The notes beneath the pieces are model-generated. The model was given only the letters and a program-made list of their open reading frames with translations, was not told the DNA's origin and ran no database searches. Shown in pieces: positions 1 through 64,000 of a stretch of 64,000 bases of DNA. Both the position numbers and the translations under genes were made by a program. The stretch spans positions 2,914,001 through 2,978,000 of the forward strand of contig NC_092568.1 in NCBI RefSeq assembly GCF_037975245.1. Direction: 5' to 3'. The number at the start of each line of letters is the position of its first letter. Positions within the stretch are counted from its first letter, which is position 1. This DNA comes from Apostichopus japonicus (taxonomy: Eukaryota; Echinodermata; Holothuroidea; Aspidochirotida; Stichopodidae).

Positions 1-55
1 AAAAAGAAAAGAAGGAGAAAGAAAAAAAAATATTGGATAAACGTTTAGAAGTTTA

Positions 56-253
56 TTATATTTGATCAGTATGCTCGAACGGTTCAAAATGAACTTTATC
101 GGTTGTCGGGTAAATGTTGCCTATGGCAGTATATAGCTCCGCGCTTTTATTAGTTACAGCAATGTGTGTGACAATTTGACAAAACAACCATAACAAGAAT
201 AGGCCTATAAGCGAACGTTGAATCGTTTTGACAAAAGATATTATAACACTCAT
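56..253 (-). CDS. Candidate N-terminal exon of a membrane protein (weak)
   Basis: A 65-codon open frame read leftward. It starts MSVIISFVKTIQRS, then has one strongly hydrophobic stretch (SLIGLFLLWLFCQIVTHIAV, about residues 14-33) after a short basic head. This is the arrangement of a signal anchor as found in type II Golgi enzymes such as glycosyltransferases and sulfotransferases. The rest (about 32 residues) is hydrophilic and the frame ends at a stop 56 bases from the window edge. I recognise no family and see no strong splice donor before the stop. It may be a first coding exon of a gene lying to the left, or chance. The balanced composition and membrane topology are the only support. 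Confidence 0.2.
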   Translation of the reverse strand: MSVIISFVKTIQRSLIGLFLLWLFCQIVTHIAVTNKSAELYTAIGNIYPTTDKVHFEPFEHTDQI

Positions 254-2784
254 TTATTCCAGAATAGAATCCACGTCGTGGTTATATTTGCACTAGAAGT
301 TGTAAATGATTCAATAAAGACAATAAACATCAAAAGAGTTAAGTAAATAAAAAGGAAAAAAAAAGAAACTCCGAAGGGAATTGTCTCGGCAAGTTAGGAA
401 CTAGACAGTGAGTCTCTCTAAATGAAAATACTTTGAGGCTATATTTTATGAATATAATCGGATTGTAAAAAAAAAAAATTACAAATACAAATACAAAAGA
501 GTTAAACTAATATAGGTTCTCCTTTTTCTTATATATATATTTGTTCACCCCTCAAAGTTATTTCAATAGACAGAACTGACGACTAGGTTGAGCGTGCTTA
601 TTTGGAACAGGTCGTTCTCAAATCACAATCAAATGTTGGAGGAAAGGCTCTCCTGGGGAGAATGGCTTGTTTTTCTTCAAGATCGAGAGTATCAAGGAGT
701 CTGCGTATATAGTCCGTTGGTTTCATTGTGTATATGTACAATATGAGAGTTCATGTGGCGACAGAAAGTATATCCATGCCCAGTTATGTGGGAATTAAAA
801 CTGATCCGTTACTTACACAAGTTGTCATTATGGCTACGAATACAAAACAAAAGGATTAAACAAATAGAGAGAAAAAAGTCGCTGGGATATCATTACAACA
901 AAAGAGAAAGACAAAACGAAAGAAGAACAGAACGAGGAGCCTTTTGTGTTTTGTTTGAGGATGTCACAGAAAGCCCCCATTGAAAATATGTTGCATGCTG
1001 TCTGTAAGGTTGTGAATCAAATTAACAATACTTCTATTAGTTTTCGCGGAACCAAATTGATTAACAATAGTTTTATTAGTTTTCACGGAACCATATTGTC
1101 GTATGAAAGATATTCAAAAGTGTACTTTTTTGCACACAAAAAAAGAAGAAAAAAAAAAGAAGCTCCTTTAACCCTTATTCTAGACTTGCTCTGTGGTTAA
1201 CGCTATAAAAACGAAATGGCAAGTAAAATAGTTCATGGTGACAAAGTAGTTGACAAAGCATGATTTATGATTAAAATAAATACAAATTTGGCGTCCCTTA
1301 AACTGTATGGACCTATTGTCACCGCAGTATGGCGTCAACTTCAAAAGTCGTAAATACTTCTTCCAACCAATGATAATATGATGAGTACACAGTTTCACTA
1401 CTGTAACATCGTTTCGGCACGTTCGAGTCGTTTTAACTTTATGTACTGTCTCTTCAGCATTGACAGAACTTTCATTCATGCGGAAGAAGGCAAAAAATCT
1501 TTTACAACTTTAGAGAAAAGTGGCTCTCGAGTGTAGAGTCTAACGACCTAAGTACTTGAGACGTTTTGATTTATCGTAGAATAAATACGGTTTTGGCGTC
1601 TCATAAACTGGACCTATGGCAACAAACCGGTGGCGTCAGTTTCACCTCGTAGTGGTCGTAAATATCTTTATATAACATATATGGAGATAAATTAACAGTC
1701 TTCAAACACTAAACGTTTGCGGATAAATTGTTTATCTCTTCTAATATATGTTAAAATATCTAAATGGAGACATTAAGCACTCAATAACTTAACCAATATA
1801 AGTTGTCAACACCGACTATTGGTTTTTGATCACGTTTCGTTCTATGGGTCCATCCGTACATGGTCATACCGTCTCGCCAAACCGGTATATCCCGATATTA
1901 TTGTTAGGACTGTAACGTCATTCATAATCAACCGCAGTGACCTATAATGCAGTGATATATAGAAGAGTCACCCTGTACAGTATTATTGTAAATATATGTA
2001 GGCAATATTTGACTGTTTGGTTACACATTCACAATGTCATCGGCTCCAAAGAGGTAACAATAGTAATGATCAAAACTATATTTGTTGATGTATGTTTAAT
2101 TGGGTGTAACCATTTTCAATGTTTATTTGAGATTGCCATAAAAGGGTCAAAGAGCATGTGTGCGCTATCAGTATGTACGTGCATGCACAAATATATTTAC
2201 TCTCATTGAATGTTATTCATATTAAAGGAATGACAATGACGTGCAGTTTTATTTTGGATTTGTGTTAATCTAACAATCACGTGACGTCCTAATGATTCTT
2301 AACAATTAGCTATTTCATCATCCAAAACACAAACCGTAGGTGAGACTTACAAGAAACTCTGTTTAGTGTGCTGTCCTATTCCATTTAATGTGGAAATTAA
2401 TTATTTGAACGGTTACATCGATACTTTCGTATTTACAGGGTATATACTTCTACATGAAGTCATTTTACCGATGAGACCCTCAGGGCATATCCTCTCTGTT
2501 TTGCTAAAAAATCTTCTTTGTGTTCTCATACGCATATCCTCTTCGTTTTGTTCAAATATTATTTTATACATCCCTCCGTGTATCTTCTTTGCTTATGTTC
2601 TCATACGCATATCCCCATCTGTTATGTTCCCATGTAGTACGGTGTGAAAAAAATGTAATAATGCGTATACGTGCGTTTGCGTCACTTGACCTGACCCGGA
2701 ACTACGATTCAATCTTCATCTCTGTCAAAAATGATGTCACAATTTCATCATTTAACCGATTTCTACTTGTTTCCTCTTACTCAG
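254..2784. other. Non-genic stretch upstream of the P450 exons
   Basis: I see no coding exon here on either strand. It contains A-rich runs, a 39-bp tandem duplication (1022-1060 and 1061-1099), a diverged direct repeat (1275-1360 and 1580-1667, sharing 'TTTGGCGTC...GGCGTCA' words that recur near 17400), and a short triplicated 'GCATATCC' motif at about 2484, 2532 and 2607. The first two coding exons expected for a CYP2-type P450 (membrane anchor and proline-rich hinge) were searched for here and not found. Confidence 0.5.
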
Positions 2785-4847
2785 GAATCGTGTCCGCTGA
2801 CTATGGTTCCATCTGGAGAGAACAGCGAAGGTTCACCCTACAGACTCTCCGTAACTTTGGTTTCGGTAAACAGAGTTTTGAAGGTAACATACAGGAAGAG
2901 ATTGTCCACATGTTGGATGCATTCGGTGAGACCACTTGTAAACCATTTAACGCGAACCATATCATGGAGACATCAGTATCCAACGTCGTCTGCAGCATCA
3001 ATTTCGGCCAACGATTCCAATACGACGATCCATGTTTCCGCAAGCTCGTCCAGTCGATATACCGATTCTCAGAGATCGGTACCAATGCATCGGCCGTCAA
3101 CTACTTTCCGATTCTTCGACGATTACCGTTCCCTGAACTGAAGGAAGTTTACGAAATTGAGAAGACGATGAAGGACTTCATGTACGGAATGATCGAAAAC
3201 CATAAAAATACGAAGAAACCCGGAATCAACCGAGACCTGATCGACGGCTACCTTCATGAAATAGATCGGAGGAAGCAGGAGGGTTTGAACGATGAAGCCA
3301 GTCGCTCCTTCAACGAGGTCTATCTCTACCATACCCTCAGTGATCTCCTCTTTGCTGGTACTGAGACGATGAGTTCAACCCTCAGATGGGGCATCCTCTA
3401 CATGATCAAGTTCCCTCATATCCAAGCCAAGGTAAGCTGCCCATATTCGATCACTTACACACACATGCACTTACAGACAGGCGCAGAAAGTTGGTATAAC
3501 TTGATGAGGGCGTTATGTTTTCAGAAGGCATCCAATTTTTGAAAGTGGATGTGTACCTTCTTTGCTCATTTTAAACGACCATGTATACGCCCTCACGGGA
3601 AAATTATTTGAAACTGCGTTTCTCTTTTCATAATTACCCTTATTTCGTTTGTGTGTTTGTTTTAATTAAGACGGTCCTCATTAAACTCTGTTATCTTCAT
3701 AGGTCCAAGAGGAATTGGATTCAGTGGTCTTAGGTGATGAACTCCCCAGTTGGCGTCAACGTAACAAGTTACCGTACACTGAAGCAACTCTAATGGAGGT
3801 GCAACGTATGGCGAATATAACAGCTATTGGATTCCCACATAAAACGACTGAAGATACACAACTCTTCGATTACTTCGTCCCAAAAGATACATCTGTTTTC
3901 ATTAATCTTTACTCCGTCCATGTTGATCCAACTCAATGGTCCAAGCCCGACGAATTTAATCCCGAGAGATTCTTGACGGAAGAGAAGAAAGTTTACAATC
4001 ATCCAGCGCTCATGCCATTCTCTGCAGGTAGGTATCTTTATATGAAGAAGTGGTTGAAAATGAGGGCAAGACGATGGGAAGAGGGAAGAGGGAGGGTGGG
4101 GGGGGGGGGAGGAGAGATGAACGGGTGGAATGTATACACATGTACAGTTGTCTTGCTGTTATCCGCAAGTAGATGTCTTTGTAAAATTATTTAGAGTATG
4201 AGGACTGGGCATGCAAGATGCGGTTAGAATGGCATAGATGGATTGCATGGTCCGCGGCCATTCAACACTCATTCCGTACTTAGATGTTATTTGTTAGTAA
4301 ATAAATAAATACGTGGGGACAGGGTCCAATGTATCGAATGGGAGAGGAGGAGGAGGGGGGGGGGGTTGTAGCGTGGATAGAAAAGGTTGTTACCGTCCAA
4401 CGTTCTACTGGGTATGTGTCATACATGACATCGTTTGAGAGAGGAAACCGAGGGGGTGAGGTGGGGTGATTACAAGATTATTTGCTCCTCAAAAACCTCA
4501 TATTAAGTTTCCACATGCCGATACGCTATGCATCGATTTTCAATGTTCAAGTAAATCGAAACTTGGTTATTATGTCTTTTCTGCAATTTGCATTACGCAT
4601 TATGATGCTAATTATTTTATAAGCATATATCCATTAATATGTTTTATCTTCTGATTATTCTCCTTCAGGTAAGAGAGCTTGTCCGGGTGAAAATCTTGCC
4701 AAGATGCAGCTGTTTCTCTTCTTTTCCGCCATCTTGAAGAAATTCCGATTGACCACAACGCCCTCTAATCCAAACCCAAGCCTGGAGAAGCATTATGCTA
4801 TCAGTCTTTGTCCCAGTCCATTCGAAGTATGTGCTTACCCTAGGTAA
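2785..4847 (+). CDS. Cytochrome P450, CYP2 clan (3' part of gene, three exons)
   Basis: Heme-thiolate monooxygenase of the ER membrane; the substrate cannot be told from sequence. Exons: 2785-3431, 3703-4027 and 4669-4847 (stop TAA 4845-4847), all with AG/GT borders and phases that join cleanly (0, then 1). The first starts GIVSADYGSIWREQRRF (helix C WxxxR) and carries the I-helix oxygen-binding motif AGTETMSS. The second has the ExxR pair (EATLMEVQR) and NPERF. The third gives FSAGKRACPGE, the heme loop with the cysteine ligand, split by the FSAG|KR phase-1 intron typical of CYP2 genes. About 383 residues are present where CYP2 proteins have about 490-500. The N-terminal ~110 residues, expected in two exons joined in phase 1 before 2785, were not found, so the gene either extends left of the window or is truncated. 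No internal stop or frameshift. Confidence 0.9.
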
Positions 4848-6541
4848 CTATACGATATGAAGGTAACAATACTATATGAAGGTAACTATAGTATATGAAG
4901 AATACCAAAGCCGACTATTGGAATATACTTGGGTTCGGGCTAAATAACCCTTGTTGTGGATGATAGAGGTGCATGATTATTTGTGGGGAGGGGGACTGGG
5001 TGGGGTATGTTGAGTGAATGAAACGCCATTTTACGCCATAAATCTGGTGTTGACTGTGTTTGGGTGAAAGTCGTTTTGACCAATTAGAACATTTAAAAAT
5101 CATCCAATTATAGTTTTACCCAGAAAGATGTGAGGACATAGATTACGTAACAACTGTACTTATTACTTCAGTGTTGCAGTTTAGTTAACGTAAGGTTATA
5201 ATGCTGTTACTGCATCAGTACGTTAGTATCATCGTGGATCAGTTAAAGCTGTTTGATTAACGTACACTGGCTGTATATCTTGAGTGATTTTTCTTTTTTA
5301 AAGTATCATTGTGGAATTCCGTATTATTTCGGCTGCATTACCGACATTACTGTAACCTAGCTATAAGTATTACTGCAGTGTATATATAGTAGCCTATCAC
5401 GGTATCTATCTGCGTTATATATGTTGATACAGCCGTTTAAGTATCGGTTGATACCGCCAGAGATATAATCTGCCAACGGTGAAGACGTTTTCGCAATGTT
5501 GACTTTTCATGAAGTTGTTGGAATCGCATGTTTGTGTTTGTTTGTCCGTCTGTTTTGACTAAATTGTGATAACTACTGAAGATGTTTATCTGAGATCTGT
5601 TCTCTAACATTCATGATACTACAAGTTAATTCATTCGTTGTATCACAGGGCATTCACCTAGATATGTTTCTAGGTTATACTAATCATTGACTTTTGACAA
5701 GAAAACTTAACTATATTTGTGACTTGGAAAACAAAGCATGTCTTCTAGATTTATTTATTTATTTTATTTTAATTTCTCAACTTTAAATATAGTCTTGCTG
5801 GTCTAGACTGAAAAGAAAAACAATGTAAATTTTGTACAGAAATGACTACGAATATTGAAATTTGGTATATATAGCCTATGAATAATGATTTTTCATTGAC
5901 ATTTCCGGGCAAAATTTAAACTACATATATATCACGCATTCATATATCTTAACATGTTACTTTTTTACTATTTACTATTGGCATTTGATAGAAATTTTAT
6001 TACTAAATTTCTCAGACGTCATAATAAAAAGAACTCTCTCAGTCCGAATGAAAAATATTGCAACCAAATTAACTGCCTGCGTATAATGGTATTCATTATA
6101 ACCAATCGTTTATGCTTTGAAAAGGAAGTTTTGTTAAATTTTCTTTAAGATTAAAAAGGTATTTGTTTGATCCCTGATTCTAAACGGTTGTAAATTTAGT
6201 GATATTTATAACCGGGATTTTTTAGCATTTTCAAATTACAGGGATCAAGATTTCGTTCTGAACTTTGGAGTTTTTAAAAAAAAAATTCTAGCAGCCATTT
6301 CAACAGTATTATCTAGACACGATTTTTGATGAATATGCATGAACCTTAGGGGCTAACAAATATGCAAAGGATAGCTATTAAATATAGTATACTATGCATT
6401 TTATTAACATCATTGTAACATATATAAACATGCCAGTTGTTAAAATATCCCAACCAAGTTTCAGCACCTCTTTTGAGGAATTAACCAGCTTTGTTCATTT
6501 GAATATATCTATCTATCCATATATATCTCTCTCTCTATCTA
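4848..6541. other. Intergenic, no gene seen
   Basis: AT-rich downstream flank of the P450 gene. It holds only short random open frames and a run of TCTATCTA/TATATCTCTC leading into the (TA)n tract. I see no exon-like frame with splice sites and no recognisable RNA gene. Confidence 0.5.
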
Positions 6542-7790
<1,249 letters not shown>

Positions 7791-8640
7791 CACTCAAAAA
7801 AATGAAGTGTTGAAAAGTAATCGATAAGTGTTATATCAAACACTTCAGCCTAGCTCGTACAGGGACAACACCCTCCTTGCTAATTTTACACTTTCCGAGT
7901 GTTGAAAATCTAACACCTCGCTGGTGTTGAATTTATCAACACTTGCAGGTGTCATTGTCACACCCAGTCCCCTAAATTTATCTCTTCAAAGGTGTTTATT
8001 ACTCAGTTGATGGGAGAGCTGTAGTAACACCACATGTCTGGCTATTCTTACACTTTTTGCGTGTTGAATATAGCCAACACCTTACTGATGTTCAATTGAC
8101 AATTGCAGGTGAAATTGCAAACCCCAAATCCCATAAATATAACACTTACACTCAAAAAACGTGATACACAGGTTAAGTAAAATTATACTTAATTTTCATG
8201 TGAAATAAGAACACTTAAACATTTAAGTAAAAGTTACTTAACTGCTGGTTTGTACAGTTTTACATGTTTATTATGTAACGCAAATACAACACTGTTATGT
8301 AAAATTTTGCCAGAGAAGTTTACATAGCACCCATTTAGTAAATATTTTATACAGGTTTTAGGTTAATTATTACCTAGTAATTAGGTAAACAATATATGGA
8401 TGCATGTTTGAATCGCTCACAGCAGAGAGGTACATTTAAGAGAGAGCAAAAAGCAATGACAATACAAACAATTCAGAATGTGCGATTTTCAGCAATTAAG
8501 AACCCTACTACCTTCCTATTCCAGAGGTCCATATATTATATCCCATTAAATGTAAAATAAACAATTTAGGCTATAAAAGTACTGTCTTGTGGAATGAAGT
8601 CAACTTAAAAGTGCCAACATTTTCAATTGCTACAGTTCAG

Positions 8641-9142
8641 TTACTTGGTCTTTATTGTTTGCGCATGCCTTTTGGTATTCCAGATTAAACACAAAGAAAC
8701 AATTCTTCCCAAAGTCAATTTCAAATACGCAACAACTTTAGAGAAATTCTGATCCATGGGATGAAAAAACATGGAGTGCTGTGTATGATGACTGCTACAC
8801 TACAGTGACTATGTATTTGTTGTTGGCAAATGCCTTTTGGTATTCCAGATTAAACACAAGAAACAACTCTTCCCAAAGTCAATTTCAAATAGGCAACAAC
8901 TTTAGAAATATGCTGATCCGTGGGATGAGAAAACGTAGAGTGCTGTCTCTGATGACTGCTACACTGCAGTTACTTTGTCTTTGTTGTTGGCTCGTGCCCT
9001 TGGTATTCCAAATTAAACACAAAGAAACAACTCTTCCCAAAGACAATTCCAAATAAGCAACAACTTTACATACATTCTGATCCGTGAGATGAGGAAACGT
9101 GGAGTGCTGTCTATGACAACTGCTAAACTGCAGTTTCTTTGT
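8641..9142. repeat. Tandem repeat, period about 167 bp, three copies
   Basis: Units begin near 8641, 8814 and 8979, with a partial fourth from 9143. Each contains TTGGTATTCCA, AATTAAACACAA, CTCTTCCCAAAG and GGAGTGCTGT-like blocks. The repeat runs into the 3' end of the minus-strand exon at 9123, so it seems to have grown from sequence around that exon's stop codon. Confidence 0.8.
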
Positions 9143-9451
9143 CTTTTTTGTTGGCACGGTAAGCATAAAAATCTCGAATCTGGTTGCACTTCACACCACC
9201 AGGCAACTGGTTGACAACTTTTTGGAAAAATTCCCAGGCACCGAAACTTGCAATTTGGTATAATTCAGATTTAACGCGTAGAATCATTTGAAGCAACATC
9301 AATGGCTTCATAAATGTCCTCTCGGGTAGCGCATGTCTCTCGATGATCACAAATGACTGCTGAGGATGTATTTTGCTTCCTCCAAGAAGTAACACATATT
9401 GCTGAGGTCTTTCTGAAATCTTTTGCAAATAGAATTCCAAGTTGATGCTAC
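9123..9451 (-). CDS. Terminal exon of an unassigned repeat-associated protein
   Basis: Read on the minus strand, a good polypyrimidine acceptor (TTTTCTTTGTTACTTAG) opens an exon of about 108 codons ending at a TAG (9123-9125). The frame is well mixed in composition, with blocks LEFYLQKISERPQQYVLLLG, QQSFVIIERHALPERTF and AWEFFQKVVNQLP. The pattern (hydrophobic P-x-x-x-LLG, then Q-x-FVIIE, then a helical tail) reminds me of a C-terminal domain common in uncharacterised, multicopy proteins of fish and marine invertebrates, but I cannot name a family. It lies inside the 7791-11009 element, so it may be element-encoded or captured. Upstream exons were not identified; they would lie at higher coordinates. 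Confidence 0.45.
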
Positions 9452-9974
9452 CTAAGTAACAAAGAAAAGAAAAGAAAATTCCCATCAAAATGAAGTTGTG
9501 TTAAAACATTCTTGGAGCATAAGCAGTTATTTACATGTACCCCTCAAAAAACATTGACATTCCTAAAGAAAATGCACACAATTTAATCAGTTGTGGTTGC
9601 CTAGAAAGCCAGATGGCCTATAGTGATTCCTTGTAAAAACAGGAACTTGCATTAAACTTTCATCAGACAATGTAGGCAACTTTTACAACCAATGCATCAT
9701 GTTAAAACAATGCTCACTCCCATTGTATGCAATTGTGTAGATGGCTATGAACTATAACAGCTAGATCACTTCCATAATATCGCTAAATTATAGTTGGGCC
9801 TAGGTCTAAAAGTATCACCGATCCACATCAACTTCGGCCTACTTGCTACAACTTACCAGCTAAAATGGCAATAAGTGGTAATTATATATTGCATTACATG
9901 AATATATGTTTATCCCTTAGTAAGCATAGTACCAGCGTAACTATAGGCCCATGCCCGATGCTATTAAAAACAAA

Positions 9975-10240
9975 GTGGCTATTCTTACGACTGTTCGTAA
10001 GAATAATTTCCGATTACGCATGCGCAGTTGCTATTTTTATGACAGGAGTACTATTTTTTACGACCAGGAGTAACAATAATTTCCGGTTAGGGTTAGTGTT
10101 AGGATTGGGGTTTAGGGTTAAAGTTAGGGTTACCCCTACTACATGCGCAGTAGCTTTATTTACTTTACTGCGCTTGAATTCGCCTTTGTTGTAAGAATAG
10201 TTTATAAATGATTGTTACGACTAGTCGTAAGAATAGCCAC
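9975..10240. mobile_element. MITE with self-complementary termini and telomere-like core
   Basis: Inverted ends start GTGGCTATTCTTACGACT (9975-9992, exact complement at 10223-10240). Each end is itself nearly palindromic (TTCTTACGAC..TCGTAAGAAT). Both sides carry CTATTAAAAA (9961-9970 and 10244-10253), which looks like a 10-bp target duplication a few bases outside the repeat. The core at about 10073-10132 is a degenerate TTAGGG series. It is nested inside the larger 7791-11009 element. Confidence 0.75.
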
Positions 10241-11009
10241 GGCCTATTAAAAATGCATTGCCTTGAAATAGCCTCAGTATATCCTACTAGTATGCTACTA
10301 CTACTACTTAAAAAAGTGACTCGCAGGGTATACGAAGTTACGGTTAACGCCCAAAAGGAATAGAATGCACTAGGTTACATAAAAGGCCTAGACCAAAGAC
10401 CTCCATCAGTCCGTAGGCAATTCCGTTTAATTTTACTTGTATGTAGGTAACACAGATTCGTTGACAATTATGAGTTGACTATGACAAACAGAACCTAGCC
10501 TATTATATTAACTTATCGTATGACTTTAACGTTAGGTCTACGTAACGCAAGCGATTCAAATGCATTCGTCTACCCAACTTAGTCGTGGGTCTCTAAGCAT
10601 ATCTCGTTCTTTTCACGTTCACTTACATAATATCAAAACATACCTCCGAATTATTCAATCAATTCTTCTCCTATAACGTCATTTTCCATGCCATTGTAGC
10701 TCGTTATCGCACACTGAATATGTAACGTTATGTGGCTTGCACGTATGTATATGGCCGTGGTTACTATAGTACATTTAGTAACGATAAATGTTGTCAGTGG
10801 TTTAAACACTTAACTTGCACTAAGAATCCAGCTGATGGGAGGTTCGACCAATCGGAATGCTCGAACTGAAAGTACACTTTCTGCAGGTGTAAAAAATACA
10901 CGCTACATTATTTATGTAACCCTACTCAGGGTCAGAGTAACCCTTCAGGTGTAGGGTGAACGGTTACACCTGGAAAGTGTTCAAATTCAACACTCCATTT
11001 TTTTGCGTG

Positions 11010-14000
11010 TGGGGATATGGAGGTCGTTATTATTGCCGTTGATGTTATTCCTTAAATTTACAGCGAACAATTATCAGTGTTGTCATGACAACAAGTTTCT
11101 GAAACATGTGATATCATGTGAATAAGGATATAGCGAGCTACAATAGCCAGCCGTTCATTTCTTCAGTCTACGGCCCTGTTCGCCGAATTGCTTCCATGGT
11201 AGGCGACTATACATGGCAACTGAACAATACGTTGTGATATAGAAACTTGAAACTTCTTAAATTTCTAGAATTATAAATTTCCACAGCTTCTCATTCTCCG
11301 GTCAACTTATAACAGTAATTCGGTGAGGAAAATATATTTTAATAACAGGCAGTATCGAACGTGCTTTAGTTACCATGGTGACCAGTTTGTCCCATTTCTC
11401 AAATCTTCAATACTGCCTTTACTGATGGTTTTCTTTATCTTCTAAAAAACAGCATGGTTATCATGTTTGCAACGACAATGCATATCTTATGATTATTATG
11501 ATTGGATTAATTATAATGTCGCGTAACCTCGTTAGTTACTCACTTTCATACTTCGCCTATAGGCCTACAATCCGTCCATATATAATATGAGAAACATTTA
11601 AAAGAAAATTTTGCACACGAAAACCAAACAACTTGATCCACTAAGTGGCGCGTGCACACGATTTCAACTTCAAATTGGGGCATTCTGAGACATATATACA
11701 TTATAAATTGTACATCAAATATCATTTATGTCTAATCGCAAGGTTGAAAGTGGTGCAACCCCCCCCCCACCACCTGGATTCGCTCCTATTGTTGACATGG
11801 GCCCCGGAGGAGTCGTCCTTGACGATGGGGGCAAGGGCCGTGTAACCTCTCCCCACCCGAACCCCCTCTTGTGGCGCTTTCCCCTGAACCCAATTACAGC
11901 CCGAGTCACCAAATCACCCAAGTACCTTTACATCGAGACTGTACTCTTATGCGGATGATGACGGTGTTACGTCAGGTGAAGTTTTACACCTTTTATTACT
12001 ATCACTTTATAAAAATGTGTCCGCGGGAACAGATGAACCATATCCGTCGCGAATTTCCGGCCTTTTGGCTACGACCTTGTGTAGCATTATGTTCCGCTTC
12101 TATAGGGGAATAGTGATACACACCTGACGATGATCACACACTCTGTATGCAAGGGGACTGGGATTGAGAGCGAATCAAGTCGGTTCATTGTTTGGTTTTT
12201 CTTGGCCAGGTGCTTTCCTGGGTGACTTTTCTTAAACAGTACCGTACCTGTCATAACGTTAGTGAAGAGCATAACTAGTTGCATAACTTTTGAAAATGAA
12301 AATGCAAGTATCTACTGTAGTTAAGATTGACTGAACAAGTTTTAAATCATTATTATTTATTGGAGCGTGATTAACGAATTAGGCTTTATTACCCATGTAT
12401 TTTGGAATGTTTGGACATTATATAAAGACACATGTATAATGAACAGCTCATCTTCATCAAACGAAATTTGTATATAAAACCACCGTACGACATCAAAGGA
12501 ATTCTATGCATTGATTAGATCACACTTCAAACCTTCCTTGGAATTTTATGAATGAAATTTGTCCGTTGCCAGATGACAAATAATTGCTCAGAAATAGTTT
12601 ACAATGTCTGTCTCCTCATTTCAATTAAATTGTTCGAGAATAAAATGAATCTATTTATTAAAGAAAACGAACGAACCGTTTACTTAAACGGAACTTTATA
12701 TGTGTTGTTATCTCCTTCTCAATGGTTTCATCTTACGGAGCATGAAAGAATCGTTTGTTTCCACCCAAAATGGCGTAGAATGTAATATCACGTTTCTAAG
12801 CGAAATCGGTGTCGAATGAAACTTCACGTCACAAGTTGATGCTAAAGATGACATCCAGAGAAAGTCCATCCTGAACTGAGATATCGAACCGGATATGTGG
12901 AATTCATTCTGGCTGTTGATTCTTGATGGTCTTCTGTTTATTGTCCAAAACTATTTCACTTTAAGAACACATGCATCAATCATAGACCCACAATTCTTCT
13001 TTTACGTTCTATTACAAGTTTGACATGTTGAAGAATACAATATGGAGCATTCATAGACACTGATCAATATTGATCGTTTATCGCGTGACCTATTTCAGAG
13101 ACTTCAAATGCTTGTGTAACAGGGGTTACCTATAATTTAGGAAAGTTTAGGAAAATAAACAAATTCTTTCTTTCGTTCGGATTTAACTGCATCTCGTTCA
13201 CTTTCATACTTCATTTGGGGGAGGGGCAGGGGGTGGGGGAGAGGGGAGGGAAGAGGGGGTGATGGGGTGTGGGAAGGGGAAGGGGTGAAGTACCATGGGT
13301 GTGTGGAAGGATGTTATGTAGTTGAAATCACGTGGAATATAGGCCGATGGCTACCAAGTACACAACAGGAAATCAATAACTTTCCAAATTATACTTTTTT
13401 TCTACTTCGTCAGTTGTTAATAAACTGTTTCGTTAGCATGATCGGTGATTCACCAACCCTGTGCTCATCATCTTCACCCGTTATGCGATGATCGTGAACA
13501 ATCCCCCTGGGCCGACACAAAGAGGTTTATGAAGGAGCCTGTCTTCAAAAGAAAAACCCCATTACGTGATTTAGCGCAATATGCTGATTTCACAGTTGAG
13601 ATAAACAAGCAAAACGATTTTTTATTTTTCGTATAATAAATTCCACAATGCAATATACGAGTTGACTCTCCCAAATGTATTCTGTGAATTCAGGAGTTTC
13701 CCTGCACCGCGAGCTTGCCGCTCTTCTCTGTATAATTATCCCCCCCCCCCCTCCGTCTGTAAATACTCGCGGAAGGCAACTGAGGTAAGAGAATAACCAT
13801 GGAGGTGGTGGGGAGGGGGCGGGGTGTACGTTTAGGATTAGTAAACCCTTTAACGCGTTCATAGAACAATATATACAGGATTGATATAATACCCTTGGTA
13901 TAAACATAGCTTTATTTGAAACCAAAGTCCATCATGCATTAGCTCTATAAGTTATGACTTTGTATATTATTTGTATAACCACTGCAGTCAAATGGTTCGA

Positions 14001-15554
14001 GATTAATCGTTCTATTTCATTAAGTCACTAATTACATTACTAAGGTAACAAATAAATATTATTATAGATGATTATCTTGCTAATTAACATTTGATTTGAA
14101 AGATTGAAAATAAAAAAGATCTGGGTGATAGCTCTTAGTTTTAGATAATATAAAGAATACGTTTAGTCCTTTAAAATAACAATGACATATGTTCTCGTTC
14201 ACAGGATGAGTAATTATTATATATTTTGTAGAGGAGTTCTTGGACACCTTTATTGTTCAACATTCCAAAAGTATACGGCATTAAATAATCAAACAATCAT
14301 AACTAATAAATAGAATCTTTTTCAACAAGAGAAATTTTAAATGCACAAAATCAAGCAGGGGATATCTCTTTTGGGGTCACTTATTAAAGCTTGTTATGTG
14401 ATTCCAGAGACTTTTCCCAATGGTGATGTGCGATCGAAATTTCTACTTTAAAATTTTGATTTTGTGAATGTGAACCACGTAATCAGTGCACTTTTTGAGA
14501 TTTTGGCATTATAAGTAAACCTATGTGGGGGGGGGGGGAGGGGAGGGGGTTGGTCCTGAAGTTGGCGGCTAGAACGGTTTAATGCATATCACATGAACAA
14601 CAATACTGTTAGCTAGTCAATCAATTACATGTATGCAATTGCTGTGCGAAAACGTTTCCATTAAGTAGTACTACGTAGTTTTAGTGTGAAAAGTCAATTA
14701 TCGAGCCAATAAGTCTTTAAATACTACCAATTAAGGGCAGAAAGGTCACGAAGGATACTTCCATACCGTCAAACCTTAATTATATGACCCTTCGTACTCA
14801 AGTTAAAGCGAAGTGTGAAATTGGGCGAAATTGCGGACACATTCTATGGAAAGAATCCGTCGGTTGGCCTGTCAACAATGAACGCCGATCTTTCATAGAA
14901 ACCTCTTATACAATGTTTGGCAAACATTTCAACTTTTTCATCTGATAAGCGGGATGGTGTTAATTTCGTCGACTCCATCGGTGTTAACTGAAGGTCATTG
15001 TGTGTACTCGCTGGGTGAATAGGTTGGCGCCGTATATTAATCGATGATATGTATTTAATAGCGGTTATGAAAGTGAGTTAACAGTTGCCTTTCCTCTTTA
15101 TCAAAAGTTGTTCCCTTCATGCCAAACAATAGCATAGATAAAGATGGAGTCACCGTGAACTCTTGGATGCTCCAACCATGCACGTGTTGGATATTAAACT
15201 AACAAAGGCTTTCTCAGAACAATAAACCAAGTATTCAATTGAATATAAAACAACAACCCGCTAATACTAATATTACAACAATGAGAAAAAAAAGATAAGA
15301 ATTCATTTGTCTCCACCGACGTAAATAGCTACCTTATATAACAACAATAGGTCATTGTTCATCAACTATTGCTTAACTTTGCACTATTTAGGGTTAATGT
15401 CCCTTCATGGGAATGGACTTCGATGATAAATATGCACCCACAAATAACCATTCATGTATAGCTTATGTTGCAAATTGCTTTTTTCAAGTTTATCTTGTAT
15501 ACTTAGCTACTAGACTTGATATGATTTCGGACTTGTACTCCGAGTTCTTTTCTA
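11010..15554. other. Intergenic, no gene seen
   Basis: No frame here combines length, composition and splice sites. Poly-C or poly-G runs occur near 11760, 13740 and 14525, and a purine-rich GGGGAGGGG tract at 13217-13290. Short proline- and glycine-rich frames over these runs are artefacts of the homopolymers. Confidence 0.5.
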
Positions 15555-15955
15555 TATTCGTACTCCTCCTAGTGGATTTGTACTCTTTTACGGTACTCTA
15601 CCATTATAGTTGTCTGTATTTGTACTCGTCCTACAGGGTTTGTACTCTTTTGTGGTACTCTACCATAGCTGCAGGCTATATTCGTTCTCGTCCAAGTGGA
15701 TTTGCACTCTTACCGGTACTCCGCCATAGTTGCCTATGTTTGTACTCGTCCTAGTCACGGTGGATTTGTACTCTTACCGGTACTTCACCATTGTTGCCTA
15801 TATTCGTACTCGTCCTAGTGGATTTGTACTCTTTTACCATTGTCTGTATTTGTACGAGTCCTAGTGGATTTGTACTCTTTTGCGGTACTCTACCATAGTT
15901 GTATGTATCCGTACTCGTGGATTTGTACTCTTTAATGGTAATCTACCATGGTTGC
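15555..15955. repeat. Minisatellite, period about 60 bp, about seven copies
   Basis: Degenerate units carry 'TCGTCCTAGTGGATTTGTACTC' in two halves (TCGTCCTAGTGG, ATTTGTACTC) followed by GGTACTCTACCATAGTTG. Copies differ by substitutions and small indels, including an insertion of CACGG in one unit. No coding function is evident. Confidence 0.85.
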
Positions 15956-17606
15956 ATGAGGCCACTCTCCACGGCCTCTAGAGCATAGATAGAAATTCAA
16001 CTGATATACGGTCCTACCCACTATTCGAAAGCTGATGGCCTGGGTTAATATGTCACTTTCAAATTTACCCACCAGGACCATTAGATTTTGAGCTGGAAGA
16101 GATCCAAGTTTAGCATAGTACTCCCCCAGCCCATCTTCCTCTGTTTCACCTCCGCCTGAATTTCTAACACCAATTAAAAACCACCTTCAATCCTCCCGAT
16201 TGTTTGACCATAAGTATTTATTCCATCCTCTTCAACATCCAAGTTTTCAGGCGATTGTGGTATGGTACCTGTAAGTCCGATATGAAGAAGAAATGAAGGT
16301 ATGATCAAATTCATGGCACCGTTGAAAAAAATCATCTTTCATGCTTAGTACCCAAGTACTGACAATAACTTTTAAATATTCATAGATATTCCTAGCGTGA
16401 TTGTAAAAAAATTAAACGTAATTTAATCGATTATTGATTTTCTTTTTTGGTATCATTCGATAGCCTTGAATCGATCATTGACATAAAATATCTCTTTTGA
16501 CCGAGCTTCTCAGGGGAAAGGGCAACTTTTTAAACGTCTCTCAACTTATAATACATATTTATATTCGATGTTGTTATTCCGAGGGGGGGGGGGGGCAAAA
16601 ATCTGTATAACAAAGGATCATAAAAGTATTGGTTGCAGTCTGCTCAATATGTAGAGATGAAATGAAAACAGTCACTTTATTAGTTGTTTGGCCAATGGCA
16701 GCTCCTTTTCCTGACAGGCAATGACGTAATTTTCGTCTTCCCATTTCAATGACATTGTACGGGCCACAGTTTACTCGGGCAGTTATCTCACTGTCTTACC
16801 AGTTAACCGACCTTCTATTCAAATAATTAAAATGAAACCAATTAGCTCGAAAAACAACACTAGTGGCAGGATATCACTATGACGATATTTGTAAATATAT
16901 AATAGGGCAGATTAATGCGGGGCCAAAGCTCAATGACTTCTACATAACCTTAACAACTTTTGAGAGACAATATGAAAATAATTTTCCATAACACAGGAAG
17001 GAAGAAGATCGATCACAAGTTACGTCATAAAGGTTTGATAAGAAATATTGCACCCTGTTAAAAAGTACTGCTACTGCCTATAGGTTGTATCTCTAGAACA
17101 TTTTTAATCTTTACAAAATGTCCCTTAAAAATCTGAGGCTCACCAATTGTAACGGCTGGACCACTAATTATAACACAGTGACCTCAGGTGAACGCCAACA
17201 TCGACAAGAAAACATAGCACTTTTATGGCTCCAAATAACATAGGTACAGTTTATTACCATCTTTTTCAAAATTTCGAATGGTGTTGAATATCATCCAAGG
17301 GGTTTTCAGTGTGAAGTTGAAAGAAACTTTTGTGTGGTTGAGTTATTAGAATTTATTAATCAACGAATTAACATTAATAACATTTAGGTCTATACATTGA
17401 ACGTCGGTGGCGTCAACTTCAAGTTTCCTTTAATGGAGCAGCCCAGAGATTAAGCATATTTTAATGCTGAATAGCTGTAGAAACACTTTTTTTTACTATA
17501 TTTTTCATTACTTTTTATGGATTATGATTTATCCTTTCAGCTTTGAATCGAAAGACACGTCCAGGCAGCGTTTACGTCTTCATTTTTGCAGCAAAGCATT
17601 GGTCCC
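15956..17606. other. Intergenic, no gene seen
   Basis: AT-rich DNA with one poly-G run near 16580. Around 17395-17420 the words GGTGGCGTCAACTTCAAG repeat those of the diverged direct repeat at 1275-1667, so a dispersed repeat family may be present. Confidence 0.4.
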
Positions 17607-17806
17607 CATTGCTATATACTGCAGCTGAATATTCATGTGTGCGGGGAGGACTGGGTCATTGCTATATACTGCAGCTGAATATTCATGTGTGCGGGGAGGA
17701 CTGGGTCATTGCTATATACTGCAGCTGAATATTCATGTGTGCGGGGAGGACTGGGTCATTGCTATATACTGCAGCTGAATATTCATGTGTGCGGGGAGGA
17801 CTGGGT
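17607..17806. repeat. Four near-perfect 50-bp tandem copies
   Basis: GCTATATACT starts at 17611, 17661, 17711 and 17761, exactly 50 bases apart, with essentially no divergence between units. This implies very recent amplification or ongoing length change. Each unit contains CTGCAG and ends GGGGAGGACTGGGT. Confidence 0.95.
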
Positions 17807-18274
17807 CATGGTTGGTGGAGGGACGGGGTGTTGTGCCTTTGTGAAAAATCCAACGGATATTGAACCCTTTTGACATTCTTTAGGAAGTTGTTGTCAGACT
17901 GTCGGAATTTACTCAGTTTATCTTTCGTTTTTAGGTCGTTAACAATGAAAATCTTATTGGGATAACGTCACTCATTAATATAGAAGGTTAGTCAACTTCG
18001 TAAAGTCAAATAAGTATTTAAATTCGAGGGCGAGGTTGGCAGTACCCATCAATAGATAGTATGGGTTTATGAGGGGTAGCGAATAAATTCGAAGAGTAAA
18101 CTTGAGGTTGTGACAATTGTTGAGGACTGAGTGATGCATGCATCGGTGCTTTCCGCGTAATATGTGTTTGTTTATTTATTTCTTGTGTTCCCGGGGTGGA
18201 GCGGGGTGGGCGAGATGGGGCTGGGTTGGTCGGGATGGGCGGGGTGGGGTTGCATATCATTAAGTGCACATGTC

Positions 18275-19616
18275 CAGGGGCGTATCCAGGGGGGGGGGCG
18301 CAACAGGCGCGCGCCCCCCCTATTGGCCGTCACCAAACAAAAAAAAGTTTAGCAAAAAAAAAAAAAAATTGATGACGACCTTTATGTGAGATGTCGGTGA
18401 TCGCTCAACCCCCCCCCCCCCCTCCCGTATGCTTTATTTTTTGTTTGCCAAAAAAAGGTTCTGGCGAAGTTCGGCGGCATAATAGTTTTAGAAACATAGA
18501 TGGTAATTGTGTTTGTATTATCACTATAAACACTAAGTGACATGCCAGCCATACTAAATTGTGCATTTTGTGTCCATATTTACTGGAAATGTTGCTTATT
18601 ATTAAGGTCGAAAAATGGATCACATATGGCCATGGGCGGCGATCCTGGGTGGAGGGGGGATATATCCCCCCATGAAAATGGGTGGAGGGGATGTAATGCA
18701 CCATATCCCCCCCCCCCCCCCACCAAATGCCAGGAATAAGAATATTTTCATGCCTACATTTATGCATCTTCGTTAATGTACGGCTCTTTTTTAGCTTCAT
18801 TTCTCGCCTACCATAAACGCAGTGCGATCTTTTCAAATAAAGCGTCTTTATAAAGCAAAAATAGTTGACTGTAGGCTTCATTGGCCCTATACCAACAAAA
18901 TGTATTATTGCGCCCACGGTATTGATATAGTACATATATGCACCCTCATAGTATTCATATAGGCCCTATAGCAGGCCTACACGCGTACATGTTCCCTCGA
19001 ACAGCTGAGAATCTCATGTAACCAGGGTAATGCTTAATACACGTTTCACCTGGATGCCCTAGCAATCGGTACCTAGGAATGTAACTATGTGTAATTGTGT
19101 ATTGCATGTGTATAGGCCTATAATAGCCTGCATGAGGCCATTTTCTTCATCGAATAATATAAAAGAGCTCTCGAACATTCTAACGTTGCGCCTGAAACAA
19201 GATTGACAGGGGCAATTTTCCCAAAATAACACCCGAAATTAAAAAAAAGTATTTTGGATCCTGATTATGAGATATTTCGGACATGACATCCCTATTTTAA
19301 AGTTGGGTATATGCCGCTTGGAAACCTCGGGAAGTGCCGTTTCCGGCCATCTAGAGGGTTTGTTAATCCCAAAATTTTCTTGTACGCTTCACGCCAACCC
19401 ATGGTGGCGCTACGCTTAGATAGTCAACAAGGTCATATCCCCCCCCCCCCACTCGGAAGTACGGATCGCCGCCCATGCATATGACACCATTTTGCATTTC
19501 AGCCCTTCTTCAAAAGCAAAAATTGTACACCCCTCCCCTTAGACCCATCCCCCAGGACGGCGATCATTCATGCCTGACGCCCCCCCCCCTTTTGGAAAAT
19601 CCTGGATACGCCCCTG
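18275..19616. mobile_element. Inverted-repeat DNA transposon remnant, outer element
   Basis: Perfect 16-bp inverted ends: CAGGGGCGTATCCAGG at 18275-18290 and its complement at 19601-19616. Ends starting CAGGGGCG are typical of hAT-like non-autonomous elements in invertebrates. Flanks (..CATGTC and TATGTC..) give only an imperfect target duplication. Poly-C/G runs follow both ends. No transposase frame remains. A second element is nested inside. Confidence 0.75.
18631..19477. mobile_element. Nested hAT-like element with 8-bp target duplication
   Basis: Perfect 15-bp inverted ends CATGGGCGGCGATCC (18631-18645) and complement (19463-19477), each followed inward by a poly-G/poly-C tract. The 8 flanking bases are CATATGGC on the left (18623-18630) and CATATGAC on the right (19478-19485), 7 of 8 alike, the duplication length of hAT transposons. 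It lies wholly inside the 18275-19616 element, so it inserted later. No coding frame is seen. Confidence 0.75.
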
Positions 19617-22600
19617 TATGTCAATCAATGATAGGTTATCCTTAGATCTGCTTTCCCTCACAAATCTGATAAAAGGCCTATAGTTTTCCCGATTTCGATA
19701 GTATGATAAAAGTTGCCACTTGCCATTATAAGATCACAATTTACTTATGAGACTAAAGAACGTGGGAAATAATATGATGAAACAAGGGACGATTTGCAGT
19801 TCGTGCGTCCTCAAACGGTCAGATCCACGTAGTGGGAGAAGGGAGGGGGGGGGTGTACATGAACCTGAAATAACCAAGAAAAAGAAAATGAAAATTTGTT
19901 CCACATATGTTAGTACTGTATAAGCATTTGAATAACCTCAAATAGTCAAAGTCATATGTAAAGGGGAACTGAACTAGTTTTAGGATCAACTTTTTAAAGG
20001 CAGCTAAGGAAGAAGTACGGTTTTTAGACCAAATAAACAATGAAAGACGTTTTTCTACTTCAGGAAGTGTGTCATCAGTGTTTGAAGTTTTCGGGGACTT
20101 TTCGGGGTTGTCCTTTGCAGTTAATAAGGTCTTTGGCCTGCGCCAGTTGTTCGACAGAAATCACGTCTACTTTATTGTCTTACTCAGTCTATAACGTCAT
20201 CACCAACTACTGCTGGTGGAAAGTAACTCAGTTTATACGGTCGACAGTATACAAGCATATCATATTGTAAGGCTTTGGGAAAGAAACTTGAGAAATATTA
20301 ACTCTTTGTAATGATTCACGTTTCAACTCCATTTCAACAAGTTCTAATAAACATACAACATACTTTAGCATAACACGAGAACGGTTACTATTGGTCACTA
20401 GCCCTTTACTAACGTTTACTTGGTCACTAGCTGAGATAACATGTGCCTTGCTGGTTTTTCAAGTGTCCTTCATTATGTTACCCTATCTACTGTAATGTTA
20501 GTTTTGTATCAATCTTGTACAAACATATCAGAAATAAATTTGAAATTGAAAAAAAAAAAAAAAAAAACCGTACAATGTATGACGTCATACACTATATGAA
20601 AAAAGAAACAATTTACACCTTTGAAATAAGGGTTAAGCCAGAGACATATGGTGGGCTTAATAAGGACATAAATTTATATTTATATGTAGCCTATATGTGC
20701 GTATATATTGTATACGGCGTGTTCCGTGCTCACAACTTGACAGTTTCGCAGTTTCGCAGGCAAAGTTCGTATAGGTCTATTGCACATAATACAAAACAAA
20801 CACAGAAGTGCATGGGACTTCCCCGATCACAAGACCTTTGAAGCGATATAAATATCATAAAAATGAACTAATATAACTCCTAGCAAGTATTGTTGACCAA
20901 GTGACACGTCACTGCCTAAATGTCAATGACTGATAAACTAAACTTCAGTTGCGAACTTTGATTTGTCATATGATCCATTTTGTTGTGATTAGAACAAACA
21001 TCTTAGCGTGTATATACCGATTAAATAGATAGCCTATTGCTTCAGGTTTGTATCGAACGCCGATAGGGCCAATATATATAAAATGAACGTTAGTATCCAA
21101 GACATGGAAACTTGTGAACATTTAAAATCATCGTGCAATGGAAGTTTCCTTTAAATAACATCAGCAGAAATATATATTACAATATTGTTTATTTGTAGTT
21201 CATCTTCCGAGATATTGCATAGGCCTATCGTAATGTACATGGAGCACATGGTAGTATGTTTCTCTGTTACGTCATTATCATCATATGGTGTGTATGGAAC
21301 GCCAGAGAGACAACACCACGTGAGCATTATGATATGTAAGACAGTATGATGATGTACTATATAGATACGAAGATGTAAATACATACGTATATAGTTATAT
21401 TGTAGTAATTTTATATAAACATACATAATTAACTCGCTCATGTAAGCTAAACGTTTTCAATATAGCATTTACAAGGTTATTACATATATTGGTATGTAAA
21501 CACAACATACGTTCTCAACTTAACTTTTTAAACACTTGATATGATTTTAATGCAACAAACTAAGTAAGTTTGCGTTTTTCAAATGATTGCATTCAAGTAT
21601 ATTGAAATGGTGTGAAAATTGTGAAAAAACGTTGCTGATCAAAATAAGTATACACAGGGTTTGATTCTCATTTACCAATGAAATGAGATATATCAGTTCT
21701 ATAACTTAGTCTTGCTAATAACTACTTTTGCATTTTTGGTGAGGTCTATGGGGGGGGGTGGGGGGGTTGTACACCGTCACACCCACACCCGGATCCGCTT
21801 CTAGGTTTATATATGCATCAGATAGTAACAGTGTATTTTACTTCATATTTCCTCTTGAGAGAAATGAAGTAATAGGCTCCTTTTATCGTTTAAGTGGTGT
21901 CCCCTAAGCAAAAAATAAATCTCGAACATGATATAATCTTCGCCTTGTGTATTTCCTTTAATTTAAACGTTACGTTGTGAACCCATTTGTTTCAAAAATG
22001 CAGAATGTCTCCTTTTGATACTGTCATCCTTTTCTTATACATGCGCCTTTTATTACGTGATTCTCGAAGTTATAACGCAAAATACCGATTATTCCTTAAG
22101 TGTTAAAATAGAGCCCCAACACCAACCCCAACCCCACCCCTGCCTACCCCACCTTCTCTCTCCCTCTCTCCTCCGTTGATTTCACTTGTCAGATCCCAGT
22201 TTAAATGCAACATTATATTGTACCGCGGCACTAATTGTAATAAATACCATATCATGCCGTTTAGTATCTGTCACTGCTCCATATACCAACCATACACCAC
22301 CGAGCCGAGCATTGCTCAATGAAAACAAAAGCATTTATGCAACCTCACGGAGGGCATCATTATTTTCCTTTAAGAAAACTAAACCAACAATTCCTCAACC
22401 TCTGACATATAATAATTCTCATTTCTGATTCGTTTTGTATAGAGTCAACCTTTATTTTTGGTTGATGTTTCATCTCATAGTTGCTTGGGTCTAATTGATG
22501 ACATGTTTATTGAAGATAAACTCGCATATTTCCACGTTTCTTAGAATTGGTCCAGCTGACCAGCCCGATGTACACCGACGCGGTTCGTTCTTCCTGGCGC

Positions 22601-23989
22601 CCTATGACGTCATCCATTCTAATTCATGTAACCATTCTGTACGCCGAGGAAAAAAAACATCTTAGAAGCCGTGGCTTTGACTTTACATCACACAATTTGA
22701 AATCACACACAGAGTTTAAAGAAATAAAATACCAAGTATTGAATTATTGCTGTACCAACAACAACATTATCACATGACAACATTCTCCTAACTATGTAGA
22801 TGCATATAAGAATGAGGTCAGTTTGGAACAGAGTGATCGTAACGTTTTCTTCCGTTCTCAGATTCGTTTAAAGGGGATAAAACCTGTCTTCAATAGTATT
22901 GGCAAACAGATTGCAGGCTCGAACCAGAAAATAACATCGAGTACCAGAACCACTGGAAACGATCGAAGAGGGGGGGGGGGGGATGACAACATCCCTAACA
23001 TTTGGAAAAGGGCTTACCCCTTCCTTGTCTTTGCTCTGAAAATTATCATTCACAGATAGTAGGGTCCTCAATTATAATTGGTATGACTTGATACTTGATG
23101 TTGATACTTGGTTTCTTTACAAGGCACGGAGCCCCTGATTGGGAGGGGAAGGGAGGTAAGCTTAGACATGACCCCCATAATTTCATGCGGGCATGGTGGC
23201 GGCAGTTTCAGCACCTGTGGACATCGGTGTTTGCTTACGAAATGGAATGATTAAAAGTACTTTTTACCTCCTATATGTATATCATAGTTCATTAACCGTA
23301 TTCCATGTGTGATATTAAGAGGCGAAATCCGATGAAAAGGTGCATGCAGGTACTGATGAATAGGCCTATGGTGAAGACATATCAAGGAGGGACTGGAAAA
23401 TGAAACTAAGAAAAAAAAATACAAAGAATAAAACACATTGAAAACAATATATCGACACAAACAGACATTGACCGAGGAGAGGAAGGATTGAGTCTATAAA
23501 TCTATGAATGTTTTTGCTTTAATCCAGTTTTTTTTTGGCAGAGCAAAATCAATGACATGCAACCCTGCCAAGTACCCTACACATTTCACACCATTTCTTT
23601 GTGCTCCATTAAACTTACATCTTTCTGATCCCTTTATAGACGGGCTTAGCCTAATACTCGACCTATGTAAGTTATTGGAAGTTACTACATTGTGAAGAAC
23701 ATAATAAGCATATTGCGCAGGTCGGCGCCCCCTCGTTTGTTTTTTAATCCAACCAAGATTTTAGGCCGAAGGGATGTCTTTAAGCAATAAAAAGTGAGAG
23801 AGTGAAAGAGAAAAAAATCTATGACAAGAATAATAACTGTTCATTACTCTGTGAATACCAACAGGGACTAAGTATGCCAAATGCAAACGCTTGTTACGAA
23901 AATATCCTTAAGTATCAAACTCGCTATTTTTAGATTTGAAAAAAATATTCCAATCTTTGTTAACTTTGTTCTTCTTTCTTTTTTTATAG
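19617..23989. other. Intergenic, no gene seen
   Basis: Contains an (A)n run near 20550, poly-G near 21750 and 22970, and a CT-rich stretch near 22150. Open frames are short and none is bounded by convincing splice sites or resembles a known family. Confidence 0.45.
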
Positions 23990-24067
23990 GGGGAACTCGT
24001 GGGAAACTGAACGAGTCGGCTTCAGTCGGAGAACTTCATGAGTTTAAGGGCATCATTCACTGGGTTG
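23990..24067 (+). CDS. Orphan exon candidate, 78 nt, phase 1-1
   Basis: A strong acceptor (CTTCTTTCTTTTTTTATAG) and donor (GGTTG|GTGAGT) enclose 78 bases open in one frame, reading GTRGKLNESASVGELHEF then KGIIHWV. Both ends are phase 1, so it could be inserted or skipped without a frame change. The residue mix is protein-like, but no neighbouring exon was found within several kb and I recognise no family. It may belong to a gene with very long introns, or be chance. Confidence 0.3.
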
Positions 24068-27000
24068 GTGAGTGACTCATGATGGAGCTATGGGGAAACA
24101 CCGGTGATGAGTCACTTCGAATATCACTTCTTTTCAAGAATGGGGTGACTAACATCTTATGTTTATCGTGGGTCTTATTGAGATTCTGTGGTCGGTAACC
24201 CGCTGTTCCGCCACGCTTCGATCTCGATAATTTTCTTGCCTCTGCACAGTTGGACCGCTGTTCCTACCAGCTATTTATGTTACCTAATTTCACATACTGC
24301 TGGCAACAATCTAATAGATATATGGCCTAACGATATGTATTTAGAGTCATATCGAGTTTTGGCAATAATATGTTTTAATGGAATTATGAAAACAAAAGAC
24401 CGAGTATGATTCCACCGCAGGGATAAATGTTATAGCAATACGAATCACGATATTATACTCTTGTAAAAACGATATAGCCGCCTGCAGTGGTAGTGGTGGC
24501 GCCATCACACTTTGTGATCTTCCCTGATGAAAATCCGGAGTTAGGGTTTGTTGGAACTTCGTGTATTTGGATCGGACGTTGTACCTATGGTAGCATTATG
24601 GTAGCGTCACAAATTTAATGATCGAAAATTTCATATACGTTATGCTATGACAGTGTTTTCAATTGGTCTATACATTAAATTTCTATGTTCCATCAACTTG
24701 CATTTTCATCTAACCGTCTGTGCTGACATCAAACCATCAAACTTACATGTTTCAATGACTCATGCACTCAGGCTGTTCTGAGAAACTGCCGAGCCTGTTC
24801 TGCAGATTCTTTACGATATTCCTATTCGCTCATATCGGAGGTTTTCTGTAACATATAAACTTTACCTATGTAAATACGTACAGCAAAGGAAGTGAGGTCA
24901 GGCCTGACGAAACGGGTTGTTGGTCAGAGCCCCTGACTCTCGACGCCCCGGGGTGAGGGTACAGCAAGATATTCCTGCGTAAACCAGCTCTATGCAACAA
25001 CAACAAAAAACAAACATCCTGGACTGTTAAAATAAAAATTAAGGTATTCGCTACGCCGGAGGTACGGGAATGAATGCACAAAACGTATAATAGTAAACGG
25101 ATTCGAATAAGCTCCACGGTAGAATCCATTTTCAGTTTGTCGTTTGTATGTCTGCGTAGGAATTCACATTGGATGCAGATCCAAATTGCAATATCTAACA
25201 TTGTAAACATTGCAGCTCAAATATCGATATAGCTTATCAGTCTACTTTCCGTGGTACCCCTCGTCGCACTTTAATTTCAAGAATTTACTTACAAGCTTGA
25301 CTGTCGCCAAGTACTTACTAAGATGCCTCAGTACTGCCTCAGGGATATACGCCTCTTCTTGCAAGCAGGACTAGGCCTGCTTTCCAACAGCGAGGGTTGA
25401 ACGAAAACGAAGACAAATTTAAGGGCATCTTATTTCCCTGGGCCATGTAATCAGTATCGAACGAGTCTGAAATTTTCAAAAACACGTCTAAGTTAAGATG
25501 TCGCACTTCTAAGAGTTAGAAATAAGGTACACTAAATATTTGACGGGCATGACGAGAGGGGCTACAACGACAGGGCTCGGGGTCAATAATGGGGTCTCGG
25601 GGGGGGGGGTGGTGGAATTAAGAACTATGTTTTATCATTTCCATATTCTCATTAAGGGAAATCATAGATTTCAAAAAGAGGTCGGCAGACATCGTTTTAA
25701 GAGACTAATGCCCATCGATATAATATAGTAACTAGCTTTTTCTTACAGTTTAGAAAAAGGTTTAAATGTTATGCGAGTTTTGCATGGGGTCTACGACAAG
25801 CCACGATTTAAATTGCGTACAATCAATGAGCATGCAGACTGCAGGAGTACATGGTTTCTCTACCATTCTTCTTTTGTAGGCCCTTCACTATAACCACGAT
25901 TGTAGATAGAGCAACAATTAGTTTTCGTTTTTCGACAATTGCAGTGTTTCAGTTTTTCTTCAGGGTTTTAAGCCCGTAGGACTGTAACAACTGTAGCATC
26001 GGCCTTTCGAGTTTTCCAAGGCGTAAGAGCAAACCCATTCCCTTCTACCTCTCCACGGGACTACATAGCATCTAAATACCCCTCCTCCTTCCTACAAAAA
26101 TGGTGGATGCGACCCAGTGTGTGGAACCCCAACTGCAGGTTCTCGTCTCAACTCTGAAGTTACATTAGGATATGCGAGCGAGCGGGTGGTGGTGGTGGGG
26201 GGTATTAGAAGATAACTTCAATATACGTGATCGACAAACCACTGCCCAAGACATCGGATAGGTCTTTCATTGCCCTTGCCAGATAAAGTATTATGGAACG
26301 GTCTCGACATGTTATTTTCTTCCTAACATTGGGAAACAGATGGCGTTCCGTACAAGTGAAGTCGGCCAACTGAAAACGACTCCGGTCGCTTTCCGATAAT
26401 TAAAACAGTAAAAGTGACGAAAGCGGGTCATCCACATTATTAAGATCCTTTTTCTCCTGCATTTAGAAGACTGAATATCAGAAGTGCCATCTCGTCATGT
26501 TTGTGTGTCCGGTTTTGCATTAATTTTACAAAAGAGCTCGAAAGTTGAATATTGTTGCATCTTCGATTACGTTGACTTTGTATTAGGAGTAGATCCACGA
26601 AATAAGCATGAAGGTATAAAGACACATAAGCTTTAGTTACACAACTGTTAAGCTGCTCCATAGACCCCATACCGTGGGGTAGTTTTTAGGATTGCTGTCT
26701 GTGGAATTGAAATGTTTAATGGGTATTGGTTATGAATAAATTGATTCCTGATTTAAGCTCTGTAACTTCTTGGATGCTTGATGACATTGTTGCATTTCTT
26801 GAATTAAAACAAACAAACATTGCAATGGCAATTTGCAGCCAGAGGTAAAGCAATCTCTTAATTCACTGTTAAGCTAGAAATTGATTAACTAATTAGAGTG
26901 TAGAGTACACTGCTTACACACTTGGTGATGAAGTGACAAGCAAGCAAGGGTGGGGAGTGATACAGATAGCATATATATCATTGAGTTCCCCTAGGAGGTT

Positions 27001-27578
27001 CCAGGATGCATGCCTTTATTTTCCTGGACAAATACAAAGTGAATTTCTTTGTGTTTGTGTGGCTGCCATGTAAATAACATGACATGTTTCACTTTTGTTG
27101 TGACTGCCATCTGGCGAATTGTTGCTACCCGCTGTAAGAATTGAAAAATATGAGGCCGGGGAGGGGGGGCAAGGGAAGGGGGACAGCAAGACATTTTGTG
27201 TATTTTGAACCAATGAAAATGCTACAGAGTTATGTATGTGTCCTGTATCAATTCTATACAGTATGGCAAGTATCAGAAAGAGAGGCAGACAATCTGAGGA
27301 ATGTTTAATCATCACCTATACATAATTCAGTAGAAAAATACAATATCTATCATTTGCTACAAGTATACCCTCTCTGTCTCTGCTCATTACCTTCTTTATC
27401 CCTCTATCCCTCACCACAGGTGGAAAACTGGTCCTACCACGCTTCTGCATTAACTCAAACTAAAAAACTGGCTTGAATAATTGTTATATATACACCTTTC
27501 ATGAATAAATAAGACAATATTTTTTAAAACTGCTAATTTTTTAATTATATTGTGAAGGGTGGACGATGGGTTTCCTTG
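24068..27578. other. Intergenic, no gene seen
   Basis: Mostly unique AT-rich DNA with poly-G near 25600. A short inverted repeat GTGACTCAT..ATGAGTCAC lies at about 24071-24114. The upstream exon or promoter of the small membrane-protein gene at 27579 is likely somewhere to its right end but could not be fixed. Confidence 0.4.
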
Positions 27579-28524
27579 ATGGCACGAAAATTCAAGAATC
27601 CAGACGGTAGCATAAACTGGAGAGTGATTGCAGCTGCTACCTATGCTACCTCTGTTTGGACTATCTTGGGAATGCTGGCATTGGCTTACAAGCAAGGACA
27701 TTTGACATTGACAACAGAGAGCAAAGAACCCAGGGTTTCCGTGGTGGTGGACAGAAAAGAAAGTAAGAAGATATCACTTAGTTATTTATAGATTAATCAA
27801 TTCTGTTACATGTGTTTAATCCATGGTAAGAAATATTGAAGGTAAAGAAATAATCAGTGAAATGGTTTAAATGTTGGTACAGGCAATGAGTAATGAAAAA
27901 AAAAAACCCAAAAACTAGCAAATGAAAGGTTAAAGAGAGAAGAAAAAATTATAACAATAGATCTGAGATTCTACTTTTTAGTAATTTAAGGTCAAATTTG
28001 TAAATGAATAAAACATTTAAAAGAAATATTTTGTTGTGCTCAAACTTTGGTAAGTGAGGTTATAGCTACATGGTCGCACTTTTACATCACAGCTCAAACA
28101 AAATGAGTTAAAATATCATTTTAACAATTCTGTTGCACCAGTATTCTACATGCATTCACATATTTAAAGAAGACGGAAAGTGTGAATGTTTTGTGCATTG
28201 TACAAAGAAAGACAATTTGCAAAGGACACATCTTCACTGTTGGCAAATGGTTTAATTTTGTAAACCTACCTTATTTTGCTTAATGTGTCTTTAGATCAGA
28301 GAATATTATTCATGTATTTGTATAAAAGTTTGAGGCCAGGCTTTTGATCCTCCGTTTGATCAGCATATTTCAGTGGAACTACTAATGACTATAAAATGAT
28401 GCCATATGATCATTCTTTAATTTTTACTCCATAACTTGTCATTTTCTGTCAATATGCAGGATCGAGGCTCATCGCTGAGGATGTTGCGGAGAATAAGTAC
28501 ACACCAGAAAGTTTCATGGGTTGA
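27579..28524 (+). CDS. Small single-pass membrane protein, 82 aa, two exons
   Basis: Exon 1 codes from the ATG at 27579 to 27762 (donor A|GTAAGA, phase 1). Exon 2 is 28460-28524 (acceptor TCAATATGCAG, stop TGA 28522-28524). The joined protein starts MARKFKNPDGSINWRV, has one hydrophobic helix at about residues 15-36 (VIAAATYATSVWTILGMLAL), then a charged tail ending NKYTPESFMG. The clean phase join and typical membrane topology argue for a real gene; a mitochondrial or ER small integral membrane protein is possible but that is inference. An AG just upstream (27556-27557) may be a 5'-UTR acceptor. AATAAA occurs at 29475. I do not recognise the family. No neighbour suggests a function. Confidence 0.6.
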
Positions 28525-30353
28525 AGGTGCAAAACTTGGAGAAGTGGATCAGAAAATGCAGTGAATCAGTTTTCTTGTGCCTCAGCTGAGGAGACAAACG
28601 TGCAATAGAAGTGACGTGATCCAGACCTTTAGAGAGAGAGGAGAACGAAGTCAAATATCAGAGTCGAATACAATGATTTTTGTCACCCGATCTGAAACCT
28701 ACACTTTATGTAGGAACTTCAAAATTCTGAAATAGTGTAAATCATGCTCAGACCACTTATTTATCAACTATTTATGCTGCACTTTCCCATAGCCTTGGTA
28801 GCTGTAACACCATTTGCACACTATCTGAGCAGTATAACCTCCCAGAAAGTGTTATAAGTATTGCTAGGAATCTAGCATACTTTTGTTTCCTGTTGGGCGA
28901 GGCAGAGGTGATACTTTTCACATTGAAAATGGAACTAGACTTTGTTTGTTGAATTTTGACTAAAATATCTGACTTAACAAATTGTGGTTGGTATAAAGAA
29001 ACAAATTAAATTTGATTGTCTTTGTTGACCATTTTGGGCAATTTTCTCACATGTAACATTTTGCATTGTTCCATGTTCACTGATGGTATTATTGTTTAAA
29101 ATAAGATTTCAGAAATGGTATATAAATGGTATATATAAGTTGGTTGGTGCAGAATGGAGATTAATAGCAATAACTAAATTATGTGTCAAGTGAAATTACT
29201 TCACAAATACTATTTTATTGCAGCAGGAATCTTGTACTTGACTTAGAATTTACCTTCACAGATATTGTGTACACCAGATCGGCTGTGAGTTTGAACGGTT
29301 ATTTGGCTTTGCAAAGGATGCCACTGGTGTTGGCTCTTAGTAAAGATGGAAATCAAAGAGATATTTTTTAAATAATCTAATAATTGTGTTTGTAACAGTT
29401 TGTCTTGTACATTCATTTCTTTATTAAACAGTCAGTATTATAGGATCTCAACTTCAAAGAAGTGAAACTCCAAGAATAAACATGCCAAAAGATTTTTCTA
29501 CCTTTCATAACTCATCCAAAAAAATGGTAAGCTAATGTGAGGTTGCATTGAATGCCAAATTTAAGATTATCATAAAATATGAGAAACTCTTTTATTCTAC
29601 TTAACTTTAGTCCACTAAAATCACACCAGATCCAATAAGGCATTCATGTACTTTACATTCATTTTGTGGGACACAAAAATTGAATGCTCTTGAATATTCA
29701 GTGTAAAGCTCCCTGATTAGAAGCAGCCAAATGCCTGTTTATTCGCATAGAGGAGTGTTCCATGGCTTGCGATATAAGATTGTCAATAAAATATTGAAAG
29801 ATTTTCTTCTGTAGTCCACCAATACACCAGATCAAACAAGATCAGGCATTGATGCTAAAGGTTTGCTGATGTTAGAACAGTACATTACATTAAATCTGTG
29901 GGACACAAAACTTTAAAGCTTTGCATAAACAGTGTAAAACTCACTGATTAGAAGCAGCCAATTGGTTGTATCTGCGTAGATCGCTGAGTTAAACTGATGA
30001 ATATTTTGTGTGGACATTACGTGACCGTATCAGAGTGACACATTGTGCAGCTTTAAGTAGAAAATAATTGTAAATTGACAAATTAAAGGAAATGATGTGG
30101 TAGAGTTACTCTTCACTTTTATTTACATAAACAGAGATATAATAACAGTTCAAGGTGACATAAAAGATGCATCAGATAAATATTAAGAAGGATGGGGAGA
30201 TGCAATAAAAAGTAAAGTGCTTTGTTTAACTTTAAATTCTACTACTTGAATACAATAATCCATCTACTTGCTCAAAAGAAACGATCATGCAAACACTAGA
30301 AACCACGATAGGCCAAATATTTGTATATCGGGTGTGTGCGTTGGAAGCAGGAC
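28525..30353. other. Downstream flank with a diverged ~200-bp duplication
   Basis: The first part may be 3' UTR of the small membrane-protein gene. Segments 29562-29757 and 29775-29990 are diverged copies: both have TAAGATT(A/G)TC, CACCAGATC, GTGGGACACAAAA, CAGTGTAAA and TGATTAGAAGCAGCCAA in the same order. No coding exon seen. Confidence 0.55.
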
Positions 30354-31762
30354 ACTTCGCCCAACAACCATTTCGCCCAACTGCCATTTCGCCCAACCTT
30401 ACCATTTCGCCCAACCTTACCATTTCGCCCAACCAGCCTGGTCATTTCGCCCAACCAGCCTGGTCATTTCGCCCAACCAGCCTGGTCATTTCGCCCAACC
30501 AGCCTGGTCATTTCGCCCAACCTTGATTAAATATGATACTTGAAAAGTAAACGTTCGGGAATTGTTAAAGTTACAGGATACGAACCGAATATTAAGGAAA
30601 CTTGAGGACCGATCAGTGTGTTGGGGGTTAGGTTTGATAGTAAACGTTCGAATATTAAGGAAACTTGAAGTCCTTTTCTTTGTATAACTTTAGTAAGGAA
30701 ACGCCAGGTACCAACGAAAGACATACCGGAATAGACAAGGGCGGTACTTCGATCTCTGGGAGGAGTACTCTGAAGGGAGGCGGTCCACATCCAGTCTTCT
30801 GAGAGCGTGTTCTTTCCTGAACGGACCAACGATGTGAGGTTACACAGCTCCTGAACTATCCTCCAGAAAGATGAAAACTACAGTTCCTCAAATATGCAAA
30901 CGGCTCTTCTTAGGGCCACTTAATGCTCCAGAAAAAGACAACTATTCAGTTCCTCAAACATGCCGATTCTCCTTTGTTTTTATAATAACATAACTTCCAT
31001 ATAATAATAATAATAATATAACTACCAATAATATAACCCAAAATAAATCAAATTGAACTAGTGAAATAGAAACGGTTATATTATTCCACAACGGTTCCCC
31101 TTTGTTTGTATAATATTATAACTTCCAAAAAATAACAATATAACTTCCAATAATTTAACCCAAAATAAATAAAATTGAATTAGTGAAATAGAAACGGTTA
31201 TATTATTCCACACCGATTCCCCTTTGTCTATATAATAATATAACTTCCATATAATAATAATAATAATATAACTACCAATAATATAACCCAAAATAAATCA
31301 AATTGAACTAGTGAAATAGAAACGGTTATATTACTCCACAACGGTTCCCCTTTGTATAATAATATAACTTCCATTGTATGCGTAAACGCCTAAAGTAGTG
31401 TAATCCTCCCATTATACCCGAAATAACTGCTCAGACTCCGATCGATATCGAGCGGACCTCACTTTATTTACCTATTACGAAGTAACCTTACCCAAAATAA
31501 ATCAAATTGAACTGGTGGAATAGAAAAAGTAATATTATTCTGACTGAATATTAGTAAAAATAAGGTTGGGCGAAATGACCAACACGGTTGGGCGAAATGA
31601 CCAACACGGTTGGGCGAAATGACCAACACGGTTGGGCGAAATGACCAACACGGTTGGGCAAACTGACCATGCTGGTTGGGCGAAATGACCAACGCGGTTG
31701 GGCGAAATGACCAGGCTGGTTGGGCGAAATGGCAGTTGGGCGAAATGGTTGTTGGGCGAAGT
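30354..31762. mobile_element. Foldback-like element with tandem-repeat inverted arms
   Basis: The left arm (30354-30522) has nine TTTCGCCCAAC units; the right arm (31564-31762) has ten in inverted orientation. The outermost units match best: ACTTCGCCCAAC, AACC, TTTCGCCCAAC, TGCC in both. Inner units have spacers AGCCTGGTC on the left and mostly GTGTTGGTC on the right. Long inverted arms made of short tandem units with unequal copy number define Foldback/Galileo-type elements. The core (about 30980-31380) has three ~124-bp tandem copies containing TAACCCAAAATAAATCAA and GAAACGGTTATATTA. No transposase found and no clear target duplication. The HFAQPAWSFRPT-like frames across the arms are repeat translations, not proteins. 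Confidence 0.75.
30979..31380. repeat. Core tandem repeat of the Foldback-like element
   Basis: About three copies of a ~124-bp AT-rich unit starting near 30979, 31110 and 31230, each with TATAACTTCCA, AACCCAAAATAAAT, GAAATAGAAACGGTTATATTA and a CGGTTCCCCTTTGT-type end. A further partial copy of the middle block lies at about 31488-31543. Confidence 0.8.
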
Positions 31763-33133
31763 GACTCGCAAGCTGTGCGTTTACCATGATAGTATTGCGC
31801 AATATTTTGCTAATGTACAACAATCCTTGAAAGTTGAAACATTTGGAATATTTTCAACAATGACCCTAAATGATGTGAACATCGCAAAAGACACCCACTG
31901 CTCAAAACAATTATGAATACATTTGATAAATACCCCAAGGGTCTTTCTGAAAGTCCATGAGAGATTTTACAAGAAGAGTTCCTTAAGCTGTGGACAGTGA
32001 GGTCGGGGAGTTTGGCTCAATTGCTGCTTTTGAACATAAATAGAATCCTGAACTCTACTATTCACATAAATTATTTTTAACTCACAAAACTTTGTCTGTC
32101 ACTAAATTTTAGCTATGATAGATATGATTACAAAATAGTACAATTTGAACCCCTCACCCCCCCCCCCAAAAAAAAATTAATAAACACAATTTTTTAAAGG
32201 TGGTCTACTCTTTTGATAAAATTATAAAATATTAAATTATTTGCAGATAAATTATACCAAAGCATCTTTGTCTAGTCTGGAGAGATGTAGCAGTCTTTGC
32301 ATTGGTAAATGCAAACAGGGTACAAACATCAGAACATGCAAATAATTACAACTGTAAATGTTTTGAAAATATGCAAAGTCCAATGCTCCTGTCATCTACT
32401 CTATCAAATTTATCATCCACCCTGTCCCCCCATAAGATATTTAATTTACACAAGAAAACCTCACAGTTGTTTAGAATTATCAAATGTGAAACTTATTTAT
32501 GTAAATTGATATGTCTATAACAATCGAATGACCTGGTGATTGTCCTGAATGCCACTTAATATTGATAAGTAAAGTAAACTATCTAAAGTCACTCTACAAG
32601 TTACAGCTATGTATTACTAACACCAATAAATGCAAACCCCATGACAAGTTGCACAGTCACTCAAATTCTGCAGCCCCCCAACCAAACATTTTTGTGAAAA
32701 TTCGGGCAATATGCTGAGAATTTTTCGGGCACCTACTGAAAGAAAAATAAATTGCAATTATGTAGCTAAAGGAAATCAACAGTTTAAAAGAAAATCTCCT
32801 TGGTAATTAAAATAAAGTTCTAAGCTTGCTTATATGACAGGTGTACATTAACATGTCGAACACACGCGGAGCACCCGAAAAATGTTGGTTATATTTTTCG
32901 GGCAAGTCGTTTCAGCCCCCCCAAATCAAATTGGGCTCCTACACCTATGCCCACTACCATACATGTTTTATAGACCTGTAACCAGTGGTTCCATATTACA
33001 GTCAAGTCTTTACTGGGTATCATCCTGTCACAGATTTTTAAAGATTTAAATCAGTCTTATCACATTCAAATCCAAATGAAACGTGCGGCTTCCCTTCAAG
33101 TTGAGCAACTTGCAAAAACATAATTTGATCACA
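31763..33133. other. Spacer and probable TTC8 3' UTR
   Basis: No coding exon seen. Toward 32670-32950 there are dispersed-repeat features: two poly-C stretches and repeated TTTTTCGGGCA words in both orientations. On the minus strand a variant poly(A) signal TATAAA lies about 160 bases past the TTC8 stop (near 32970); no canonical AATAAA was found close by. Confidence 0.4.
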
Positions 33134-36100
33134 TCATAGAACTGAGAAATGTTTCTTGAGCTGTAACAATAAATCCTTTGAGTCGGCATGATTCGGGTAT
33201 GACTCTACGGACTTTTTCATAGCGTTATAACTGCTCTGTAGATCTCCAACCTGAAAGCGAAATAATGATTACATTTTGAAACAAGTAAAAAAAAGCTTAT
33301 ATTCGTAGGAACTCCCTGTTGGGTAAATCTGTAATAACTAAATGGGCAGATGACGATTCAGATGTAACACACTGACAAGAAGAAGCCACATTTTATAGAA
33401 TTTGTTTTTATAAATTTAAGAGAAAAAGTAATCTTGATAAATATAAAAGCAGTGTTGAAATATTTTTGGTCTGACAGCCAAATCTTCCTTTCATTGTAGC
33501 ATACTCCTTAATACAGAGTTAAGGACAGTGTTCAATTCTTTGTAGCTTAGATGACAAAAGTGCATGAATGGAAATTAGAAGTGGTGCCAAAAACCGGGGA
33601 AATTGAGGTAATATTTGGGACCCTCCTAGAACAGCGAATGAAATTTGTTTACTGGTGAGCAAAGCGGCTTGTTTGAAAATGACGAAAAACATTGGGTTGC
33701 TCTTGTTAAAATTGTTCATTTTCATGGTACAGAAAATAAAGTGCCATGCATGGTCAGCAAGTCAGCTCTTTGGCGAGGGGATAGCTTTTCACCCAGTGAG
33801 ACCTTCCACATGGCCCGAGAGACCACATTTCTTTGATGATGTAGCTTGTAAGTCAATGGGGAAAGTATATGGAGTATGCTACCTTAATTAGTTACAATCA
33901 GAATAATTGTTTAAGCATGGAGAGGAAAGAACATTACAATGAGAAATGAAGAACAAAACTCACCTGATCTGCTAATGCCCCGTAGTTATAATGAGGTTCA
34001 AACATGTGGGGGGCCAAACCTTGCGCTGCTTGGAAAAATGCTCGAGCCTGCAGAGGGATGGAAATAAAAGAAAAGAACTAAAACATGCAATATAACTCAC
34101 CCTGATTGTAATAAATGACAATATTCCTTTGTCTTTTGGTTCAATCTCGAACGGTTCAGCATTCCTGAATAGTCTGATAAATAACCAATTAAATTTAATA
34201 ATTTGATGTTTAAATTTTTTTTTTAAAAACATCCAAAATAAAATTAATAATATTGACCAATATGATCAAGACACATTGTTTCTAATTTTCAAAAGTATCT
34301 GGGGGTGGGAGAGGGAAACAATTTTTATGGAATGGTTAATTACTTACTACTTAATTACTTTGTTAATTACCTTACTTTTACTTATCTTGGCCTGCTCTAA
34401 ATCTGGGATAATAACTGGTAATTTACCTGGTCGACATGTCCTTTTCTCAGCTCCAGGACGCCTAGGTTGTTATAAGACTCAGCGTGGTTGTTGTTAGATG
34501 ACAGTGACAGTCTGAAACACTGCTGTGCTAAAGCAGTGTCACCGATACCCTGCAAGAGAGATGACATGATATTAAAAAGCCAGGAAATCACGATAACCCC
34601 ATTCCCCTCCTGATAGCTTTGCTGCCTAAGGTTGAAACATATTGATTAATGTCTCAGGAAGGTCTTCACAATTGGAGACTAGATGCACTCATCTGTTTTA
34701 TGAGAGGATGCTAGTAAGCAGCTGATTTGTATCCCTTCTAAGCATAAACAGATTTCAAAAATATTAAAGGGCTGAAATGCCCGCTGCATCTTTTAGAGAG
34801 GAAAGGGGGATGGCAGGGGTGGGGGTCAGGGAGAGACCAAGGGCATATCAATCAGGATCATGTATGACTGCTGTATCTTGTAGTGAGGACAGGGGAATGG
34901 CAGGGGTAGGGAGAGACCAATGGCATACCAATCATCATGCATGACTGCTGCATCTTGTAGAGAGGACAGGGGGATGGCAGGGGTGGGGGTCAGGGAGTGA
35001 CAGAGGGCATATCAATCATCATGGTTTAGTCTGCATCATTAAAATGTGTCTTAGAAAAAGCAAAAACCCACAGAAATAGTGAAATTTAGCTAGATTCGAC
35101 ATTTGAGAGTATGGATGCAATTCTGCCTAATAATCAATTATACCAAATTGTAATAATTGCCATCATTTGAATTAAATTTTATAGACTCAACCACCTTCCC
35201 TCCTCCACCCCCCCCCCCCCTTCCACCACTCCTTACCATTGCAACTTGTCCAACATTGTACCAAATATCTGCAGTAATGAGATCATCTTCTGACAGTGAC
35301 AGTGCTCTCTCAAACGATTGTAACGTCATATCGTACTGTTGAGCATAGAAGCAACACAGACCAAGGTTGTTGAACAATTCAGCTGTATATACTCCCATCT
35401 GTAACAGCCGCCTACGAAATCAATAGCAGAAAAGAAGTCACGAGACACAAGCAGGTGCAAATAATCTCCACTTTTTACATTCAAGAGGAACAAGAATCTC
35501 AAGTTACAGAAGCATATATGAAAATCAGAAAACTTACATAATAAAAGTTACTTGGTTCAGCTGCCAGCTTGTTAGTGTGTTCTCTTGCTGGGATATAAAC
35601 TATTAGACATATTTTCTCAAAATAAATTTGGTTACATTGTACAATAAACTGTGATGCATTATGACCTTCACCATGTTGAATTGCCTTTGCGTTCTCATAT
35701 GCAAATGCGGTATGTTGAATATTCATATAACAGAAGTCCAACAGCATGTCAAGACTTATCCAAGGGAAGAAAGTGTAATCTATTTCAGTAGGGAAATCAA
35801 TCATGCATGACAGGACATAAATAGATATACATTAAGGGTGCTGGGGGGGCAGGAGGAGGGCCAGGGAGGGGCTTCCTGGTTTTGGAAGAGAGGAGCTGAG
35901 ATACCTCAAACAGGGTATTCCTGCCTACCGTTTCTCAAACTTTGCTGAAGCAGACACAATTACTTGTGTTTGTTTTAGGAGGACCAAAATTGTCCAATAT
36001 TTTTGGGTGTATTTCACAAATGAATCCCATACAACATGGGAGAGAGAGGGTAGTGGTTCCCTACATCCCACTTGCACCACCTGGATAATTCCTTCCAACA

Positions 36101-39100
36101 GGTCAACCACCAGGCCACATGAAAAGGATGTCAGGGAGTGCTACAGCCTGGGAACCTGGGTCATTCAGGGGGCCTTACTAAAACAATAACAGGGATAAAG
36201 GGTAATGTACTTGCATTTTCATAATATAAATGAAAGCTTGAAAAGGGGGGGGGGGGGAGACCTGATCACATAATTGCCTCCAGGGCCACTCTAGCTCTTG
36301 ATGCCCCTGTCCTACATACCTGTAATATCGAAGTGCTATTTCTGGTTGGTCTGTATAGAAGTGATGGTTAGCAATGCAAGCCAAAGATTCTATGTGAGTG
36401 CTGTCGTGCTTCAACACTTCCTTATAACATTTCACAGCATTGTCCATGTCATTCAGAGCCTGTATAAGAGAACAAGGGGAGGGGGGAGGGGAGAGGAAGT
36501 GGGGGTCAAGACAGTTTCATAACTCCTGAATAACGTCAACAATGTACTGAATGTGAGCATAAACATTCTGATGTGCTTATTAGCTGCATGGAATACCTTA
36601 AGTTATAGTTGTGTAATGTCAAAGGTTATTTGTGAATAAACATCCACAAAAGCTAGTGCTTAGCCTTAGAATGTGAACAAATACCTCTCTGTACATACAA
36701 AATCCACTCATATGACATGAAACAAAGATATGTTATCGCGAGATCCGGAAATAACTTTCAAAGCAATGATCTCATGTTTCATAAGAGAGAAACATCAACC
36801 TGTAAGAGTGAAAGTAGTAGCACATTTCCTGTTATCTTCAACTGTGATTTACTTTCAGTATGAACACGAGAATTCATGCTATGGATTTTTACTTTACAAA
36901 AGCCGTTATCACATGGCTGGCTTTTATCTATATTAAACAAAACAAAAACACCCTGTAAATGAGACAACACTGAATGCTCAGAACACTAGAAGCTCAATAC
37001 TTATTATTTAAAATTATAAATTATTAAACTGAGAATTATGTAGTATTAATGCACCAAAACAAGATACAAAGTTCAATAAATTTGTTTTCTTTTCTAAATT
37101 GTCATTTTGATTGATAACAACTTCATAAGGAAACAAATCATAAGTTCTTTTTTCTTTCTATTTTATTATGCAAATCTAATTAAACAATAAATTGAAAGGC
37201 AAGTTGGCCTTTCTCCTATATATATAATGGACAGATATTAAATTAAAAAAAAAAATTCTAATGTAATTATTCACTATCAAAGTAAGAAAAAATTACTAAT
37301 TTAACAAGGTGCACATTTCACTACTTCTATTTCTTACCTTATTTTGAAATATTGTACAAACAGGAAATTTTGAAGTATAATTGTTGAATTATGGTTACAA
37401 AATACTAATACTCAAGGATATATATAACAAGATGTCATAGTTGGGACAGTGCTTACCTCATATACTCTTGCTATGCCTGTTTGTAGTGTTGTCTCGTTGG
37501 GGAATTTCTCAAGTCCTTGCTGGAATACTTCCACAGCAGTGAGAGGTTGGTCCAGTCGCACATAAACCTTGCAGAGGTACAGGTATGTGTCGACCGTGGG
37601 CTGTTGGGCCAGAGCTGACTTAAACTGTCTTTCAGAATCTCGATATAAGCCCAACCTGGAATAGAACATTACCAATCATCAACATCGATGGAAAGTTCTA
37701 ATTGTATTTGGGCAGAAGGACACTGGTTTCCTCAACAGTGACTGAGAGAACACAAACCCACAGAGAACTCTAAAAGGGTTAGTGGAATATAAGAGGAAAT
37801 GTAGTCCTAAAGTAAGCAAGAAATTTTTGTTTGGTAAGATAGGGACTTGAACCAGTGATCTCCTGATTAGACTCCTTGTGTTATCCTAGCAAATCTAACC
37901 CACCCTTAGTTGGTGGTGATCTCTACAAAACAGCATCTTTGTAATTCTGAGGTCACTGAGTTAAATCCCTCGCCCTTAGTTGGTGGTGATCCCTACAAAA
38001 CAACATCTTTATAACCCTGAGGTCAGTGAGTTAAATCCCTCTCCCCTTAGTTTGGTGTTGATCCCTACAAAACAACATCTTTGTAATTCTGAGGTCACTG
38101 AGTTAAATCCCAATCCCCTGTAGTTGGTGGTGATCCCTAAAACACAAAATCTTTATAATCCTGAATTCACTGAGATAAATCCTTCCCAACATAGTTAGTG
38201 GTGATCCCTACAAAACAACATCTTTGTAATCCTGAGGTTACTGAGTTAAATCCCTCCCCCTTAGTTTGGTGTTGATCCCTACAAAACAACATCTTTGTAA
38301 TCCTGAGGTTGCTGAGTTAAATCCCTCTCCCCTTAGTTTGGTGTTGATCCCTACAAAACAACATCTTTGTAATCCAGAGGTCACTGAGTTAAATCTCTCC
38401 CTAGCCACTGAAAATGTTATTTGCTTTTTACAAATTGTTTTTAATTTTCGAGTCAATTTACAATTGCTGCTTTACTTCTATAATTTGAAGATAAAATATG
38501 ATAGAAAATGCATTCATAGATTGTAGATAGTTAAGAGAGGAGGTTAATAATATAAATTTTTTACATAATTTGCAAATGGCATACTTAGGTATGATTACTT
38601 TGGTGAAAGTTCACATGGCATAACTTAACTGGTATCACATGGCAAACATGGCATAACTTAACTGGTATCACATGGCAAACATTGCATAGTAAAATGCTAT
38701 GCAAGTCCAAAGATATATAGCAGGTTGTTTTTACAAAGGATCCATGTAATAAGACACAAACTTCAGAGCCTTCAATGCTACTACACAAAATTTGAAAACT
38801 TAATTATTCCCTGCATGAACATTGGAGGAGTCTATCCCATCTCCCATACCCTCTCCCCACCCCACACTTGTAATACCCATACCATGGCAGCTATTGCAAT
38901 ATTTTACCTGTAGTAACATTTTCCAAGCTGGACCTTCCACCACCAGTCTTTAAACTGACAGGCCTGTGTTGCCTGTGAAGCCAGCTCCAGGGCATTACGT
39001 ACATCATTCTCATGATGAAAGATGTATTCAAATAGAGCCTGAAATTATAAGAAGCTAGCCTCGGTCAATGTTTCTCTTGGATCCATTGTTGGAAATCACA

Positions 39101-42100
39101 CAGAAGTTAGGAATAGTTTAAACAAAAAACATATGCTGTGATAGAGTTTAAAAAAAATTAGCTTCAGGTGAAATATACATTTAATCTGTTTATAGCTCTG
39201 TTTATAACTGGAAACAGAATCTGTATCACATTGGTAACTTATTTAATCCAGTTCTTCATTATACTTGCTGTGACAACTTTGTTCCCCATTTCAATTAATG
39301 AAAATCTTGTCCTATGTTACATTTTAAATACAAACTTCTTAAAATACCACCCTACTGATCTAAATCAGGGGTTCTCAATAGGACCCATGGGCCAAATCAA
39401 GCCCATGAAAGATTTCAATCTGGCCTGTGAAAGGCATCAGCCCACAATCTTGCACCAATTGGGTATGCCAGCCATTGGCACCTTCATATATGGCACCCTA
39501 CCATGCTACCCTTGCAAATTGCTCAACCTCTAGTGGGATTTTGGTACTCAATGGCCCTTCACTCCAACTTATGTCTTTTTCTGGCCATCTAAAAAAAATA
39601 ATTGAACAACCCTGCTCTAAATCATCTTTATCATCATTTGCAGTGGGATGCAGCTTCTCATGACTTTGTCACAATGAGGCACTTTCTCTTACCAACTTTT
39701 TTCACAGCTGTGATTGGAAAGGCCAATCTAATGAAATAAACCAGCTGTTTCATATTAATATCTTTGATGCTCCTGGATGTCTAAAATACAAGGATGGAAA
39801 TGGATTCTATACCTTCGCCAAATTGGGCTTGGCTGCATACTTTGCAAAATTTAATCTGGCAAGGTTGATGAAAGGACCATCTGGTGTGGACAACATTGAT
39901 GCCTGTAAAAAAAAAAAAAAACTTTTACAGTCAAATTTTCCTAGTTAGTCTGTTTAAACAATAAGAAAAAGATGCATTTCTAAATATTAAGTGATGATTT
40001 TGGGTACAATTTTACATGCTTAGGTCAACATTCCAAAACATCAGAAAATTTTAAGTGCAAGACTGCCAGTTAAAATGTCTGGAAAGTTCCTTTGAGTCAA
40101 ATCTGGCGATACCCTCTGCACATTTGTTCGCGTTGAAGTTATTAACTTCAACTAATGGTTCTGCATATTTTTCAAATATGATAAATATGACATTAAAGGA
40201 AGAAATACAACCAACTTTGCCCTTTGACATATTTATCTGTCATCTTGTATCATATATAAGGTCAATTTCTGTGCTACTTCTGAAGTGCTGACACAATGGC
40301 CAATACATGCAAAAACAAACTAGTGCAGCCACTTTGATGAGAACAATGGTCTAAGGTTATTGAAATGCTACCTGCAATGACAGTTATTTTCTTTAATGGT
40401 TGCTAAATATCAATAGTAATTTGTCATCTTTGCCATAGTAAAAGCAGCATTTCCAGTTGAACCTGAACATTTTTTTCCATGGAAAATTGTCAGTTTAGTT
40501 CACCACTGTAATTTTGATTTGTTTTAACCTACAATGAAAATGGATATTAGTTTGTATTTGAATCTGTGGGCACTTGTGCTAGAATTTAATCAACACTATT
40601 TCAACAAAAGAAATGTGCCCCACAAATTTTGAGGAATGGAATCATCAGTTACTGAAGTAATAAGCTATTTTGGAATAAAAAAGTTATCAGAGTGTCTCAA
40701 TTTTTTCTGTTTCATACATATTTCAGCTAAATATCAATTAAAGAATACAATTTTGAGCACTGTCACTAAGCATTGTGCAATGTTTTATGCCACAAAAGTG
40801 GCAAAAACAATGTCTATAACAAGATAACAACAGAATTGTTACAATATTTCTACTAAAACATAATTTCCTCTCTGAGATTACTCACTGTTCCCAACCTCAC
40901 AAATCTCCCTGAGGCACTTGTGACTGGTCTAGCAGTGTGAGCTGTCCTTGGAGTTCTTATGGCCTGCTCCATGGTTCCCGGTCTTCCTGATTGAGTTCCC
41001 GGCCTGACAAATCCACTCAACGGTCGACCGGATTGAGACATCGGTCTCACACCAGCGGATGGTGCTCCCTGGCCAGTCCCTGGAGCTTTCAACGAAGTTC
41101 CAGGACCTGTTGCACACAAAAATGTAACAATATCTATTGTAAAACAATAGCAGTAATGAACTGGCTAAAAATGGTATACCACTTTTAACAGAGAAATTTT
41201 TATTTGGCTAGAATGGTGTGGTACTAATTACCATACTGGATGTTAGGTTAAGGAAAACAAATTCCATTTTCTACCAACTGCATGAGCTATTCAGTCTGAA
41301 TTTGGGGCTGATCCAACTCCAGCCAAATAGGTCTGTGTATGTTCTTTCATACTAAGCAAACAGGAATAACTTTGTTGGCATACATTTATGTAATAGGTGT
41401 GAAGCATTTGACAAATACAACTTCAAAGCAGCAATGAATGTAGTGCTTAAGAATGTTAGCTCTAACGCATGAAAGCTATACAGATGTCAGTCATGTTAAC
41501 TAGGAAGACTGTCCTGCAACTATATATGTGAAATAGTCTTCCAAATTAGATGAATGAATCATTACAACTTAAATCAAGAATAGAAATGTTGATATTTTCT
41601 ATGGGGCCAGGAAATCAGGAATGAGTAAAATACACGAAGGCATTAACATTCAGTTAGCATGTTCAAAATCTTAAATTGTTGGTTTGAGATGAAGAAGGAT
41701 AACTCCTGAACCTGTTCCTAGGTCTCAAGTTTATTCTAAAAATAAAGGAAAAGGATCAAAGATGGGATCAAGTTCTTACGTGAAACACTGGCAATAACAT
41801 TATCATCCATTATCATCTCTGCAATTCCTTCTTCATCAACTTCCACCTCATCAACATAAACTTGTTCTGTGAGTGCCCTCATCTTCAAATGCCACGTTGC
41901 CTGAATGCAAGTACATGAATGCATCATAATTTGTTTTATAGCTTCAAAGTCTTCTTAAATCTCGACAACACACCACACATTCTTTTATGTAAATGGACAA
42001 TGCAGAGTGCTCAAGAAGTACCTTGGCTATGTGAGTGGTAAGGCTAAGGAGAGGAGAGGGGGGGGGGGGGCAAAAAATGACAATTTCATTATGTTACCAA

Positions 42101-42557
42101 ACTAATGAAAATCATGTTCATGACTTTAAAAATTATTACTATGATGAAGCAGACAGTTTATCCAGTTTGTGTGGCTGGGAATTGTTCCCAGTATGAATAG
42201 GATTATATTTATAGTCTTGCACAATTTATGGTAATGTTGTTATTTCAAAAAGTTCATTGGATTTGGAACCTAGACTTTTTGAGAAATTACCAGTTGTAAT
42301 TGCACTTCTATGTGATGAAGAGGGATGTTTCACTGCATTTGTATTTAAAGGAAGTTAATAAAAGTCCTGGGGAATTTGAGGAAAGTGGATCAGTGTTGCT
42401 TAGTTTTAGGCCTAACTTTAAAATTCCATGCCAGCCACACATTGCACTTCCCTACCTGGTCATATGGATTTTTCTGCAGACTTTCTGTGCAGACATCGAC
42501 ACATTCTTCAAATTTTCTCCTCCGAAAGAGATTTAGTGCAACATACAATGGATCCAT
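33134..42557 (-). CDS. TTC8: Tetratricopeptide repeat protein 8 (Bardet-Biedl syndrome 8 protein)
   Basis: BBSome subunit that helps carry membrane proteins into and out of cilia. Eleven coding exons, in transcript order: 42557-42456, 41900-41780, 41106-40886, 39902-39813, 39038-38908, 37655-37457, 36459-36320, 35411-35237, 34549-34427, 34047-33964, 33250-33134. All have AG/GT borders, phases agree, and the product is 500 aa with stop TGA (human about 505-515). It starts MDPLYVALNLFRRRKFEEC. Residues ~75-148 are the conserved arginine/proline/glycine-rich segment (RPGTSLKAPGT, TQSGRPGTMEQAIRTPRTAH). TPR helices fill ~178-500, with near-invariant LFNNLGLCCFYAQQYDMTL and NNNHAESYNNLGVLE. The vertebrate ten-residue exon 2A between exons 1 and 2 has no counterpart that I see. 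A strong acceptor (TTTCTTCATTTCAG) ten bases before the ATG implies a separate 5'-UTR exon. Confidence 0.97.
34783..35022. repeat. Three-copy tandem repeat in TTC8 intron 8
   Basis: Diverged units of about 80-95 bp, each with CTT(T)TAG(A/T)GAGGA, GGGGATGGCAGGGGT, AGGGAG(A/T)GAC and GGCATA(T/C)CAATCA, beginning near 34783, 34875 and 34950. Confidence 0.75.
37831..37900 (-). repeat. tRNA-derived SINE fragment in TTC8 intron 5
   Basis: On the minus strand the sequence contains a pol III B box (GGTTCAAGTCC, 37853-37843) preceded by an anticodon-arm-like AGGAGTCTAATCAGGAGATCACT-type block, in the order of a tRNA 3' half. The A box is degraded. It faces the tRNA-like tandem array next to it. Confidence 0.5.
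37903..38404 (+). repeat. Seven-copy tandem array of tRNA-like units
   Basis: Units of about 65-70 bp read in order TTAGTTGGTGGTGATC, then CATCTTTGTAATCCTGAGG, then CACTGAGTTAAATCCCT. This follows a tRNA: D-arm AGTTGGTAGAGC, anticodon arm with TTGTAAT, and T-arm GGTTCAAATCC (here GAGTTAAATCC, so the B box has lost key bases). The array lies within TTC8 intron 5, on the strand opposite to the gene. Acceptor and CCA ends are lacking, so these are not functional tRNAs. Confidence 0.7.
38620..38690. repeat. Tandem duplication of about 36 bp in TTC8 intron 5
   Basis: Two adjacent, nearly identical copies of GGCATAACTTAACTGG followed by TATCACATGGCAAACAT. Confidence 0.85.
39366..39614. mobile_element. 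hAT-type MITE in TTC8 intron 4
   Basis: Left end CAGGGGTTCTCAAT (39366-39379); the complement of the right end reads CAGGGTTGTTCAAT (39614-39601), 11 of 14 alike. Flanks ATCTAAAT and CTCTAAAT agree at 7 of 8 bases, the hAT target duplication length. CAGGGGTTCTCAA ends are those of Charlie-like hAT elements. Without a transposase it is non-autonomous. Confidence 0.8.
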
Positions 42558-43305
42558 TTTTATATCTCTGAAATGAAGAAATAATTAAGATGTAGGTTAG
42601 GCTAATTGGCACCAACATGTGACATCATCACTCTGTCAACCTTGACCTGGTAGCAGCTCTCACCCAGTTTCCGTATTTTTATAATTTATAGGTAGGCCTA
42701 GGCCGTACGTAGGCTATATAGCTCCTAGTCCTAAGCTAGGCACCGTTGCCTTTCATTGATGCTACAATATAGGCCCGTAGGTTATTGTTTAGTTTTCCTA
42801 TTTAAGATTTTTACGTTACAGAAGAGCCCCGTAGTCCTAACTTCCTAGACCAATAAAATAATATGTATCCTATCACCGGACAGGAACTTCTCGAAACGAT
42901 CATATCAGCAGTTACCGTTATTCATCAGCAAGTCAATCGTTCCGGCTTCTTCTCGCAGCGTCTCTGTTGTCAACATCAACAGTTCATGTAGATGTTACCA
43001 TCTTGGAAATTTTTATCGGGCTGATAAATAATTAATCATATTTCACTCTTATATCCATTAAATGTTTAAAATTCAGTTAAATTTAGTAACTTAATTGATT
43101 AAAACCTATGAAAAATTATGATAATTTTTTTTTTAACAGTCAAGATTTGACATCCTAGTGTAACTTCCAGGATTCTAGATGTTACTGAAATTCCTGACTG
43201 CTTCGTTCTGTGTGCCGTCTGCTGTTCGAGAAGGATTTTACGGTCAGAATTTGGCCTTAGATTCGAACCAAAGCGTGAAGGTTTAATGATAGGAACGGAA
43301 TTACT
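42558..43305. promoter_or_regulatory. Divergent promoter region between TTC8 and NPHP1
   Basis: 748 bases separate the two start codons, and both genes act at the cilium. At 42966-42980 GTTGTCAACATCAAC, and at 42994-43010 GTTACC..GGAAAT, resemble the imperfect palindrome (GTNRCC-spacer-RGYAAC) bound by RFX factors, which control ciliary genes; neither is a perfect match and the second has a long spacer. Local GC is higher at 42895-42970 than in the flanking introns. No TATA box is evident. Transcription starts were not fixed; the TTC8 5'-UTR exon must lie in this interval or beyond it. Confidence 0.6.
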
Positions 43306-46300
43306 ATGCCTCCAACCGAAAGTCCTCTTAAAGCAGCTCAAGTCGAAGGAGACAATTTAAAATCAAAGGTTCAAGCAGTTTTTACTTAGCCTAACTTGGG
43401 CTGACGTACCATAGATTTGTTTTTAAAACAAGCTAAAAGACTCTTCAATAAGCTCAGGAATAACGTTAGGCCTTACTGACGAGGTTGGGCCTAAGCTAGC
43501 ACCAATTGAGTGCTTTGTATAGAATCACTGGCAAACGACAAGTAAACGTTTTACTGCATTTAATAAAGTCTAACCTAGGCCAAACCTAGTTGATTCTTGC
43601 ACTATGAGGCATCTGAAGTAGCCTGCTGTGCTTTAAACACACATAGCTGGCACATAATTGCACTGTGATAGACATTCAATGTTTGTTTGGAAAGCTTCAG
43701 ATGATCACTGTTGAAGTGTTAGAAATAAAAGTGTACTTAATTGTAACCATTCATCTGTGGTCTTTTAGCCTCCATAGCCTAAACCAAGCAACAACAAAAA
43801 CAGTCTAACAATGGCAGAATATCAATGATTTGCAATGCTTACTTTTAGCTAGGATTTTGGTTTGTGTAAGTTGTAACACACACTTCAGTTTAGGTCTTCA
43901 TACATGTTTCTTTTGAAAGCATGTGTCACAAAGTTATTGCACATCATCTACTTGGTGGCTTAATATTCTTCATTTGTAAAGGAAAGGTCTTTGGCTAAAT
44001 GTATTTGTACCCAGAAACTATTCCCCATTCTTCACTTTATTATGTTCTCATTCAATTTTGGTACCATAATAAAGCATTAAAAGTTCTAATCTTGGCCTTG
44101 GTCCCAAACTCTAGCTCAGCCTGAGATCCAACAGTTATTTTGGTCAAACTTACATGTATCTAAATACTGTTTTGAATCAAATGCAATTTCCCTCCATCAA
44201 TTTGTTGTATATCAAGGTATGTTTCATAAATTGTATGATCATTTGGATAAGTTGACATGAATTGAAGTTTCTCTTTTATCTTATGCAGATTGATGACTTT
44301 GTTACAAAATGTAAAGAAATCCTACAAGATTCAGGACTAAAAGATAAACAAACCCAGACGAAACAACAGCTGGAAAGGTAGGTGTTAAAAGTCTTGATCA
44401 TTCCATGGAACTTGTAAATACAAAACTTAAAATACATAAATTGGCATAATTGGTTATAAGTAGTTATAATGATAAGGCTTTTGTCTGTGACACTTTTTTA
44501 TCTTTGCAAATTAACTTCCATGCTTCTCTTTTTGGTTTATTTAGATGCAGAGAACTCCAAAAAGCAGTTACCAAGTTAGAAAAAAAGGTTGGAAAATTGA
44601 AGAAGGTAAGCATTTTATATATCAGTTAATTATTAGCTTGAGGATTTTAAAGGCTGGTTATTAAAGTAGTACTTTGACTGGACTTGGCATCAATCTGTTG
44701 GTGAAAGGAAAATTGATATACCTGGCAATGTCCACCACATATCTCACCAGGAATTAATTTAGAAATGATAGATTGCATGGAATATGTGAGACCGAAAAAA
44801 TTTGTTTCAGGTTTTACATTTAATAGAGTTGGATTTCTTTTCATATCAGCACAAGGATGTAACTTATTTCCCAAAGTTTGATCCATTTACAGAGGAAAAG
44901 CAATGAATTCATGTTACTTGCTAACTTTCAGTTTGGTATATTAAGGGCTAAGTAATACAATGATCATATTTCTGCTCTACTCTTCAGTCTCAGGAGCCAA
45001 GCCCAGTTAACAGATTTGATGAAAGGAAGAAAGACGAATTAACCAGACTTGCATCTTTCAAGGTAAAACAAAGGCATGATATATGTTCATCTTTAAGATC
45101 ATTGATTATCTCCTAGGGGTTAGTTTCAGTATCAGATAGTGTGATAAGCACAGCAAGGTAACAACCTTGTTTCAATGTCTGTTTTTACTATCCTTCAGAG
45201 GATAATATTTGCCTTAATTTTAATAAAGGCATTGACCATTGTTTATATTACATTCAGTGTTGCTTCAACCAACAGGATTATTCTTGTTTTTGGCCATTGT
45301 CGTGGACCAGGAGAACCATTCTTATTTTCATACTTTTTTAGAGACACTGTTCTCATGTTTCTGACCATATTGTGTTTGTTAACCAGAACAACAAACCTGA
45401 TACATCTCTGGCTGTTTTCTGTTGCATTCTGGTGAATTGACATTGCTGATCTATAAAATGTTTGTTCCCAACATTCATATTCTTTAATTTTGTTTTGTTT
45501 TTATAGACTCAGTTGGAAAACATCAAAGATACTCTATCACCAGATGAAGTAGAGGAGGACTATTTTCGGTAGGTTTAGACCGACCGACATTTGGTATAAA
45601 AATTTGTCCCTTTTATGACATTAGGCATAGTTTGTTTAGCAAGCATGAAAGCCATCACATTTAGAAGGCTGTTTCATATATCAAATCCATTTAGAGATCA
45701 CTGCCATTAAATCAAGAACAAAGCTATTAATTATTACATGGGACATAGTTTTTCCAAACTTTTGCAGCATTATTGCAATAGCTTAATACCGGCATCTCTA
45801 CTTTCTTTGGGAGGTTCCAAACTATCAAATCACTGTAGAATATTGCAAATTTTTTCAAAGTCTGATAACAATGGTTTGGATGGATTTTTTTTCTGTCTTC
45901 CATTTTACTGGCTGGTAATGTTTGAAGGTGAATATACTCATAGCATGTAGATTTGTATTGATCATTACTAAGTTTAACATTAGAAGTAGCAGTCTTTTAA
46001 TGGGAATGTATTCAAAGCATGCAGAATTGTATCCATTTCATATATATGAAGCTTAAAAGTCTATGGACACCTATGAACAACATTATCCTAATCACTCTAA
46101 TAGGTATTAGAAATCATGAAAATAGCTGCAACTTCCATCAAAATCCATCAAAGATTGACCAGTTTAAAAGTCTTTTTTTTTTCAATTCTAGCTTTATTTA
46201 TGAATAAACATTAGCTAATTATGCACATTGATGATGTACAGAGAGTGACAGCCTAATTTTGTTATTATGTTTGTTTTGGTTTACAACCTTTGGTTGTTTT

Positions 46301-49300
46301 ACAACCTTCGTGGTACACAGGTTTGTGGCCTAAGACGATTTTTTAAATATTTTTATTGTGTTCTCTGAAAGGAGGAACATCACATTATTCAAATGATATA
46401 TGTGGGCTTGTATTAAGGGTTAACTCATTAAGGACTAAAATAAGACATTTTGATGATCAAAAACACACTCCACGTCATAGTTTGCACATATTTAATGAGT
46501 TTCCCAGATTTATCAAAATTTCAACTGTGTTTATCTTGGAAACAAAAGAGCTGACGGAAAATTTCAACAGATTTAGCATGAGATTATCACACACAACAAA
46601 TGTATACTGAACATGGGACAAACATGGTGTCCATAGTAAAACAACAACAAGACAAGACAAACAAACAGAGATTGTGATTCGCGCCTTTGGAGGGAAAAAA
46701 TCATACTGACGACTTAGTGCCTTAATGTGAACCTACTCATAGCATGTAGATTTGTATCCATGTCATTATACAGCTTAATACCCAAAGTAGAGTTAGTGGC
46801 TAAATGTGAATGTATCATATCGTATTCATACATTGCATATCATGTTTTTTTAATGAGTAATGGTTGTGCTAATTGGCAAAACCAAATAGAAAAGTGGGTT
46901 AACTTTTGCATATAGCTAAACTAAGTGAAGTGTGATCTGCAAGCCATCTAGTTAACAATCAGTTTTTTTTTCTCTAATTTCACATGCAAGCTAACATTTC
47001 CCCATGGGACAAACATGGTGTCCATAGTAAAACATGGTGTCCATAGTAAAACAACAACAAGACAAGACAAACAAACAGAGATTGTGATTCGCGCCTTTGG
47101 AGGGAAAAAATCATACTGACGACTTAGTGCCTTAATGTGAACCTACTCATAGCATGTAGATTTGTATCCATGTCATTATACAGCTTAATACCCAAAGTAG
47201 AGTTAGTGGCTAAATGTGAATGTATCATATCGTATTCATACATTGCATATCATGTTTTTTTAATGAGTAATGGTTGTGCTAATTAGCAAAACCAAATAGA
47301 AAAGTGGGTTAACTTTTGCATATAGCTAAACTAAGTGAAGTGTGATCTGCAAGCCATCTAGTTAACAATCAGTTTTTTTTCTCTAATTTCACATGCAAGC
47401 TAACATTTCCCCATGATGAGTTACATCTCTTAAACTAAAAACTGGCAAAATCTTGATAAGTGGTAGTCTCAAGAACACACTCTGCCTGACTCTCCCCAAT
47501 TTCCACAGTATGTGTGTCGGGTTGTGTTCGGGTGAGTCTTGTGTGACCGGTTTAAAGTGTTCTTTTTGCTCGTTTTTGACTTGGTTGTATTTTGTGTTGA
47601 TGCAATCAAAGTGAGATGCAACAGGGTGAGAAGAACAACAATGACATGGAAGACCGGGATGAAGATGAGACATTGGACAGCGATGAAGAGAGAGAGGCAG
47701 AAGACACCACTGCAGAATCAAAGGAGCAAATCTCGGAGAATAAATCTAAATTTAAAAGGTTAGGGCTGTTCAGAAGGTCTAAAAGCCCAATTAAGGACAT
47801 CAAATCAAAAGTTCCCAGTAAGATACCCGAGGAGGAAATTGGTGATGAAGATGTCGTAGAATCCTTGGAACAGTCTGAGGGAGATGAAAGTGAGGTGGAG
47901 GAGGAGGAGGAGGAGGAGGATGTGGTGGAAGAGAAAGAGAAAGAACTGAGTAAGAAGGAGAAAAAAGAGAAAGAAAAACAGGAGAAATTACAAGCCAAGG
48001 AAATGAAGGAGAAAGAGAAGAAAGAAAAGAAAGTTCAGGAGAAACTTGAAAAAGAGAAAAAGGCCAAAGAAAAGAAAGAGCAGAGGGAAAAACTGAAGGA
48101 TGAATCAGAGAGAAAGAAGAAACAAGAAAAGGAGAAAAGTAAAGGGAAAGAAAGTAAGGCAGATGTAAAGGAGAAGGATGAGGAGGAGGAGAAGGAGGAG
48201 GAGGCAGATGAGGATAATGGAGAGGATAATGAAGAGGATGAAGACAGCTTGGAAGATGAGGATGAGGACAAGATAGAGTCAGAGGAGGAAGAAGAAGATG
48301 ACGATCTTGAAGGACCCGATGACGATGAAGATGATGTTGAAATTATTTCCGAGACAAAACAAGACAAAAAGGGCATTGATGTAAAGAAAGAGAAAGAGGT
48401 CACAACAGATTCTAAACGAGGGAGCCGTGGATTTCGTTTCTTCCGAAGCAAAACACCAGACAGGTGAACTAGTTGTGAGAGTGATTAATAGTACTAACAG
48501 TAAACTTGGTTTGTGGTGCACACACTTTACCGTCGCATTAATGAATACTTGTTAACAGTTAGCTGTGTTAATTTCATACTAACCCATAGCACTTGCTTAT
48601 CGCTGGTGTCATACCGACATCAGTGGATTTCACACTTTCACTGAACCTGACAAGTTGTTCTGCTGGATATTCGTTACAGAATTCCAGAAACGATATTTTC
48701 TTGTGTATATGTTAGATGTCAACATTTGTAATGTTAATTTTGTGAGTAACTTACTTAAATTAATCATTTCTCTTTCATGAACATTTTGTATCACTTTTCA
48801 TTTCTCAAGACACGTTGAATCTTCGTTTTCAGACTGTTCAAAGTAAAAACCTTCTATGAAATCTTGTTGTTCTTACTCATACCTATCACATTCATACAAT
48901 TTCTTGTGTTTGATCATTCTTTCCAATCCAGTTCACTCTTTCATATTGACATTCTTTTATCAGTTTTGTGCTGTAAAACCATATCATGTCTTATGTGGGA
49001 AAGTTTCCTTACACTTAAAGACTTGTTCCTTGATTAAAATGTATCCTTAAATGTTTTAAGAGTACTCAGTAGCATGGCATTAATCTCTTGTGTAGGAATG
49101 TTCTCAGTAACCTGTGGATAGCCTGTAAAATAGCGTCTAAAAAGCTGTTTTCGATGCTACACTCCCGGTCCGTATCATGCAAGTTACCATAGGTTACCAT
49201 CGATAGATTGAAAATAAAAGTTATTTGTTGTTCACTGTAACAGCCCAAAGGTGTAACATAAATGTCAAACGGAAAGGAATGACAAAATTGCTCACAGTAA

Positions 49301-52300
49301 ACAATGCCTGATGTGAAAAACAACTGTGTTCATTTTGGCTAAATTGAAGGGTCAAAAAATAGATTGCTTCGGTAATTGATGTAGCTAGTGTGTTTTGTGA
49401 AATTTCTTTAATTCTTAGAGGTTTGAGAGATATTTGCTTACCCATTATTTCATGATGTTGACAACTTTGCCACAAATTTAACATGACATTGATATTTGTT
49501 TCAGGAAACAAAAACCTGAGGAAGTAGGCAAAGATTCGAGTACCAAACAGAGTGGGAAGGCTAAGCCCGGTAAAGGTAAGAGACAGGATTTGTTCACTTT
49601 TAAAGCGATAGAAACTGTTCTAAGAGTATATTTGAATCCAACAGTTTCAAGTGATTGCAGTTTTTGTCAAGTTTCAGCCGAATTTTCATTACAGCTCTAA
49701 TCGATCTGAACAATTGGTTTCTTTGTTACAATCTTTGTGTTAGATTGAGTATGATTATTAGATTAGGGATAAGATTTATTGAATTTCGGCTGTAATCAAA
49801 TTACAGCCATGATATTTTACATTTGTGGGTTTAATATCATAAAATACAGTTTGAAAACTGAGTTGATTACTTTTGATAACTAACAGAAGGCAAGGGAACT
49901 AGAGTAGAAGAAGTAGATGGAGATGATGAAGATGATGAGGAAGAAGAGGATGATGATGATGATGAGGAGGAGGAGGATGATGAGGATGAGGAGGAGGAAG
50001 AAAGTGATGAAGATGTAGTCATAGCTCAGCCTAAGTCATCTGGAGTATCGAGTAAACCTGGACCTTCCAGTTTTTCATCGAAACCGAAATCAACTGGTGA
50101 CTCTTCTAAAAAAGTTGGAATAGTGAGGCAAGATGCCAAGGAAGATGAAAGCAGCGATGAGGATGATGATGAAGATGAAGAATATGAAAGTGGAGAAGAA
50201 GAGTAATGAATATTCATTTATATGCAAACCTATGCAGCCAGTTGGGACAATTTTCTAGTGCTAATACCTCTCTAAACTATCCTCCCATATCATGTTTCAA
50301 AGCACTTGTATCGACAGTACAAACAATTCCTAATCTTTATCTGATATTAACACCATATTCATACTGCTCATACTGACACTACGAGTGCTCTGAACCAGGA
50401 TTGACATTACAGTATAGAATAATTGTCCCAACTGGTTGTCATATGAATTTAAATCTATGAATATCCATTTATGTGATTTAAATATGAAACGTTCAGGTTT
50501 AGTGTTTGACATTTTGCTCACATGATTAAATTGTTAACTGATATGTTTTTGTTTTGCAAAATATTCAATACAAAATAATGAAATTTTACAATTGGAATTG
50601 TCACATCAGTGGTCTTTGATCTTGAAAATGGCAAATGATATTTGGAATAACAAACAACACTGACAATTTTTTGTTGTTGCAAATGTGCCATTGAAATTAT
50701 GTCAGAGTCAAATATAACTGTGAATTATTACGGAAGCTATCCATAAGTGGGATGAAAACTGAGCAAAACTCTTCAGTCAGTATTACTTCTTTACAGTTGC
50801 CAGTCAGTCTTCATTACAATGAAAGGAATATCACTGGCATCTCTAGCAAACACAATTCTTTGTTCCATGCTAGCTGCCCATTTTTACTTGGTATTTTGAG
50901 TTAGCAGCAGTTTACAGTGTATATAGTGGTGTTGTATTCAGAGTGTAGTTCTATTCTTCTGGGTACAATGGTAGGTTGAACAGGTTAGGCAGTAACCATG
51001 TTTGTCTGTATCATGTTAGCTCGCATGAAGTTTATTTCTTGCTAGTTCCTATAAAACTCCAGGTAATAATAATGGATTTATTTACAGAGTACAATATCAA
51101 CATAAACGTTATCACAGGCACAATAATACAAACAATTGGTAACAGAAAAGCAAATAATATATGAAATCAGCCTAGAATGAATAACGACCGTAAAAAAAGA
51201 CAATATCCACGAAAAAAGAAAGCCTGGAGTAATATTTATTTATAATTGATATTTTAGTGAAGAGGAAGGAGAATTAGAGGAAGAAGAGGAGGAGGAGGAA
51301 GAGGAGGAGGAAGGAGATGAACTTGAAGAGACGGGATCATCAGAAGAGGAAGATGAGGATGATGAAGATGACCAATTACCTCTTGAGGGAGTAAGATAAT
51401 CATGTTTTGTTTATTTCTTTCCCCCAATTTTTTTTTAAAGCATTATACGCTTTTGTTTTGCTTAAGGTCTTGGAAGAAGAACAGTGCTAATTTTTGTCAA
51501 ACCACATTAAAATGTTTTCCTTGCAAATGGGAATGGTCTTGCCAATGTGTTGCTAGGCTACCCTTATAAATAGAATAATTTTGTGGTAAATTATGCAAAG
51601 CAATAGTTCCAAAGGCCTGTGTTAGCTTTTCTGGGAAACAGTTTACTTTGCCAAAATTATTGTGTCATGTTGGGTCATTTATCAATACAAGATCTATTTC
51701 CACTTAGTTTTGACAACAGTGCACTTTGTTGAGGTATTTCGAAAATTAATGAACTTAATGACCATTTACTACTTGAGTTGAGTGAGTTTTGTTTTCTAAA
51801 AATAGGACAGGTTTATATTAGCAGGCAGCAAAATGCTACAAGTTCTTCATGAATGATTATTTGTTCGGATCTGTTAATTGAAATAAAATTTTGTATGATT
51901 TATTTCCTCATACTGAATGAAGTCGATTGTTTTGTGTCATTTTTGACACGAAAAATTTATAATTGCTGTTCTTGTAATCCCATTCGAATTACAAAATTGT
52001 ATGTTATATTTCTGGACTTTCCTGGATTAAGTATTTATAAGCATGTTCTCTTTGCATATCTTTTCCTTTTTAGGAGAATATGTTTGTTGTTCTGTGTGAT
52101 TTTGATGGCGAAGAACCGACAGACTTAACGGTAAAACAAGGCAATGTTGTCACCATCCTCAGCACAAGGTATAGTAGTTAATTGTAGCATCAACTAGAAC
52201 AAAAATACAAATTGTGTCACCTCCCAGAATTTATTTGGAGAGATGTTAGTGAACACATGAGGGCATTGTCTGTAAGGTTATTGTTAGTTTAATATCAATC

Positions 52301-55300
52301 TTAACATATCAGTTACATCAAGCATTTAAACATGGAATAATTTCATACAACCATGGTGAGAAATTTTGATCTTCTAGAAACTGTTCTCTTCCAATGTACT
52401 CAGATTCAAAATCGACTTATCTTGTTCTACAAGTTTTATAATAAATGTAATTAATTGATAGCCAAACAATGTCATTTGATTTGACTAATGGGAGGAGATA
52501 TGGATGTTTAAGAAAAACCTGTTGCTAAGTGTCACTTTGTCTGCTAAAGGGTATTTCCCTTCATTGTCATATCCATCCCAGGGTTGGGCTAGAGGTGGGG
52601 AGCATGGAATCAGTGTTACTCACATTATTGTATTATGGTCTACCACCACCCCACCTCCCTCACTCCTTGTACTCACAATAGACACTGGAAATGTCAATGA
52701 TCCAGTTTTGAAGGACCATATGGTGATGTATCTTTTAATCAATACATTTTGCCATTATAACTGGAATGTTTGCAAATTTGGTGGTATGTGAAGTAGGAGA
52801 AACAAATGGACCTCCGTGATATGAATTATTTGTTTAGTGTAATAGAATGTAAACAAGAGTTACTGTAATATTCAAGAATTTATGTATGGATTTGCCTCAA
52901 CTTTGAGAAAATTTTCACAAATCTCCTTCATGTCATATCTGAAATATTCAAGTAAATTATTCATTATTTATACAGAGAGGATGGTTGGTGGATGGCAGAG
53001 GATGAAGAAGGGAATAAAGGCATGGTACCAAGCACTTATCTCAAGGTAACAAACAGGACCTATTGATAAAGGGCAGGGGAAGTGGTATGTGTGTGTGTGT
53101 GGGGGGGGGGGGGAGGGGAGTGGGTGTGATACCTCTTGTAACAATCAGGAATGCGACCAGGACATGCAGAGTACTGGTGGCTGTTTTGCAATGTCCTGGC
53201 AAATTTGGATCACTTTGTTAAATTCATCTTTACTAATGGACCTTGAAGTACTGGTTGTGGCAAACAGTCATTGCTGGTCAGAAAGGCATTCATTTTAGCT
53301 TGGTGTTTGTCGGTAAGACTGACTGTCAGTCGGTACTGACCACCACAGACCAGCATTCATAACATCACCGTTGACAATGGACAAACTTGTTTATACAGTT
53401 ATAAGTTTAAAGGCATTGAAGACTCGCCCCAAACCGCGTGCCACCCTCTGAAAAAGTTAACTTTCCTTTGCTTGCAAGTGAAGTTTTTTCTTGTCGCTAC
53501 AAAATGCAGACAGTTATGAAACGTGATACCGTGTTATCTTTTATCTAGACCTGATATGTCCATCGCTGCTATGCACACTGTGTTGTGGGTATTGACCGTA
53601 GCTGTTTGTTTTGTCTGTACACTAGTGTCAAATTACCGACGGTAGCAAGCTGTGTGTGTATTTTCTGGTATTGATGGTGGTGTCTAACACTTCTGTTACA
53701 CCTCATTCAAAACTAGGTCAGATTACCGGCATGAGACGTTTCTTTGTGCGCGAGTCTTCACACCCTTTAAGGACAGGATTAGTTAATGTAATTTAATTTA
53801 ATTTGCCTATGACCTGAACCTCTACTGGGAACCTGATAGTGAACTTTGTATCGTGAATAATCAAATACTGCATTTTAACTTAATTTCTTTGCACCCATTA
53901 AAATATTTTATAATTGATTACTGGCGCAGGAAGTGTGTTCAACAACAATGTCAAGGATGAAAGAAAGACCTGAGTATTAGATTTTCAATGTTAACTGCCA
54001 TTTTATAATTTCAGTATTAACTGTCTTAATTTATGCAGCAAAATTCACTTTAGCTGTGAAAAATAAAGTGGAACAGATTCAAAAGTTATTTTAGATTGTT
54101 CCTCTGTGTTTAGTTCATCATGTGTAGCAGTATGTGCATCTTGATTCAGTTGTGCTTTCTTAGATTCTAGTAAATATTAATCTTCATCTTTCTGTTTCTT
54201 TCCTCTCTCTCTCTCATATTTTAGCTGAAGAGAGACTCTGTTGACTATAAGGACATTCAATCACCAGAACCAGAGGCAGGTAGGTCATTCTTTGTGTATT
54301 TATGCAGTTTTTAGTTAGATTTCAGTTGTAGATAAGAGATGTTGACAATTCACAAATCAAAAACAGATAATATTCCATAATTATTGAAACAACAAAAAAC
54401 TTTGTATTTCCCTGTCCCTGATTTAAGCTACATTGCAGGCAGTAATGTATATATGGATACAAAACTTAACTTAAATACTTGGCAAAGAGCAAAATTTCAA
54501 CAGTTCCACATGAGTTTATTAAATCTTTCAGCATTTGTTCAACCTCATGACAAATTTGTGTTGGACAAGTTCAAAAAGTTGGGAAAACCTCTTTCCATGG
54601 ATTCTTCCTTCTTTAAACAATAGCATTTGTTTACTTGCATCATGACAAAGTGTTTCCTTTGTAAGCTGTTTATCTACCCGACTATCCGTTTCCAGTTTGA
54701 ACAAATTATCATTTTAATACGTTTGGGAAGGGAGGAGAGGTGAGATGTTACATTAGGGAGGGGAGGAGAGGTGAGATGTTACAGTCTCATTGTTATCCAT
54801 CTCCTGACACCTATGATCCTTGTGTGAAATTTTACATGTTATGTATTCAAGTGTAATGACATATACTCATTTTGATGTTGTTTTTTGTTTTTGTTTTTTT
54901 GCAAGATGCAGATGAGAATTTTTCTCCTAGAAGGTATATCCATCATGTATACAAATTCATCAACCTACTTTCCCCCCATTTCTGACTTTTATATGTTTAT
55001 TTATTCCATGTTCTTAGAGTTAGACTGTAACTTTCTTCCACAAATAATTTGATAATAAATGGTTTTCATGATAGAAAAGCCAAACGCTATAAAATACTAA
55101 TAATAGAAAAATTTAACTCAGATTTTTTTTAACAAAAATAACAAATTACTAAATTTGACTGCTTCCCTTTTTTTTCCCTTTTTTTTGAAAGCAGCAGTTT
55201 GGGTTAAATCTAAATATATTTTTGCATTGCGATTCCTTTTACCTATAAATAACTTAACTGTCAACTTACCTTACAAATAATCCGGAAAATTTAAACTGGC

Positions 55301-58300
55301 ATATATATACTGAAATATATTTTAAAAATGAACAATTGGAATCATCACTCCATTGTTGACTAGTGATCTTTGACTACAATCAAACGTTAATAGGTTTGTT
55401 TGACCTCAAAAAGTCAAAATAATGAAGAAAAAAAAGAAACAAACAAAGTAGCATGTGTAATTAAATTGACAAACAAGTTAAAACAGATAAAGAAAAAAAC
55501 TTCAAAGAAATTGCAACTTATGAATCATGGGATGAAAAGATTTTCTCCCTCTTTCTCAAAGGACCATAACTTAATTACATGCATTTGAGATCCTCTCTCT
55601 TTGGGATGATCTGGCTGAGATTCATATGAAGAAAATTTAATAAATTCAAACCACTGGCTCAAAAACACATATTGACTGGTTCCTCCTCACAAAATCCTCG
55701 CTGCTCTAAATCATCCATTTGTATTTATAGAGATAAACAGAATGTTGGCTTTTGTTTATTCTTTTGTCTTTAATTATCGTGTGCCCCTGTCAACATTAAT
55801 ATCACTGTAGTATCATTAGTTTCTCTTTCATATTTTCTCTCTTCTTGTCTGTCTTCTCTTCATTTCGATGAAAGATACGGTGGATGATATGGAAGACAGG
55901 TAAATTGGACATAGTTCAGAGGTTTGCTGATCTGTTGTTAAAAGGTTCTTGAAAGCAGTGGCATGCAAAATTAGTGAGCCTAAAGATGTGTGAGAAATGC
56001 AAAAATGTAGGTGTTAGTGGTGGCTGTCCATTTTAGTTGAATAGCAATGCAGTTAGATAGTAAAGAAAATGGCTAGTTTGTAGATACAAGAATGTGTAAT
56101 GATTCTGTAGCATTTTAAATGCCAATGAAATTTTTGTTTGAGATGCAGCAAAATTGAGTTGACAGAGAAGGTAAAGAGGAGAGATGAGTAAGTTACTAGA
56201 ATGTAGAGAGGTAGAGCAAAGGGAGGTAGAGCAGAGAGAGGTAGAGCAAGTATGGGAGGGTGGGAAGATATGTAATATTAAGAGAAATCCTAGGGAGGGG
56301 GGGAGAGGAGGGTGGGAATAGAATGGAGGATGGGCATTGTGTAATATTGGGAGCCGGGAAGATTATGGTGCAGTAAGGTCGGGTGGTATAGTGGAGATAG
56401 TATAATAGGCTACAAATGGCAGAAGTTAGGGTAAGGAGTGGGTAGTAAAACATGAAGGAGTAGAAGGTGGTACCATGGGGTGGGGGAGGAAGCATAGGAG
56501 GAAAAGTAATGTGAGGAGAGTCAAGACGGAAAGATTAAATAGAGGAAAGCAAAATTGAGCAGAGTTGGGTGTTGGAAAGGGTGTAGGTTAATATGGAGGA
56601 TATTAGCAATGGATTTTGAGTTGTTGGTAGTTTGTAATATTTGGTGCTGCCAGATATTGGCATCTTGTCATAAAATTATATGTCTATCGTTAGATGTTGC
56701 ATAATATTAGTGTTGATATGGGCAGATATCGTAATCCTAAAATTCTCCAATATCTGGAATGTTGCCTCTGTATTCTTTAATTAACAACAGTCTGTTATAT
56801 CTTCTCTTGTATCCTTTGTTTCCTTGTTTCTTTTGTCTGCTTTTAACATCTCATTTTGGTTTCAAACCTTTTTTTTCTTGTTAATCCATTCATTTTGTCT
56901 ATTTTTGTTATAAAGCATACTATTCATGCCATTTTTATTTGGTTTGATTTGCAAATTTGCATATAATTTGTCTACTAATAAAGCCTGCATATTACATAAA
57001 ATTTTTGCATATAATTTGCCTTGAGTTTTTTGACTTCACAAATAATGCGTGTTGCATAAATATGCGCATACGTAATACATTTTGTTTAAGCGAAACACAA
57101 AAACAGCTCTTTATCTGCCAGTATCTCTACCATGCAACCTAAATTGTTAGTGGGTTGTTTGTACCTATGGGATTTGAGACTTTGGTAAGATGATACTATG
57201 GCAGGCCGAATGTCTGACTTCAGCGAACTGCTGCATGCAGTAGTAGCTTAGCTCATGGGGCTGTGGGGTGGTTGTTATTGGAACAAGAATGCCATCCACC
57301 ACTTACATTTGAGGCTCTACTTTGCCTCTCCTAGTTTTACTCCAGAATAAGGGCTAGGTACCCTTCCCCCGCTAACCTCCCATCCAAAGGCAAAAGTGCT
57401 AAGTAATGCATAAATTTTAATGCTCGCTTATGTAGAGTACTTTAAAAATGACTGAATGAGGAGAACATTAATTGTTGGAAACATTTTGATTTCATTTGTC
57501 ACTTTCTTTCAAGTATATGCCTTCACTTTAGACTTGCTATAGGAAATTTTGTTTCACATATGCAGGGGTGTACTCAAGAATGTTTGAGTGCAGGTCGGAT
57601 TTGTGCAGTAGTGTGATCCACATCCTGGGGAGGGGTCTAAGGGGTGGGGTGTCCTCCCAAAAAATTTGCAAATGAAGTATGCTTGGATGGCAAATGGTTC
57701 CTATTCCAGAGTTAACTTGTGTGCCAAGTATTCACCAATATTTTGGTAATGGTAAAGTTTGCTAAATTAATCATCAAAAGTAGTGCCGTGCGGAAATGCT
57801 CAAAGTACTGTTTGTGCTGGGCAGCATTCAGAACTGCCGGGAGCAGCCTCCCAGAGCTGCCCGGCTTGAGCACGTCCCAGCATATGTTGTGAAAATGTTG
57901 TTTTGCCCTCACTGTACAAGGGGTGGAAGTAGGGGGGGGGGAGTGGGAGGAGATGGACAAGAAGAGAATGTACCCACCACTGATCCCAGTATGTTTATTA
58001 AGTCTAACAGTACTCATTTTAGTTATATTTTCTTATTCTTTCTTTTCATTTTCTCATTCTTTTGTATTTATTTCCGTAGTGGCAAAGAGCTCTGGAAATC
58101 AGTCAGGAAATCCGTACATGAAGTAAGATGATTATTATTTCATTTTGAAATTAACTCAAGCTTGATCCTGCTATGGAATACATATACGTAAAGTAATCTT
58201 TGGCAATGTAGAAATCAGTATTGTGTTGTTCCCTATGAATTGAAGTGAATGTCATTGTGAATGTCATTGTGAACATTTTAGCGATGATAATAATAATCGG

Positions 58301-61300
58301 TCATTGATGACATCTTGGTCAACCAACGGTTAAGGAAAAATTAAATATCGGTGTAGCATGAGTGTCAGCACAGACCAGTTGCGGGTCTCAAAATTCTCTC
58401 TCTGTACCTTCATTGATAGACAGCCCTACTGTACGCAACTGATGTCAGTTACAGTGTATGATGGTAATAAAGACCCAGTTTTTGGTCTTGTTTGGTTTTT
58501 CTGTTTTTGGAACAAACCATCTACCATTATGAAAGGGTAGAAAATATCCGTGAATACATCAGAATGACTTTTACACATCATGAGTAGACTATTTCATACC
58601 CCCCTCCCCCTCCCTGGAAGAATGTAAATTATGTACATAATTTACAACTAATTATGATGAAGTCTTTGATCTTGTACAATTAACCTTTGTACTCTCTGTT
58701 TTGCCATCAGACCAGTGCTACAGATGTTTTGAGTGCCATGGGTGCTATTCCAGCTGGCTTTAGACCGTCCATGACAGCGCGTCTTCTAAAAAATGGTTGG
58801 TGTTTTCTGTCATTGAACTTGTGTTTATTTAATACTTTGCAAAATTTTGCTACACATTATCAGAAATGTTTGGAACTTCTAATATCTTTTAAATCAGAGA
58901 ATAATTAAAATATAACTTGATTTGCCTGATATAAGTTGCCCTGAAGGTAGATGATACTATATATAATAAAAATTGTCAGACCCTTCGGCTTTTTATACTC
59001 TCTCCTGCATCGGGAAGGTTCAGGTAGATGAGCAACTTCCAAAGTGTACAGTGATTTCATACGTCATTCATTGTGATTCCTGGGATGACTTTAACAATGT
59101 CTGTAGACCAAAGAGAATCTTTTAGCTTTTGCTGTGAATATTCCTCTTTTTTATTTCATTGTATTTTTACTTTTAGAACAAAATAAATTGAGCAGTTTCT
59201 TGAAACCAAAGTTGAGTCCGTCCAATCTGAGCTTCAGCGATCTGCTCTGGGATCCGCAGACTAGTCAGGTTAGTTGGAGAGACAAAGTATCATTGGAGAA
59301 AATATTCAATATTGTAATTAACAAAATGATGAAATAAATTGCATGGGTCTGGAAATATAATGTTGGATTTGTGTTACTATACAAAACATCATGAACATTG
59401 CAAGTTAAAGCATGGCATTGGAGAAGCTCAGAGGCTGATTTGATAGTCTATACTTTGCAAAATTTATTGAATAGTTCACTTAGAGATTGCCCTTTGAGGT
59501 CAAGACCAAAAGATAAAAGAGAAAATTATATTCCTCATGAGAAAGCTGGTTAATTTTGTTTATGACCGATATTCTTTTATCTGTGATTTCTTGAAGGTGA
59601 ACAGACATAAATTTGTGGTCATATGGATTCAAATCTTTATTGCTGTATTAGTTTGCTTATCCCTGGAATAATTTCATATGTAAACAATCTCTTCCTTCTT
59701 AATTTACCAGTTACGTGCGGTGCCTTGCAGACTCCAAAAGATGCTCTCCCTGGTCTTGGTGAGAAACATGCCAGCCATGGGTGTAGGTAGGGTAGCAATT
59801 TCCTTTATATTTATTCCCCTAATTGATTCTAGGTAGTATTAAGGCACCTCAAATATGTCCCCCAATGACAAACAATATGAAACAATTGATTTCTAGATCA
59901 AAATGGCATACAAACACTTACTCATCCCCCCCACCCACCCCCCCCCCCCCCACCCCACCTGTTACCTTCTCCTCTCTCCTCTCATGATGAGTGGCATTGC
60001 ATTGGAAGCTCATATAGGCAATAAACTTTACTTGAATTAAACTAAATCAAATTTAATATAGAAAAATATCTTCTCATCTATCTTTGGTTGTTTAATAATT
60101 CTCTCATTGTATGATATTCACAAACATCCATTTTCATAGCAGAATGAAAGGACCACACATCATAATGTAAAATCTTGGATTGTTGGAAGACATCTAAGAA
60201 CAACGAACAAACGAAGGAAGGAATAAGCATGTGTGATTTTTAGACCGAATAAGAATGTATGGTATTGAAGAGAGTCAATATTCGTACTACTATTATATGT
60301 AACACATTGCAAGATATTTGAATTGCTCTCAGACCAAGGACGTATGCAGGTTAGACATTGCAAGATGTGAGTTTCTGATAGAATTACTGCAGTATTCAAA
60401 CTTACTATTCTCTCTTAACCTTTCAGGATTGGAAACCAAGAGCAGACATGCTCGAATTGCAATCTTTGATGGAAAAGAGGTAAGTGATATGCTAAATGAT
60501 ATGTTAGTGAAGATGCATGAATATGAAAATTAAAATAAAAAGAAAGAGAAAAGCTAAATATAGTTTTTTGTTTCTTTTCAAAGCACTATAGTTCTTAAAT
60601 GTACCAGGTGATAGCCTAAGATAGCAAACGTTAACCAAGCTGTTAGCTAAAACTTCAAATTTTAGAAAATCTAACTACAATGTGAGGGAAGAAAAAATTT
60701 GTTCTTGAAGGTCATACTAGATTATGAAACATATTATAGAACCAAATAGAATAAATAAAACAAAGCTGCAGTAAATCCATGAATATATGAACTATGAAAG
60801 ATGCAAGTGTGACACATTTATGATCTTCAGAGTACCAGAACAAAAATAACACATGCCTCTTGAAGGGTAGGGCCAATACATGTGCTACAAAGTTGCCTGA
60901 TGAAGATAAAGTGGTTGGGCTTTTCCGAATGGTTGGTGCTGGAAGAATCCACGTAGGGGGTTTCTTTGAAACATTGGCAGCTCTTAGTTTTCCGTCGGCA
61001 TTTCAACAAGTTTTGTCTGAATTGCTAAAATTTGTGTTAAAGAGGGTTTTAATATTCAAGTTACTTTTCTTTTACCTGTCCTAGGTCCTTAGTAACATCC
61101 ACACAGTTCAAGCGACATGGAATGAAACCGACCTCAAGACCTGGAGGTTCTCACCAAGGGTAAGTACCATGCGGATAGGAAGTACTTGTTGTGTTATGAA
61201 CACCTTATGAATGATAAATTAATGCAGTGTATTGGTTTAATCTCCTATTAAACCATTAGTTTCAGTCCGAGGGGAGTGTCTCTTTCAAAATGTATGTTTT

Positions 61301-63209
61301 TGTGAACGTAATCAATATAACACTGGCTGTGAAAAGTGTAAGCAAATTTAAGATTACTCATACGAATTTACTCTGACCAAAAATTTTCTTTCATAAGTTA
61401 ATAAAATACATTTTTATAACTAAAATATTTATGTGGTTACTAGGTAATGGCATATTATATGTTTGAATTGGTCACATGTCTATTTTTAAAATGTATTTTA
61501 AAGTTGACCAGCATCTATTGTGGTATAAGCACTTTGATGTAATAAACAATATTTTAGTAACTACAGCTATTTATTTAAGTCAAAAGGGTGTGATTTACAT
61601 TGTTGACTAGTGGTTTAAAAATCCATGCAAAGAATTTATATCACATGAATGATTGATATGTCATCCAGCACAATATATGGTAATATTGATATTAAGGTGA
61701 CCTTAAAATACATTAAACTAATCTATCATATTATAATATATGCCGTCTGGTCACCAATTTCCAGGTATCTGGTATACTTCCCAGCATTCTTGATGGTGAA
61801 TGCTTCATAAGATCTGATAAATCTGACAAAAACGTTGGTGAGTTTTACATTCTATTTATCTTTGATCTGTTTCATTTAATTATAGTCATGTGTGTTTGAT
61901 GTGGGAGGGTGGGGGGGGTGCAGGGGAAGATAAGGGGTGGTGGGATTGAGATGTGGCTGAAGTCACAAAATTTCAAAGCCCAGGTGGCTCATTAAATTTG
62001 AATATAGAGTAACTCAAACTGTTTTCTTTTCTTTTGGAACGACCAAATTTAGAAAAATACTCTTTGTTTCATTCCTGTTCCTTTCTTCTTTTTAGAAGCT
62101 ACATTTTCTGTTCCATGGTTACTTCTTAATCAGTTTTCAAAGACCACGTAGAACTTAAACATAACTGTACAGCCTTCAGTCTGACATTGATGTAGTTACA
62201 AGGGTTGTATTAAAAAGCTGCATTTATGTGGTGATGTAACTTCTGGATGTAATGCTGACCAGATCATGTAGATTTTAACATAGTTGACCTAGCCTTCATA
62301 TGTAAGGTCTATTTAGTTGCACCTGTTTGACATACCAATTAGAGAGATGCAAATTTTTCTTCCGTTCAATTTTTGCAACGTTAATCCTCAGAAGTTTAAA
62401 TTATTATTTTTGTTATGATAATTTTCATTTGTAACCCTTTCAAGTTAAGCCTTTTTTCATCTTTCCGAGTGTGATGAAAGTGACAACATAGTTCTCATGC
62501 ACTGAAATCTTCCTTTAACAGTTGATTATGATCACAAAAGACTGGCAGCAAATTGAGCATAAATTTCTACTTCAAGTCATAGTGTGTTCAGAGATTATTC
62601 ATTTCTCTCTTAAAGAGGAAGCAGCTATAATATATTTTCCTTCATTTCTTCATATATCTCAGGTAGCTTTATAAGAGCATAAATCTATGAAAAAGATTTA
62701 CCTCAAATATATTAAAATATCTTGCTCTTCGTTTCCAGGGTTACTGATAGAACTTTGTGTGTACTACGTCAGGACAGTAAGTAATCTTTCCACCGTAGTG
62801 GTTACACTCAACTGACATGTTTGTCTACTGAAGTGTGTAACAAAAAATTGTTTTTTTACAACAATTTGTAACAATTTTAATATATAAATTTTGTCACCTT
62901 CTGAGAGTTAAAATTTTCTTGGGTCACAGTTTAATTGCTTTGAATCAATGTTTGTTGAGGTTAGGATATGCTTTCCTACACTTTGTTTATCTTTGTTACA
63001 TTTAGTTTTATAGGATGTGGGATTTTTTTATGCGGTGTGGGGAGGTCCTGTATGGGGGAGTGGTATTTAACTGCTCAGATTGTTATTAATCCTTCATGTT
63101 TTTTATTTTTTTATTTTTCACAGAAAACTGGTGAAAAGGGAGAATTAAGTTGTGGATGGGTTCATCTTCCTCTCTTTAGTGAAGAGACAGGGGGACCTAT
63201 CATCAATAA
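43306..63209 (+). CDS. NPHP1: Nephrocystin-1, 5' part (continues beyond window)
   Basis: Scaffold of the ciliary transition zone (NPHP1-4-8 module). Exons: 43306-43368, 44289-44377, 44545-44605, 44988-45062, 45507-45568, 47612-48463, 49505-49575, 49887-50202, 51258-51390, 52074-52168, 52976-53045, 54225-54279, one of 54906-54933 or 55875-55899, 58080-58122, 58711-58795, 59177-59268, 59711-59786, 60427-60479, 61085-61159, 61765-61837, 62739-62776, 63124-63209. All phases agree, giving about 863 aa so far. Residues ~22-96 form the coiled coil (KCKEILQDSG, RCRELQKAVTKLEKKVG). SH3 is ~575-629 (VVLCDFDGEEPTDL, DGWWMAEDEEGNKG, VPSTYL). The nephrocystin homology region follows (MGAIPAGFRPS, VLSNIHTVQATW, LDGECFIRSD, GEKGELSCGW). 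It matches human NPHP1 block by block except for a greatly enlarged charged linker before SH3. Roughly the last 290 residues should lie to the right. Confidence 0.95.
46612..47411. repeat. Recent ~400-bp tandem duplication in NPHP1 intron 5
   Basis: Unit 1 (46612-47002, 391 bp) and unit 2 (47003-47411, 409 bp) are nearly identical, differing by one T in a run, an A/G change (AATTGGC versus AATTAGC) and an extra 19-bp internal copy of AAACATGGTGTCCATAGTA in unit 2. Weaker relatives of its TCATAGCATGTAGATTTGTAT block occur at about 45940 and 46010, so the family was already repeated before this duplication. Confidence 0.95.
47612..48463 (+). CDS. NPHP1: NPHP1 exon 6: giant charged linker exon
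   Basis: 852-base exon joined to exon 5 in phase 2 (acceptor AATCAAAG; the T at 47612 completes an Arg codon) and ending AG|GTGAAC inside an Arg codon completed by exon 7. It encodes ~residues 117-400 of the protein: an acidic head, a basic FRRSKSP motif (~170), a polyglutamate block, then a Lys/Glu segment (~223-298) with the i to i+4 charge pattern of a single alpha-helix, an Asp/Glu block, and a closing basic FRFFRSKTP motif. The serine-rich frames seen on the other strand are shadows of the codon repeats. Human NPHP1 has only a short acidic stretch at this place. An alternative is that part of it is skipped in some transcripts; the phase 2 to phase 2 borders would allow that. Confidence 0.85.
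49887..50202 (+). CDS. NPHP1: NPHP1 exon 8: acidic linker
   Basis: Follows exon 7 in phase 1 (G|AA). It encodes a run of Asp/Glu, then a serine/lysine/proline-rich spacer (SSKPGPSSFSSKPKSTGD), then another acidic run. The donor is GA|GTAATG, placed so that failure to splice gives a stop at once (GAG TAA). The joined codon GA|T leads into exon 9 (51258-51390), which is almost pure Glu/Asp up to the SH3 exon. Confidence 0.85.
52074..53045 (+). CDS. NPHP1: NPHP1 exons 10-11: SH3 domain
   Basis: Exons 52074-52168 and 52976-53045. The product holds the SH3 signatures in order: a degenerate ALYDY (VVLCDF), the acidic RT-loop GEEPTDL, the paired tryptophans DGWW, and the VPSTYL proline-pocket end. 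In nephrocystin-1 this domain binds proline-rich partners such as p130Cas. The intron interrupts the domain after the third strand, in an Arg codon. Confidence 0.95.
53411..53766. mobile_element. TTAA-target MITE in NPHP1 intron 11
   Basis: Flanked on both sides by TTAA (53407-53410 and 53767-53770). Inverted ends AGGCATTGAAGACTCGC and, complemented from the right, AGGGTGTGAAGACTCGC. A TTAA target duplication is the mark of piggyBac- and Kolobok-type transposons; with 356 bp and no frame it is non-autonomous. Confidence 0.85.
54906..54933 (+). CDS. NPHP1: NPHP1 microexon 13a (28 nt)
   Basis: Acceptor TTTTTTTTGCAAG, donor AAG|GTATAT. Enters in phase 1 (completing G|AT) and leaves in phase 2, encoding DADENFSPR plus part of an Arg codon. 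It fits between exon 12 (ends phase 1) and exon 15 (starts phase 2). It cannot be followed by the second microexon, because the join then reads a stop within four codons. Confidence 0.7.
55875..55899 (+). CDS. NPHP1: NPHP1 microexon 13b (25 nt), alternative to 13a
   Basis: Acceptor TCGATGAAAG, donor CAG|GTAAAT. The phases are the same as in the 28-nt microexon 941 bases upstream (1 in, 2 out), encoding DTVDDMED plus part of an Arg codon. Its acidic content resembles 13a. Using exactly one of the two keeps NPHP1 in frame; using both or neither does not. Confidence 0.65.
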
Positions 63210-63916
63210 GTAAGTTTCCTCTCCGGGTGGACCTATCATCAATAAGTAAGTTACCTGTCCGGGGGGACATATCATTAATAAGTAAGTTTCCTCTCCGGGT
63301 GACCTATCATCAATAAGTAAGTTTCCTCTCCGGGGGACCTATCATCAATAAGTAAGTTTCCTCTCCGGGTGACCTATCATCAATAAGTAAGTTTTCTCTC
63401 CGGGTGACCTATCATCAATAAGTAAGTTTCCTCTCCGGGGGGACCTTTCATCAATAAGTAAGTTTTCTCTCCGGGGGGACCTATCATCAATAAGTAAGTT
63501 TCTTTTCCAGGTGACCTATCATCAATAAGTAAGTTTCCTCTGGGAGACCTACCATCAATAAGTAACTTATCTCTCCGGGGGACCTATCATCAATAAGTAA
63601 GTTTCCTCTCCGGGGGACCTATCATCAATAAGTAAGTTTCCTCTGGGGAACCTTTCATCAATAAGTAAGTTTCCTCTCCGGGGGGACCTATTATCAATAA
63701 GTAAGTTTCCTCTGTGAGACCTACTGTACCATCAATAAGTAAGTTTCCTCTCCGGGGGACCTATCATCAATAAGTAAGTTTTCTCTCTGGGGGACCTATA
63801 ATTAATGAGTAAGTTTCCTCTCCGGGGACCTATCATCAATAAGTAAGTTTCCTTTCCGGGTGATCTATCATCAATAAGTAAGCTTCCTCTCCGGGGGGAC
63901 CTATCATCAATAAGTA
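63191..63916. repeat. Minisatellite made of exon end plus splice donor, about 21 copies
   Basis: The unit is about 34-36 bp: GGGGACCTATCATCAATAA, then GTAAGT, then TTCCTCTCCGG. The first copy is the true end of NPHP1 exon 23 with its donor. Eighteen of 21 copies keep GTAAGT exactly; the exceptions read GTAACT, GTAAGC and GTAGTG. One copy is preceded by TCTTTTCCAG (63501-63510), an acceptor-like sequence. The complementary strand gives LIDDRS-type repeat frames without meaning. Confidence 0.95.
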
Positions 63917-64000
63917 GTGTCCTCTTCGTCAAGTCTTTAGACTTTTTACATCAAATGTTATGTATTACCTTCAAGCTGTAGTTATAACTTGCTGAGTATA
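63917..64000 (+). other. NPHP1: Right edge, NPHP1 intron 23
   Basis: Unique intronic sequence after the minisatellite. The next NPHP1 exon, expected to enter in phase 2 with a sequence equivalent to the TYELFLNGG region of the human protein, is not reached. Confidence 0.6.

Follow-up and report, generated by a model that had tools for sequence, protein, structure and literature searches.

A stretch of 64,000 nucleotides of Apostichopus japonicus DNA (the window) carries, at the end of an exon assigned to NPHP1, a tandem repeat that contains the exon's 5' splice site. The locus raises the question which of the many near-identical donors can serve the gene, and whether the remaining ones influence its splicing or are simply tolerated. 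All positions are given in window numbering, and a slash within a sequence marks a splice boundary.

The array and the gene that carries it

The assignment to NPHP1, made in the original prediction, was supported by several matches. The upstream exon pair encoding an SH3 domain matched Pfam SH3_1, and its top match among the best 60 of 248 matched sequences was PDB 1s1n, 'Nephrocystin 1'. A human NPHP1 query matched the array's exon in a tblastn search (E 3e-5) and, after the array, five more exons in collinear order (E 4e-4 or better). For the downstream exons, sequence was fetched to approximately 29 kb past the window. The joined peptide of the array-side exon and the next exon matched no Pfam family. 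The array-bearing intron (63210-64341) ends with TTTATAG outside the window, and the next exon starts at 64342. The features of the locus are the following.

63124-63209, plus strand: NPHP1 exon of 86 nt, KTGEKGELSCGWVHLPLFSEETGGPIINK, ending in phase 2 (AAT AA/); placed by tblastn with human NPHP1, by AG before and GTAAGT after it, and by its in-frame join to the next exon.
63190-63925, plus strand: minisatellite with a 35-bp unit in 20.9 copies; from TRF and the list of sites, one genomic locus found.
63210-63215, plus strand: first donor, with GTAAGT; alone among the 21 it keeps the NPHP1 frame; from conceptual splicing of the 21 donors to the next exon.
63246-63848, plus strand: donors 2 to 19 in intronic copies, with exact GTAAGT in 17 of 18 (63562 is GTAACT); from the list of sites and conceptual splicing.
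63499-63528, plus strand: variant copy with an acceptor-like TTTCTTTTCCAG/GTGACC (63499-63516), the only AGGT in the array.
63878-63919, plus strand: donors 20 and 21, degenerate (GTAAGC and GTAGTG), copy 21 passing into unique intron sequence; from the list of sites.
63210-64000, plus strand: in-window part of the intron, whose whole length is 1132 nt.

TRF, run on the 64-kb window, reported the array with 86% matches, and 21 donor-like sites were counted in it, from 63210 to 63914 and 33-38 bp apart. The predicted amplification of the exon end and its 5' splice site, about 21-fold, was thus borne out. The consensus unit is GGGGGACCTATCATCAATAA/GTAAGTTTCCTCTCC (exon side/intron side); its first 20 bases come from the exon end and the remaining 15 from the start of the intron. 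It spans the exon end and the donor, as had been claimed, but reaches 20 and not 19 bases into the exon. GTAAGT is exact at 18 of the 21 donors, and the longer AATAA/GTAAGT at 17 of the 21. There are indeed 20 further copies after the first; the 18 exact hexamers that had been ascribed to them include the first donor, so that 17 of the 20 later donors are exact. The hexamer is lost in copies 11 (GTAACT), 20 (GTAAGC) and 21 (GTAGTG), and copy 18 reads AATGA.

When a 21-base piece of the unit was searched with up to 3 mismatches, 20 matches were obtained, all inside the array, and none in 100 shuffles. A DNA search found a single array locus in the genome (671.6 Mb, 35 contigs); as it passes over common words, it could miss more distant copies. 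Pairwise divergence between copies averaged 0.109 and varied between 0.094 and 0.122 over lags 1-11, with no rise with the distance between copies. This flat profile fits one-by-one decay of the copies; homogenisation would look alike.

Resemblance to known exon-boundary minisatellites

The belief that no such case had been described proved wrong. Mirages are minisatellites on exon boundaries of amphioxus genes, and the passages dealing with them in PMC3087553 and PMC3902484 report that they do not disturb splicing. They occur in Adh3 (Canestro et al. 2002, cited in PMC3087553) and in the globin genes BflGb6 and BflGb9 (PMC3087553). Repeats overlapping splice sites are described also for amphioxus PGBD5, with Adh and TnC cited alongside, in the relevant part of PMC3902484, where normal splicing of PGBD5 is argued rather than RNA-tested. 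In the globin paper itself the authors caution that aberrant transcripts might arise where splice signals are repeated (PMC3087553).

By its anatomy the NPHP1 array fits the definition of a mirage, because the repeat unit spans the exon-intron boundary and most copies carry an intact splice signal. As in amphioxus, tandem copies of an exon-intron boundary bring splice signals into the intron. The exon's 3' boundary is copied, as in BflGb9, whereas in BflGb6 it is the acceptor side, and the 35-bp unit lies within the range of 10-72 bp of the Adh3 units. The ~21 copies compare with 6 and 3 in two BflGb6 haplotypes. Mirages have been described from cephalochordates and the present host is an echinoderm, a difference that concerns host range and not anatomy. 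What appears new is the occurrence outside cephalochordates together with the many copies. This suggests that mirages are perhaps no cephalochordate peculiarity and could also come about in other invertebrates whose genomes are rich in repeats. No sea urchin or other echinoderm case was recognised in a literature search, although published ones may exist.

Since mirage length in amphioxus differs between haplotypes, and somatic instability has been reported at Adh3 (PMC3087553), it was considered that the array could be an assembly artefact, or that the locus varies so strongly in length that the copy number found here is atypical. The donor-to-donor segments differ by 11% on average, and individual copies have private variants, which argues against simple assembly stutter of one copy. 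We regard this explanation as very unlikely.

A second precedent is human IFI6 (6-16, G1P3; formerly IFI-6-16). The title of Turri, Cuin and Porter (1995) says of its interferon-induced minisatellite that it 'provides multiple splice donor sites'. According to a citing paper, two of the downstream units function as donors, and three mRNAs result. As far as this title and citation go, the IFI6 minisatellite resembles the NPHP1 array in supplying many splice donors and differs from it in that downstream units are in use, whereas the later NPHP1 donors would truncate the protein. For human genes in segmental duplications, the portion of PMC2812944 drawn on here reports that boundary tandem repeats alter gene structure and may create introns, and that 66% of the repeat-driven intron changes also show a repeat-keeping transcript. 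The repeats described there have units of 30 bp on average in four copies and belong to recent primate paralogues, in contrast to 35 bp in 20.9 copies in NPHP1, where the array-bearing intron need not be a new one. An abalone TSSK1-like minisatellite (PMC6905558) was discarded as a parallel, being intronic and, in the text concerned, not placed on an exon boundary.

Reading frame and conservation of the donors

When the 21 donors were joined conceptually to the next exon, donor 1 gave an in-frame, phase-2 junction reading GGPIINKLYELQVNGGTPFEQG. This junction restores the conserved NPHP1 sequence GGPIINK/LYELQVNGGTPFEQG, whose human counterpart is PAKTYELFLNGGTPYEKG. Each of the 20 later donors read ...NK-stop, the frame ending after 29 codons of the array's exon, which agrees with the prediction that their use would meet an immediate stop and truncate the protein. 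In this respect the array is unlike the amphioxus mirages. From the stop to the new junction the distance is 32 to 700 nt.

A common stop that is shared by 20 donors, precedes the new junction by more than 50 nt in 19 of them and is followed by more introns downstream would be suitable for a poison-donor rheostat, in which some transcripts use donors 2-20, NPHP1 is cut at the same residue in all of them, and copy number tunes the dose via NMD. The stop is automatic, however, because a phase-2 intron starting with GTAAGT always reads ..G TAA if retained, and in amphioxus mirages reportedly leave splicing undisturbed. Such a role seems highly improbable. As little credence is given to its heritable form, in which ~20 near-equal U1 sites would compete with the true donor and divert RNA to one decaying truncated transcript, the repeat number setting the NPHP1 level.

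No special accessibility of donor 1 was found in the predicted pairing of the 21 donors; its predicted unpaired probability was 0.048, compared with 0.026-0.429 for the 20 others. With near-identical donors and a pairing prediction that gives donor 1 no advantage, the site itself leaves a win of donor 1 unexplained. Rfam at gathering scores gave no match in 62000-64000, and ARAGORN detected no tRNA gene in the whole window.

The AGGT of the acceptor-like variant is absent from the consensus unit and occurs in 1 of the 21 copies. With the donor at 63529 this copy would frame a mini-exon of 18 nt bringing a stop. Recursive splicing (AG/GT) was rejected on these grounds, and the variant was taken as a curiosity. 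This putative acceptor resembles the situation from which intron gain through mirages would begin in the model of PMC3087553.

The original prediction had further held that the donor is preserved through otherwise diverged copies, as expected if it matters. For this comparison 20 donor-to-donor segments were used, with the GTAGTG of copy 21 lying outside and 3 of 38 columns dropped as gap-rich; adding copy 21 would reduce donor conservation further. Changes were found in 3 of 180 cells at the nine donor positions and in 39 of 520 at the other 26 (Fisher p 0.003), cells of the repeat sharing descent. Without one aberrant segment the difference decreased (3/171 and 29/494, p 0.036). The donor is A/T-rich and most changes fall at C and G positions. 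Within base classes the figures for donor and rest were 2/140 and 7/240 for A/T (p 0.49) and 1/40 and 32/280 for C/G (p 0.10). Column shuffles within base classes gave p 0.05 for changes and p 0.20 for distinct change types, or 0.20 and 0.39, respectively, when the aberrant segment was omitted. Of 35 windows of nine bases laid around the unit, seven had as few changes as the donor window, which is counted among the seven. The best kept nine-mers span ATCAATAAGTAA, running from ATCAATAAG to AATAAGTAA, and occur in 19 copies each. They are displaced to the exon side of GTAAGT, a hexamer present in 18 copies. The claim was therefore upheld in the raw comparison but not under composition-aware controls (p 0.05-0.39), and the best block lies on the exon side. 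Given base composition and shared variants, there is no convincing sign that the donor is preserved better than the remainder of the unit, and weak constraint is possible.

The exact GTAAGT at 18 of 21 donors and the smaller raw count of donor changes (3/180 against 39/520, p 0.003) are what would be expected if the row of donors recruited many U1 snRNPs while the cut still took place at donor 1, either securing recognition of the exon or keeping the intron from being cleaved and polyadenylated prematurely. The composition-aware shuffles and the exon-side position of the best kept block argue against such a bank of U1 sites, as does the next NPHP1 exon, which has one strong donor after its end (AAAG/GTAAGTC). 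Genome-wide, three GTAAGT separated by gaps of 10-40 bases were found 5099 times in forward and 3705 times in reverse orientation (8804 in total), and the backwards pattern used as control 4896 and 4803 times (9699). These counts are of overlapping matches dominated by large arrays and the control is crude, but by this measure no enrichment of donor-like triple GTAAGT over the backwards pattern was detected. We consider the bank of U1 sites improbable.

Donor choice and genomic context

At the level of the sequence the anatomy of the array, the frame, the stops and the lack of a clear extra constraint on the donor are established. The array is most probably a mirage-type minisatellite of which the 5'-most donor is used, the other 20 donors being tolerated passengers. 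A 35-bp segment over the exon end and the donor would have been multiplied in tandem by slippage or unequal exchange, with copy 1 representing the real exon end and the further copies lying in the intron. In the animal the spliceosome would cut at the 5'-most donor, and the phase-2 join would yield normal NPHP1. The 20 further sites could be tolerated if splicing at the first donor is accurate enough, and stray use of a later donor would probably be removed in the form of stop-bearing, NMD-type transcripts. Donor 1 is probably favoured because it is the first to be recognised as transcription proceeds, and because the 86-nt exon is recognised by exon definition.

The passenger reading is suggested by the fact that one donor in 21 opens the frame into the next exon. 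The unconvincing donor conservation under composition-aware controls, the independence of copy divergence from distance and the lack of enrichment of triple GTAAGT point in the same direction. Counting against it is the raw difference between donor and rest (p 0.003), so some constraint may exist. Among competing donors SRSF1 is reported, in the part of the literature drawn on here, to favour the intron-proximal and hnRNP A1 the intron-distal one. A preference of the SRSF1 type would favour a late, harmful donor and counts against the passenger reading as well. The same applies to the pairing prediction, which does not single out donor 1, to the warning of aberrant transcripts (PMC3087553), to the repeat-keeping transcripts of human duplicated genes (PMC2812944), to the acceptor-like copy and to the P450 comparison below. 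With 21 near-identical donors 33-38 bases apart, one of them compatible with the protein, the locus represents a natural experiment on the choice of the spliceosome among equals.

Tandem arrays of period at least 10 cover 7.3% of the window, to which the NPHP1 array contributes 1.2 points, and 2.2% of the 120,465 bases that surround 30 P450 matches. This base rate refers to those 30 of the 96 listed P450 domain matches that had loci, and 2 of the 30 lie inside this window; the other 66 and the 134 kinase matches are outside the count. None of the 30 had an array within ~60 bases of either match end, these ends being domain ends and maybe not splice sites. With such array cover, an array falling on one donor somewhere in the genome would be unsurprising; the absence of end arrays from the 30 matches indicates that, counted per exon, they are infrequent.

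Several other repeats were observed in the window. A 50-bp unit is present in four copies at 100% identity at 17607-17809, a very young tandem repeat. Two arrays with 22-bp units, at 30421-30522 and 31564-31731, approximately 1 kb apart, have TTCGCCCAACC in common in opposite orientation. A tandem duplication of 410 bp with 99% identity (46620-47415) is located upstream of the NPHP1 exons, and a short interstitial, telomere-like GGTTAG array occupies 10085-10132.

ORFs on the minus strand at 35138-41164 lie near NPHP1 (52083-63209, plus strand) on the opposite strand. Judged by eye they resemble TTC8/BBS8, which like NPHP1 is a cilium gene. The mitochondrial contig (C35, 16,099 bp) has the order cox1-R-nad4L-cox2-K-(atp genes)-cox3-(-S)-nad3-nad4-H-S-nad5-(-nad6)-cob-F-...-E-T-P-(-Q)-N-L-(-A)-W-C-(-V)-M-(-D)-Y-G-L-nad1-I-nad2. 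Of 25 tRNA predictions 22 entered this order, three inside protein genes being discounted as spurious; cox1 was identified by Pfam and the remaining genes by eye from their translations. The order is of the sea urchin/sea cucumber type, and at one conserved COX1 site AAA corresponds to Asn. Amphioxus, considered as a source on account of its mirages, was rejected on this evidence. On another contig (C29, 14745-31219) five COX1-like pieces with TGA codons were found on the minus strand; either this contig is a rearranged mitochondrial one, or the pieces are mitochondrial DNA that resides in the nucleus.
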